From Ariolimax columbianus (taxonomy: Eukaryota; Mollusca; Gastropoda; Stylommatophora; Arionidae), in contig JAVGWX010000011.1 in NCBI GenBank assembly GCA_036924085.1, forward strand, positions 32,052,386-32,116,385: DNA of 64,000 bases, in the 5' to 3' direction. The notes beneath the pieces are model-generated. The model searched no databases, was not told the origin of the DNA, and worked only from the letters and a program-made list of their open reading frames with translations. Shown here piece by piece: positions 1-64,000 of the stretch. Numbering within the stretch: position 1 is the first letter of the stretch; each line of letters opens with the position of its first letter. Made by a program: the position numbers and the translations under genes.

Positions 1-1875
1 CAGGTAGCGACCACAGGCCGATCAGGCTAACCATCGACATGGAAGTAGGCCCACAGGAGACAAAACCGCTCCCACGTTGGAATTACAAACGAGCCGACTG
101 GGACAGATTTGCAATCCTGACCGATGGGCTGTGTGAAACCATCAACACACGAAACAACAAAATGAAGCCCATGGTGGAAAGCCTAAGCAAGGCAATAATG
201 CAAGCCGCCACTGAAACCATCCCAAGAGGAGCTAGGAAAAACTATAAGCCCTATTGGAATGATGAGTTGCAGAAAGCGGAAGATGCAGTAACAAATGCTA
301 GGAACATGGCAGAGCGAGAACAATCTATGGAGGCAAACATCGCCTTCAAAGCCGTCACGGCGAAATACAAATACACCCTAAACCAAACAGCAAGAGAGAG
401 CTGGAAAAACAAAACCAAAAGCCTCAACCTAGACAAAGAAGGGAACAAGCTATGGAAGCTAGTCAGAGCCATGAATGACGAAACCCATTCAAACAAACAA
501 ATTGCCATCAAGCAGGGCGAAAACTTGCTCACTGGAAAAAAAGCCGCAAACGCTTTTGTAGAACACTATGCCAGAGCAAACCACATCGAGGTCCCTGCAG
601 ATAGGCATACCGACAATAGCGAAGAGCAAAAGGGGCAGGACAACATCAATACGGCACCAGAAGAGCATATGATGGGCAAATTAACAATGAGCGAAACGGA
701 AGAGGCCATGAGAACATTAAAGAAAAGGAAATCTCCCGGAAAAGACGGGATAACAAACGAAATGCTGATGGGGCTGGGCCAAACAGCGAAGAGGAAACTG
801 CTATCGGTCCTGAACCAAAGCTGGAAAAGGGGAATTGTATCCCAGGCATGGAAAGACGCAGTACTTGTACCAGTACCAAAAACAGGAAAGGACAAAACAG
901 ATCCAAATGGATACAGTCCTATCAGCCTACTGAGCTGTGTCGGCAAACTGATGGAACGTATGATAAACACCAGACTGATGTGGCATCTTAAAGAAAAACG
1001 AATACTAATTCCACAGCAAGCCGGCTTTAGACAGCACAGATCCACTGAGGACCAGGTCATCCTCATAGCCCAGGAAATAGAAGATGCCTACCAGGCACAG
1101 AAACACACAGTAGCGGTTTGGGTGGACCTGGAAAAGGCATTTGACAAAGTCTGGAAAGACGGACTTAGAGTCAAGCTAAGGAGAAGTGAAGTTTGTGGGA
1201 GAATGTACAAGTGGATCAACCACTACCTCCAAAAAAGAACGGCCAGAGTCCAAGTACAAGGGCAGATGAGCAAAAAGGTGACACTCGAGCAGGGAGTACC
1301 CCAAGTGGAGTACTGTCACCCACACTCTTCTTGGTGTATATAAACGACATTACAGAGAATATACCAAGAAGAGTATAGAATGTCTCAATGTTTGCAGACG
1401 ATCTGGCTATGTGGACCTCTGAAAAGAATTTAACCATAGCAAGAAATCGGATGCAGCAGGCCCTAACATCGCTGGAAGAGTGGGCGAACTCATGGCTGGT
1501 CAAAATAAACGAGGAGAAAACCACATGCACAATATTCTCGCTTTCAATCAAACCCCCAAATACCAAATTAAGTTTAAATGGCAAATTCCTGCAGCCAAAC
1601 GACAACCCAAACTATCTGGGAGTCACATTTGATCGGCGCATGACATGGAAAAGTCAGATCGAGAGAAACCGAATGAGAGCCAGAGAAAGAATGGCAATCA
1701 TGAGGAAACTTGCTGGCACAAGCTGGGGAGCAGACGAAAGCATACTAAAGAAACTGTACACTGGAATAGTGAGACCAGTTCTCGAGTATGGCATTGCGGC
1801 ATGGACAACAGCAGCAAAGGCGAACTTCGATAAATTTAGCAAACTTCAAAACCAAGCCATGAGAGTTAAAACAGG
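1..1875 (+). mobile_element. Family A LINE (I-like, RNase H type), ORF2 fragment, frameshifted
   Basis: This non-LTR retrotransposon fragment enters from the left edge of the window. Its reading frame opens with the last endonuclease motif (SDHRPI) and then follows the linker and reverse transcriptase of the intact minus-strand element at 20,917-24,825, to which it is nearly identical. Visible reverse transcriptase motifs are SPGKDGI, PISLLSC, WVDLEKAFDKVW and LEQGVPQ. The frame breaks at about 1,303, where a G-run is one base short of the intact copy. It resumes in another frame with MFADDLAMW (from 1,388), with a small insertion just before it. Similarity stops at about 1,870-1,875 inside the thumb region, after KLQNQAMR, so the RNase H domain and 3' tail are missing. 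It is a dead copy. The endonuclease/RT relationship is secure; the clade name (I/Nimb-like) is inferred from the RNase H domain of its intact relative. Confidence 0.93.
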
Positions 1876-2197
1876 GCTTCGGTACCTTGTGACGCTGCTA
1901 ATGCACCTTCTCAATTACTTAATGGCGGGACAGTATATTTCTGGTTTCTGCCTGGGGTGAGAAGAAAATTCACAGACTCACCAGCCCGACAATGGCAAAA
2001 TATGGGAAGTACAAAATTTAAAATTTTACAAACGAGCTCGGGTGACTCCTCGGTCATCAAGGTCCACGCCTGGCAGTGGCTGGCCAGGCTGCAATATATG
2101 GAAAATGAACTACTGGAAACAAACATAAACATAGTGAAACGAAAAAACTTAAAAGGAAGCTTGGGCAGAAACAAGATAACAAGCTTTCATTTAATGC
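1876..2197. other. Unassigned joint between two LINE fragments
   Basis: This stretch lies between the broken family A copy and the next LINE fragment. It holds an 83-codon open frame (1,957-2,208) that I do not recognise. It may be the 5' leader or an ORF1 remnant of the element whose endonuclease starts at about 2,198, because the frame runs straight into it, but no gag-like zinc knuckles are visible. Confidence 0.4.
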
Positions 2198-2505
2198 TCT
2201 ACAGTTAAATATTTATGGCCTGACAAATAAGAAGCTTGAGCTTGCCAAGGTTTTGGACATCCACAGGGTTCATGTGGCCCTCCTGCAAGAAACTCTTCAC
2301 AAGGACACTGACCTTAGCTCGACAGGATACACTAGCTAGCCCATTCCACAGACATACAGAAAACCACTATCTGCCACACTGGAACAAAATACACTATATA
2401 CAATATATAGATGACTTCAATGGACACTCGCCTTGTTGGGGTTACACTGGCCATAGCAGTACATGAAAATTTATCGAGGAGTGTAACAGTACCAGCTGGA
2501 GCATG
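2198..2505 (+). mobile_element. LINE endonuclease fragment, internally deleted
   Basis: The frame beginning near 2,198 reads LQLNIYGLTNKKLELAKVL and then LLQETLH, the start of an APE-type endonuclease of a non-LTR element (the N-rich first motif followed by QET). Shortly after, another frame gives DDFNGHSPCWGY, the GDFNxHSPxWGY catalytic motif, followed by a stop and FIEECN. In an intact endonuclease these motifs are about 80-100 residues apart; here they are closer, so part is deleted and the frame has shifted. It is a different family from the copy just upstream (compare LQWNAEGV of family A). Confidence 0.7.
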
Positions 2506-2917
2506 AGCGTTTAGGGCGGGGGTGATGGGGTCGGCGACTCAGAGAACAAAGGTACCTGAATATGTGCCAAGGTCACTCACCGTCTCGACACTAAGTCGCC
2601 AAAGGAAAACAAGGGGCTGGTGGGTTGGTTGAGGGATAGAATGTGTCTAGGGGCTACGAGGTGACCACTCTGGCCTTCCAAATTGGGTGTTGGAGGGTTA
2701 GTGACAGACAGAGACCAGCAGGGCTTGCTGCGACATTTTCTGTGACAGGAATTCAGAGTTATTCGTGCCAATAACAAACAAATGGAGGTAGATCCAAACT
2801 AGAGAATGGCTGAGTCAAACATCCCACAGAGAACCATTAGACAGTTCTGATACTGCTTGAGACTATATAAGACTAGACAAAGTTTAACTCAAGGGTTGGT
2901 CATGGATAGACAGAGAG

Positions 2918-2918
<1 letters not shown>
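2506..2918. other. No recognisable feature
   Basis: I see no coding, RNA or repeat structure here that I can support. Confidence 0.5.
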
Positions 2919-2972
<54 letters not shown>

Positions 2973-2986
2973 AGAGAGAGAGAGAA
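2919..2986. repeat. (GA)n microsatellite
   Basis: A run of GATA/GA units grades into nearly pure GA dinucleotides, with a short G interruption near 2,970. Confidence 0.95.
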
Positions 2987-4600
2987 AGAACAGACGACAG
3001 AAACAAACAAATCCAAAACCAGAAAAACGATGAAGTTTTGGACGGCAGAAGACAGAAGTGGTGTGTTGGGGAGGAGCTTGTTCCAGATCAAAATTCTAAG
3101 TCAAACACATGTGAAAATGGTGGTCGAGGGATTGGATCGGGCCGATTTTTAGCCCATGCTGAGAGACCTCATGCAAAGTTGCATATGGAGAGACGTGTCA
3201 GGAACTATAAAAAAGACTTTGAGGACAGACAAATGAACAGAAATAAATAAATGTAGGTTTTGTGTATCTTGAAAAGTTAGGAACAAATGACAGGTTACGC
3301 AATACAACCGATACAAACGCACGGCGATGCTCAGACCTTGAGGTGAAACGTAACAGCATTAAACAGCTTAGCCAAAATATTCAGGAAGCGGGTGTTCCAA
3401 CTGATCACGGACGACCTCAGTTGGGAGTCGCCACGGTCGGGCCAAGTTTACCAGTAACTTGAGGTCGAGCCTGGTAGGAGATTAGTTGTAGTAGACGAAG
3501 AAATAAAGTTAGTGGAGACAGCTTTAGACTTTAAGTTAGGTGTTCCTCTTCAGGTGAAGACACCTATTCACGAATGGAAGGATTAAGTCCCCGCGACGGA
3601 GAGCGATTGGGCCGATGATAAAGCAAACGAAGAAATTGTCATTATAGGAGTGAAGGAAGAGAGTAGAGGACGGGAAAAACGACCACATAGAGAGATAAGC
3701 GACTCGATGAAGGGGTTAAAAAAGACCCCGAGTAAATTGAGGAGATACAAGGCGGTAGGTCGTCACGATAGCAAGATACGCCAACGGTCTAGGGCAGACA
3801 AGACAACTGTTACACCAGTTGCGATGGTCGTTTTACAGGATCAAACCGCCCAGCAGTTAGAGACATCTAACGGAGCACAGAGGCCGCCTGAAGTAGGCAT
3901 TACTGCTAAGAAGGAACAAATGATGTTGGCGTTTCTCAGTATCATGGAAATAATGTTCGTTTAAAATAGGAGTTGGGATGAATCGGCTAACATATACATT
4001 TGCATAAATTCGTTTTATGTACCGTTATCCTTGTATAGGGGACATTTAGAATAATTAAGTAAGAATTGAGGGATGACCAGAGGTTAAAAATTCCTTCGAA
4101 ATCGTTGTCTGAAGCACACGCCAGACGATGAACGACCCACGTATCCCATCGCAGCCAGTCGGAGGCTAGACGGAGCGAGATCAAAGGGAAATTTTCGAAC
4201 AGCGGGTTTGGACAGGCGATTCAGGGTCGCTCGACCATAGATAATTTTAACGGCGACCAAGGTTAACATGCGAATGTGACCTTTCGGTCCAGGGCAGACT
4301 AGTTGCCGTTGATGTAGGGATTGTGGGGAAACCGCGTTTAATCAGTTAGGTTCAACACTCAGTCGTAGTTCCCTTTGACAAATTCGCGAACAGTTCCTGC
4401 GAGACCAGGGGTCACTATGATATTTTTGGAATTCAAAAGTCAACCGTTTCTGTTCATTGCTTTAGAAGGCAAGTGACTTCTAGACCACAGCGACCCTATA
4501 AGACTCTGCAGGGTCTGTAGACAACCAGTGTTACATTCTAGTCGTGTATTTTGGCCCAAAAGGGACCAGCAGACGATTGGATGTTCATGCCACTCGAAGT
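2987..4600. other. No recognisable feature
   Basis: Several short open frames occur (for example a 104-codon frame at 3,650-3,964, rich in Lys and Arg). I find no domain, repeat family member or splice-bounded exon that I can name. It could be a decayed transposon. Confidence 0.45.
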
Positions 4601-4725
4601 CACCCCCGCTCAGTCTTGCTGGCGTTGTAGGGGTCTAGGCTGATGGATCTGGGCTTGTCATTGGTCAGCTCTGTCCTTATCAGAGGGCCAGTACTGATCA
4701 GGGATGATGATTTCACAAGTTCTGC

Positions 4726-5025
4726 CCAGCTGCATACCACTCCGTCTGTCTCCACCCGGCTGCATACCACTCCGTCTGCCTCCACCCAGCTGCATACCAC
4801 TCCGTCTGCCTTCACCCAGCTGCATACCACTCCGTCTGCCTCCATCCAGGTGCATACCACTCCGTCTGCCTCCACCCAGCTGCATACCACTCCGTCTGCC
4901 TCCACCCAGCTGCATACCACTCCGTCCGCCTCTGCCCGGCTGCATACCACTCCGTCTGCCTCCACCCGGCTGCATACCACTCCGCCTGTCTCCACTCCGT
5001 CTGCTTCCACTCCGTCCGCCTCCAC
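4726..5025. repeat. 30-bp minisatellite, about 10 copies
   Basis: The unit is close to CTGCATACCACTCCGTCTGC plus CTCCACCCAG, repeated head to tail with a few substitutions (GTCTGTC, TTCACC, TCCATCC) and a degenerate 3' end of CTCCACTCCGTC units. Because 30 is a multiple of three, several frames on both strands stay open and give decapeptide repeats such as QLHTTPSAST. These are repeat artefacts rather than a gene. Confidence 0.95.
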
Positions 5026-5559
5026 TCTGCGTTGTTTACTTGGAAATTCGTTGCTCCTTGAGATGCGTTTTATTAATGTTGCTGGATCATTTTCATGGAT
5101 TTAATAGATTTCCATCATGATAGAGAAAATGCTTGTAATGTTAACGACAAGACGATAGTTGACTAGGTCTCAGTGGCCTACAGCAATCAATGACGTATAT
5201 CACACAAAAACCGGCTTGAATGGATAGCGCATAACGTTGAGCAGGAAGAAATGTAACATACGAAATAAATATCACACTGAATAATAAAGACAGTTGAGGA
5301 ATCCAACGCTCAAATAAATTTATAAAATTGATATTTATTGACGTTATGACATAAGATATTGTGCGAATCCGTTTGAGAGTTGAAAACATAATGAAAGAAC
5401 GATATTGACTTCAATGACTGAGTGGCTGTTATTAATACCATTAGGGAAAATATGTATTTGATTTCATAGAAGTGAATATGAAAAACAATGAAAAAATATG
5501 GTATTCAAAATTTATCCAAATATGATCCACCATTGGCAGCCCGCCATAGATAATAACAA
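5026..5559. other. AT-rich spacer without recognisable genes
   Basis: AT-rich sequence between the 30-bp minisatellite and the 3' end of the next LINE. I see no exon, RNA gene or repeat that I can support. Confidence 0.5.
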
Positions 5560-8500
5560 CTAGCTACAACTACTAGCTACAACAACTAGCTACACCCGCG
5601 TTGACTGCGCTTCTCCAGTCAGATCTGTTTTGCGCAAGGCATTTCCAGGTGGTGATATCTTTATGGCAACTTTTCAGTGAGTCCTTCAGACTGTCATTAA
5701 TACATTTCTTTGGGCGCCCTTTCTCGTGCCATCCCTCTTTCAGCTCACCGTAGAGGAGCTTCTTTGGAAGCCGTTCGTCTGACATACGGACGAGGTGTCT
5801 GGCCCATCCTAGTTGTGCTTTTTCTAGCAGTGCATAGATGCTGAGCATGTCAGCCTTCGAGAGAACCTCGATGTCAGTGATACGATCTTGCCATCGAATG
5901 TGGAATATTCGCCTCAGGCAACCTTGCTATTCTGCTTGCCACCTCATCACGGAGGCTGACAGATTTCAACACCGTACTGCGTGAATTTATCTACAGCATT
6001 GAACGTCTGCTCGCTCATTGTAGTCTTTGGTTTTTGTGTGTGGCATGGCTGGTGCTGGTTGGTACATGACCTTAGTATTTATGATCAGACCAAAATTATC
6101 GCATGCGACAGAGAACCGGCCCATTCCCGCCTGCATGTTCAGTTCTGAGCTACTGTATTACTAGAGCGCAGTCGTCAGCAAACACAAGTTCTCTGATTAT
6201 GTCGCCAGGCACTTTGGTTTTGGCCTTCCTTCTTCAGGGATTGAGTAGCTTGCCATCCGTGATGTACTTTATGGGTATGCCAAGCGATCTGAAAGTGTCT
6301 GTCATCGTGAACGAGAACAGCATGCTGAACAGGCTCGGGGCGAGTACACATCCTTGTTTTACTCCGTTTGTTACTAAAAATGTTTTAGTGGTTTCTCCAC
6401 TGACCATTACACTAGCACACATACCGTCGTGTAGCTGCTTCACCATAGTTATGAACTTGTTGGGGCAGCCAAACTTCAACATAATCATCCATAGTCCTCA
6501 TCTATTGACTGTATGAAATATCTTTTGTCAAATCAATACATGTGGTGTATATGGTCTGATTTTGTTTCCGACACTTCTCTTGTAATTGGCAAGCGGCGAA
6601 GATCAAGTCCACTGTTCCTCTTCCGGCTCTGAATCCACATTGGCTTTCTGGGAGGTGGTGGCTTTCTGTGAGGTGGTGGCTTTCTGGGAGGTGGTGGCTT
6701 TCTGGGAGGTGGTGGCTTTGTTGAATGTGTTTGTTGAGCCGGTTGAGCAACACGCACGCTATGGTCTTGCCTGCTACGGAGAATAGCGATATTCCAGGAT
6801 GAGTGTCGCATTCCTGCCGGTTGCATTTTCTCTTGTTGATGTGAACCTTTGAGGCGTCCTCAGATTCTGCGAAATTATTTCTTCCTCCCACATGTTGCAG
6901 AAGGGTTCAGTATTGTTCTGGTGAGGGATGGGCAAGCTGTCGTGTATACTTCTGTTGGTATTGCATCAGCTTCTGGGGCGTTTCCTATAGATAGTGCACA
7001 GATTGCCCTGTCGACTTCCTTCTCAGTGATGAGTTCATCCAGCGCCAGATTCAGTTCTACTTGCGGTATTCGATCTGTGGTCACCTCATTTATGGACGAT
7101 GGGTGGTTTAGTATTTTACAGAAGCAGTCCGCCCATCTGTCTATGATCTGAGCCTTATCTGTTAGCAGAGCCTCATCCGCATTTCGAACTGAGGAGTTAT
7201 AACAGAGATATGGGGGCCGTAGAGAGCTTTAAGCGACTTGTAAAACCGTTTGGTATCATTACGCTAGGCAAGTATATCGATTTCGTCAGCTCTTTTACTG
7301 AGCCGGGAGTTTTGTATTTCTTTAAGCCTAGTCTGAACAGCTTTGCGAGCACTATTGAAGGCCACTTTTGCGGATAGAGATGGTGTGTCCCTTTGGTGTT
7401 CTCTGTGCGCTTCATGTTTTGCACCGAGAAGGCCTTGTATTTATAGATCAAATCCATCAAACGTTCTTATGTTTGTGCGTTAGTGGGCTCATGTGTTTAA
7501 CTGCTGTGTTGTAGAGGGTGCTTCTCAATGATGCTCAGTTCTGTTTGATGTCGTCCTTTATAAACCGAAGCTCAGATAGTCTGCCCTTAAGTTCTTCATG
7601 GAAGCCGCTTCTCTTGGGTTCACATTTCACCTGAGCAACATTTAGCCTCCTCTGTGGTTTCTTTCCCTGGGGGGCGCATCATGGGCTGGATCTTGAAGTT
7701 TAGATAGATAGATAGAATGACAAGTCGATGGTCGGTCCAGCATTATATACCACGCATGCTCTTCGCTATCCCTACGTCTGATGATAATGTAGTCAATGAT
7801 GTGCCAGAGGCGAACTTTGCGTGCATCCACGTGGTTATATTTCGAACAGGAAGTTGGAAAGCTTTGTATGCAATGAGTAGTTCCTATACGGCACATGTCT
7901 TCGAGAGGAGCAGTCCGTTACTATTGCATTTTGCGATACCATGTTTACCAAAGGCCCCCTCCCGCGCCGTATGGCATGTGCCGACCCTAGCATTAAAATC
8001 ACTGAGGATGATCAATTTGTCAGATTTTGAGATTGTAGCGATGAGCGCCTTAAGGTCCTAATAGAACTTATTTGGCCTCGTCGCGGTTTGTCATTGTTGC
8101 TGCGCATGCACTGATAAGTGTGGCATGGCGCCCTTCTATTAGAGGGAGACGCAGTGTAATGAGACGGTCATTGATTTTCTTGGGCATGCTTGTGAGCTTG
8201 TCGACCATGTTGGTCTTGATGGCAAAGCCAACTCCAGCTTCACTCCAGCGCCTTTATCTGTGACTGCCCTTTCTCTGTCAGTGGTGTGTCGCTCAGGGCG
8301 GTTTTTACAGATGTATCTAGCCAATTCCCCGGAGATCAGTGCTGTCCGTCGTTCGGGTCTGCTCGCTTTGGCGCTGTCTTGTAGCGTGCGGACATTCCAT
8401 GTTGCAAGCGATAATGGGTAGTTTACGTGATCGTTTTCTGTCCATTCCGCCGCTGTAGTTTGGAAATTCTGCCAGCCACGATTTGCTGGTTAGGTTGTGA

Positions 8501-8570
8501 TCTATAGGGTGGTGTCGTGAGTTACACAATTTGTTTATAGTGAGAAAGATGTGCGGATACAACGTGTTCT
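5560..8570 (-). mobile_element. Family B LINE, nearly whole-length relic (endonuclease to 3' end)
   Basis: Read on the minus strand. At about 8,420 the frame gives LATWNVRTLQDSAK, the first endonuclease motif. A later stretch (about 7,840-7,700) matches the endonuclease end containing HIIDYIIIRRRD. The reverse transcriptase follows: DEVITEEEVDRAI-like sequence near 7,050, SQCGFRAGRGTVD near 6,640, NGVKQGCVLAPSLFS near 6,350 and FADDCAL near 6,170. The C-terminal part is at 5,573-5,848 (DERLPKKLLYGEL, GRPKK). Stops and shifts occur throughout. Compared with the copy at 15,262-17,484, about 180 bp is missing at about 5,924 and the final Cys/His finger is gone. The tail region is a short TAGCTACAAC-type repeat. 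The family resembles RTE/jockey-like elements that carry a WNVRT endonuclease; the exact clade is uncertain. Confidence 0.88.
6647..6722. repeat. 18-bp tandem expansion inside the LINE reverse transcriptase
   Basis: The unit GGCTTTCTGGGAGGTGGT occurs four times; the related LINE at 16,735-16,755 has it once. On the minus strand it encodes the hexapeptide PESHHL just before the SQCGFRAGRG motif. The expansion keeps the reading frame. Confidence 0.92.
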
Positions 8571-9974
8571 AAAAGCAGGACTTTGTCAAGACTTCCAGTG
8601 AAGGGTTCTGATGCAGGTAGTAGGGTGTCAGCGTATGCCTAAATGTTCTCGGTTGCCCTTCCCTTCCCTGTTATCGCTGGGGTGGGGCGTTGAGGTATTT
8701 GTTTTCTTGTGTATTTGTTTCTGTTTTCTTCTTCCACCGCTTTCCACTGGTCTTGTGAATTAATTGTTTGCCTGTGAGTTCCGATGCTGCCTTGGTTAAA
8801 TGTATTTTCAGCTTCCGCAACCCATGTAGATCTGAGTTTGAAGGGATGTATTCAGCTGATCGAAGCGTGATGAGATCTGCTCCGGAGTACTGTCGAGATA
8901 CCCGGGTCTTGATGATCTCCGTTTCATTGTTCATGCTTCGCTATCTGGGTCACGCTAAAAATACGCTGTTATATGCTTCGGTGCATCACTTTGTTCAGAT
9001 TAGCATTTTTAATTCACATGTTGGCACATTTATATCCAGGAATCACGTTAGTAGTCCGAGAGTTGTCAAAGAAAACACAAACAAAACACCGTTTCTTCGA
9101 GAAGGAAATCGACTGCTGCCATGGCCGGCGCCATATCGTATACATATATATATATATATATCTGAACCTCCATTCTTCTGTAGATGTCAGATGTTTCAAG
9201 CGCTCTGACCACCAAAAAACAAAACAAAAACAGGATACACGCCTCGGTACAGGTCGACAGTTTTACGGTTGTACGCTAAATAGTACATGCGCCTACACAA
9301 AAACAAGCAAATGATTCAGTGATAAGGGAACGACAAATACGTGAGCCTGTTCTGCTTGCGAACATGACACAATATACTGAACAGCTACTGACACAGATTA
9401 AATGTTGCTCCATCATCCACGTGTACAAGCAGCACAGAGAACTGTACATACCATACAAGGCTGTTCTATGGTTACGCAATTGTGTACTTAGCACTTGCTC
9501 AAGGAGTCGAACCTCCACACAAAGCTGGGAGGCTTGAAGAACTCGCCATGACCACAACACACTCTATCCAAAGAACTGGGCGTCACGTGTAGACGCAAAA
9601 AATACAAAACATGCCGAAAAAGCAGAAGAAGAAAGAGGGGAGGTAGGAGAAGCAGAAAAAGGAGAAAAGACGAAGAACGAAAAAAAGAGAATTAAAATTA
9701 CTTGTTATCGACTCTAAAGATAAAGAACAAGAATTAGTTAATTATTCATAAAAGCTGATGTACATAATATAGTTAATTTCATACTGTATTGACGAGCATA
9801 AATTCCCCCCCCCATACCCCCCCACCCCCAAATGTCAGAATGGCAGCACAAAAACGTAGCATCCCACAAAGCCTCCAACTGATTTTACGGGTTTACATTG
9901 ACAGCGCATGGTTGGAAGTGTGGAGACAATGATCCAGTTTATATTTTGGTAAGTAAAGATCTGGTTTGCACGTC
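8571..9974. other. Largely unrecognised stretch with an (AT)n run
   Basis: Immediately upstream of the family B LINE there is an 87-codon minus-strand frame (8,671-8,934) that might be element 5' sequence, but I cannot confirm it. A (TA)n run lies at about 9,139-9,162. At 9,800-9,832 there are C-rich runs. No gene is evident. Confidence 0.45.
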
Positions 9975-10258
9975 ATGAATCAAAATGGAGATAGATGTTA
10001 CAAAGATCTTCAGACTCCGAAAGAGACATTGCAGTCAAGCCCCACCTCTACAGAATGGTCCTTAAAGCCACCGCCACATGTGGATGAGGAGCACACAAAC
10101 AAACACAAGAGCAAATCCTGCAGGACTGCCCCATTTATGCAGACCAAAGAAAGCCAGAGGGGGCGAGTGTGCTCGAAAAGCTGTGGGTGTACCGGAGCAG
10201 TCTCCTTCGTGAATCTCACCGGACTAGAAGCATTGCATCAGTTGATCGAAGAAGAAGA
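9975..10258 (+). mobile_element. Family C LINE, 3'-terminal fragment
   Basis: In shifting frames this stretch aligns with the C-terminal end of the minus-strand LINE at 36,797-37,168: a piece resembling TKILRLGTGHCRLKAHLHRM, then the Cys/His-rich terminal segment, then the end that reads SVDR in intact copies (GCATCAGTTGATCGAAG). It ends in GAAGAAGAAGAAGG, the (GAA)n tail of this family. Only about the last 95 codons remain, so it is a 5'-truncated, decayed insertion. Confidence 0.75.
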
Positions 10259-10718
10259 AGGTGTTTGGCTCATATTTTATGACCAAACCACGCTAGGAGA
10301 GGTAACAAAGAATTGCATGATATCGAAATATGTAGGATAAAATCAGTGAACATAGCAGGAAGTCTGGATTCCCAAACGATGTCACAATTTAAGGAACACG
10401 ACAGCGCAGGTTCTTAAAGCATCCTTTCTGCTTCTACTTTTCTTGTCATGCAAACTGGCAAATAGAACTATGTGGATCTCAACAAGAACTTGACCATGGA
10501 GCTCTGTTAGGTGTCAGTGTTGAATGTTTGTATTCTCACCGTCATAGCGATAACATGCCAGTAGTCGTCTATCTTTAAGCCTTGTGCCACTTTTCCACAC
10601 AACGTTTGTTTGTTATTTAAGAGTGCTCACACACTTGCACATTCTTACCGAATATTAAACAAATGTTTGTCACTTCATTATATTGTGTTTAAAAAGCTAT
10701 ATATATGTATATACACGA
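10259..10718. other. No recognisable feature
   Basis: Spacer between two plus-strand LINE fragments. A short ATATAT/ATACA stretch near 10,700 marks the start of the next element. Confidence 0.5.
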
Positions 10719-12310
10719 ACTTTATGGTCCAGGATAAAAGTGGCAAGTGCCTTATTGAGGACAAAAACGTACTGGTACAATGGACAGAATACTGTTCCGA
10801 GTTATACAACTATGAGGAACGGTTCTAACCTGCGAAAACAATCTCTCCAACACCAACAACTATAGAGGATAACCAACTGACAACGAAGGAGGAGTTAGCT
10901 GCAGCGGTAAAGACATTGAGAAGAGGAAAGGCGGCCGGCATGGACAATATACCAGCAGAGCTCTTACAAGCAGGTGGGGAAGTAGTGGTGGAAGGCCTGA
11001 CACACATCTGCAACAAAATATGGACGACACAAAACCGGCCAGACTTATGGAGAAAATCGATGTTTACACCGGAGTCTGGAAACCTAAAGTCTAGAAATCT
11101 AAGGCTGTGCCAAAATTATAAAACAATAAGCCTTATCAGCCATCCTAGCAAGGTAAGTGCTTAGATTAATCCTGGACCGATTGAAACCTCAAGCGGAGAA
11201 CAACATTGCCGAGGAGCAGGCAGGTAAGAAGCACTACAGAACATATATTTATTTAAAACTGCTAAGCGAGAAATATCTAGAACAGCAGCACAAACTGTAT
11301 CATGTGTTTGTTGATTTCAAGAAGGCCTTTGATAGGATATCACATAAAGCGCTATGGGCGACCATGAAGATGTATAAAAATCAAAGGAAATATTATAAAG
11401 GTCCTTGAACACCTGTATGACAAGGCGTCCAGCGCAGTTCTTGTGAATGGGAGGCGCGTGGAGTGGTTTCGCACATCAGTCGGTGTGAGACAGGGCTGTA
11501 GACTTTTCCCAACTCTATTCAACATATTTCTTGAGGGAATTATGAGTGAGGCACTTGGATGTCACGTTGGTACTGTCAAGATAGGGGGCCGAACGATTAC
11601 CAAACTTTGTTTTGCAGATGACATCAACGGGTTGGCGGATTCAGATGCAGAACTCCAGGAATGGATCAGAAGGCTCGATGAAACAGCTCTTGACTTTGGT
11701 ATGGAGATAAACGCTGGAAAGACAAAATAAATGACCAACAACGTCGAGGGCTTTAACAGTGAAAGCTAATGGCCAGGAACTCGAAGTGGTCGACCGTTTT
11801 AAATATCTGGATTCGATTGTCAGTGATGAAGGATAGAAAATGTGAGGTGTTGGCCAGAATAGCACATACAATAGCGGCGCTTGCACGGCTTAACAAATTT
11901 TGGCAAGATAAACGGTTAGCACTGTGCACGAAAATCAGATTAATGCGTACAATGGTCATGTCAATATTCCTCTACGCTTGTGAGACATGGACAATTACAG
12001 CTGACCTCCAGCGGATGATACAGGTCTTGGAGATGAGATGTTTCCGAAGACTTCTAAACTCGATTGGTACGGTCACATATCGAGATCAAATGGTCTTGAA
12101 AATACGATCCTGCATGGTAAGGTGCAAGGCAGACGACGAAGAGGCCGTCCTAAAAAGAGGTGGAAGAACAACATAAAATAATGGACCAATCTCCGACCAG
12201 AAGAGGGACGGCAGAGGCCGCTGACAGAGAAGGATGGCGTGGAGTTGTGAGGATGTCTTTATGTGTGTCCCAACGATCTCACAGGTTAAGGGATGACGTG
12301 ACCTGAAGGC
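10719..12310 (+). mobile_element. Family G LINE, 5'-truncated reverse transcriptase relic
   Basis: The element starts within the linker upstream of the reverse transcriptase (VQDKSGKCL, then WTEYCSELY). It continues through GKAAGMDNIPAELLQAGGE, FVDFKKAFDRISH (11,300-11,340), GVRQGC (11,480) and FADDINGLADSDAEL (about 11,620), then RFKYL-type sequence, LYACETWTITADLQ (11,970) and the terminal WYGHISRSNGL and RRRRGRPKKRW pieces. The endonuclease is absent. There are frameshifts at about 11,160, 11,405, 11,730 and 12,060; the last is an internal deletion, because RRLLN runs directly into the later segment. The closest relative in the window is the plus-strand copy at 48,600-50,512. An RTE-like affiliation is likely but not proven. 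Confidence 0.88.
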
Positions 12311-12649
12311 GAAAACGTTTCCAATGTTTTTATTTTATTTTGATAGACTTCTAAAACCGCCCATCCTTATTAACGGGTTTAATACTAAGTAAAGTAAGTC
12401 AAGGTTAGTCCCATACGTTACACTACTGTCGGGTAATGAAGTGGATATAGACCAGTATGTCTACAGCCTGTATGAGGTAGGCTTGCCAGTTCCTTTCCTT
12501 TCTGCATTTTACTTCCCTTGTCATATGCTAGGTAACTATTTACAGAAGGATCAACTGGAGCGTGACGGTCATGGAGTTGAACCCCATACCTTTGCCGTGA
12601 AAAGTAAGTGCTCTACCAGCACGCTAATCAGAATTCTAGTTTATTCATA

Positions 12650-12865
12650 ATTCAAGATAACTTTTTTAAAAGTTTAAAATGGAGCTGTAGTCTACTGTTG
12701 TTTAAGAACCGCTAAAATGGAGAATTGGCAAAGATGTACATTAAGATGCAATTGATTCAAGATAACTTTTTTTAAAGTTTAAAATGGAGCTGTAGTCTAC
12801 TGTTGTTTAAGAACCGCTACAATGGAGAACTGGCAAGGATGTATATTAAGATGCAATTGATTAGT
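12650..12865. repeat. 106-bp tandem duplication
   Basis: A segment beginning ATTCAAGATAACTTTTTTAA and ending near AAGATGCAATTG occurs twice in a row with a few substitutions (for example AAAATGGAGAATTGG against CAATGGAGAACTGG). Confidence 0.92.
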
Positions 12866-13136
12866 TATACATGTCATGTGCGCTTTATGAAAACCGATAC
12901 CAATGTCGTCATCATTATTTCACCAATGCATGTGCAGCTCTTTGTTCGGATTATTGATTTATCGATGAGGGAAATATAGAAGAAGTAAGCACTAAAGTTG
13001 GGGTCTTTTATTTGATAAATAAAGAAGTAAGTTGACGAAAATACAGGTAGGTAGACTCCAAAAACAAGTTAAACAGGCGGGCAGAAAAATAACCTGATAG
13101 ATAGACGGACATATATATATTTATACATATACACAT

Positions 13137-13212
13137 GCACATGACAGACAGCCAGACATACAGACAGACATATAGGCAGACAAGCAAGCAGGCAGGCAGA
13201 CAGACAGACGTT
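13137..13212. repeat. CAGA-type microsatellite
   Basis: Imperfect CAGA/CAGG/CATA tetranucleotide units. Confidence 0.9.
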
Positions 13213-14360
13213 CCCAACAATTAATTTTAGTTTTATTACGAAAGTAAATAGCTGGAGTGATATTTTTAAATATTGCCTTTATAACAAGTTTTAAAATGTC
13301 AACAGACTGAGGTCCTTTTCACCCATACAAGATTCATACAAGAATATCAAGAATTAATCACTCACATGTGGAAATACGATCCTTAGTGTCTGAGTGGGCC
13401 AACTAATTGTAAATATCAACATTGGAACTGTTAATAGCTTATTCTATCAGGTGTCAGTTGTTCATAAAATCTCCACATGCGTCCTACCGCAGACAACGAG
13501 TCTTAGTGCCAGAGAGTGATTCGTTATAATTGTGTACGTGAGAGGTAACGGTTACACGTTGTCTAACGTGCTGGGGTTGTGGACTGATCATGGCTAAATG
13601 TGCGCGCTGCGACCACCCATAGCCTGAAAACTCCGGTGGTAAATATTGCTCGTAGATTGCAAGGAAAGTGCGAAGTCAAGTAACCTTACTATCAACCAAT
13701 CATTATTACACGCATCTTGGAAATGTAAAGCAAAACAAAATGATTGCACACGCCTGAAAGAAGCCTCTCCTTTTTGGATGCATGTTATTTGATGCCAAAC
13801 AGAACATCATTGCACTCCAGGTACCCCACTGGTGCCTAGTCCGTCTTCAACAGATGGCGATCGGTGAATGCTAATGCTGGTCTATTCAACGACAAAAAGT
13901 GAAACATAGCTCCACAAAACTATGCCGATCGAATTGTTTTCAATGAAATTAAAGGCCACGTTCAAATAGAAAACAAAACAAAATTAATAAGCCAAAGAAT
14001 GCTCCTGCCAGTTTGTACAAAATTAAAAATGTACAGCAAATCACGCTAATAACATCAAATCGGACATTCGGTGCCGAATGAATGAATTGACAGCGGCCAG
14101 CGACTCATAGCTGCCTATATGCACCAGGGTCAGAAACTACAGCTGACAAAGACCATATTAAGTCTACAAGGGACGGCCCTGGAGACAGACTGCAACCATG
14201 CAGCCTGGCTAAGAAATTGGGGCTAGAACAGAGAAGACAAACCCGATTCCAGAAATGCCGATCTGAAATCGGATGTCGGACTGAAAGGCGCAGAAATCGC
14301 ACCTTCGCCGTAGACTGACACAACATCACAAACGTTCTTTTCAGGACGAGCATACAAGAA

Positions 14361-14384
14361 TAATAATAATAATAATAATAAGAA

Positions 14385-14415
<31 letters not shown>

Positions 14416-14416
14416 A
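14361..14416. repeat. (AAT)n-(AAG)n microsatellite
   Basis: About eight AAT units pass into about ten AAG units. This could be the A-rich tail of a LINE or SINE lying to the left. Confidence 0.92.
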
Positions 14417-15261
14417 AAATGGGACAAGCAACCTCAACATAAGGAATAGAACAGTCCTTTTTTCTGGAAAATGAAAAGCAATTCCATGCAATAAACCGTG
14501 GTCACTGAATTAGCTCATAATTTAATTTACACTACATGGAAGCGGATCGCTCATCACACAGCAAGACGAAATACCAAGAGAGTAATCGAAATATCTTTAA
14601 AAGAATAATGGACAAAAGTATGCAGAACAAGTACCAACATGCACAAATTGACCAATAGATTTTGTAATAAAAGCATCAAAGTTGTAAGGATAAGAGATGA
14701 AAGCTTCCTACCTAAATCGTTAATTATAAAAATGGATCGCCAATATTTAACAGACATGTAAGATAACAGCGTTGGAAAGAATAATTTCAAGAACTTCTCA
14801 ACCCAACAGGCGCACAGAGACAATCAAAATTATTTTAAATAAAAAAAGTCATCTGGAACAGAATATATTAAATCAACAAATGGAAAGAGCTTTAAAGGAC
14901 TTTCTTAGAAATAAGTCACCAGAAATGGGCGAAAATACTGCAGTGAATCTTTACAAATGCAGGAGATGAAAAGGGGATATCGGGCGATTAGCAACAACGC
15001 TACCATGCAAGCAATCTGCAAGAAAAAAGGCAGTCAAGAAGATATGCTACATATAAAGACATATAATAACTGAGTCATACCGGAAATATATGCGAAAAAT
15101 ACTTTAATAAAGAATAAACCAATTGTTGAGCCTCAGCCTCAGCCCAATTTGTATCCGTAGGATAATAGAATACCGTATTGACATTAATTAAGCGAATAAC
15201 AACATAAAATTTAAGAACCAGAAAAAAGTTGTTCATAGAAATAAACAATATTAGAAGAATA

Positions 15262-17484
15262 ATAATAATAGCTGTCCATCGTTGTCGATGAGGACCGCCG
15301 ACATCATCCTTGTCACAGATTTCCCTGTTGGGTGAGGGTGTGCATGTGGCTGAACAGGCCAATGCGAGCACGAAAACATCTGCTACATATCGGGCACACG
15401 AGGTTTGTAGAAGGGGATGGTGTTCCCGCTGGTCGGGATTTCCGCGTCTCGCGTCTGTTCTGGGCTTTCACAACACGGTAATCTTCACCGGCAGCTACAC
15501 CCGATTTGACTGCACTTCTCCAGTCAGATCTGTTTTTCGCAAGACATTCCCAGGTGTCGAAGTCTATCTGGCAACGTTTTAGTGAGTCCTTCAGACCGTC
15601 TTTAAAACGTTTCTTTGGGCGCCCTCTCTCGCGCCATCCGTCTCTCAGCTCGCCGTAGAGAAGCTTCTTTGGGAGCCGCTCGTCTGACATACGGACGAGG
15701 TGTCCGGCCCATCCTAGTCGTGCTTTTTCTAGCAGTGCATGTATGCTGGGCATGTTAGCCCTCGAGAGAACTTCGATGTCAGTGACACGATCTTGCCATC
15801 GGATGTGGAATATTCGCCTGAGGCAACCTGTGTGGAAGTGGTTTAACCTCCTTGCATGTCCAGAGTATACAGTCCAGCTTTCGCAAGCGTATAGTAGGGT
15901 TGGAATGATGGTTGCACGGTAGACTTTCAATTTGGTCTTGACGCTGATGCCACGACGTGCCCAGACCATCGAGCGCATTCTATCAAAGGCTGTGCTGGCC
16001 TTTGCTATTCTGCTTGCCCCCTCATCGTCTAGGCTGACAGATCTCGACAGCGTGCTGCCCATTTATGTGAATTTGTCTACGGCATTCAACGTCTGCCCGC
16101 TGACTGTAGTCTCTGGTTTTGTGTACGGCATGCCTGGTGCTGGTTGGTACATGACCTCTGTTTTTTTGGCATTTATGGTCAGGCCAAAATTTTCGCATGC
16201 GGCAGAGAACTGGTCTATTCCAACCTGCATGTTCAGTTCTGAGTTGCTCATTAGAGCACAGTCGTCAGCAAATACAAGTTCCCTGATTATGTCGCCAACC
16301 ACTTTGGTTTTGGCCTTCATTCTTCTGGAATTGAGTAACTTGCCATCTGTGCGGTACTTTATGGGTATTCCAAGCTCCAATGATCTGAAGGCGTCTGTCA
16401 TCGTGGCCGCGAACATCATGCTGAACAAAGTCGGGGCGAGTACACATCCTTGTTTTACTCCGTTTGATACTAGAAACGTTTTAGAGATTGCACCGCTGTC
16501 CAGTACACGAGCACACATGCCTTCGTGTAGCTGTTTCACCATTGTTATGAACTTGTTGGGGCAGCCAAACTTAGACATTATCATCCACAGCCCTCCTCTG
16601 TTTACTGTATCAAATGCCTTTGTCAAATCAATAAATGTGGTGTACAAGGCCTGATTTTGCTCTCGACACTTCTCTTGTACTTGGCGAGCGGCAAAAATCA
16701 TGTCCACTGTTCCTCTTCCGGCTCTGAATCCACATTGGCTTTCTGGGAGGTGGTGGCTTTGTTCAAGGTGTTTGTTGAGCCTGTTTAGCAGTAAGCGCGT
16801 TAGGATCTTGCCTGCTACGAAGAGTAGCGATATTCCTCGATGATTGTCGCATTCCTGACGATTGCCTTTTCTTTTGTATAGGTGAACGATTCAGGCGTCC
16901 TTTAGCTCCTGCGGAATTTTACCTTCAGCCCACATGTGACAGAAGAGTTCAGTGATCCTTCTGGTGAGGGATGGGCCAGCTGTCTTATATACCTCTGCTG
17001 GTATTGCATCAGCTCCTGGAGCTTTTCCTATAGATAGTGAACTGATTGCCCTGTCGACTTCCTCCTCAGTAATGACTTCATCCAACGCCAGGTTCAGTTC
17101 CACCTGCGGCATTCGCCGGATGGCCTCTTTATTTATGGACGATGGGTGGTTTAGTATTTTGCAGAAGTGGTCTGCCCATCTGTCTAGAATCTGAACCTTA
17201 TCTGTTAGCAGTACCCCATCCGCACTGCGAACTGGAGTATTACTAGAGGGCTGCGGGCCGTAGAGAGCTTTCAGTGCCCCGTAAAACCGTTTGGTGTCAT
17301 GACGCTCGGCGAACATCTCAATTTCGTCGGCTCTTTTGCTGAGCCAGGAGTCTTGCATCTCTCTAAGCCTGGTCTGGACAGCTTTGCGAGCAGTATTGAA
17401 CGCAGCTTTTGCTGTCGGAGATGGTGTGTCCCTCTGGTATTCCCTGTGCGCTTCATGTTTTGCATCGAGAAGGCCACCCTCCTA
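15262..17484 (-). mobile_element. Family B LINE, 5'-truncated ORF2 with two nonsense codons
   Basis: One continuous frame of about 724 codons runs from about 17,484 down to the stop at 15,313, interrupted only by TGA (16,891-16,893) and TAA (16,063-16,065). It covers the linker (LSKRADEIEMFAERHDTKRF), reverse transcriptase (GKAPGADAIPAEVYK, SQCGFRAGRGTVD, FIDLTKAFDTVN, NGVKQGCVLAPTLFS, FADDCAL), thumb (YACESWTVYSGH), and the terminal part LGWAGHLVRMSDERLPKKLL and GRPKKRFKDGLKD. It ends with a Cys/His finger (CPICSRCF, then SHMHT). The 3' UTR is about 45 nt and the tail is (ATT)n. Both stops are single-base changes from the expected residue, so this is a fairly young insertion. It is truncated at its 5' end inside the linker; the same truncated end also starts the second direct repeat at 28,268. 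Confidence 0.93.
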
Positions 17485-17865
17485 GAGTTCTATTAACTTC
17501 TCTGGCTATCTTGTCACTCTGTCAATCTAAATATGACAGCCTGATCTCAAATTATCTGTCACTCAATACCTCTATCCCTTTTCTCTAGTTAATGAACCCT
17601 AGTTGATGCAGAAAATGGGATGGTCCAGTCCCTCCACCATTTTTAACCTCGCGTTCCATCTCTAGAACCCTTTTGTCTCCAACTGAAGGAGGTGACCAGC
17701 CAGAAGACTACATTCTGTTCTAAGTGCTAAACATGCATAGCTGACCCTACATTAAGAAAATCACTCACATTATACGGCATTCTATATGTTTATATAACAC
17801 TAGATTTTGTTCTTTTTTGTCTACACAACAGATGTATGCAGGCACATTAGGGAGAATGTAATGCT

Positions 17866-19013
17866 CACATGTGACATGTTCATTGACTCACAGCTAACTT
17901 GATTTACACTATGTTCAATGACTCACAACAAACTTGATTTACACCATGTTCATTAACTCACAACAAACTTGATTTACACCATGTTCATTGACTCACAACA
18001 AACTTGATTTACACCATGTTCATTGACTCACAACAAACTTGATTTACACCATGTTCATTAACTCACAACAAACTTGATTTACACCATGTTCATTGACTCA
18101 CAACAAACTTGATTTACACCATGTTCATTGACTCACAACAAACTTGATTTACACCATGTTCATTGACTCACAACAAACTTGATTTACACCATGTTCATTG
18201 ACTCACAACAAACTTGATTTACTCCATGTTCATTGACTCAAAACAAACTCGATTTACACCTTGTTCATTGGCTCACAGCTAACTTGATTTACACTATGTT
18301 CAGTGACTCACAACTAACTTTATTTACACTATGTTCAGTGACTCACAACTTACTTGGTTTACACTATGTTCAGTGACTCACAACTTACTTGGTTTACACT
18401 ATGTTCAGTGACTCACATCTAACTTGATTTACACTATGTTCAGTGACTCACAACTTACTTGATTTACACTATGTTCTGTGACTTGCAACTTACTTGGTTT
18501 ACACTATGTTCAATGACTCACAACTTACTTGATTTTCACTATGTTTAGTGACTCACACTAACTTTTTTTTTTGGGTGTGTGTTAGACTTATTTCTCTAAT
18601 CTTCAAGGCAGTGTGCGTTGCACTGTGGTTTTTATTTTGTGCTTGTCAGCCCAGTGCATCCAACTTCAGCATGCATTTTATGTAAGGATCTGCTTCCTCC
18701 TGCATTTTCTAAGGGTTTGCTTCCCTGGGGTAACGATTGGTACTGTGATGGGGATCAAACCCAGCACCTTTGGGTTGTAAGCCCTGTCACTTAAGCACTA
18801 GTCCATGCAGTCCCCATAACTAACCTGATTTACAATATGTGCCAGTGACTCACATCTAACTTGAGTTACACTATGTTCAGTGACTCACATCTAACTTGAT
18901 TTACACTATGTTCAGTGACTCACATCTAACTTGATTTACACTATGTTCAAGGACTCACAGCTAACTTGATTTACACTATGTTCAGGGACTCACAGCTAAC
19001 TTGATCGAGGTCC
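17866..19013. repeat. 35-bp minisatellite, split by a SINE (left copy)
   Basis: The unit is close to ACACCATGTTCATTGACTCA plus CAACAAACTTGATTT. It is homogeneous in the first third and more divergent later (CAGTGACTCACAACTTACTTGG types). The array is interrupted at 18,563-18,815 by a SINE and resumes to about 19,013. Confidence 0.95.
18563..18815 (-). mobile_element. tRNA-derived SINE inside the 35-bp array (left copy)
   Basis: On the minus strand the 5' end reads GGGGACTGCATGGACTAGTG and about 50 nt later GGTTTGATCCCC, which fits an RNA polymerase III B box, with a weaker A box (TGGACTAGTGC). A unique body of about 180 nt follows and the element ends in A10. ACTAAC occurs on both sides (18,557-18,562 and 18,819-18,824), a candidate short target duplication. 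A second identical copy lies in the right direct repeat. Confidence 0.7.
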
Positions 19014-19609
19014 ACCATGAATATTCACTCACAGGCTAGTGATTTGATATCAGTTAATTACTGTTTACTTCCCTTTGTGTGAAAGGTAACCCTTTGGCTG
19101 TTTAGGTCAGTATTTGCAGCTGTTTTCTTTTAGTTCAGATGTTTTGACTCTTTCTTATATTCTTTCTCACTTAATAATAAATGTATAACGTTGCTAGCTG
19201 CAACTTTCAGATCTGTGAACTCAAACCTCTCAGATATATTTGACACACAAACATCAACTATATCTAAAGCTACCAGCACAACTCTGTAATACCATTATAT
19301 ATGTGGACAGTTATATGACTTATTGAAAGCCAGAGTAATAGTAATAAGATGGCAAAGAAAATCTGGCATGGATGAAGTAAAACCAGATATTATCAGCTAC
19401 CATTATCTGTCATTACTGGCACTTTCATCATCACCATCAAGTGTCATGCCAAGTGTTGATATATTTCTTCTATAACCATCTTTGACCACATCAGAACTTA
19501 AGATGCTGTTTGCTCGCATCCAGTTTGTCATGCTATCTTCTTTCCCTGTCTTCTTCTTTCCCTGTCTTCTTCATTCTTCTCATGTTCTAGTTTTCCTGCT
19601 GTATGCAGA
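19014..19609. other. No recognisable feature (duplicated segment)
   Basis: AT-rich sequence with no exon or element that I can name. It is repeated at about 29,824-30,429. Confidence 0.5.
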
Positions 19610-19965
19610 ATACATGCAATGAAAATGAGGTGCTTTAGAAGACTCTTAAATGTTACATAAAAGGATAGTGTCAGGAAAGTAAAAATACAACGAAGAGTGG
19701 AAAACACAATTGGGCCTTTTGATGATCTGTTCACGGCTATCAATAGGCAAAAGATGGCTTGGTATGGGTACGTCACAAGGTCCAGTGGAATTACAAATTC
19801 GAAACGGCTTGGTTCCATACCCGGAAAGAGAAGGCAGAGATGGGCAAACCTTCATCCCGGTGAGGCACGACTGGCGGCAGTGGACAGAGAGAGATGGCAT
19901 GGGAGTGTCTTCAAGTGTGCTCCAACGACCTGATGAGTTACGGGAACTGAAACTGATCAAGGTTT
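19610..19965 (+). mobile_element. Family G LINE, 3'-terminal fragment (left copy)
   Basis: This matches the end of the copy at 48,600-50,512: CATGCAATGAAAATGAGGTG, then GPFDDLFTAINRQKMAWYG and the RPDELR end. The first part has a frame break. It finishes in GAACTGAAACTGATC, related to the (TGAAC)n-type tail of family G. Only the last ~110 codons are present. Confidence 0.85.
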
Positions 19966-20020
19966 TCTAGACTTATTTTCTTTTTATTTTTATTAACTGT
20001 GATAGTTTCGTATAATTTTC

Positions 20021-20250
20021 TTAGCTGTCCATGGTATTTGACACTCTCTGCATGGTCCAATCCTTGCTCAAAATGGAGTGTACCGAACTAATGTTTATCC
20101 CCACGTCATCCTCAAGTTCTCGGATGGTGACAAGACAGTTCTGCATGACTGAAGTCCACACTTGGTCAATGACCTTGTCATTTTGGCTTGTTGAGGGACT
20201 ACTAGAACGTAGTTTGCTCTCCACTGATGTGCGGCCATCTTTAAAGCGTT
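20021..20250 (-). pseudogene. Mariner-like transposase, N-terminal HTH relic (left copy)
   Basis: The minus-strand frame gives RFKDGRTSVESK, SPSTSQNDKVID, then TIRELEDDVGINISSVHSIL and MQRVS. These are the hallmarks of the paired helix-turn-helix region at the N-terminus of mariner/SETMAR-type transposases (GRPSTS, then TIRELxxxxGISxGSVHxIL). The frame stops at about 20,021 and no catalytic DDD/E domain follows, so this is a fragment. It abuts the C-terminal remnant of a LINE on the same strand. A duplicate is at 30,841-31,070. Confidence 0.75.
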
Positions 20251-20296
20251 AGTCAAGCAATTCACAACATCCCACCAGCATACACGGTCCTGGGCT

Positions 20297-20889
20297 GCTC
20301 TTTCTGTCTCTCTCCAGGAGTAATCATTTAATCTAAGTTCTTTCTGTCTCTCTCCAGGAGTAATCATTTAATCTAAGTTCTTTCTGTCTCTCTCCAGGAG
20401 TAATCATTTAATCTAAGTTCTTTCTGTCTCTCTCCAGGAGTAATCATTTAATCTAAGTTCTTTCTGTCTCTCTCCAGGAGTAATCATTTAATCTAAGTTC
20501 TTTCTGTCTCTCTCCAGGAGTAATCATTTAATCTAAGTTCTTTCTGTCTCTCTCCAGGAGTAATCATTTAATCTAAGTTCTTTCTGTCTCTCTCCAGGAG
20601 TAATCATTTAATCTAAGTTCTTTCTGTCTCTCTCCAGGAGTAATCATTTAATCTAAGTTCTTTCTGTCTCTCTCCAGGAGTAATCATTTAATCTAAGTTC
20701 TTTCTGTCTCTCTCCAGGAGTAATCATTTAATCTAAGTTCTTTCTGTCTCTCTCCAGGAGTAATCATTTAATCTAAGTTCTTTCTGTCTCTCTCCAGGAG
20801 TAATCATTTAATCTAAGTTCTTTCTGTCTCTCTCCAGGAGTAATCATTTAATCTAAGTTCTTTCTGTCTCTCTCCAGGAGTAATCATTT
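20297..20889. repeat. 40-bp minisatellite, about 15 units (left copy)
   Basis: The unit TTTCTGTCTCTCTCCAGGAG plus TAATCATTTAATCTAAGTTC is nearly perfect in every copy. On the minus strand one unit encodes ELRLNDYSWRETE, in frame with RAAQDRVCWWDVV at 20,262-20,300. It therefore derives from the C-terminal coding region of a LINE (the same LINE continues at 31,721-31,990 beyond the right copy). The array ends abruptly at TAATCATTT, where the (GAA)n tail of the family A LINE starts. Confidence 0.95.
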
Positions 20890-20916
20890 CTTCTTCTTCT
20901 TCTTCTGCGTACACAG

Positions 20917-23900
20917 TCAGACAGTAACCATTATTTTTTCGAAAAAAGCGGCGGTCATCCTGAGACTCTCGCCACTACCATAGAGCTTGTCTTGCAGTTC
21001 CACTGGCAATGGCCACATCTGCTCTCTCTGATCACCGTATGTCGGGCAGTTCTGCAGCAGATGTTCAGTGGTCATTTTACCAGTACCGCACGGGCATTCG
21101 TCGGTACACCCTATCTTTAATTTGTTGAATAGGTGGTACCTCAGTCTATTGTGGCCAGTGCGAAGTCTGAAGACAACGACCTGCTCTCTTCGGTTCAACT
21201 GGTAATAGGCATCGTTTTTGGTGTAACCAGTATGTTCGGTTTCCCATTTGGTAATGTACCTGGCTTTGATAAGCCGTTTTGACTCTTCGTACGTCATACT
21301 GGTATCTGTTTGTGGTAGCCTTGCACCTTCTTTTGCCAGTCTGTCTGCCTCCTCGTTGCCTTGGATGTTGCAGTGTGACGGAACCCACTGTACCACTACC
21401 CTTTTTGGTGCGGACAGCTGGCACAGTTTGCAGAGTGCTGCTCTTAAGTCATTAAGCTCAGTGTTTTTCTGGCTTTTTAGCGCTGTGACTACGGCGAGAG
21501 CATCTGTCAGCAAGACTATGTGGCTCTCATTTTCACTGTGTGTTGCCATTTCTTCCACTGCCGCCCTCAGTGCCTCTGCCTCCGCTCTGAAATTGCTTGT
21601 GTACTTACCAGTAGCGAATGACAGTGTTATTTTTCTGCCATTTGGTAGGTTCAGGAATGCTCCTGCCCCTCCGTTCTGTGTAGTGTCTGTTACAGAACCG
21701 TCGGTGTATGCATGGGTCCAGTCCATGCTTGGGTAGCTTTTCGTTATGAAGCTTAGGGTAGTGTCTCTCCTTTCTTTTTCGGTCTGGCAGTTTTTGTTTG
21801 CAATACCTGGTATATTTTCTACCACCTCTGGAAATATATCCTGCCTCCAAGTAGGTTTTCGTACAGTAGTGATGGGTTTTGGTGTTGTTAGTGCGTTTAT
21901 GGGATCTTCGTGCATCTTTGCTTTGGCTATTTCTGCAAAGTTTCTCCGCTTTAGTTTCCCAGTTCCCAAATTGTTTAGCCTCTGGTACATTGGATGGTCC
22001 GTCAGTCTTCGGAGTTTCTCTGACTGCAGCTGGGCTCTGCAGTCTCTTCTGTCGGTCATGGATTGCAGTTTTGTAATCTTTTCAAGTTCTACAATTGGCG
22101 TTGACTTCATGCCACCTGTTATGATTCTCATGGCTTGGTTTTGAAGTTTGTTAACTTTATCGAAGTTCGCCTTAGCTGCTGTTGTCCATGCCGCGATGCC
22201 ATACTCGAGAACTGGTCTCACTCTTCCAGTGTACAGTTTCTTTAGTATGCCTTCGTCTGCTCCCCAGCTTGTGCCAGCAAGTTTCCTCATGATCGCCATT
22301 CTTTCTCTGGCTTTCATTCGGTTTCTCTCAATCTGACTTTTCCATGTCATGCGCCGATCAAATGTGACTCCCAGATAGGTTGGGTTGTCGTTTGGCTGCA
22401 GGATTTTGCCATTTAGGCTTAATTTGGTACTTTGGGGTTTTAATGAGAGCGAGAATATTGTGCACGTGGTTTTCTCCTCGTTTATTTTGACCAGCCATGA
22501 GTTCGCCCACTCTTCCAGCGATGTTAGGGCCGTTTGCATCCGATTTCTTGCTATAGTGAGATTCTTTTCAGAGGTCCACATAGCCAGATCGTCTGCAAAC
22601 ATTGAGCTATGGACTCTTCTTGGTATATTCTCTGTAATATCGTTTATATATACCAGGAAGAGTGTGGGTGACAGTACTCCCCCTTGGGGTACTCCCTGCT
22701 CGAGTGTCACCTTTTTGCTCATCTGCCCTTGTACTTGGACTCTGGCCGTTCTTTGTTTGAGGTAGTGGTTGATCCACTTGTACATCTTCCCACAAACATC
22801 ACTTCTTCTTAGCTTGACTCTAATTCCATCCTTCCAGACTTTGTCAAATGCCTTTTCCAGATCCACCCAAACAGCTACTGTGTGTTTCTGTGCCTGGTAG
22901 GCATCTTCTATCTCCTGGGCTATGAGGATGACCTGGTCCTCAGTGGATCTGTGCTGTCTAAAGCCGGCTTGCTGTGGAATTAGTATTCGTTTTTCTTCCA
23001 GATGCCACATCAGTCTGGTGTTTATCATCCGTTCCATCAGCTTGCCGACACAGCTCAGTAGGCTTATGGGCCTGTATCCATTCGGATCTGTTTTGTCCTT
23101 TCCTGTTTTTGGTACTGGTACCAGTATTGCATCTTTCCATGCCTGGGGTACAATACCCCTTTTCCAGCTTTGGTTCAGGACTGATAGTAGTTTTTTCTTC
23201 GCTGTTTGGCCCAGCCCCATCAGCATTTCGTTTGTTATCCCGTCTTTTCCGGGAGATTTCCTTCTCTTTAGTGTTCTCATAGCCTCTTCCATTTCGCGCA
23301 TTGTTAGTTTGGCCATCATGTGCTCTTCAGGAGCCGTATTTATGTTTTCGTGCCCCTTTAGCTCTTCGCTAATGTCTGTATGCTTATCTGCAGGGACCTC
23401 GATGTGGTTTGCTCTGGCATAGTGATCGACAAAGGCGTTTGCGGCTTTCTTACCTGTGATCAAGTTCTCGCCTTGCTTGATAGTAATTTGTTTATTTGAC
23501 GGGGTTTCGTCGTTCATGGCTCTGACTAGCTTCCATAGCTTGTTCCCTTCTTTGTCCAGGTTTAAACTTTCCGTTTTATTTTTCCAACTTTCTCTTGCTG
23601 TTTGCTTGAGAGTGTGTTTGTACTTCGCCGCGGCGGCTTTGAGGGCGATGTTTGCCTCCACGGATTTCTCTCGTTCTGCCATGTTCCTAGCATTTGTTAC
23701 TGCATCTTCCACTTTCTGTAACTCATCATTCCAGTAGGGCTTATAGTTTTTCCTAGCTCCTCTTGGGATGGTTTCAGTGGCGGCTTGCATTATTGCCTTG
23801 CTTAGGCTCTCTACCATGGGCTTCATTTTGGTGTTTCGTGTGTTGATGGTTTCACACAGCCCATCTGTCAGGATTGCAAATCTGTCCCAGTCGGCTCGTT

Positions 23901-24825
23901 TGTAATTCCAACGTGGGAGCGGTTTTGTTTCCTGTGGGCCTACTTCCATGTCAATGGTTAGCCTGATCGGCCTGTGGTCGCTACCTGCCAGTTGGTTTAG
24001 CACCTGGCGGTCTATTTTATAGTGTATGTCCTGTGTGGAGAAGGCCAAATCTGGAGTCGAGGTGGTATGCCATGTTCTTGAATAGAAGCTAGGGCTATCC
24101 TCCGGCCTATTGATTAGGGAGAGATTTGCATCTATCTCCCAATCTTCCACTTCGTCACCTCTGCTGTCTGTGTCAGAGTATCCCCATCTCTCCGAGTGGC
24201 TGTTGAAATCTCCAACCACTATGCAGTTGGAGTCTCTGACCTCCATACTCGAGAGCGATAGGTCTCTGTTTGGTGGTCCGTACAGATTGAAAATGCGGAG
24301 CTTCGTCTCTTGAGCCATTATGTCAACTCCTACAATTTCTGCTTGTCCGGTGTGATTGACAGGTACCGCGCTACTCGGTATGCTGTTTCTGGTCAGTATC
24401 AGGACCCCTCCTTTGTGGCCTTCTCTATCTAGACGGAAAGTCTGGTATCCTCTGATTGAGAATTTATGGTTATTGTTGAGGTGCGTTTCCTGGATACATG
24501 CCACGTCAATCTTACCTTCATGCAGGTGATGTGTTAGGGAAAGTTTTTTGTTTATGACTCCCTCCGCATTCCACTGTAATATTTTGAGGGTCTTGAGGTT
24601 TTGGCCAATAGTCGTTTCCCCATAGCCATGTGCCTTGACTCCACGACACATGGGTGGGTGACCACCAGTAGTCAAGGGTGGGCCCCTTCGAGGCGTGGGG
24701 CCCGGCGCTATTGCTGCCTGGCGGGTCTCCTCAGGATGAGCGCCATACGTTTTTCGAATAGGTTGTGCTGCCATCATACTGTGATTTACGTTGCACTGTT
24801 TTGTTAGGCTTGCGGCCCCGTGCAT
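20917..24825 (-). CDS. Family A LINE ORF2: endonuclease - reverse transcriptase - RNase H, intact
   Basis: This 1,302-residue uninterrupted frame encodes a target-primed retrotransposition enzyme. Residues ~80-293 are an APE-type endonuclease (LQWNAEGV, IQETH at 111-115, VVGDFNSHSERWGY around 205, TPDLAF, SDHRPI at 282-287). Reverse transcriptase covers ~500-830: SPGKDGI, GYRPISLL (~583), VDLEKAFD (~654), GVPQGGVLSP (~711) and the catalytic FADD (~743). RNase H spans ~1,036-1,170 with its acidic residues in YTDGS (D1042), RAEAE (E1082), LLTDA (D1108) and GNEEADRLAK (D1161). A terminal C-x3-C-x-C-x8-H-x4-C knuckle lies at ~1,240-1,260. A stop codon lies two codons upstream of the ATG. RNase H plus APE endonuclease points to the I group (I/Nimb-like); the exact clade is not determined. 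No ORF1 is visible upstream. Being intact, it may be recently active. Confidence 0.97.
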   Translation of the reverse strand: MHGAASLTKQCNVNHSMMAAQPIRKTYGAHPEETRQAAIAPGPTPRRGPPLTTGGHPPMCRGVKAHGYGETTIGQNLKTLKILQWNAEGVINKKLSLTHHLHEGKIDVACIQETHLNNNHKFSIRGYQTFRLDREGHKGGVLILTRNSIPSSAVPVNHTGQAEIVGVDIMAQETKLRIFNLYGPPNRDLSLSSMEVRDSNCIVVGDFNSHSERWGYSDTDSRGDEVEDWEIDANLSLINRPEDSPSFYSRTWHTTSTPDLAFSTQDIHYKIDRQVLNQLAGSDHRPIRLTIDMEVGPQETKPLPRWNYKRADWDRFAILTDGLCETINTRNTKMKPMVESLSKAIMQAATETIPRGARKNYKPYWNDELQKVEDAVTNARNMAEREKSVEANIALKAAAAKYKHTLKQTARESWKNKTESLNLDKEGNKLWKLVRAMNDETPSNKQITIKQGENLITGKKAANAFVDHYARANHIEVPADKHTDISEELKGHENINTAPEEHMMAKLTMREMEEAMRTLKRRKSPGKDGITNEMLMGLGQTAKKKLLSVLNQSWKRGIVPQAWKDAILVPVPKTGKDKTDPNGYRPISLLSCVGKLMERMINTRLMWHLEEKRILIPQQAGFRQHRSTEDQVILIAQEIEDAYQAQKHTVAVWVDLEKAFDKVWKDGIRVKLRRSDVCGKMYKWINHYLKQRTARVQVQGQMSKKVTLEQGVPQGGVLSPTLFLVYINDITENIPRRVHSSMFADDLAMWTSEKNLTIARNRMQTALTSLEEWANSWLVKINEEKTTCTIFSLSLKPQSTKLSLNGKILQPNDNPTYLGVTFDRRMTWKSQIERNRMKARERMAIMRKLAGTSWGADEGILKKLYTGRVRPVLEYGIAAWTTAAKANFDKVNKLQNQAMRIITGGMKSTPIVELEKITKLQSMTDRRDCRAQLQSEKLRRLTDHPMYQRLNNLGTGKLKRRNFAEIAKAKMHEDPINALTTPKPITTVRKPTWRQDIFPEVVENIPGIANKNCQTEKERRDTTLSFITKSYPSMDWTHAYTDGSVTDTTQNGGAGAFLNLPNGRKITLSFATGKYTSNFRAEAEALRAAVEEMATHSENESHIVLLTDALAVVTALKSQKNTELNDLRAALCKLCQLSAPKRVVVQWVPSHCNIQGNEEADRLAKEGARLPQTDTSMTYEESKRLIKARYITKWETEHTGYTKNDAYYQLNRREQVVVFRLRTGHNRLRYHLFNKLKIGCTDECPCGTGKMTTEHLLQNCPTYGDQREQMWPLPVELQDKLYGSGESLRMTAAFFEKIMVTV

Positions 24826-25689
24826 CCGATTTCAACAGGCGTTTCTGTAGGGATGCCCTCCTTAGCCTTTGGCTGTCCCCAGCCTATCTGCAAGGCAGCA
24901 GTTGTTTACGATCGGAGTTTTCTCTCCTATGGAAGTTGTCTTACCAGACTATCGAGTCTTCACTACTCGTGTCTATAGGGTGCAATGATGATATGTGATA
25001 TATGAGATGGACTGGTTTACCCGGAAGAGAGGCAGTCCAGTGTGTCTGTATCCCAGGATCGTCACGTCCTGCCAGAAACGTAGCATTTGCATGTGAGTGG
25101 GGTATCTCTTTTTCCCTTTATTTTCTTGGCTTCTATGCAGGGATGGTACGCCTAGCATTCCCCGCCACCTGGGGTGTTGACACAGTGGGGCAGGTGTGCA
25201 ATGTCCGCTGGTCTGCATCTCTTCTGCGTCCAGCATGATAGTTTTGGCTGATAACGTACATGGGTAGATATCGTAGCCGGAGTGCATTTAGCCAGAGGAC
25301 AAGCCTGGTAATGTCACAGAGATGTTGATCGCCTGGTGTGCGGACAACTCTCATGGTCAGTGGTTGAGTCTTGACAGTTCACAGTGTGGTGGCTGCTCTA
25401 CTGTTTTCGACACCCCGACCAGGGTCTAAGTCTTTGGTTGGTGTTTTTCGCACCCCATCGCCGTATAGGGTGAGTATCTAGCAGTTGTCCGCCCGCTTTG
25501 ATTTTCGGGCGGCAAGGACCTCTTACTGTGGCTCTACCTGATAGGGCTGGGGCGCAAGCCCCAGGTCCCGAGCATGTAGGAGCCTCCCATTGCAGTGGTG
25601 CTGAGATTTTGGGCGGGATTTCGGCTTACAAGGGTTCGGCCGTAATCCCCCACATGGTAGCCTCGCGCCCTTGGCTTATCAGCCTGGTA
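24826..25689 (-). other. Leader between 18S-derived repeats and LINE ORF2
   Basis: No gag-like ORF1 with CCHC knuckles is readable here on the minus strand. The stretch contains GC-rich inverted repeats, for example GGGCTTGCGCCCC and CCGCCCG...CGGGCGG near 25,490-25,560, that could fold in RNA. It is probably the 5' UTR of the LINE. Confidence 0.5.
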
Positions 25690-26398
25690 CGTGAACCAAA
25701 GTGTCTGCGGCTCCTCTCGATTTGAGCTCGATTTCCGTAGCAACGCCCTGTCATTTGTAGGGTAAAACTGACCTGTCTTCAGATCTATTTCCAGCACCCG
25801 TTCACTATTTGGTCAGTCGAATTTATTGAGGGCTTTTGTTTGTCAATGACCAGGTATTTGAAATCTGCGGTTTCTGCGGAGTTAAACACGGTTTCCGTAG
25901 CGTTCTTTCATTTGAGTGTTTGAGAGCTGACTTGTCGTCTGTGAGTCTAATACCAGCGTACGTTCATTATTAGACCCAAACGGCAGTGCTCTCGATTTGT
26001 CAGTTGTTCTACAGTATTGGCGCGTTTAGTCAAATTAAGCCGCAAGTTCCACACCTGGTGGTGCCCTTCCGTCAATTCCCTTAGCGAGACAATCAAGTTT
26101 CTTAAAAGGTAGCCCCAAAAATTTTCGGGGGTCTAATTCCAGCACATGTTCTCTATTAGACCCCACGAAGGTGTACTTTTTGATAGTCATTCTGCAGTAT
26201 TGGCGTGGTAAGTTAACTTAGGTCTCAGGCTCCACTCCTGATAGTGCTCTTCCGTCAATTCCTTTATCAGACACTGGATGCAGACAAACCCGAGCCACAG
26301 GCGACATAACCCCAGATTTCTGGGGGTCTAAGTCCAGCACCAGTTCCATATTAGACCCCAGAAGTGTGGTCTCGGCATGTCAATCATTTCAGTGTTGG
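25690..26398 (-). repeat. Degenerate ~190-bp tandem repeats built from 18S rRNA and a conserved hairpin
   Basis: On the minus strand the bona fide 18S segment AAAGGAATTGACGG...CAACACGG (26,399-26,462) is followed by a non-rRNA spacer and then by further, diverged copies of the same 18S segment at 26,205-26,267 and 26,020-26,082. TCAATTCC recurs at 26,451, 26,256 and 26,072 (plus-strand coordinates), spacings 195 and 184. Each spacer carries GGTCTAA ... TTAGACC inverted arms (26,321-26,360; 26,127-26,164; 25,942-25,977). Two more degraded units seem to continue to about 25,690. Confidence 0.82.
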
Positions 26399-26422
26399 CC
26401 GTGTTGAGTCAAATTAAGCCGC

Positions 26423-26471
<49 letters not shown>

Positions 26472-27637
26472 TTTGCAACCATACTTCCCCCGGAACCCAA
26501 ACACTTTGGTTTCCCGGAAGCTGCCCGCAGAGTCATCGAAGCAACTCCTGCGGATCGCTAGTCGGCATCGTTTATGGTCAGAACTACGACGGTATCTGAT
26601 CGTCTTCGCGCCTCTGACTTTCGTTCTTGATTAATGAAAACATTCTTGACAAATGCTTTCGCAGTAGCTCGTCTTGCGGCGATCCAAGAATTTCACCTCT
26701 AACGCCGCAATACGAATGCCCCCGTTTGTCCCTGTTAATCATTACCTCCAGTTCCGAAAACCAACAAAATAGAACCGAGGTCCTATTCCATTATTCCATG
26801 CACCATTATTCAGGCAGCCGAGGCCTGCTTTGAACACTCTAATTTTTTCAAAGTAAACGCGCCGGCCACCCAGGACGCTCAGCGAAGAGCACCCGTGGGA
26901 GAGAGCCGGCAGACGGTAGGGCAGGAGACAACGGGCAGTGAACCGGCGCGAGCCGGACCGCCCGCCTGCGCCTGAGATCCAACTACGAGCTTTTTAACTG
27001 CAACAACTTTAATATACGCTATTGGAGCTGGAATTACCGCGGCTGCTGGCACCAGACTTGCCCTCCAATAGATCCTCGTTAAAGGGTTTAAAGTGTACTC
27101 ATTCCAATTACGGGGCCTCGAAAGAGTCCCGTATTGTTATTTTTCGTCACTACCTCCCCGTGCCGGGAGTGGGTAAGTTGCGCGCCTGCTGCCTTCCTTG
27201 GATGTGGTAGCCGTTTCTCATGCTCCCTCTCCGGAATCGAACCCTGATTCCCCGTTACCCGTTACAAACATGGTAGGCATGTCACGTACCATCGACATTT
27301 GATAGGGCAGACATTTGAAAGATGCGTCGCCGGCACATGAGGCCATGCGATCAGCACAAAGTTATCCAGAGTCACCAGTGGGGACGCCGCAACCCCGCGA
27401 GGGGAAACGACGATTGGTTTTGAACTAATAAAAGCGCTCTTTCCGCGAGGGTCGGAGCTTGGTAAGCATGTATTAGCTCTAGAATTGCCACAGTTATCCA
27501 AGTAGGATCGTGTCATCTAAGGAACCTCGACTGATTTAATGAGCCATTCGCGGTTTCACCGTGAGACAGTGTGAACTTAGACATGCATGGCTTAATCTTT
27601 GAGACAAGCATATGACTACTGGCAGGATCAACCAGAT
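26399..27637 (-). rRNA. 18S (small-subunit) rRNA, 5' two-thirds only
   Basis: The 5' end TATCTGGTTGATCCTGCC lies at about 27,637 and is followed in order by AGCCATGCATGTCTAAG, the 530-loop GCCGCGGTAATTCCAGCTCC (about 27,040) and AAAGCTCGTAGTTGGAT. The V4 region and the 900-region AACTTAAAGGAATTGACGG (about 26,455) come next. Similarity to a normal 18S ends at CTCAACACGG (26,399), so roughly the last third of the gene is missing, along with ITS, 5.8S and 28S. The retained conserved segments look undamaged, so the piece is recent. It cannot make a functional rRNA. It has the same orientation as the downstream LINE. Confidence 0.97.
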
Positions 27638-28267
27638 ATCTGTCGGAGACGTACGTACTGCGCACACCGGTCGGCGGAGGAAGGGTGTGTAAAAAGCCTC
27701 ACTGGGACGGCCGCAGGGACCGACTGACGGGACGGACGGACGGTTGTTCCACCCGTCCCTCACTCCGTCGACCTAGGACCGCCTGACAGGGGCCTCCCAC
27801 ACGCACCAGACGACCGACCGACCGGGCTCGCTCGAGGAGGGATGGCAGCGCTCTGTGCAGAACGGATCCCAACGACCTCGGCGACGAATTTCACTGGGAC
27901 CAGAGACACAATTTGGCCTGCCCTTCTCCGTAGGGAGAGAACGCAGGGCCTCGAGGCAACGATTCCTGCTTTCCATTTGCCGGTCACAAGCTCTTTGCGA
28001 GAGTCGGACCACCAGCGAGACGTACTGTCGAGCTCTGCTATAAGCCTTAGATAAATAACCAGGGACGGACCACGTTTCCTGATACGGACCAGACTAGCGC
28101 ACCTCGGTGGAGGAGCCACTACCACAAACCGCACCCAATTCGCACTACGGGGAAAGGCAGGCGAGCGTTTTCCGCAAGCCCGCGCTATCGCTCCGCCTGG
28201 CGGGACTGAGATCGCTTTACGAACACTGGATGAAATTGAGTCGCTGCGGCGAGACAACTACCCCAGA
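27638..28267 (-). other. Putative 5' external transcribed spacer of rDNA
   Basis: GC-rich sequence with short repeats (GGACGGACGGACGG) lies directly upstream of the 18S 5' end, the place where the 5' ETS sits in an rDNA unit. It ends abruptly at 28,267, where the right direct repeat begins. The call rests on position and composition, since ETS sequence is not conserved enough to recognise. Confidence 0.65.
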
Positions 28268-28438
28268 GAACATCTCAATTTCGTCGGCTCTTTTGCTGAG
28301 CCAGGAGTCTTGCATCTCTCTAAGCCTGGTCTGGACAGCTTTGCGAGCAGTATTGAACGCAGCTTTTGCTGTCGGAGATGGTGTGTCCCTCTGGTATTCC
28401 CTGTGCGCTTCATGTTTTGCATCGAGAAGGCCACCCTC
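28268..28438 (-). mobile_element. Family B LINE, 170-bp linker fragment (right copy)
   Basis: Identical to 17,311-17,481. It consists of the 5'-truncated tip of the LINE that is present in full at 15,262-17,484, and its own 3' part is absent because the direct repeat begins here. Confidence 0.93.
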
Positions 28439-28823
28439 CTAGAGTTCTATTAACTTCTCTGGCTATCTTGTCACTCTGTCAATCTAAATATGACAGCCTG
28501 ATCTCAAATTATCTGTCACTCAATACCTCTATCCATTTTCTCTAGTTAATGAACCCTAGTTGATGCAGAAAATGGGATGGTCCAGTCCCTCCACCATTTT
28601 TAACCTCGCGTTCCATCTCTAGAACCCTTTTGTCTCCAACTGAAGGAGGTGACCAGCCAGAAGACTACATTCTGTTCTAAGTGCTAAACATGCATAGCTG
28701 ACCCTACATTAAGAAAATCACTCACATTATACGGCATTCTATATGTTTATATAACACTAGATTTTGTTCTTTTTTGTCTACACAACAGATGTATGCAGGC
28801 ACATTAGGGAGAATGTAATGCTC

Positions 28824-29823
28824 ACATGTGACATGTTCATTGACTCACAGCTAACTTGATTTACACTATGTTCAATGACTCACAACAAACTTGATTTACA
28901 CCATGTTCATTAACTCACAACAAACTTGATTTACACCATGTTCATTGACTCACAACAAACTTGATTTACACCATGTTCATTGACTCACAACAAACTTGAT
29001 TTACACCATGTTCATTGACTCACAACAAACTTGATTTACTCCATGTTCATTGACTCAAAACAAACTCGATTTACACCTTGTTCATTGGCTCACAGCTAAC
29101 TTGATTTACACTATGTTCAGTGACTCACAACTAACTTTATTTACACTATGTTCAGTGACTCACAACTTACTTGGTTTACACTATGTTCAGTGACTCACAA
29201 CTTACTTGGTTTACACTATGTTCAGTGACTCACATCTAACTTGATTTACACTATGTTCAGTGACTCACAACTTACTTGATTTACACTATGTTCTGTGACT
29301 TGCAACTTACTTGGTTTACACTATGTTCAATGACTCACAACTTACTTGATTTTCACTATGTTTAGTGACTCACACTAAATTTTTTTTTTGGGTGTGTGTT
29401 AGACTTATTTCTCTAATCTTCAAGGCAGTGTGCGTTGCACTGTGGTTTTTATTTTGTGCTTGTCAGCCCAGTGCATCCAACTTCAGCATGCATTTTATGT
29501 AAGGATCTGCTTCCTCCTGCATTTTCTAAGGGTTTGCTTCCCTGGGGTAACGATTGGTACTGTGATGGGGATCAAACCCAGCACCTTTGGGTTGTAAGCC
29601 CTGTCACTTAAGCACTAGTCCATGCAGTCCCCATAACTAACCTGATTTACAATATGTGCCAGTGACTCACATCTAACTTGAGTTACACTATGTTCAGTGA
29701 CTCACATCTAACTTGATTTACACTATGTTCAGTGACTCACATCTAACTTGATTTACACTATGTTCAAGGACTCACAGCTAACTTGATTTACACTATGTTC
29801 AGGGACTCACAGCTAACTTGATC
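28824..29823. repeat. 35-bp minisatellite, split by a SINE (right copy)
   Basis: Same array as at 17,866-19,013 but four units shorter, with the SINE at 29,380-29,635 in the same place. Confidence 0.95.
29380..29635 (-). mobile_element. tRNA-derived SINE (right copy)
   Basis: Duplicate of the SINE at 18,563-18,815, with the same B-box-like GGTTTGATCCCC and A-tail. One difference at the tail junction is AAAT here against AACT in the left copy. Confidence 0.7.
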
Positions 29824-30429
29824 GAGGTCCACCATGAATATTCACTCACAGGCTAGTGATTTGATATCAGTTAATTACTGTTTACTTCCCTTTGTGTGAA
29901 AGGTAACCCTTTGGCTGTTTAGGTCAGTATTTGCAGCTGTTTTCTTTTAGTTCAGATGTTTTGACTCTTTCTTATATTCTTTCTCACTTAATAATAAATG
30001 TATAACGTTGCTAGCTGCAACTTTCAGATCTGTGAACTCAAACCTCTCAGATATATTTGACACACAAACATCAACTATATCTAAAGCTACCAGCACAACT
30101 CTGTAATACCATTATATATGTGGACAGTTATATGACTTATTGAAAGCCAGAGTAATAGTAATAAGATGGCAAAGAAAATCTGGCATGGATGAAGTAAAAC
30201 CAGATATTATCAGCTACCATTATCTGTCATTACTGGCACTTTCATCATCACCATCAAGTGTCATGCCAAGTGTTGATATATTTCTTCTATAACCATCTTT
30301 GACCACATCAGAACTTAAGATGCTGTTTGCTCGCATCCAGTTTGTCATGCTATCTTCTTTCCCTGTCTTCTTCTTTCCCTGTCTTCTTCATTCTTCTCAT
30401 GTTCTAGTTTTCCTGCTGTATGCAGAATA

Positions 30430-30788
30430 CATGCAATGAAAATGAGGTGCTTTAGAAGACTCTTAAATGTTACATAAAAGGATAGTGTCAGGAAAGTAAA
30501 AATACAACGAAGAGTGGAAAACACAATTGGGCCTTTTGATGATCTGTTCACGGCTATCAATAGGCAAAAGATGGCTTGGTATGGGTACGTCACAAGGTCC
30601 AGTGGAATTACAAATTCGAAACGGCTTGGTTCCATACCCGGAAAGAGAAGGCAGAGATGGGCAAACCTTCATCCCGGTGAGGCACGACTGGCGGCAGTGG
30701 ACAGAGAGAGATGGCATGGGAGTGTCTTCAAGTGTGCTCCAACGACCTGATGAGTTACGGGATGAACTGAAACTGATCAAGGTTTTCT
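30430..30788 (+). mobile_element. Family G LINE, 3'-terminal fragment (right copy)
   Basis: Duplicate of 19,610-19,965. This copy retains CGGGATGAACTGAAAC, where the left copy has lost three bases, so the terminal residues RDEL are still readable. Confidence 0.85.
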
Positions 30789-30840
30789 AGACTTATCTTC
30801 TTTTTATTTTTATTAACTGTGATAGTTTCGTATAATTTTC

Positions 30841-31070
30841 TTAGCTGTCCATGGTATTTGACACTCTCTGCATGGTCCAATCCTTGCTCAAAATGGAGTG
30901 TACCGAACTAATGTTTATCCCCACGTCATCCTCAAGTTCTCGGATGGTGACAAGACAGTTCTGCATGACTGAAGTCCACACTTGGTCAATGACCTTGTCA
31001 TTTTGGCTTGTTGAGGGACTACTAGAACGTAGTTTGCTCTCCACTGATGTGCGGCCATCTTTAAAGCGTT
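30841..31070 (-). pseudogene. Mariner-like transposase HTH relic (right copy)
   Basis: Duplicate of 20,021-20,250 with the same open frame (TIRELEDDVGINISSVHSIL) and the same end. Confidence 0.75.
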
Positions 31071-31084
31071 AGTCAAGCAATTCA

Positions 31085-31990
31085 CAACATCCCACCAGCA
31101 TACATGGTCCTGGGCTGCTCTTTCTGTCTCTCTCCAGGAGTAATCATTTAATCTAAGTTCTTTCTGTCTCTCTCCAGGAGTAATCATTTAATCTAAGTTC
31201 TTTCTGTCTCTCTCCAGGAGTAATCATTTAATCTAAGTTCTTTCTGTCTCTCTCCAGGAGTAATCATTTAATCTAAGTTCTTTCTGTCTCTCTCCAGGAG
31301 TAATCATTTAATCTAAGTTCTTTCTGTCTCTCTCCAGGAGTAATCATTTAATCTAAGTTCTTTCTGTCTCTCTCCAGGAGTAATCATTTAATCTAAGTTC
31401 TTTCTGTCTCTCTCCAGGAGTAATCATTTAATCTAAGTTCTTTCTGTCTCTCTCCAGGAGTAATCATTTAATCTAAGTTCTTTCTGTCTCTCTCCAGGAG
31501 TAATCATTTAATCTAAGTTCTTTCTGTCTCTCTCCAGGAGTAATCATTTAATCTAAGTTCTTTCTGTCTCTCTCCAGGAGTAATCATTTAATCTAAGTTC
31601 TTTCTGTCTCTCTCCAGGAGTAATCATTTAATCTAAGTTCTTTCTGTCTCTCTCCAGGAGTAATCATTTAATCTAAGTTTTTTCTGTCTCTCTCCAGGAG
31701 TAATCATTTAATCTAAGTTCCTTCTCACATTCTCTGCTACATGTATTTTTGGGTCTACTTCTCTGAGCATTCCCATTAGCCTGTCTGGCTATGTTGGACG
31801 GTGTCTTTCATAGGTTATGTCATATCCAGCCCCATTTTCTTCATTTAGCTTGTTGTTTCAGTGGCTGTTGTTGGCTCCTTTCACATAGCACATTCCTTAC
31901 CTTGTCCTGCCACTTTATGTTATCCTTCGTTCGCATCTGTTAACGAAGGACTAGAATGTTTGTTGTATGGCCTTGGTCGTTCTCAGTGTT
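31085..31990 (-). mobile_element. LINE C-terminal fragment containing the expanded 40-bp array
   Basis: Read on the minus strand from about 31,990: a worn coding segment with KDNIKWQDKVRNVL and SRECEK leads into the 40-bp array (31,720-31,117, about 15 units, each encoding ELRLNDYSWRETE). It then continues as RAAQDHVCWWDVVNCL (about 31,117-31,085). This matches the usual LINE ending in which a W-x(n)-E...A-x-DR-x-x-W block closes ORF2. The array is therefore an expansion of one short coding segment; because 40 is not a multiple of three, the frame is destroyed. The family is not one of A-G. Confidence 0.7.
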
Positions 31991-32907
31991 TTGCTCCATA
32001 CAGCGGCACAGAATTGACACTACATTTTAATTGAATTGCTAAGAAATCAGTATTGTTTTAATGGACAAAAAACATGCTGAGTTTAAAGAAAATAATTAGT
32101 CTATTATTTACTAGCACTTAAATTGTTTAGTTCTATACTATGTTCAAATGCCGCGCTTTCCCACCCCCCCCCCCCCCCTATTCTCCCCTTTCGCTACAAA
32201 TATCAAAACCGTATGCAGGTCATGAAAATAGTTAACTATTTCAGTCATTTATTGTGTTGTGGTTGTTTTTTTAAATAGCTTTTTTGTTTGAGTTGTTTTA
32301 ATAAGACAAATATATAAAGGGACAACTTAACATGTGCGCATATTTTCTGGCTATAAGCTGTGAAACAGGGAAAAATTAATATCGATTTTCAAGTTCTTCG
32401 CTTCGACTAGCATATTATGTCCGCATGCTTAACTGTCGATGACTAGACATGCACCCCTGATATATTTGATTCAATAAATTATGTGATAATTACTTGTATG
32501 TAACGATTTTATTTAATAAAACAGTGCAATAAGTAACTCATTTTCATTATATGAAACAAGTTACAAATAAACTGAATCTTAAGACCACAAACATCATCTA
32601 CACGAAGACTGGACATGTGAAAGTCTGGGATGAGCAAGCAGCACTTCCTATTGGCTCACATATTCCTGGTGAAGACAAGATGTAAAGGAAATTTCAAATC
32701 AAATTTATCAATGATAACAATTATTTTTTTAAAAACCTGCTTAGAATTATTAGTATCCAGACATAAATGTGTAAAAAGGAAATTGCCAGAAGTGTTTTCA
32801 TAAATCTTCATCATTAGGTTTGGTCTCTTCGCTAAGAATTACTATTGTATATAATCAATCAGCTTCCTGTGGAGCACACGTCTTCAGCATGAACACACCA
32901 GCTCCGC
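31991..32907. other. AT-rich intergenic sequence
   Basis: A C-run lies at about 32,163-32,179. AATAAA-type hexamers occur on both strands near 32,470-32,520; one on the minus strand (about 32,507) could serve a transcript ending downstream of 32,908. No gene is visible. Confidence 0.45.
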
Positions 32908-33098
32908 CTACTCCGTAACATCCATTACTTGTGCATTATCATTTTTTTGTACTTTATCTTTGTAGTTGACATGTGATACCTGTTGCTGTTCTTGTGGCTG
33001 ATAGTTGTTCTGTTGCTGTTTTTGTGACTGATACTTTTTCTGTTGCTGTATTTGTATGATAGTTTCTGCTGGATGTGGTAGCCAGCCCCTATGCACAA
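32908..33098 (-). CDS. Gln-rich open segment, possible terminal exon downstream of the temptin-like gene
   Basis: The minus strand reads VVHRGWLPHPAETII, then three imperfect 30-bp repeats rich in Gln (QQQKKYQSQK, QQQNNYQPQE, QQQVSHVN), and stops at 32,908. A possible acceptor (GATACTGAG) at 33,099 would join in phase with the donor at 33,681 of the temptin-like exon. The polypyrimidine tract is poor, temptins do not normally have a Gln-rich tail, and the upstream exon can also terminate on its own. This is a weak candidate and may be only a minisatellite. Confidence 0.25.
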
Positions 33099-33227
33099 CT
33101 CAGTATCCAGGTATACATTATTTTCTGACGTCCATCCTAAATATGACGTTTCGTAGTTGCTGTGATATCTGCGTCTTTCAGTCAGACACGTTAGGTTTTA
33201 GCCAGACTACACGAATGCAGCCTGTTT

Positions 33228-33412
33228 TGGAGGCTGATTCACTGCTGCATCTTGGTCCCTGCTATGTGCTGATTCACTGCTGCATCTTGGCCCCAGCTGT
33301 GAGTTGCTATGAGCTCATTCACTGCTGCATCTTGGGCCCCAGCTATGAGTTGCTATGAGCTCATTCACTGCTGCATTTTGGCCCCAGCTATGAGTTGTGA
33401 TCAGCTCCTTTC
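33228..33412. repeat. ~50-bp minisatellite, 4 copies
   Basis: The unit contains TTCACTGCTGCATCTTGGCC, then CCAGCTATGAGTTGCTATGA, with the first copy shorter and diverged. Confidence 0.92.
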
Positions 33413-33655
33413 TAGTCGCTGTAACTCAAGGGCTTCCACGTACAATACCATAACTGTTTCATTAAAATCAGCTACTTAGCGAGAGAGTATGTATTGAGGT
33501 ATAACAATTATCCAAGCAAACATGAAGCACACAATAGTGACCAAATTACATACCTACATATCCAAAGATATCAAAATCATATATTTTCCCTGGTCATAGA
33601 ACACGCTTGGATCTTACAAAACTGAGAATTTAAAATCTGAGTGATAGACGTCATC

Positions 33656-33835
33656 TTAACCGATACCGATTAAACACATACCTGGATGTCCCGTTGGTGC
33701 TGTGACAGGAGCATTTGTGTTAGGTGTAAAAAGGCACGTTGGATCTCCAAGCTCTTCACCATTAGTCTTCCCATCACCGTCCGAGTCCTTTTGGCATAGT
33801 ACGCTGCCCCACACGTGGCCAGCTAATGCGAAATC
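33656..33835 (-). CDS. Temptin-like secreted protein, second coding exon
   Basis: A good acceptor (TTGTTCAG) precedes GATTTCGCA. The exon encodes DFALAGHVWGSV, then LCQKDSDGDGKTNGEELGDP and TCLFTPNTNAPVTAPTGHP. The DSDGDGKTNGxELGDPxC block, which looks like a calcium-binding loop, and the following proline-rich TGHPG are the signature of temptin, a secreted pheromone-complex protein known from Aplysia and related molluscs. The exon joins the first coding exon (41,593-41,772) in phase 0, giving NPFGD-DFALAGH, as in the family. Two ends are possible: a textbook donor CAG|GTATGT at 33,682/33,681, or read-through to TAA at 33,656-33,658 giving HPGMCLIGIG and a total of 119 residues, close to the usual temptin length. 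Confidence 0.85.
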   Translation of the reverse strand, partial: DFALAGHVWGSVLCQKDSDGDGKTNGEELGDPTCLFTPNTNAPVTAPTGHPGMCLIGIG

Positions 33836-34094
33836 CTGAACAATGTATTAAAATATTAATGTTGCAAAGTGTCTATACATGATCGAGATGCGATGAGCTA
33901 AATTAAGTTCAAGCTTTATACGAACATCTCATACATATATTTACTAAAGATGTTCACTGTGTTACTGTTATCCTTCTTTGAGATTTGTAAATTAATGCTT
34001 CTCCTTCCAAAATTACAAACACGTTTGTTTTCTGAAAATATCTATGCTTGTTTTATCTTTCTGTTATAACTTTATTAAATCAATACTCTTAATG

Positions 34095-34535
34095 TATCAT
34101 AGTAGTAGTAGCAGCAGTTGTAGTAGTAGTAGTTCTCTGCCGGAGTCTTTGTGTATGACAAGGACAAGAATAGCACCACTGACTCACAGAGAGTATGTCG
34201 TAAGAGGCTACTAACTGTGGGACATGGTATTATAACACCAGTCATGTTTAGGTGGTTTGTTTAGAGCAGCATAGATGGCACCTAACAGGCTGCGGGTCTA
34301 CTTTGTTCTAGTGTTTGAGTCTATTAACTTCAACTCGCACATCAGTTAACCACCCTCTGTAAGCAATTGTACCAACGCAGCTGAGTATTAAGCTGCTCGA
34401 GCCTAGCCCGCTAAGCAGAAAATCTTTCTCCCGGTTACATCCAGCTCATACCAGAGCTGGGACCTGCACAGGGGCATCTGCCCCTGTAGAAGTACAGGTC
34501 AACTAAGAAGTAGTAGTATTAGTAGTAGTAGTCCC
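34095..34535. repeat. Unidentified repeat bracketed by AGT triplet runs
   Basis: Triplet runs (TAGTAG/CAG) lie at 34,095-34,135 and 34,505-34,533. Between them is a moderately GC-rich block with short inverted repeats (CCAGCTCATACCAGAGCTGG; AGGGGCATCTGCCCCTG). It looks like a short mobile element with triplet tails, but I cannot name it. Confidence 0.4.
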
Positions 34536-34589
34536 TTTTAATCATGACTTATAGGATGATACACTTTGAAGTGGCAAACACAGAATATA

Positions 34590-35110
34590 TGCTTAACTTT
34601 TCCTGTGTTCTTTATCCTTGCGACGTTGTCTTTTCACTTCTCTGTGTTGCAAGAGCTTATCTTTAGCACGGCATGACTCTAGGCGGTAAATCTTCACTTG
34701 GATCGGTCTGCAGCTTTGTTTTCCCAGGATGTCAAACTCATGTCCAAGGCCTTCATATCACGCTTTCACACATCTTTCAACTTCAATTGTGGTCGGCTGT
34801 CTATTCTCTTGCCATCTGCTATATGATATCTTCCATGCGACGAATATGACCAAGTCATCGTAGTTTTTGCTGTCTAAGGAAAGTGTACATGCTTTGGAGA
34901 CCGATGCAATAGTGTACCTCTGCATTTGTCACTCTATTCTTCAATGTAATTCCAAGAAAGGATTGCAATCACCTTAGATGAAATCTGTTGGGAACATGTG
35001 CTCTTGTTTGGCATAAGCTGCCCAAGTCTGACTGCTATATAGAAGTGTGCTGACGACCCGTACATTGCACACCATGGCCTAGAGTTTTAATAACTCTTTA
35101 GTAATCTGCA
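34590..35110 (-). mobile_element. LINE C-terminal relic, family E/B-like
   Basis: On the minus strand broken frames give VVSTLLYSSQTWAAYAKQEH, matching the LxYGSETW thumb motif. They continue with LGITLKNRVTNAEV-type sequence and then LRWLGHIRRMED, followed by the GRPQLxxKD-like tail. This is the order seen at the end of family E ORF2 (compare 54,728-54,940). It is heavily decayed. Confidence 0.7.
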
Positions 35111-36069
35111 ATCCTATCATCAATTAGAACTAATTCTTTGTCCTTGACTATCACCTTATCTGTGGTCACCTGTTCAATTAGTTTCTTGGCTCATGCTATG
35201 CATGATACCTCTCTCTTGATGTTTGTTCCCTTGATGTCTGAAATGCTATTGCTTTTTCCAGTCTGCAGTTATTCGCAAATAATGTGCCATAACTATATCT
35301 AGATGTCATAGTCCGAAGTTCTAATCTGACTGTTGACATCATCTTCAAACTATGATTATCCCTACCGCGCCAAGATTCAGTCGTATTCCTTCATTCTGAA
35401 TGAGTTACAACTTATGATACTTGATCTTGACAGTATGAGGAAGATGAGTCCATAATTAACGAATGACGGGACCAACCGATAATATAAATTGAAAAGCAGT
35501 CGCTGCCCCAAGTTTGCAGATACCATTGAAATCTCCACACCACCGAAAGGTCTCCTGGATGTCTCTGATCAACTCACATCTATCTGCAAATTGTTAGTGT
35601 TTGACCTGACATTGTTGGTTGAATGTTGGCCTCTTTTATTGAGTAAATGTTGACCATGTGCTCAGGTAAGAGTGAAGAACCGTGGGATATTCCTGGGCAA
35701 ATGGGTATTGATTCTGATGCCCAAGATCTCAAGCAAAGTGTATTTGCTTTTTCCATTAGGGCGGCTCCTATCCAGCTCAGCAATTAAAAGGTTGGTTCAA
35801 TATTCTCTCAATCAAGGGATTAAAGTCGACTCAGTTATATGCAGACTTTTCATCGAGAGTCATGGGCCGGTTGATCGCCTGCACAAGATGTTCTCATTCG
35901 CATATAAATGTCCAGTGGTTACCGCTGGTCTCCTTCATTGGTCTTGAACTAACGGGTAGAAAGTGTTTCAGTTATAGATGCTATAGATAAGACATTATAT
36001 TACTGGTCGCTATCTTCTCAAACAGGTTGCCATAAACATTATGTTAGTTTGGTTAGTTTTCTTTCCACT
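35111..36069. other. Unassigned intron sequence, possibly more decayed LINE
   Basis: Position and orientation suggest the upstream part of the preceding minus-strand LINE, but I could not read a convincing reverse transcriptase motif. Short open frames at 35,580-35,783 and 35,672-35,947 have no recognisable content. Confidence 0.4.
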
Positions 36070-36480
36070 TGTGCCATTAAGCGTCGTGGAGAGCTTAAGT
36101 CATCTATCCTGCGCCAAGTGCATTGCGTCGGTCAATGGGAGCCCTTGTCGCTGCACAATCACTCTAATGTCATATATTCACCTACCTCGCAGCCGCCCCC
36201 TTGCAATGTAGCCAGATCTACCAGCATTATAAGCCATCAGTGGAAGTTGATGAGGGTGCATTCTCATGAGATGACCAGACCAACTTATTTGCTGTCTGGA
36301 AATGTATTCGACACAAGACGTAGTGCCGACCATACTTCGAATGTCATCGTTCCGATGACTTTCCTCAAACACTTCATTTCACAAGTTGAAATTCTGCTCT
36401 TGCGCGCTCTTGACAAAGGTCATGCCCAAATACTTGAACTAATGGACCTGTTAAAGAGCAATATCATTTAGGCTTATCTT
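36070..36480 (-). mobile_element. LINE C-terminal fragment, another family
   Basis: The minus-strand frame gives RNDDIRSMVGTTS, then QQISWSGHLMRMHPHQLP and ARGRLRGR. This is the common LINE ending in which RNxDIR is followed by LSWxGHxxRM and a GRPRxRW block. It differs from families A-G. It is a short scrap with stops. Confidence 0.7.
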
Positions 36481-36796
36481 GAGTGGCCCAGGAGTTATAC
36501 TGATCATCATAGTTTGTTTTGTTCTCGTTAATTCACATATAGTATTTGGCTGTAGTTTAGGCCTATGATTACGTTCTGGTAAACTTATTAACAGTGAATA
36601 TTTTAAAAGTTCACTGACAACGCCCGCTCGGTCAGAAATAAAGAGATGGAAATTTTGTGAATCAGATTTAATTTTTAAGTGAAGATGACAATGTTCATGA
36701 AGAGCTGGATAGAAAACGGAATAATTGGCATTTGGATACTACATTTTAAAAAAAAATACTCACAGAACTTGTTTGTCACTTTTGTTATTCCAATGC

Positions 36797-37680
36797 ACTT
36801 CATCTTCTTCTTCATCGATCAACTGATGCTATACTTCTAGTCCGGTGAGGTTCACGAAGGAGACTGCGTTTCAGATCTTCGTCGGTCCTCCACAGCTTTT
36901 CGAGCATGGACGCTCCCCTAAGCCAGACTGTCTCTCTTTTGTCTGCATATGTAGAGCATTCTTGCAGAATATGTTCCGGTGTTTGCTTGGGTGCTCCACA
37001 GTCGCACGTGGCAGTGTATCTGAGATCCATTCTGTGGAGGTGGGCCTTAAGCCTACAATGTCCTGTTCCGAGTCTGAGGATCTTTGTCTGTCCATCTCTA
37101 CCAAATTTGTCTATGCTGTCATTTTCTGGCTTGTATTCTTTGTGCTGTTTTCTCCATTCTGTCATCATGGATCATTTGATGAGTGTCTTTGCTTACTAAT
37201 AGCTCTGTGAATGGGGAATCTGCTTGCCGCCACTTCCAGCTTTTGCAAGCTCATCTGCTTCGCATTTGTTGGTTTCAACTTCAAGAAGGTCAGAGTGTTT
37301 TCTGTGGATTCCTCTGGCCAGATGGTTGGGGCTTTTCCTTAGTAGTCTGTTTATTGTTCTCTCTTGGAACGTCTGGTGCAGAGGATGATCAGGTAACATC
37401 TTTAGTTTTTCAAATAGAGTAAGGGATTTATATTTTCTCCTTAATTCAGGTGGTTCAATATTTGCTGTTTTTCCCAGCTCTGTAAATGGAGTGCTTTTCA
37501 ATGCCCCAAGGATAATCCAGAGAGCCATATTTTGAATACGGTCTAGTTTTCCTGTGTTTGCCTTGGTCGCTGTTCAACAAGTGCTAAAGGCATATTCTAT
37601 GATTGGCTTGATTGCACCAGTGTAGACTTGCTTGAGGATTTTTTTGGGGGTCCCATACGATGATTTATTTGAGACTTTAT
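36797..37680 (-). mobile_element. Family C LINE 3' part with RNase H domain mostly deleted
   Basis: From about 37,680 (minus) the frame reads KQVYTGAIKPIIEYA and MALWIILGALKSTPFTEL, the thumb region shared with family A. After HSDLLEVETN it jumps straight to KCEADELAKAGSGG, the end of RNase H, so the YTDGS, RAEA and TDS parts are gone. The C-terminal domain is intact: LRLGTGHCRLKAHLH, CDCG...H...C, and the ending REPHRTRSIASVDR. The 3' end reads GATGAAGAAGAAGATGAAG, a (GAA)-type tail. The deletion falls between two natural domain borders, so the copy is defective. Confidence 0.87.
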
Positions 37681-37699
37681 TCTGTTAAACGGATGCCGC

Positions 37700-40600
37700 G
37701 GCAAGCTAGGTCAAAATACAGTGGGGAAGGACACGTCACCTTTGTATACAGATCGAACACAATCCGAGAGGCGGAAATGGATCTTAAAACTTGGAACGTG
37801 GAATGTTAGGACCATGTGTCCTGGAACTGACATCCACAGAGTGACTCAGGACACATACACAAGGTTCCTCCAGGACAGATGCAGCCACATCCATCTCTAC
37901 AACAGACCAACTTACTGACCGTCTGTCAAGACTCAAAAGGCCATAACTAACTGTACAATGTGTATCTAAGTTACTGTGTTCACTATTAATATACGTTCAT
38001 GTGAACATTGAAAGGGGTGTAGCGAGGTCTGGGCTGGACGAGAGTAGGACTTCGAGAGCAAACGCAGACAGAAAATCCCGAGTGGTAGCGCCTAAGGCGG
38101 ATGGTTTCAAAATTGCGACTCATTCCGGCAGCTCCAGCAGCTGAGCTGGTGCCAAATTGTCATGCTTTACATTCCTTTGGATTACACCAGTGAGGTCGAG
38201 AGGGGGATCCTGCAGTTTGGGCAGCCCAAGGTCTTCATATTTAGCGCCCAGGCTTGTGTCCTGGAGAGGCTACTCTAATTACTCCAGCCTCGCTCTTGCG
38301 TGAGGAAACAGCACGGAAGCTGGGAGTTTACTGGTTAAAAGTCCCACCCGATTGGCGTGGGGAAGGGGCGCCACGGGTCAGCTTCGACGGTGTGAGGGAT
38401 CATCGCTTCTCATTGGTCGACTACAGCCGGGCAGCCCCCGGTCAGTGGGTGTCGACTCACCAATATGTGCATGCATGACAAGCGGATGTTAATATTGCAC
38501 CAAAAAAAACTAAAATTAAAAAGAAAACTCCAATCGATCCTCATTCGGAGGGCTCTGAGAGGTTACTGACCCTTCGTCTTATCACCGCTACATGTCGTTA
38601 TCTTCAGCGTCTATGCCCTGACATCTCCGGAGGTAGCGAAGGATCAATTCTATGGTCAGCTGAAGGTAATGATTAATAACAGCCCCAGAGATGAAGCACT
38701 CATCCTTCTAGGCGACTTTAATGTTAGAGTGGGTGGGGACCACAACGCATGGCCCACCTGCCTTGAACATCATGGTATTATCAGGGTAAATGACAATTCT
38801 CAAAGGTTGCTGGAGCTGTGCACTCAACCAGGTCGATGTATCACAAATACTTTCTTCAAGGGCAGGCCACAACATAAAGTATCATGGAAACACCCAAGGT
38901 CACGTCGATGGCATCAAATCGACTTGATTGTCACCAGAAGTTCAGCTCTAAACGTGGTCCTCTCCACTAGAAGCTATCACAGTGCAGACTGTGACTGGCA
39001 ATGCACTTGTATGTAGCTGGGTACGCTTGCAGCTTCGCAAAATATGCCGCTCCAAACAGATGGGGCATCCCCGCATCAACACTGCACAGATGATGATTCC
39101 TTTCAAGGCGGAGAGATTTGTGTCTGACCTGAATCTTGCTGTCCAGGGAGGATCTGAGTGTGACGCCACAGCTAAGTGGAACGTAATGAAAGTTGCCATC
39201 TATAATACAGCATTAGCTATGATTGGCATGAGGGAACGGGCCAATCACGACTGGTTCAATGCATATCTCGCAAGAATGGAACCAGTAATTTAGGCCAAGA
39301 GAGAAGCTTTCATCAATTGTTTTTAAAAAGCCAAATGAGAGGACGCTTGCTGCCCTCAGGATACCCTGGGGCATCAATCAACGAACTGTTAGACAATGCG
39401 CGAATGAGTACTGGCAGAAACTGTGTGAAGAAATTCAGCTAAAGAGACAAGAAACATCCATGGCAATAATAGGGACATAAAGATGGCACTGGGCCCTACT
39501 GCGAGAGGTGATGCCCCCTGAAATCACTGACAGGTGCGAGAATCATGGACCGTGACCATCAGATGGCCAGATGAGTGGAGCACTACTCTGAGCTCTACTC
39601 TCGGGAAATAGTGGTCACTGATAAAGCCTTGTACAGGCTACAGGCCCTGCCCATTATGGAGGAACTTGACAGACCACCTACTCTGAATGAGGTTGATAAG
39701 ACTATCAACTACCTCAGAAATGGCAAAGCACCAGGGGGAGATGGTATCCCACCTGAAGCCATCAAATGCGGAAAATCTGCACTAGCTCAGCCGATGTTTG
39801 ATCTTCTATGTCTCTGCTGGGAGGAAGGTGCAGTCACCCAAGATATGCGTGACGCCATCATTGTGCTTTTTACAAAAACAAAGGTGACGGCGGGGACTGC
39901 TATAAATATAGAGGGATCTCGCCCCTGAGCGTTGTATGCAAAGTTTACGCCCGCATGGTACTTAACAGGTTGAGACTGCTCGCGGACAGGGTGTACACAG
40001 AATCCCAGTGTGGCTTTAGAGTAGGTTGATCAACAACGGATAGGATTTTCTCGCTTCTACAAATTCAGTAGAAGTGCAGAGAGCAAGACCAGCCACGCAG
40101 AATGATGTTTCTAGACCTCACCAATGCCTTCGACTTGGTCAGTAGAAAGGGACTATTCAAACTCCTCCAGAAGGCTGCCTCCCCCCCCCCCCCCCATACA
40201 ACTGCATAGCATGAAAATTTCCTTTCACACTGATATGAAGGGCTCAGTTCTATACAATGGATCATCTTCAAACTCTTTTCCCTTCAAGAGTGAAGTGAAG
40301 CAGGGATGTGTGCCAGCGCCGACACTCTTTTGGATCTTCTTCTCCATGCTCCTATCGTACACTTATGACACATCTGTGGGCGGTGTTTATCTGCACACCA
40401 GGTCAGATGGACGGCTGTTTAACCTGTCCTGACTGCGTGCGAGGATAAAGGTGAGGACGGTGCTCAATGGGGACATGCCATTTGCGGATGATGCAGTTCT
40501 GGTGACAAATAGTGAAATAGTGAGGAGGCCTTGCAGAAACTGGGAGACAGATTCGCCGAGAGTTGTAAGCAGCCTGGTCTGGAAAAGACAAAGGTCTGCG

Positions 40601-41330
40601 CACAGGGCATTACCACTACGTCATCCGTAAAGATTGATGGCGTCACTCTGGAGGTCGTCAACAGTTTCACTTATCTGGGGTCTGCCATCAGCAACACTCT
40701 CTCGCTCGAGAAGGAGATAGACAGTAGGCTTGGCAGGGCAAGTACCGTCATGGCCCGCCTGACGAAGAGAGTCTGGGAAAACACTGCGCTGTCTCACTAC
40801 ACCAAGGTCCGGGTCTATCAGACCTGCGTTCTTGGCACTCTCGTGTATGGAAGCGAGACTTGAAGCACTTATACTAAACAAGAACGGTGGCTGAATATCT
40901 TTCACATGAGGTGTCAACGGCGTATATTGGGGATTGGGTGGTAAGACAGAGTGTGTCACATAATATAGTTTTATAGAGGGCAAACACTCACAGCATGTGC
41001 TCGATATTGAGCCAGCGACGTCTACGGTGGTTGGGACATGTTTATCGTATGTAAGACGGCTAAATGATATCCTTTATGCACAGTTAGTCCTTGAAGTTAG
41101 AAGTATCGGCCGTCCCACACTGCGATTCAAGGACAAATGCAAGAGAGACACATGAGACATCCCATTCGAGGGCTGGGAAGAAATTGCTCAGGATCAAGCT
41201 ATCTGGAGACAGTAAGTTGGAGGGAGAGAGCGGATCGAATCCCCGATATGGCATATGCTGTTTTACTGTTGCCAACACACGACCTGGTGACAGCAATGGC
41301 GAAACGACCTGCAGTCTGTGCCTAAAAACC
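37700..41330 (+). mobile_element. Family E LINE, long relic on the plus strand of the temptin intron
   Basis: The N-terminal endonuclease motif LGTWNVRTMCPG is at 37,780-37,830. After a ~700-bp gap holding a GC-rich block come SVYALTSPEVAKDQF and LILLGDFNVRVGGDHNAWP (38,690-38,760), then NTFFKGRPQHKVSW and WHQIDLIVTR. The reverse transcriptase follows: GKAPGGDGIPPEAIKCGKSA (39,720-39,780), MMFLDLTNAFDLVSRKG (40,100), VKQGCVPAPTLF (40,300) and PFADDAVLVT (40,480). The thumb reads FTYLGSAISNTLSLE and VLGTLVYGSET. Several frameshifts and a C15 run at about 40,185 break the frame. The C-terminal Cys/His finger seen in the minus-strand sister (54,361-56,470) is not readable here. Confidence 0.9.
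38010..38510 (+). repeat. GC-rich block with A-rich end inside the family E LINE
   Basis: A compositionally distinct segment contains GGATCCTGCAGTTTGGGCAG and TCACCAATATGTGCATGCATG, and finishes in AAAAAAAACTAAAATTAAAA. It separates the first endonuclease motif from the rest of the endonuclease. It may be the 5' leader of a second family E copy abutting the first, or an inserted SINE. I cannot decide. Confidence 0.45.
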
Positions 41331-41592
41331 CCACAACTACACCAGAAATGGTAAACAAATCGTACGACAAATGGATTACAACATTCATGGACAGTTACAA
41401 TGCGTCTATTCTTTGCTTCTTGTCATCTGTCATGGATCTGTCTTGGTTGTATGGTTTTTTTTGTATTTCACGTCCTCCTAACCGCCTACCAGCAATAACG
41501 CATTGATGTGACCGAATTAAGGATAAGGTATTCATTGTTTAATTCAAGTAAATTTCGTCGTTTTTATCTTATTGCATATTGAAATGGCTCAC
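41331..41592. other. Unique intron sequence next to the temptin donor site
   Basis: No element recognised between the family E LINE and the splice donor at 41,592. Confidence 0.5.
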
Positions 41593-41774
41593 ATCTCCAA
41601 AGGGGTTGTGAGAACCTCCCCCGGCTACATTGAAGTGACCCACACCAGGCCATACTCCTCCACTACTTGAGCATGGGTTAGGTACTCTGGCTCCGTTGGG
41701 GATGAGCTGTTGGAAGGATGGAAACCCTGTAACAACTGTCGTCATCAACATCAAAAACAGCACTTTCATCATGT
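41593..41774 (-). CDS. Temptin-like secreted protein, first coding exon
   Basis: An acceptor (TTATCTTTATTTCAG) ends at 41,775. The exon begins AC-ATG-ATG, so the start codon lies just inside it and a 5' UTR exon must lie upstream. The start gives MMKVLFLMLMTTVVTG, a clear signal peptide with likely cleavage before FPSFQ, so the product should be secreted. QLIPNGARVPNPC, then WPGVGHFNVAGGG and HNPFGD follow; this spacing matches the N-terminal half of temptins. The exon ends at 41,593 before GTGAGC. Temptin in Aplysia is part of a water-borne mating attractant complex; for this paralogue such a role is only an inference. The first Met is used here; the second ATG is adjacent. Confidence 0.88.
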
Positions 41775-42195
41775 CTGAAATAAAGATAACAAAACAGTTA
41801 CTAAAATTGTTTGTCAGTTCTTTTCCAGTTTTTCTTGTACCGGTCGCTCTGTGTTACCTTTACTTGTCTCTGTGTTACCTTTACTTGTCTCTGTGTTACC
41901 TTTACTTGTCTCTGTGTTACCTTTACTTGTCTCTTTTTTCCTGGATATTTCCCAGATATTGCCTGATGATACTGGCTTGGGGCTTTCGCTCTCTTCTTCT
42001 CTAACAGTTCCTGTTCTACCTGACTTTGTCTTGTTTTCTCCAATAAACGTTTGTTTGTAACCTTGTCTGCCAGGGCAGGTTAAGAATCTTTCTCATGGAT
42101 TTATTAATGAAGCTCTGTATTCTCATAATACTGTTTCTCCGCTCCATATAAAATGAGAGACCATATTTGCGTTAAGTTGGAATGCATTTTGATGA
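41775..42195. other. 5' flank or first intron of the temptin-like gene, with a 21-bp repeat
   Basis: Contains four copies of TGTCTCTGTGTTACCTTTACT (about 41,845-41,936). An antisense 80-codon frame (41,801-42,043) covers these repeats and is probably meaningless. No 5' UTR exon could be located. Confidence 0.5.
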
Positions 42196-42197
42196 TT

Positions 42198-42587
42198 TTA
42201 GAGTGTCGTATAGTTTTTAATATGACAAAGTCCGCTCTTGCTTTTTGCATACTGTCTTTTTTTTACCATAAGTCTTCTCTTCTCTTCTATGTGAGTGAAA
42301 TCCTTGATTTCCTCCAATAGTATTCCAATGAGATTGATAGTGCTTTTGGTCACATTTAATGTTACAAATTGTGTCTTTTGTGCAAGGATCTTTAGATCAG
42401 TTTGCTGAGATATTCTGTTTAGTGTCTCTGTTTTATTCTGCGCATGGTGTTGACAGTGAGGGATCCACAGATAATGTAAAACCAGATTAACCACAGCCGC
42501 AAAGATATGTCTTAGATTGCATTTACCGGATGGCAGTGTCTGTAGAAGAGCAGATGTAGCTTCAGACCACAATCTAGTGATGGTCAA
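42198..42587 (-). mobile_element. LINE reverse transcriptase fragment, unnamed family
   Basis: The 129-codon minus frame contains NRISQQTDLKILAQKTQFVT, then LEEIKDFTHI. In many LINEs the segment just after the FADD motif reads ISQQTGLxINxxKTxxM, followed some 25 residues later by LExVxxFTYLGS, so this is a piece of palm and thumb. No catalytic FADD is readable upstream. It is a short relic outside families A-G. Confidence 0.65.
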
Positions 42588-42649
42588 AGATACGCTTAAA
42601 CTACGAAGGAACAGAAGAACTTATGTGTGAGATGCTTCCTCTTGTTCTC

Positions 42650-42860
42650 AATCTCCTGCTACCAATCCCTGAAAAGATCTTTGTAAGTAGCATGATGTAG
42701 TCTGGAGAACGGAATGCATTGTGAGTAGTTTACAGATGCACTGCGATATTTGCACCTACTTCAGCAGGAATTTTTGAGTACCAGGTTAGCCTTCCCCCTT
42801 CGGTCCCTCCTCCTTAGCCAGTCTGCTCTGTTGCAGTCTGCTATTTCGAATGCAAGACTG
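42650..42860 (+). repeat. Interspersed repeat R1, copy 1
   Basis: The sequence TGTAGTCTGGAGAACGGAAT, then ACTGCGATATTTGCACCT and GTACCAGGTTAGCCTTCCC recurs in diverged form at about 61,880-62,070 and about 62,500-63,050, always in this orientation. It is non-coding and of unknown class. Confidence 0.65.
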
Positions 42861-43134
42861 AGACAAAGTATCAGCCCGACACAAATGCTGCTGAACGTGC
42901 GCAAGAAATCGGTCGATGTGGCTGAAAGTCATACATGTGACGATGACAGCTGCTGTTCCCATGTAGTGAGGCGAGAGTCAAGCAGGCATGCAAATGACTG
43001 TTACTTCTGCACGATTTCACATGTTTATGCAGGCGTCACTAAAAAAAAGAAGTGGACATTAGCGTACTAGAATATACAATCTGCTCTCCAACCAGTTCTG
43101 CGCAGCCAAGAACTTCCCGTGCTGAAACTTCCGA

Positions 43135-43615
43135 ATTAATTTTCCATCGATTCAGACGATGAGATTTGAGGCGAAACAACATCGAGTTATCCGCAACCTT
43201 CCGCGCCTTTTTGTGATCCCTACGTCTGCAACGGTACGGCATTTGTTCCACACATTCTCACACAAGAAGAACTGAATGATTTCACTCACAATCTAGAGCT
43301 GGCTAACGCCAAAGTGCAGTTAGTTGTTTGGATCAAGGCGAAAACAATGGAATCTTCTCAATGAACATTAACCAAGTTACTTCGTGTGTAGTGTGCTCCT
43401 TACTCCAGAAAGAAAATGACCCTGGGTTCTACTCCGATGTAGATGGTCTGGTGAATTCTCTAGAAATCAATCACGACCAGCAAGAATTTGAACTTTTCGT
43501 AGACTCCCGTAAATTGTGTGTCAAATCGCTGTTGCTATATAATGGCAACCGAACCCCATTCATTCCAGTCGGACACCCTATATGCATGAAAAACACCTTG
43601 AGGATAACTTAAAAC
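43135..43615 (+). pseudogene. Relic of an unnamed conserved protein family
   Basis: Broken frames give FDSDDEI-like sequence, then FVPHILTQEELNDFTHNLEL (about 43,225-43,285), and after a shift LVNSLEINHDQQEFELFVDS, then KSLLLYNGNRTPFIPVGHPI. From memory, the pattern of an LTQEELNDL motif, an (R/E)LFIDSS motif and an L-LHNGN-PSIPxGH motif occurs together in uncharacterised repetitive proteins of insects, cnidarians and molluscs. This copy has lost about 60 residues between the blocks and the frame is shifted. I cannot assign a function. It could derive from a transposable element. Confidence 0.4.
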
Positions 43616-44039
43616 AGTTCTTGAACTTCCATACAGCAAGAAAATCGTACTGATTTATCACGTTAAAGAATTAATTTTAAAGATGAAATAAAATCAACTT
43701 CCGTCGCAAGAAATACATGATGACTGTTTTACTATACAATTTTAGTTTCAACTATTGTAAACAAAAATTTCAATAAAAAAAAAAAAAATAGAATAATAAT
43801 ATTATTGCTCACTTGATTTGTTTATCTTAAGTCAGGCTGGATTACAAAACGTACTGCGCTTCTTCCTTGCACAGTATCATATTTATAGACTTTAAATCTT
43901 GTGTTTTTTTTAAACGTAGGCTCGATGGACCATTTCTAGTAACATTTTCCCTACAAAGCACTGTATTCTTGAAGTACACATTTTTATAGGTGTTGGGTTT
44001 TTTCCATTTAAAGGTTGCCATACTTTGATATCATCTGCA

Positions 44040-44490
44040 GTAATACATTGGACGGAACAGCAATAAAGAGAATAAATTATCTGCAGCAATAAGGAGAATA
44101 AATTATCTGCAGAAGTAAAGAGAATAAATTATCTGCAGAAGTAAAGAGAATTGACTATTTGCAGTAATAAAAAAAATGAATTATCTTCAGTAATGAAAAG
44201 AATTAAATATTTGCAGGAATAAAGAGAACGAGTTATTTGCAGCAATAAAAAAAAGAAATTATCTGCAGCAATAAAGAGAAGGAATTATTTGCAGTGATAA
44301 AGAGAATAAATTATTTGCGGAAGTAAAGAGAATTGACTATTTGCATTAATAAAAAGAATGAATTAATGAAGAGTAATAAAGAGAATTAAATATTTGCTGC
44401 AATAAAGAGAACGAATTATTTGCAGAAGTAAAGAGAATACATTATCTACAGAAGTAAAGAGATTTATCTATTTGCAGTAATAAAGAGAAT
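44040..44490. repeat. 26-bp minisatellite, about 17 degenerate units
   Basis: The unit is close to TAAAGAGAATAAATTATCTG plus CAGAAG, with TTATTTGCAG and TGACTATTTG variants. It is AT-rich and non-coding. Confidence 0.93.
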
Positions 44491-44861
44491 GAGTCAAGTA
44501 GTAGCTCTAGCACGAGTTCGGCAAAAGAATTGTGAAAGTAATAGAAACGGTATTGTTCACGTCGTTCAGGCCCACAGCTAACTACTGTTCCAGTTTATAT
44601 GCAAACTTAAATATGAAATAACTTTTTAAACTATCTCTAATTTGTTTTATCCAATTCACCACTGCTCAACTAGTTTATAAGAAGCATTGGCATAGGGTCG
44701 GCTACCCCATTGTGAAGAAACTATAAGAAGGTACGAAGACCTTTACACATGCAGGAGAGAATGTTATGTCAAAAAGCATTGAGCAACGACTGCCGGGTGC
44801 GATTTACAGGAATTATGTATAAAGGCCGTTACATGCTGGTGTCTGTGGCAATCTGTTTACA
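44491..44861. other. Spacer between two minisatellites
   Basis: No recognisable feature. Confidence 0.5.
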
Positions 44862-45468
44862 CAGTGAGATAGTTAGCACAATACACAAATCTCCTTAGTC
44901 AGTGAGATAGTTAGCACAATACACAAATCTCCTTAGTCAGTGAGATAGTTAGCACAATACACAAATCTCCTTAGTCAGTGAGATAGTTAAGCACAATACA
45001 CAAATCTCCTTAGTCAGTGAGATAGTTAGCACAATACACAAATCTCCTTAGTCAGTGAGATAGTTAGCACAATACACAAATCTCCTTAGTCAGTTAGATA
45101 GTTAGCACAATACACAAATCTCCTTAGTCAGTGAGATAGTTAGCACAATACACAAATCTCCTTAGTCAGTGAGATAGTTAGCACAATACACAAATCTCCT
45201 TAGTCAGTGAGATAGTTAGCACAATACACAAATCTCCTAAGTCAGTGAGATAGTTAGCACAATTCACAAATCTCCTTAGTCAGTGAGATAGCACAATACA
45301 CAAATCTCCTTAGTCAGTGAGATAGTTAGCACAGTACACAAATCTCCTTAGTCAGTGAGATAGTAAGCACAATACATAAATCTCCTTAGTCAGTGAGATA
45401 GTTAGCACAATACACAAATCTCCTTAGTCAGTGAGATAGTTAGCACAATACACAAATCTCCTTAGTCA
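44862..45468. repeat. 38-bp minisatellite, about 16 units
   Basis: The unit AGTCAGTGAGATAGTTAGCA plus CAATACACAAATCTCCTT is almost invariant. One unit lacks GTTA (GATAGCACAATAC, about 45,288) and one has an extra A (GTTAAGCAC). Confidence 0.97.
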
Positions 45469-46255
45469 CCTTTACGACATACTTGAGAGGTCCTTATGAT
45501 TTAATCTTCCCTGACTCTACTCTACTTCATTGCACGAACTAAGACAAAACATTTTTTTAGAATCAATACCAGAGCGTTTAAATATATATCTCTAAGAAAT
45601 GGGACAAAATATTAGAATACTGATTTTCTGTCCATAAATTAATAAAACAAGGAGAACGAACGAAGTAGTCGTCAAAACATGTTCGAGAAGTCATTTGACG
45701 AAAACACGGAACATTTTGTAAATCAATGCATTTTCGGTCTTGTTAACCATTATTTTCTAACGAACATTGTAAATTAGCATTTTATTTTTCTGTGATGCCT
45801 GCTCAATCCCCTCCCGCACAGACACATTAGCTTCTCATGAGCAACTTATGTACAATGTAATCATAAACACGGCAAGAAGAAAAGTAATGAAAGGTCAGAA
45901 ACATAGAACTTCATCAAGTAAGAGAGTTCATTTATCTATGAAGCTTGTTCACATATGACGACAGAATGGACGTGCAGATAGGAGCAACGACTTCAACAAC
46001 AAATACCGTGGCAGAGTGAGAAATGAAGCAAACTGGCCGAATGTGAGATCAATGACACGGGTACAGACATAACATTAAACAGTTTCATCATGCATGCAAA
46101 CCTTCAATTCACTTGATTAGATAACAGAGAGCAGTGCTTCGTTGGTAAACCAAGGAAATTATGGATTTATTGTGTTAATGAAATACCGCGGAGACATAGC
46201 CATACAGATGAGACTCGAAAGAAGATTGTATCTCACGGTTCAAAATGGCACATCA
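45469..46255. other. No recognisable feature
   Basis: AT-rich sequence without a readable element or exon. Confidence 0.5.
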
Positions 46256-47880
46256 TCCTTGTGAAAAACGGCTTTCAGTAACGCCGCTCGCAAAGTAGTC
46301 CAGACGAGACTCATAAAAATAGCCGACGAGATAGAGCCGTTCGTCGAGTATCACAATTCTAAAAGGTTCTATGAGGCGCTGAAAACACTCTTTGGTCTAC
46401 AGCTCTATGGTAACTCATCAGTTCGCAGTATCATGGATTACTAATAACATAGAAGGCTAATATCATCGAAAGGTAGACAGGACATTTATAATGTACTTAA
46501 CAATCCATCATACGTAAGCGAGGTCATTCGACGGATATCCTAGGTGGAAATGAACTTATCACTGAGGATGAAGTGGACAAGGCCATCAAAACTCTTTCTT
46601 TTGGGAGATCCTCTGAAGCGGACGCAATGCCAACAGAGATATATACAGCAGTGGAAACATGTCTTACAATACAGCTCGCAGAATTCTTCTGCTTCGAGTT
46701 GGCTGAAGGGGTAGTTCCACGAGAAATGAAAGATACTCCAAAAATCCATTTTTATAATCGAAAAGGCAACTGGCAAGAACGTGACAATAACCGCAGCTTT
46801 TTGCTGTTATATGTCATCTGTAAGATCCCGGTAGGTATACTGCTCAACCGCCTGAACCTTATTTTAGCTTTAGACTCACATACTGAAAAGTCGAATGTAC
46901 TCAGAGCTGGTCGAGGAACTCTAAATATTATATTTGCTTCTCGTCAACTTTGGGAGAAATGTCAGGAACAAACCCGTGATCATTACTTTTAATTACTGTC
47001 ATTGACCTGACAAAAGCTATGGCAGATTATGTCCAAATTCGGCTGTCCTAGCAAATGTTTAACTTCGATGAAACACCTCGACGACTGTATACGCGCACGA
47101 CTACTTCACAGCCGCAAAACATATACATCATTTGAGGTAAAGACGGTGTGAAACAGGAATGCGTACATCCCCTGATCCTGTTCAGTACGACGCTTTCAGT
47201 GACAGCGAGTACGACTCATTCAGTTTTGCAAGGATGACAGTCTATTTTATCCCTGTAGGCTGAATGCCAAAACCAAGGTAGTGCTAGATGCCATATTTGT
47301 ACTCATGTTTCTTGATGGTTGAGCTCAGAACAGAATATGCAGGAAAGCATGGCTTTTCGATGCTTGTGACGACTTTGACTTGACCATTAGCGCAAAGATA
47401 AAAGAGAGCATGTACCAACCAGTTCAGGGTCAAACATACAACTATCACAGTGAGGGAACATAAATTAAAGCGTTGCAAAAAAAAGTTCGTCTACCTCGGA
47501 ATAACGCTTTCGAAATCTGTGATCCCTTTAAATGAAATATCAAACAGAAAAGCAAAGACCAGCACAGCTTTTTGTAGAATGGGCTCAACAGCTTTGGAAC
47601 GTTGAGGAATCAGCATAACGACTGCGCTGAACGTCCACCGTGCCGTCTTTCTCCCAATAAACACTACAACCATGGAGGACATGGATGTTTGACAAACCCA
47701 GGATAGGCCCACAATAAAAACTTCTAGAGCAGAGTACCAGTTCAGGTCATGTATACCAGTCGTACAATATAATTTTAAGCGCTCGCAATGGCTTGATCAG
47801 TCAAAAGCGCACATACAGTGCCAAGGATGTAGTATGACACAGAAAGATGTTAACTGTCTTGACCGTCAGCGGTGAAAAAG
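46256..47880 (+). mobile_element. Family B LINE, heavily decayed copy
   Basis: Pieces line up in order with the family B copy at 15,262-17,484: NAARKVVQTRLIKIADEI and RFYEALKTLFG (46,290-46,400), EDEVDKAIKTLSFG and ADAMPTEIYTA (46,560-46,650), VLRAGRGTLNIIFASRQL (46,900), DGVKQECVHPLILFS (about 47,150), then FDLTISAKI and MYQPVQGQTYN (about 47,380). The catalytic FADD is not legible and frames shift repeatedly. It ends near 47,880. Confidence 0.82.
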
Positions 47881-47924
47881 CATATGTACTTATATTTGTA
47901 AATTCATATATTTTCTATCTCACT

Positions 47925-48395
47925 GAACCTCTTCTCTGAATGTTTGGAATCAGTCATCAGCCGATACACCCTTGGCATCCATATTGATAGCAGACGCATC
48001 AATCTCCTTCGATTTGCCGACGACATAAGGCTCATCACAGAGTCAGCAGCAGAAGCCAACCAAATGATGCAGGTATTCGAAGGTGAGTACAAGAAAGCAG
48101 GACGAGATGAATGTCTAAAACATCAAAGTGTTGGGTAATCGTTTCGCCAATTGTGATCCAGTCTTCTTTGGCGAGTTGCAATTAGATGATGTCAACGAGT
48201 ACATCTATCTTGGACGCCTCCTCACTATGGAGAATAACCTGGAACCTGAATTGACAAGACCGCGGCGTGGGCTGGACAACCTTCTCGTCTATTAACAAGG
48301 TCCTAAATGATTGTCAAGACCAAAACCTAACAATTCCTCTTCAATTCCACTGTGCTCTCTGCTATGTGCTGTGGGGCTGAGACATGGACACTATT
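47925..48395 (+). mobile_element. LINE reverse transcriptase fragment, family I-type
   Basis: The frame at 47,944 gives RRINLLRFADDIRLITESAA and EANQMMQVFEGEYKKAG, the catalytic palm motif and helix of an RTE-like LINE. After stops it shows VLSAMCCGAETWTLL (about 48,345-48,395). It resembles the minus-strand element at 56,590-58,690. Similarity ends abruptly at about 48,395. Confidence 0.78.
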
Positions 48396-48599
48396 GTTAT
48401 TTTTCGTCCATCACGAGTGATGAGGACCTTTTCTTTTTTCACCTAGCCAGTCCTTCCAGTCAAGTATTCTGGTATTCCGGATTGTGGACGGGTGCGGAGA
48501 TGGCTGACGAGCCCATACATAACAATGCGTAATAAACCAAATTATATTGTATTACTTACACAGCAAGCTTGGCGCCGCATTCCAGTGGCGCTGAGGTCG
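48396..48599. other. Unassigned sequence between LINE fragments
   Basis: Contains GTCCATCACGAGTGATGAGGAC, a near-palindrome similar to the 3' UTR of family B LINEs (GTCCATCGTTGTCGATGAGGAC at 15,273). It may be the end of another copy. Confidence 0.4.
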
Positions 48600-50512
48600 G
48601 CTAGCTCTTCCCTGGAAGAGTGAAAAGCGAAATTAGTAGCCTGCCGATTAAAGTGAGCTCACCAGCCAACCTCACCTCCAAGGGGGCATATAAATTAGTC
48701 AAGGACTTAGTAAGACCTGTACAAAGTCGAACTACAACGATTCATGACAAGAGTGGGAAATGTCTCACAGAAGCTCAAGACATTCGTGAGCGCTGGACAG
48801 AGTACTGTTCGGAGCTATAAAAGCATGAAGGTCGAGGTGACCCAAGAAATGCAATGTCTCCTGACGTGAGTCTGATAGAGGAAAATCAAACGATAACAAG
48901 GGAAGAAGTATATGAGGCCGTTAAAATGCAGAAGAGAGGGAAGGCTGTATGTGTGGATAATATTCCAGCAGAGCTCCTACAAGTGGGAGGTGAGGCAACA
49001 ATTGATACCCTGACATACATCTGCAATCGAGTTTGGCAGACAGGAGAGTGGCCCACCTGCTAGACAAAATCAGTCATTATACCACTGCCTAAATCAGGAA
49101 ACCTAGATATGTGTCAGAACTATCGAACAATCAGTCTGATAAGTCATCCAAGTTAAGTTCTCTTGAGAATAATATTTAACAGACTGAAACATCAGGCAGA
49201 GAATATCATTCCGAAGAACAAGCGGGCTTTCGAGCGGGAAGGAGTACCATCGAGCAGATATTTAATCTTCGGCTACTGAATGAGAAGTATCAACAACAAC
49301 TTCAACTCTCTGACGGATTTCTATGTTCGTGACAAGATCTTTATATGTAACATTTAGGAGTTTTCTATAGCACCTCATTTCCATTGCATGTATCAACAAC
49401 AACTCTACCATGCCTTCATTGACTTTAGAAAGGCGTTTGACAGAGTGTGGCATGCGGCGCTATGGTCAACAATGAAGCATTATAAGTTCAACAGTGATAT
49501 TGTGAGGGTAATTGCAAACCTTTTTAAGCAGGCGACAAGCGCAGTCTCGGTAGAGGGAACGCTAGGCTATTGGTTCCGTACGACGGTGGGTGTGAGACAG
49601 GGACAAACTCTTCAATATATTCTTGGAGAGAATACTGGAGACGACCTTAAAAGCACATGTTGGCACGGTTAATATAGGTGACAGGCTTCTCACAAACTTC
49701 CGCTTTGCTGATGATATTGATGTATTGGCAGGCACAGAAAGGGAACTCCAGGAGTTGATTGGTAGATTGGATAGAACGGCCCTGAGTTTTTGGTATGGAA
49801 ATAAATGCAGATAAAACAAAGCTCATGACCAATAACGTAGCAGGGTTTCAATCTGTAATAGAGGCAAATGGGCAGGAACTTGAGGTGGTAAAACGTTTCA
49901 AATATCTGGGATCATTGATCAGTGAAGAGGGATCGAAGCCAGAGGTAATTGCAAGAATAGCACAAACAACAGCGGCGCTGACTAGGCTGAAACCTATATG
50001 GCAAGACAAGCGACTCGCCCTCGGCAAAAAAGTTAGACTAATGCGCTCTTTGGTGCTATCAATATTTCTGTATGCCTGCGAGACCTGGACCATTACAGCA
50101 GATATCCAGGGCAGGATACATGCAATGGAAATGAGGTGCTATAGAAAACTCCTAAATGTTACATATAAAGATCTTGTCACGAACATAGAAATCCGTCAGA
50201 GAGTTGAAGACGCTATTGGTCCTTTTGAAGATCTGTTCACAGCTATCAAAAGACGAAAGATGGCCTGGTGCGGGCATGTCGCGAGGTCCAACAGAATTAC
50301 CAACTCGATACTCTTTGGTTCCGTACTAGGACAGAGAGGACGAGGACGTCCAAGGAAGATATGGGTGGACAACATCACTGAGTGGTCAGGCCTTCGTCTC
50401 GGTGAGATTCGTCAGGCGGCGACAGACAGAGAGGGGTGGCGTGAGATTTTCATGTCTTCATGTGTGTCCCAACGACCTGATGGGTTACGGGATGAACTGA
50501 ACTGAACTGATT
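48600..50512 (+). mobile_element. Family G LINE, 5'-truncated, with self-derived inverted insertion
   Basis: The element runs from the linker (TTIHDKSGKCLTEAQDI, WTEYCSEL) through REEVYEAVKMQKRGKAVCVD, NIPAELLQVGGE, the fingers (AGFRAGRSTIEQIFNLRLL-like, with a 1-bp shift), FIDFRKAFDRVWHAALW (49,420), GVRQGQ (49,590) and FRFADDIDVLAGTERELQEL (49,700). From 49,795 a long undamaged frame of 236 codons covers NADKTKLMTNN, FKYLGSLIS, YACETWTITADIQ, the RKMAWCGHVARSN block and GRGRPRKIWVDNI. It ends in RPDGLRDELN, followed by the tail (TGAAC)3. The endonuclease is missing. A 93-bp inverted copy of its own 3' part interrupts it at 49,300-49,393. Confidence 0.93.
49300..49393 (-). repeat. Inverted 93-bp copy of 50,116-50,208 within the same LINE
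   Basis: The segment CTTCAACTCTCTGACGGATT ... TTTCCATTGCATGTAT is the exact reverse complement of the downstream stretch that encodes HAMEMRCYRKLLNVTYKDL. It is bordered by the 15-bp direct repeat GTATCAACAACAACT at 49,287-49,301 and 49,390-49,404. Confidence 0.95.
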
Positions 50513-50529
50513 CACTTCATGGGCTATAT

Positions 50530-50790
50530 TTTGCTTGTCCAAATATTTTAAATGTGTTTTTTTTAAATTTACCTGGCTCTATATATTTTTTCCATGCTTT
50601 ATTTTTAGCTCTTCTATATTTAACTACAAATCTAGTTATCCACATTTTACGCTTGGGGTTTATCTCACTACATGGAACACATTCCTCTTTTAGTTTTTAT
50701 AGAACTGTTTTGAAACTCTCCCACTCTTGTTCAACATCTGTTCTCCGACAATATCTTTCCAGATTATGTGGCTTGCTGCCTCTTTAATTT
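50530..50790 (-). mobile_element. LINE fragment, CR1/L2-like linker
   Basis: On the minus strand broken frames give QEWESFKTVL, KEECVPCSEINPKRKMWITR and RRAKNKAWKKYIEPGKF. The pattern VPxxxINxKKKxxWxxxxIxxxxxxKxxAWKKY is typical of the segment between endonuclease and reverse transcriptase in CR1/L2-type LINEs. It is a short, AT-rich relic. Confidence 0.6.
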
Positions 50791-51924
50791 TCTTAACATC
50801 TTAACTTCTTAACATCTGTAGAGGAAAATGTAGAATGCTTTGGTCAATGCTTCGAATACCTCTCGCGGACAATTTTTTTCTTTCAAAGCTGTATGGTGAA
50901 AACCATTTCAATTTTAAATGTTTTTTGCCATAACCATTTTTGTCATCAGAGAACTTTGAGAAAAAAATATTTTTTATATAAATATGTTTAAAAATCGCGG
51001 TTCCTGATTTTACAATAATTACACCAAACACATATAAAATGATTGCTTTGTCATTTACGCCGCGTGTCGTGACCAGATGTTTCATTTCACTCACCTGGGA
51101 CTTATCTATCTCAGGAAATGTAGGTTACGTCTGAGTTTGCTCTAAATTCAAAAGCGTCGGCACATTTATTGTTTCTAAGATCGACGCGTTCGGAATTATG
51201 GTTTAAGGCTACGGCAATAGATCCGAGTTCAGGGATGTCGTGCTGTATTTTTGTTTCTGTGTGTGTGGTGGGGGGGGGGGGGGGGGGGGGGGATAAAGAG
51301 GGACCAAATAAAACGAAAGATAATTAGTGAAGTAGTGGCTGTGACGTTCTGAATTTTTTCATTTTGCCAGGTAGTGCTCTGTTTCCTTTCAGGGTTTCAC
51401 CATAAACACGAATTCTGCAGTAAAAACAGCATTTATCTTATTTAAGAAGGAACAAAATGACATGCAATAACTGTATTTTGTCTTCAGTTAATAACTTTAC
51501 CTTATCATGCGTTGTCTATAAATAGTTCGCTTACGCATTTCATTTATCATTAATTTATTCTGTGGAATGAAGGTGTCTTTGGAGGGGACATATAAATGGA
51601 CATGTCATGTGACTGGTTACACATTTGCAGCTAGCCATTTTACCAACCAGAAATGAAATATAAAAACTGGACATTGGGGGCTACTTGTTTAGGTGAGACC
51701 CAAGGGTATTCAAGTCCAGTGTACTTTTCATCTTTAGTGATTATCACCAAGAGGGCATTAGTGATAATTACCACCTATTTCTGTGGGTGTGCTGTAGAGC
51801 CACACAAATATATATATTATATATAAATCATATAGCTGTGCCCATATATACACACTACTTGTAACAGGATTCTAGACAAATAGGCGTCAAACAGTGCGGT
51901 CTCACCCTTCTAGATGCAGTGAAG
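50791..51924. other. No recognisable gene; G-run
   Basis: A pure G run lies at about 51,267-51,291. The rest is AT-rich, with a TATATA stretch near 51,808-51,850. No exon was seen. Confidence 0.5.
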
Positions 51925-52025
51925 ATGTTATGAATAACAATGGAAGTCGACTCCTGAGATTCTGCAGCGAGCAAAACCTGGTCATCACAAACGCAAAGTT
52001 CCGATACAAGCGCATACACTTAACA
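51925..52025 (+). mobile_element. LINE endonuclease scrap
   Basis: The frame reads MNNNGSRLLRFCSEQNLVIT and NAKFRYK, matching the N-x-N-G-x-RLLxxCxxxxLxITNTxF segment of WNVRT-type LINE endonucleases. About 30 codons only. Confidence 0.6.
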
Positions 52026-52253
52026 TAAACTGTAAAGAGTCGAGAAATCCATCGTGAAGAAAATTCATTTGAGTATATTGGAGATGCCAGAGCTTAGAGA
52101 GGACCAGAAATTTGAAGCGGACCACAACCTCTTGATAATAGAGAGAACAACCGAAAGACTAGCCCCGCCAAAGCAACATCTACAATTAAGTAAGAAACCA
52201 AACACCAGAAAAGGAAAAGCAAGAATAAAGGCCTTACAACCAAGAGATCAGCA

Positions 52254-52546
52254 GATAGTGCGGAGGAACAGGAGGAGATAGTGCGGAGGAACAGGAGGAG
52301 ATAGTGCGGAGGAACAGGAGGAGGTAGTGTGGAGGAACAGGAGGAGATAGTGCGGAGGAACAGGAGGAGGTAGTGTGGAGGAACAGGAGGAGATAGTGCG
52401 GAGGAACAGGAGGAGATAGTGCGGAGGAACAGGAGGAGATAGTGCGGAGGAACAGGAGGAGATAGTGCGGAGGAACAGGAGGAGATAGTGTGGAGGAACA
52501 GGAGGAGATAGTGTGGAGGAACAGGAGGAGATAGTGCGGAGGAACC
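52254..52546. repeat. 23-bp minisatellite, about 13 units
   Basis: The unit is GTGCGGAGGAACAGGAGGAG plus ATA, with two variants (GTGTGG, and GGTA for GATA) mixed along the array. Three units equal 69 bp, so antisense frames stay open and give 23-residue repeats. It is not a gene. Confidence 0.95.
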
Positions 52547-52599
52547 ATCCGAGAATTAGATGCACTCTTATAAAATTCAAGACTAACTTAAACTGAGTA

Positions 52600-52860
52600 C
52601 TGGCAAAATGAGTTTAATGTCGATAAATGTACAGTCATCCACATGGGTAGACCAAATATGGAATATAATTACAAGATGGGAGAGAACAATATTATGAAGA
52701 TAAAAAAAAAAGGAAACAGACCTACGGGTTATAATTGATCATACAGAAGGAGCAATTCCATGTTGCAGTGAAAAAGGCAAATGCAGCGCTGGGTATGGTA
52801 AAAATAAAATATTCAACGTAGGAACAAGAAAGTGATAGTCCAACTGTATGAAATATTTCC
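52600..52860 (+). mobile_element. LINE reverse transcriptase C-terminal scrap, CR1/L2-like
   Basis: The frame reads WQNEFNVDKCTVIHMGRPNM, then, after a shift at a poly(A) run, the GVIIDxxLKFxxQ-type region, and VAVKKANAALGMVKIKYS. This order (WQMxFNxxKCxVxHxG followed by KKANxxLGxIKRTF) is typical of CR1/L2-type LINEs. Confidence 0.72.
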
Positions 52861-53139
52861 ACATGTCCCATCGAGATGGCGCCAGACAAGGCTTATTTGC
52901 TCTGACTCCATTTTTCAAGTTTTCGTTTTTATTCTTCGAGCGGACAGATGGTGAAACACTCTAAATTATGTTATATTTTCAATACTATTGTTCTTATATT
53001 GGGGAATAGTACTTCTGAAAAAGATGGTTATATTTATTCTGTATATGTCTTCGCTGCACGTTTATGGCCGGTTGTCATTGTTGACGTGCTAGCATAGAAA
53101 GGCAAGAGGTTAGTGTCGAATTCGCCATTATATCTCATC

Positions 53140-53940
53140 TAGTCCTTGCGATTGTTAGGCCTCCACATGGTATTAATGACCGGCTAAAAACTATCCAACT
53201 CTCCCTGTGACATAAGAGGAGTGTTACATTGAAATGCACCTATGTCCCAAATGTGACTAAATTTGATATCAAGGATACATTATATGAGGAGCTAAACTTT
53301 CTCATCTTGTCGGTTCCACAGTCCGAGAAGCCTGTTATCCTTGGTGACTTCAATGCCAGAGTAGGGACCGACCATCAGTCCTGGGAAGGTGTTCTTGGGG
53401 TACATGGTACGAGGAAGTGAAACAGAAATGTGCTGCTACTCATGATCTCTCCTTCACCAACATCATGTTTTGGCTGTCCATGTTTCGGCAACAAGACGAC
53501 ATGGATGTATTCTCACCCAAACCAGTGATATGTTATTGATTATGTGTTCTCCAGAAGGCGGGACAATCGACAAATGCGAGTGACAAAAGCGAAATGTGGT
53601 ACGAGTGTTGAAAAGATCACATGGTTATAGTGTCAAAGTTTAACCTCCACATAGAGTCCAGACGAGGTCAGCAGGGTCAGAAACCAGTGAAAAGTGCAAA
53701 CTGCAAAGGGTTTTCCATGGCTCTGGCCAGTCGACTGACCAACACACAGTTCTTCATAGAATCAGTCGAGAATAAATTGGTATTTCTGAAGGACGCTGTT
53801 TAACTCTACCGGTTCTGCGTATTTGGGTCATGCAGTTCGCAGAAGCCAGGACTGGTTTGATGACAACGATGAGACTATTAAGACTCTGCTGGGTGAAAAA
53901 CAACTTTCATTAAGACTTTACCAAGACGATTCCTCTGTAA
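53140..53940 (+). mobile_element. LINE endonuclease fragment, family B/E-like
   Basis: The open part gives KFDIKDTLYEELNFLI, then [19 protein letters not shown] (about 53,325-53,385). Broken frames then give TSCFG...NKTTWMYSHPN, VIDYVFSRRRDNRQMRVTKA and later AVRRSQDWFDDNDETIKTLL. This is the second half of a WNVRT-type endonuclease and the start of the linker. The reverse transcriptase is absent. Confidence 0.82.
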
Positions 53941-54360
53941 TACTACTATAATACTGTAAGTTCTGGTGTTCATTCATGCACATTTTGTGTCCCATGCCAG
54001 GTAGTCAAATGTCGTACAAATTCTTCTCTGTTCTTTGCCATTTAAGTACCATGTCGGACATTTATCCAGTCGAAGGCCATCTCGCCATCTCATTGGTGGA
54101 CGTCCGGGGCGGCGATTATAGGCCACTATGACGTCACTTTATATATCCAGCTATTGTCAAGCATGCGTACCACGTGGCCTGCCCACCTGTACTTTCTTAT
54201 CAACGCCGTTTCTACGACGTCATTGAATAAAGTTTGACTCCTGATTGCGGATATGGTCTCATGGTGAAAAGGGTCAGTGTTCTCCATCGCTCGTTAAGTA
54301 ACTTTTTTGTAGGCTGCACACCTCGCATCCAAATCATCATCGTCATAGGCGTCTCAGTCT

Positions 54361-56470
54361 CTAGACTAGGCGCGTAGCGCCCTGTAAGTCTTGTTTAGCT
54401 CTGTCTCCTGTATTTCGACACTGTCTGATACGGCTGTATAGGTCGATCCGTGAGTGACAGTCCCTGTCACAGATCGTACAACCATACTGAGGAGGCTGGC
54501 TTGCCTGGCTGTTCCTTGATCTCTTCAGCATTTCTCTTTTCTCTGCAACCAGAAGACCTCTACGAGCGTCAGCAGCCACTATGCCCCCCCCCCCCCCAAA
54601 TTACTGTCTCCAGATAGCTCGATCCTGAGCAATTTCTTCCCAACCCTCGGATGGGATGTCGCATGACTTCACGCTCCTTTTCCATGTGTCCTTGAATCGC
54701 AGTGTGGGACGGCCGATTCTTCTAACTTCAATGACTAGCTGGCTGCCTCTCGTCTTCCATGCGATAAACATGTCCCAACCATCGTAGACGTCGCTGGCTC
54801 AACATCGAGTACATGCCGTGAGTGTTTGCTCTCTGTAAGACCGTATTATGTGACACTCTCTCTTGCCACCCAATCCCCAATATATGCCATAGACACCTCA
54901 TGTGTTCAGCCGCCGATCCTGTTAGGTGTAAGTGCTCCAAGTCTCGTTTCCATACATGAAAGTGCCAAGAACACAGGTGTGATAGACCCTGATCTTTGTG
55001 TAGTGTTTTCCCAAACTCTCTTCGTCAGGCGGGCCATGCCGGTACTTGCTCTGCCAAGCCTACAGTCTTTCTCCTTCTCGAGCGAGAGTGTGTTGCTGAT
55101 GGCAGACCCCAGATAAGTGAAACCGTTGACGACCTTCAAAGTGACGCCATCATTCTTTATGGAGGGCGTAGTGGTAATGCCCTGTGCGCAGACATTTGTC
55201 TTTTCCAGACTTATGGTGAGACCAAACTGCTTGCACCTTCGGCGAATCTGTCTCCCAGTCTCAGCAAGGCCTCCTCACTATTGGACACTAGAACTGCATC
55301 ATCCGCAAATGGCACGTACCTATTGAGCACCGTCATCATCTTGATCCTCGCACGCAGTCAGGACAGGTTAAACAGCCGTCCATCTGACCTGGTGTGCAGA
55401 TAAATACCGTCCACAGATGTGTCATAAGTGTAGAATAGTAGCATGTAGAAGAAGATCCTACAGAGGGTCGGCGCGAGCACACATTCCTGCTTCTCCACTT
55501 TTAATGGCAAAAGTGTTTGAAGATGATCCGGCGTATGAGCCCTTCATATCGGTGTGAAAAGAAATTATCATGCTACGCAGTTTTGGGGGGCAACCGATCT
55601 TCTCGGGGAGTTCGAATAGACCCTTTCTACTTACCAAGTCGAAGTCCTTGTCGAGGTCTAGAAACATCATAAAGAGCTGCCGGTCTTGTTCTCTGCACTT
55701 CTCCTGGATTTGGCGAAGCGAGAAAATCATATCCGTTGTTGATCTACCTACTCTAAAGCCACACAGGGATTCTGGGTACATCCTGTCCGCGAGCAGTCTC
55801 AATCCGTTTAGTAGCTTACGGGCGTAAACTTTGCCTACAACGATCAGGAGCGAGATCCCTCTTTATTACTGCTGTGCCCACGGTCACCTCTGTTTTTGTA
55901 AATAGTCACAATGGTGGCGTCACGCATATCTTGGGGGACAGCACCTTCCTCCCAGCAGAGACATAGAAGATCAAACATCGTCTGAGCTAGTGCTGATTTT
56001 CCGCATTTGATGGCTTCAGGTGGGATACCATCTCCCCCTGATGCTTTGCCAATTGCGAGGTAGTTGATAGCCTTATCAAGCTCATTCAGAGTAGGTGGTC
56101 TGTCAAGTTCCTCCATATTGGGCAGCGCCTGTAGCCTGTACAAGGCCTCATCAGTGACCACTGTTTCCCGAGAGTAGAGCTCAAAGAAGTGCCCCACCCA
56201 TCTGGCCATCTGCTGGTCACGGTCGATGATTCTCGCACCTGTCAGGGATTTCAGGGGGCAGCACCTCTCGCAGTAGGGCCTTGTGCCATCTTTATGCCTC
56301 TATACATACCCTGGATATTTCCGTCTCTGCATTTAGCTGAATTTCTTCACACAGTTTCTGCCAGTACTCATTCGCGCATTCGTTGATTGATGCCTCGGAC
56401 CGTCCTGATAGCAGTAAGCGTCCTCACGTTTGGCGATCTCAGGTGTAGAGTTCGCCGCTGGATTCACTGT
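54361..56470 (-). mobile_element. Family E LINE, reverse transcriptase to C-terminal finger
   Basis: From about 56,450 (minus) the linker leads to MARWVGHFFELYSRETVV (56,209), GKASGGDGIPPEAIKCGKSA and the broken YRGIS motif. Then come SLCGFRVGRSTTDMIFSLRQ (55,760), MMFLDLDKDFDLVSRKG, the GVKQGC region (shifted), the FADDAV region (about 55,300), FTYLGSAISNTLSLEKEKDC, the SETW region, LRWLGHVYRMEDERQP (54,740), and GRP. It ends in a finger-like YGCTICDRDCHSRIDLYSR. A C13 run at about 54,585 and several shifts break it. It is the sister of the plus-strand copy at 37,700-41,330 and shows the C-terminal finger that copy lacks. Confidence 0.9.
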
Positions 56471-56589
56471 TCGGATTGCCAAGCAGAAGTTTCCATGCGA
56501 ATGGCCTGTCCTACATTATTGTGCCTCCAGCACCACCTTCATTTATGCTTTCACCTTTCCTGTTCTTCTTGGCTGTAGATTGGCTATAG

Positions 56590-58690
56590 ATATATAGTTT
56601 TTAACAGAGCCTGCTGTGGAGCCCGACCGAGTACTCGGTGGTATAACTGGGCGGACAGATTGGGATCATTACCCTTAGTTGGCAGCCAATCTAAGAGAAG
56701 GCAAACTCTGACGCATCCATATACCATGACTGGAATGACCAGGCTGTTGAAGGTATGAGCTCTCGCTATGTTGTTTTTCATATGTTGAAGTACTATTTTG
56801 ATGCTGTTTAAACTGAACCACCCCTTTGTGAGATCTCTTTATGCGTGTCATAGAAGTTCTTAATTTCTTGGCCAAATTAGATGTACTAATTCAAGTTTTG
56901 GACGGAATCAGTTCCAAGCCGCATTTGCCCGCAGAGACAGCAACTGTTCAGCTTTTTTGTGTCTTTAGTCTATTTATTTTTAGACCACTGCCTTGCTTGC
57001 GTTATTTAGCTCATTTAGGCAATGCTCAGTTTCCTTGATGCTGTGGCTGATGATGACTATGTCATCCGCAAACCGAAGGTGGTTGAACATTTCTCCGTCT
57101 ATACTCGGGTGCGGAAGACTTCCTTAAGGGCTGCCGTGAAAAGTTTGGGAGAGACTGTATCACCCTGTAGTACGCTACGTAAAATGTGTGTGTTGATTGG
57201 CTGTTAAAGGGTGATATTTGCAGAGCAGTCCTCGTTTGTATCTGCTATTAGCTGCACAATACTCATTTCGTAGGGCATTTGTGACTGCATTCACTTGTAT
57301 ACTTTAGAAGGCTTTTTCATAGTCCACGAACACAAGGCATAGGGGCATACGCCCTTCCCTTGGCTTCTCCATTAGCTGGTGGAGAGTGTGGAGGTGGTCC
57401 ATGGTAGAGTAATCCTTCCTGAATCCCGCCTGCTATCGTTGCTTTTCTAGTCTTTTCATAATTACTCTCGTGAAAAGCTTGTACAGCAAATATATCGGAC
57501 GGTAGTTCCCAATGTCTTTTGTGTTCCTTTTTTATGAGTTGTTTTGGGAATGCTCCATTGGTTTGGAATTGGACCTACATTTAAACATTTACTGAACAGT
57601 TTCGTCAGTTCGCTTGCCAGTTGTTCCCCTCCTGCACTAATAACATCTACAATGACTCCATGCAGTCCTGTGGCTGTTCCTGACTTTGGATGCTTGATTG
57701 CTAGAAACGTCTCTGACGTTAGGATCTCCGGCGCTGACGCAGAAACCGAAGTGAGCGGCGGGTCATGGATTACTGCCTTAGATGCGAAGATATCAGTGTA
57801 GAACCTCCCACATTCTTCTTAAATTTGTGTTCTGTCCGTCAAGGTTGTTCCATTCGGTTTTGTAGAGCCGTCATAATCATTTTTGACTGGTCAGGGTTTT
57901 CCGACATTTGATCGTACTCTGTCTTGTCTCAGCCGCTTTGATCAATTTCTCTAGCCCATGTTGTTCATAATCATCTTTGAGTTTGCATATAATCATCTTG
58001 TTGATGTCATACAGTTCGATTGTATCGATTATTTCATTGACTTTGAGTCGTCTTCTGGTTGCAAGGAGTCTTAGTGTGGTATCCTTGATTCGACTGCATT
58101 TTGTTCTCATTTGTTTTATTGTCGCCACATGGATGCAGTTATTCAGCTGACCCAGCAATTGCTCCAAATGGCAGGTTGGAGAGTATGTGCAGTGCTAGTC
58201 CTGTCGTTGAACTTCCTATGCTAATCTAGCAGAATCAAGAGTGGTATGGGCCAGAGTTCGATTTTTAATAGGCGTCGTCTTGAGATTCATGGTTGCCCGT
58301 AATAGTCTCTGATCACTGTCGATAGTCAGCCGATGCAGAACTTGGACGTTAGTAACAAATAGTCAATCTCATCCGTAGATTCCCGGTTTGGAGAGTGCCA
58401 GGACCATCTTTATCCCAATGGCTTGTCGAAGAACGTGTTCATGATTTGGAACGTGTTCATTGCAGCAAAGATAGGCAGATGCTCATCACGTGCATTTGGC
58501 GTGTCATCAGAGAAATCACCGATGTATCGTTCATCCGGTCATTTCTGTTCGACCCTCGCGTTGAAGTCTCCAACGACCACTTTGTTTATTCGCTGGTTCA
58601 AGTTGCTATTTTTCCAGCAATTTATATTCTTTTTCGAGATCGTCATTTGCATATCCGCTGTGGGACGCATGCGCACTGTGCGATGAGGAA
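56590..58690 (-). mobile_element. Family I LINE, endonuclease and reverse transcriptase relic
   Basis: On the minus strand: VVVGDFNARVEQK (about 58,580), RWSWHSPNRESTDEIDYLL (about 58,390), a linker with RLLATRRRLKVNEIIDTIEL (58,070), and the SAGGEQLASELTKLFSKCLN block (57,620). Then come LQGDTVSPKLFTAALKEVFR (57,140), HLRFADDIVII (57,060) and PVMVYGCVR (about 56,730). The QGDTxSPKLF and LRFADDIV motifs mark an RTE-like family distinct from A, B, E and G. Many stops and shifts occur. Confidence 0.85.
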
Positions 58691-58807
58691 ATGCTAGCTT
58701 TGTCCATGTATCTGAAGCCGGAGTGCAGCCATTCGGGAACTGAATTATAAAGAGAGTTCGTGGTTGTAATATGGCGAAACGTTAACAAACTTATGAATTC
58801 ACCAGAG

Positions 58808-60135
58808 AATTCATGGTGGAAAGCCTAAGCAAGAGACAGTACCCTAGCAACTCCTGGATACGTGTGTTCACAGATGGATCGGCCTCAGAGAGCAAATAAA
58901 ATGGAGGCTGTTGAATCTACATCACACACTCCAACAGCAACATAGTAAAAAACAAATACATACCTGCAGGAGAGACCTGTACCAATTTAAGAGCTGAAGC
59001 AAGAGCTGTTCATACAGCAACTCAGATTCTTATCAGCCAAAAGAGAACTACAAGGAAAACGGTCATTCTAACAGACTCCAGGAGTGTACTGCAAGTCATC
59101 TCAAGCCCTAAACGGGATAGACTCACATGAAATAAAATACATCGGGTTGCTGAACCAAAAAAACCAATCTTGTCCTACAGTGGATTCTGGCCCACTGTGG
59201 GATCCTTGCATTCTCATTTGAGAAGGCAAATGAGCGAGCAAAAGCCGGAAGTGGCAGCACACAGACTCGCCATCCATAAAGCTATAAAAAAGCAAAGACA
59301 CTCCTCAAACGATCCATGAAGACAGAATGAAGAGAACAGAACAAAGAATACAAGCCAGAAAATGACAGCATAGACAAACTTGGCAGAAATGGGCAGATGA
59401 AGATCTTCTGACTCAGAATGGGACATTGCAGACTCCACAGAATGGGTCTCAGAGACACTGCCATGTGCGATTGCGAAGCACGCAACCGAACTCCAGAACA
59501 TATTCTGCAATAATGCCCTTCTTATCCTGACCAAAGAGAGGCAGTCTGGTCTGGGGAAGCATCCATGATTGAAAAGCTGTGGGGGACGGGCGACGAACTG
59601 AAACGCGCGCAGTCTCCTTCGTGAACCTTACCTGGCTAGAAGCACAGCAACAGTTGATCGTGAACCTTACCTGGCTAGAAGCGTAGCATCAGTTGATCGT
59701 GAACCTTACCTGGCTAGAAGCGTAGCATCAGTTGATCGTGAACCTTACCTGGCTAGAAGCGTAGCATCAGTTGATCGTGAACCTTACCTGGCTAGAAGCG
59801 TAGCATCAGTTGATTGTGAACCTTACCTGGCTAGAAGCGTAGCATCAGTTGATCGTGAACCTTACCTGGCTAGAAGCACAGCATCAGTTGATCGTGAACC
59901 TTACCTGGCTAGAAGCGTAGCATCAGTTGATCGTGAACCTTACCTGGCTAGAAGCACAGCATCAGTTGATCGTGAACCTTACCTGGCTAGAAGCGTAGCA
60001 TCAGTTGATCGTGAACCTTACCTGGCTAGAAGCACAGCATCAGTTGATCGTGAACCTTACCTGGCTAGAAGCGTAGCATCAGTTGATCGTGAACCTTACC
60101 TGGCTAGAAGCGTAGCATCAGTTGATCGAAGAAGA
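58808..60135 (+). mobile_element. Family C LINE, RNase H domain to tail, with expanded C-terminus
   Basis: The copy begins just before RNase H: VFTDGSASES (58,865), NLRAEARAVHTATQILISQK (59,000), VILTDSRSVLQVI (59,070), LQWILAHCGI and EKANERAKAGSGS (about 59,170-59,255). These are the four acidic motifs plus the usual AHCGIxGNExAD site, here degraded. The C-terminal domain follows: LRMGHCRLHRMGLRDTAMCD, then HILQ and SYPDQREAVWSGEASM, all in shifting frames. A GC insertion in GCGCGC at about 59,604 changes the frame. After SLLREPYLARS the coding sequence is repeated thirteen times as a 39-bp unit, ending in GTTGATCGAAGAAGAAAAAG, the (GAA)-type tail. Confidence 0.88.
59621..60127 (+). repeat. 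39-bp tandem array, 13 copies, derived from the LINE C-terminus
   Basis: The unit GTGAACCTTACCTGGCTAGA plus AGCGTAGCATCAGTTGATC occurs 13 times without indels. In the LINE frame it encodes EPYLARSVASVDR, and the frame stays open through all copies from 59,602 to about 60,165 (no ATG). AGCACAG and AGCGTAG variants alternate in copies 7-12, suggesting a two-unit higher-order repeat. Confidence 0.96.
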
Positions 60136-60349
60136 AAAAGACAGTGTTCCAATTCAGTGCATATCTAGTTGTATTGCCAAGTTGTATCCTCAGGGTATGT
60201 CCTATCTAGTTGTATTGCCAAGTTGTATCCTCAGGGTATGTCTTATCTATCTGTACTTTCCTTTTACGTTACGACAGACACACCAGAGTGCAATGATCAT
60301 TTATCTCAGACTTGGCATTAGCGGATAGCAAACATGAAAGCCTAAAACA
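60136..60349. repeat. 47-bp duplication and flank
   Basis: TATCTAGTTGTATTGCCAAG with the following TTGTATCCTCAGGGTATGTC occurs twice. The flank resembles 63,195-63,262 (TTCCAATTCAGT...). Confidence 0.8.
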
Positions 60350-61060
60350 TATGGGTGGACTTGTGTTGATCTGTCGTCCTGGTCACTGAGATTTGTGGCA
60401 ACGAACGAGCTGATGTCCTCATATCCTGGGCACCATAGTGGGGACTTTGGAGATGGCTAGGGGGAACATTCTGAGATTGATCAATGACCACCTCGAGAAT
60501 GTTGACAACAGCGCAGTCAACAAATTGGCAATCCAGACTCCAGAAATTTGTTGAAATCGTGTGTGGGTTGAGCATAGAAGAGCACCTGAGAAGTAAGAGT
60601 ATGTACAACCTGCACACTGCTGGAACCATCAGTAATCCACACTCATAAGCACCTATGGGTATTCTTGGAGTGCAGTGACATCTATCAATTCTTAATAGAA
60701 CAGAACAACCACTTGCCTCGATTAGGAGATCTCAATTCACAATCCCTAAGGCAGGGGAAACCTGCCCCCGGACATCATCTACCACACACGACATAAACAG
60801 ACTCCGAACTGGTGTATCACTGTGCAAGAGGAATATGAAGCGATGGGGATACACAGATGACACATGTGATTGTGGCGCAATACAGGACCTAGACCACCTG
60901 ATGACCTGCCCCAACCTCCAGGAAACATGCAATAGGTGAGACATGCTGGAGGCAAATGACAAGGCAATCCATGTCGCTGGATACTGGATGTATGCTGTAT
61001 GACGTGGTTCTTGGGCAGGAGCAGTAAGTGAAAACAGGATCATTAATCAATCAATTAACG
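60350..61060 (+). mobile_element. Family D LINE, RNase H end and C-terminal domain
   Basis: The first part gives EICGNERADVLISWAP (about 60,390), the GNExAD site of RNase H. After broken frames, NRLRTGVSLCKRNMKRWGYT and DDTCDCGAIQDLDHLMTCPN (60,795-60,915) form the C-terminal Cys/His knuckle typical of RNase H-bearing LINEs. A TGA follows at about 60,939. It is related to families A and C but clearly different in sequence. Confidence 0.8.
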
Positions 61061-61219
61061 AATAGGATCAAGATGCTGAGCAGCGCATGAGCTGCAGTGG
61101 TCAGCGACCAATAGCTGACTGCTAGCGTCGGAACCAGCGAACCAGAGCTGCCAAGACCTTTCTACACCTCCACGCGGTGATCCTGGATAACAGGCTGCAG
61201 CAGGGGAGACTGGCTAAGG
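61061..61219. other. Short spacer
   Basis: No feature recognised. Confidence 0.5.
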
Positions 61220-61500
61220 AGAAGGGATCGAAGAGGGAATGCTAACCCGGTACCTCTTTTTGGGACGGCCTCTTCGTCGTCTGCCATGCACCTTTCCGTG
61301 GAGGATCGTATTTGCAAGACCATTTAATCTCGATATGTGACTGGACCAAGTGAGTTTCCTTCTTTTGACAGTTGCCAAGAGGTCTTCAAAAGACCCTATT
61401 GCTGTTGTAATTCTATCTCGTATTTCCTCATTTGTAACTCGATCTTTGCACGTAATGATTAAAATTCTTTTGATTGACTTGTCCATATTTGGTCAAGTTT
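61220..61500 (-). mobile_element. Family G-like LINE, C-terminal fragment
   Basis: The minus frame gives KDRVTNEEIRDRITTAIGSF, KRRKLTWSSHISRLNGLA and HGRRRRGRPKKRY, the same ordered blocks as in the family G copy at 50,160-50,360 (LVTNIEIRQRV, RRKMAWCGHVARSN, GRGRPRKIW). It is about 90 codons long. Confidence 0.83.
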
Positions 61501-61730
61501 TTGTGACAAAATTTCTACAGGATGAGTTAGCCAGCCTTGCTTAGTCGACTCTTATGAATGTCCATTTAAGGACTGTCCAAAATAGTGTTACTAATCTTTG
61601 CTCCCTTATCGGACCCTGGTAACACTCGAATGGACATCAGGGTTTTGAAAATTTACTTCAACATAAACATGAAAGAAATTTTCCTAATTTTAAAAATGGT
61701 TATTTTAAAATTGTTTCATTTTCTGTGTAA
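61501..61730. other. No recognisable feature
   Basis: AT-rich spacer. Confidence 0.5.
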
Positions 61731-61880
61731 GGCAGCTTGGTCTAAGGGTGAAATGTCCGTTTTACAATCTGGTTACACACCTGGTTCAAATTCCGCAGAC
61801 ATAGGATTTTTGTCTTTGTGATGTCGCTCCTCTGCGTAAGGAAAGTAATGGTAAATTATCGTACCATACTGCACACTTAC
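61731..61880 (+). mobile_element. tRNA-like SINE head
   Basis: TGGTCTAAGGG fits the polymerase III A box exactly, and GGTTCAAATTCC, 44 nt later, is a good B box. Together they look like the tRNA-derived head of a SINE (61,731-61,805). The body may continue into the interspersed repeat that starts at about 61,880. Confidence 0.6.
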
Positions 61881-62070
61881 CAAGAAACTTAGCAGAATGT
61901 AGTCCAGAGAATGTAATGCGCTGTGTCATAGTTTACAGCTTGACTGCAATATTTGCACCTGTGGGTCCGACACATCCAACATTTTTTAGTACCGGGTTAG
62001 CCTTCCCTCTTCGATACCTTCTTCTTATCCAGTATCCTCTATTGCATCCTGTTATCCAGGATCCTTTTAG
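61881..62070 (+). repeat. Interspersed repeat R1, copy 2
   Basis: TGTAGTCCAGAGAATGTAAT, then TGACTGCAATATTTGCACCT and GTACCGGGTTAGCCTTCCC. See copy 1 at 42,650-42,860. Confidence 0.65.
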
Positions 62071-62254
62071 CAGTTATAAGAAGCGACATTTTTCAAAGGA
62101 CAGTTTACTTACATTTTTGATTTCTTTTTCTGTATGTTTCTTCTCGTGACCTCATTATTTGCTTTTGTGTCTTAAAAGTCTGCAATTGTCCAGCATATTC
62201 TCATGTCAGTGTCTTCCTTTCTGTCTTTTGACTTGATTTTATTGAATGTTGCAG

Positions 62255-62398
62255 AACATGGCCAGCTCAAATCTACAGTCGAGAAAGCTGCGGAAGTCGG
62301 GAGAGATGATAATATAACAAAGAATATGGAGACATCAACCACAGACGAAGACATCACCACACCAGCCGCCTTGACAGTTCAATCAGTGAATGTTTCAG
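62255..62398 (+). CDS. Exon of an unrecognised gene (48 codons, phase 1-1)
   Basis: A strong acceptor (TTTTATTGAATGTTGCAG) and donor (TTTCAG|GTAGAT) bound a 144-nt open exon encoding HGQLKSTVEKAAEVGRDDNI and further DITTPAALTVQSVNVS. Both borders interrupt a codon after its first base. The next candidate exon at 63,898 starts with the two bases needed to complete GGA (Gly), so the two fit together. The peptide is polar, rich in Thr, Asp and Glu, probably disordered, and without a domain that I recognise. A symmetric exon of this kind can be skipped without a frameshift. Confidence 0.6.
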
Positions 62399-62561
62399 GT
62401 AGATTATGCCCTCAAAGTAGAATTCACTCGATTTGTCCGAATTTGTCTGTCTTCTCGGAAAATAGATGTTTTCTGCCGATTCTTCTGCGTTCGCATTGAA
62501 AAGGACAATGAAACACGGGTATATTGTGGTTTGCAGCGAGGTTGCGATATCTGCACCTTTC

Positions 62562-62892
62562 TTCTTCTTCTTCTTCTGCGTACACAGTCAGACAGTAACC
62601 ATTATTTTCTCGAAAAAAGCGGCGGTCATCCTGAGACTCTCGCCACTACCATAGAGCTTGTCTTGCAGTTCCACTGGCAATGGCCACATCTGCTCTCTCT
62701 GATCCTCGTATGTCGGGCAGTTCTGCAGCAGATGTTCAGTGGTCATTTTACCAGTACCGCACGGGCATTCGTCGGTACACCCTATCTTCAATTTGTTGAA
62801 GAGGTGGTACCTCAGTCTGTTGTGGCCAGTGCGAAGTCTGAAGACAACGACCTGCTCTCTTCGGTTCAACTGGTAATAGGCATCGTTTTTGG
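62562..62892 (-). mobile_element. Family A LINE, 5'-truncated 3' end with 12-bp target duplication
   Basis: The minus strand encodes the last ~100 residues of ORF2 (NRREQVVVFRLRTGHNRLRY, the Cys/His knuckle, and the ending FFEKIMVTV), almost identical to 20,917-21,220. It ends in the same ~10-nt UTR and a (GAA)n tail. TCTGCACCTTTC occurs at 62,550-62,561 and 62,893-62,904 as a target-site duplication. The insertion splits an R1 repeat and lies in the intron between the two exons of the unrecognised gene. Confidence 0.96.
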
Positions 62893-62904
62893 TCTGCACC
62901 TTTC

Positions 62905-63050
62905 AACCCAACATATTCTATTTTTGCTGGCTTTTTTTGAGTGCCGGATTTGCCTTCCCACTGCGATCCATAGCCAGAGTCCACTAGGGACCAGTGCATC
63001 CTGTGTTCCGGGTGACCGCACGGATGGAGTCTTGGTCAGCTGATCCTGAG
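62905..63050 (+). repeat. Interspersed repeat R1, copy 3 (right part)
   Basis: GAGTGCCGGATTTGCCTTCC matches GTACCAGGTTAGCCTTCCC of copy 1. The left part (TTGCGATATCTGCACCTTTC) lies at 62,541-62,561, before the LINE insertion. Confidence 0.6.
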
Positions 63051-63308
63051 GTAAACAGCCAGCGATGAGTACTCATGCACATCTGCATCTTGGCTTGGCT
63101 ACCGATTCTATTTTTGTCTATCTTCTTGGCCGTCGCTTGTTAGACTCCACCTGCCCTGTAGCTCTTGGTCATCCAAACTTTTTACTTCTCTGTGTGGATT
63201 CCAATTCAGTCCATGTCTGGTTTTATTGTTGGGCCTTTACCTTAGGGTGTTACCTATTCATCTTCACTTTCTCTCTCTAATCTCCATTTGTATAGATTGT
63301 TGTTGTGC
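63051..63308. other. Intron sequence without recognised feature
   Basis: Part (63,195-63,262) resembles 60,145-60,250, suggesting another low-copy repeat. Confidence 0.45.
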
Positions 63309-63797
63309 CACATCTCCTGGCTACATACCACATCTCCTGGCTACATTCCACATCTCCTGGCTACATACCACATCTCCTGGCTACATACCACAACTCCTGG
63401 CTACATACCACATCTCCTATCTACATACCACATCTCCTATCTACATACCACATCTCCTGGCTACATACCACATCTCCTAGCTACATACCACATCTCCTAT
63501 CTACATACCACATCTCCTATCTACCTACCCTCTCCTATCTACATACCACATCTCCTATCTACATTCCACATCACCTGGCTACATACCACATCTCCTATCT
63601 ACATACCACATCTCCTGGCTACATACCACATCTCCTAGCTACATACCACATCTCCTGGCTACATTCCACATCTCCTGGCTACATACCACATCTCCTAGCT
63701 ACATACCACATCTCCTAGCTACACACCACATCTCCTATCTACATACCACATCTCCTATCTACATACCACATCTCCTAGCTACATACCACATCTCCTA
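63309..63797. repeat. 20-bp minisatellite, about 24 units
   Basis: The unit ACATACCACATCTCCTGGCT alternates with TATCT and TAGCT endings. Open frames across it only reflect the repeat. Confidence 0.97.
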
Positions 63798-63897
63798 ACC
63801 ACATTCACTAGCTAGTATGTCAGCCTGCCTGTGACAGAATATAGTCTTTCAAAATAGTCACAAAGTTGATCCATGCAATTTTGCTGTCTGTTTCTAG

Positions 63898-64000
63898 GAC
63901 CAAGGACAGACAAATCAATCTCTTCCAGCTGGACTAACCTGAAAATCCACCTAGAGCAAGAGAGGGCTGCATCAGAGAAGTATGAACAAACCCTGGAGCC
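63898..64000 (+). CDS. Exon of an unrecognised gene, cut by the window end
   Basis: The acceptor TTTTGCTGTCTGTTTCTAG is excellent. The exon begins GA and continues CCA AGG in the phase left by the 62,398 donor, giving PRTDKSISSSWTNLKIHLEQ and ERAASEKYEQTLEP to the last base. The second part is amphipathic and charged, as expected for a coiled coil or BAR-like helix, but I cannot identify the protein. Confidence 0.6.

Follow-up and report, generated by a model that had tools for sequence, protein, structure and literature searches.

We show that the 64-kb window, i.e., the whole stretch of DNA analysed here, harbors a composite insert (20890-28267, minus strand) in which, from 5' to 3', about 630 nt of likely 5' external transcribed spacer (ETS), nucleotides 1-1237 of the 18S rRNA, a leader, an intact LINE ORF encoding EN, RT and RNase H, and finally a (GAA)5 tail are fused. 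It is highly probable that the composite was a pre-rRNA/LINE chimera inserted in one TPRT event. The insert is continuous from the LINE tail to the putative ETS, with no break. The original prediction had described such an ETS-18S-leader-LINE-tail arrangement in one orientation, and the Rfam and Pfam matches, the open reading frame and the tail bear this out on the minus strand. Its two borders, 20890 and 28267, prove to be exactly where a direct duplication of ~3.5 kb has its inner ends. The features are listed in Table 1.

Table 1 Features of the composite insert, its flanking duplication and a related LINE copy in the window.
Feature	Coordinates	Strand	Basis or remark
Left copy of the target-site duplication; outer (left) junction ancestral	17311-20889	.	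Self-comparison, alignment
(GAA)5 3' tail, joined to target ATCATTT	20890-20904	-	Sequence
LINE ORF (EN, RT, RNase H); stop-to-stop frame of 1,304 codons	20917-24831	-	ORF list, Pfam
Degraded 28S 3'-end block, hairpin h4 25811-25782	25346-25849	-	Rfam, alignment with L007
Module 3: 18S-like core 26083-26021 and segment 26020-25850, hairpin h3 25973-25945	25850-26083	-	
Module 2: 18S-like core 26266-26204 and segment 26203-26084, hairpin h2 26159-26130	26084-26266	-	
Module 1: 18S core 26462-26399 and segment 26398-26267, hairpin h1 26354-26325	26267-26462	-	
18S rRNA nt 1-1237 (5' part)	26399-27635	-	Rfam; alignment with L003 to CACGG
Putative 5' ETS (632 nt)	27636-28267	-	Position 5' of 18S, GC (inferred)
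Right copy of the target-site duplication; outer end runs natively into the rest of a 40-bp array	28268-31709	.	
5'-truncated copy of the composite's LINE, same tail	62561-62893	-	TSD 10-12 bp (62551-62560 / 62894-62903)

The 18S part was identified by an Rfam match to SSU_rRNA_eukarya at 27635-26491 on the minus strand (950 bits, model positions 4-1116), which a second match to the same model extends at 26489-26462 (26.5 bits). For scale, these model positions give 983 bits with the 18S of another eukaryote (L001). Alignment with the animal-like 18S of L003 (92.7% over 411 columns) carries the 18S further, to 26399, where it ends in ...GACTCAACACGG after 1,237 nt in total; its first nucleotide could be as much as 3 nt further 5', at 27638. 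In a comparison that addressed whether this 18S is an old pseudogene, made with five distant eukaryotes, none of them a close relative, the 18S of the composite deviates at 57 of 700 otherwise invariant columns, and the same measure gives 1, 11, 18, 46 and 109 deviations in 644-752 columns for the five eukaryotes themselves (five of seven loci; L002 and L003, both without the 5' half, were omitted). The adjoining 27636-28267 has a GC content of ~57-65%, versus 34-46% just outside, and its place directly 5' of the 18S together with this composition marks it as putative 5' ETS. The putative ETS and the 18S make up an rRNA cargo of ~1.87 kb upstream of the leader. Rfam matched no other 18S or 28S elsewhere in the window, and the ETS stretch did not recur among the best 60 self-comparison pieces of at least 150 bp within it.

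The LINE ORF (24831-20917) is stop-free throughout and likely starts at MMAAQP near 24777. Pfam recognizes an APE-type endonuclease (PF14529/PF03372), a reverse transcriptase (PF00078) and an RNase H (PF00075), and these domains, together with the accessible part of PMC11203168, suggest that the element is of I-superfamily type. Of 7,987 candidates scored in a protein search with residues 440-960, 601 matched with an E value of at most 0.001; among the best 120 of these 601, the top matches were contigs at 69-71% identity and gastropod proteins, including those of Littorina saxatilis (56%) and Batillaria (56%), so that the host is probably a gastropod. Scans of viral contigs for related DNA returned no relative. 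According to the ORF list, the leader holds no ORF1-like frame of at least 120 codons, and the longest ATG frame within it on the LINE strand has 104 codons. With regard to a 5' self-cleaving ribozyme of the R2 type, Rfam gave no ribozyme match, and an HDV-like descriptor scan of the junction, run without a positive control, gave 0 matches, likewise 0 in 20 of 20 shuffles. At the other end, the tail adjoins the border 20889/20890, and the target side of the 3' junction reads ATCATTT|AATC, corresponding to a TTT|AA nick.

In a self-comparison of the window, 17311-20889 recurs in direct orientation at 28268-31709, and the insert takes up precisely the space between the two copies. Their global alignment comprises 3,434 identities and 5 substitutions (5/3,439 aligned bases, 0.15%), with two internal gaps of 140 bases (four 35-base repeat units) and 3 bases; the 16 bases at 31710-31725 lie outside the duplication. 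An older LINE fragment at 16909-17475, which matches 6867-7434 at 83%, runs unbroken across 17310/17311, whereas in the right copy it begins only at the insert border (28272-28432 versus 7274-7434, 86%). Because the older LINE is intact at 17310/17311 and cut at 28268, the outer junction on the left must predate the event, and only the two insert ends are newly formed junctions. The exact flanking duplication and the polarity of the older LINE thus indicate that the composite was inserted whole at a TTT|AA nick and that this produced a target-site duplication (TSD) of ~3.5 kb, outside the usual L1 range. A single event is further supported by the LINE-type 3' junction and by a tail like that of the copy at 62561-62893. 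The duplication and the 3' junction likewise support the earlier proposal that ETS, 18S and LINE were integrated whole by reverse transcription outside rDNA. With flanks that differ at only 5 of 3,439 bases, the insertion appears to be young, unless the flanks are alleles. Two other explanations of the flanks were rejected. The flanking tandem repeats are not the intergenic spacer of a deleted rDNA unit, given, within the window, the lack of other Rfam 18S/28S matches and of a second ETS copy among the best 60 self-comparison pieces, and the continuity of the older LINE across 17310/17311. A tandem duplication that came first and received the LINE at its joint later would demand a base-exact coincidence.

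Two further copies of the family occur in the window, both outside rDNA (2/2), and neither reaches the leader. The copy at 62561-62893 is 98.2% identical over 333 bp, with a nick at CACCTTT|CAAC; it is a TPRT insertion with an ordinary TSD, against which the ~3.5 kb duplicated around the composite can be compared within one window. The copy at 1-1343, compared with the ORF over 434 codons, gives dS 0.25, dN 0.034 and dN/dS 0.138, indicating long-standing selection on the protein of this family. These copies, the flanking duplication and the rRNA origin of the leader were all absent from the original prediction.

The leader had previously been regarded as repeat-rich. The repeats are indeed there (self-matches of 70.6% and 76.9%, module starts spaced 196 and 183 bp), and the leader is additionally rRNA-derived, which had been missed. 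Three modules occupy insert positions 1806-2418, with the 3' end of the third segment (25850) set by hand, and each opens with 63-64 nt of 18S that start with TAAAGG or TAAGGG and end with CACG(G) or CGCG. Core 1, which is at the same time the end of the fresh 18S and thus common to both, is identical to the L003 18S at 63/63 positions; identity to this 18S is 83.9% for core 2 and 90.3% for core 3. Differences amount to 10/63 between cores 1 and 2, 6/63 between cores 1 and 3, and 15 between cores 2 and 3, counts that leave no derived base common to cores 2 and 3. The old cores share their 18S end point (CACG) with the fresh 18S. As the flanks are only 0.15% apart, the 10-16% divergence of cores 2 and 3 from 18S is older than the insertion of the composite; these cores diverged earlier, in the lineage of the LINE or in another source.

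The segments that follow the cores are 72-78% similar to one another. That they represent the next part of 18S was rejected: the best of 15 tests was matched by 9/300 shuffles and the other 14 by 32-282/300 (three segments against five of seven loci; L001 was not entered and L004 was too short). Their sequences appear to fit 28S better than 18S. The hairpin strings h1-h4, picked after broader 28S alignments had been inspected, all align best to positions 232-259 of the 3' part of the L007 28S (0, 0, 0 and 2 of 500 shuffles), a stretch that we take to be the A-loop region of 28S, and show no likeness to four other rRNA targets (at best 79/500 shuffles). Tests of whole segments against 28S were weaker than those of the hairpins (23, 1, 76 and 0 of 500 shuffles). 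The start of the leader after CACGG is itself 28S-like. For the block of ~500 nt after module 3, sequence comparison argues firmly for a 28S origin: Rfam places an LSU match at 25749-25346 on the minus strand (68.6 bits, E 6e-14, model 3005-3399 of 3401, i.e., the 28S 3' end), and 25849-25615 aligns with the L007 28S at a score of 133.5 versus at most 58 in 200 shuffles. No Rfam LSU match reaches into the modules, and an 18S core of a fourth module is unsupported in sense or inverted (186 and 46 of 300 shuffles, respectively). The fold of the module is ordinary (z -1.02; 34/200 shuffles equally stable), and folding the three modules to a consensus gave an unfavourable covariation term (+0.89), with 7/41 pairs altered on both sides.

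As to the origin of the fusion, our tentative preference, which we rate at slightly less than an even chance, is that the reverse transcriptase of the LINE switched templates onto pre-rRNA. The 5' UTR of the LINE would bear tandem 18S/28S-derived modules, and a reverse transcriptase copying it would reach module 1 and jump to a pre-rRNA at the matching 18S segment, after which the 18S and the 5' ETS would be copied, perhaps up to the 5' end of that RNA. The second strand might then be primed ~3.5 kb off at a nick or break, or on the sister chromatid, resulting in the very long TSD. The perfect identity of core 1 to 18S is a point against such a switch, given that some LINE-specific bases would usually persist after a switch within a diverged core carried by the LINE; therefore, any switch must have taken place right at the 3' edge of the core or close to it. 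This edge is the same 18S position at which the old cores end, a coincidence for which transcription through an 18S-inserted element needs no extra assumption.

Such read-through was the model of the original prediction, in which an 18S gene carries a LINE copy after CACGG and the Pol I read-through RNA is reverse transcribed whole and integrated elsewhere. We consider it rather unlikely, and retain it because the fresh 18S ends together with both old cores and core 1 carries no LINE-specific difference. Precedents in the accessible portions of the R1 and R2 literature point the same way: R1 copies outside 28S may bear 7-28 bp of upstream 28S (PMC2718515), and duplicated 28S can extend R2 5' ends (PMC3774820). 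However, the leader mixes 18S-like with 28S-like pieces and is already 28S-like right after CACGG, and the family is dispersed outside rDNA in the window. Moreover, at the 18S site, for a TSD of 10-18 bp, the best nick is ATT|AA at 17 bp, with no better TTT|AA-like one by eye. Template switching is slightly preferred over read-through on account of the LINE's own 18S-like segments within an rRNA-mosaic leader and the dispersed family.

An assembly chimera, in which LINE-bearing and LINE-free haplotypes were misjoined at 28267/28268 to create a false duplication, is quite unlikely. The flanking copies do differ as alleles might, by 5 substitutions and by the length of the repeat array, but the misjoin would have to sit at the ETS-like end, where there is neither common sequence nor N, and at the 3' border the LINE ends in a regular junction like that of the second copy (62561-62893). 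Least probable is that rDNA and a LINE had recombined earlier at the DNA level, an exchange that the 18S-like leader segments could have mediated, and that the chimeric master copy was then transcribed and retrotransposed normally, as no second ETS-18S-LINE fusion exists within the 64-kb window.

The 5' UTR of mouse L1 consists of tandem monomers, which the ~200-bp tandem modules in the putative 5' UTR of this LINE resemble, except that the segments here are rRNA-derived. R7 and R8 are LINEs inserted in 18S, and the composite is like them in that LINE sequence is joined to 18S in sense, although an 18S-resident copy of its own LINE is hypothetical. A further difference is that R8 of Hydra belongs to the R2 group, according to the available parts of PMC3636483 and PMC5035012. 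For R2, template jumps onto U12 and tRNA are described in the accessible text of PMC3414825. To the extent covered by the available sections of PMC2718515, PMC3774820 and PMC3414825, R1 and R2 resemble the composite in carrying or duplicating adjoining rRNA at the 5' end of the element and in jumping to other RNAs; in contrast, those elements are 28S-specific with short extra pieces, whereas the family of the composite is dispersed and its 18S source copy is hypothetical.

LINE-1 chimeras with structural RNAs comprise U6/L1, 5S/L1 and 28S/L1 in the accessible part of PMC13174262, where the 28S pieces of 28S/LINE-1 chimeras are 50-482 nt long and 83% are in sense, with a template switch or RNA ligation as the proposed origin. 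The composite is similar to these 28S/L1 chimeras in that an RNA is joined in sense orientation to the 5' end of a LINE in a single TPRT insertion. Unlike the L1 chimeras, in which the 28S is short and 18S is not among the RNAs named in that part of the source, it contains ~1.87 kb of ETS and 18S, and it also has a leader, an intact ORF and a ~3.5-kb TSD. Regarding the latter, the available portion of PMC5223499 gives a usual L1 TSD of 5-30 bp, whereas in HeLa no more than 10% of insertions have TSDs of over 100 bp and NER-deficient cells show kilobase TSDs as exceptions, and one L1 insertion led to a 22.6-Mb tandem duplication (PMC7058536, in the part accessible). The composite shares with these insertions a kilobase-or-larger direct duplication beside a LINE at an EN-type site (PMC5223499, PMC7058536). 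In contrast to these cases from repair-deficient cells, HeLa and tumours, at least as those sources are excerpted here, it is found in an assembled animal-type genome and bears rRNA.

If real, the composite holds the longest rRNA cargo on a LINE insertion known to us (~1.87 kb), compared with 50-482 nt for 28S/LINE-1 (PMC13174262) and with the 7-28 bp carried by R1 copies located outside 28S (PMC2718515) in the accessible parts of these sources, and searches of the open-licence PMC literature listed no ETS-18S-LINE insertion. It would also represent a natural case of kilobase TSD formation, a process otherwise described, in the material available from the literature cited above, in cultured cells and tumours. 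A leader built from rRNA pieces opens the question of whether the 5' UTRs of some LINEs evolve by rRNA capture. On a speculative note, and with a likelihood that we put lower still than that of read-through, a LINE family could have a 5' UTR of tandem rRNA modules, each pairing an 18S segment with a 28S A-loop-like hairpin, followed by a 28S 3' block. Such modules would time and again offer its reverse transcriptase a homologous site on pre-rRNA at which to land, its 5' end being repeatedly renewed with rRNA, and Pol I transcription or the recruitment of ribosomes might be co-opted as well.

The LINE family of the composite insert is also represented at the start of the window, where an incomplete copy, broken at 1875, runs off the window start and matches the ORF region of the composite LINE at 93%. 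Compared with the intact ORF over 434 codons, this copy yields a dN/dS of 0.138. A third repeat forms an inverted pair (84% identity over 1.9 kb) that contains frames which, judged by eye, look like reverse transcriptase.

Repeats in the window
Feature	Positions
LINE copy, composite's family	1-1875
Older LINE	5924-7434, 16002-17475
Third repeat	39330-41224, 54592-56434
Minisatellite arrays	17875-18564, 20299-20889, 44058-44490, 44862-45468, 52253-52545, 59619-60128, 63308-63797

Minisatellites with units of 20-40 bp are numerous, and the array at 20299-20889 is built of 40-bp units with between-unit matches of 100%. Separately, eukaryotic rDNA is present in seven bacterial genome records (L001-L007), probably as contamination.

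Window self-comparison revealed another, older LINE in two copies (80%). Its second copy spans the left border of the duplication flanking the composite insert, and this crossing gives the polarity of the event.
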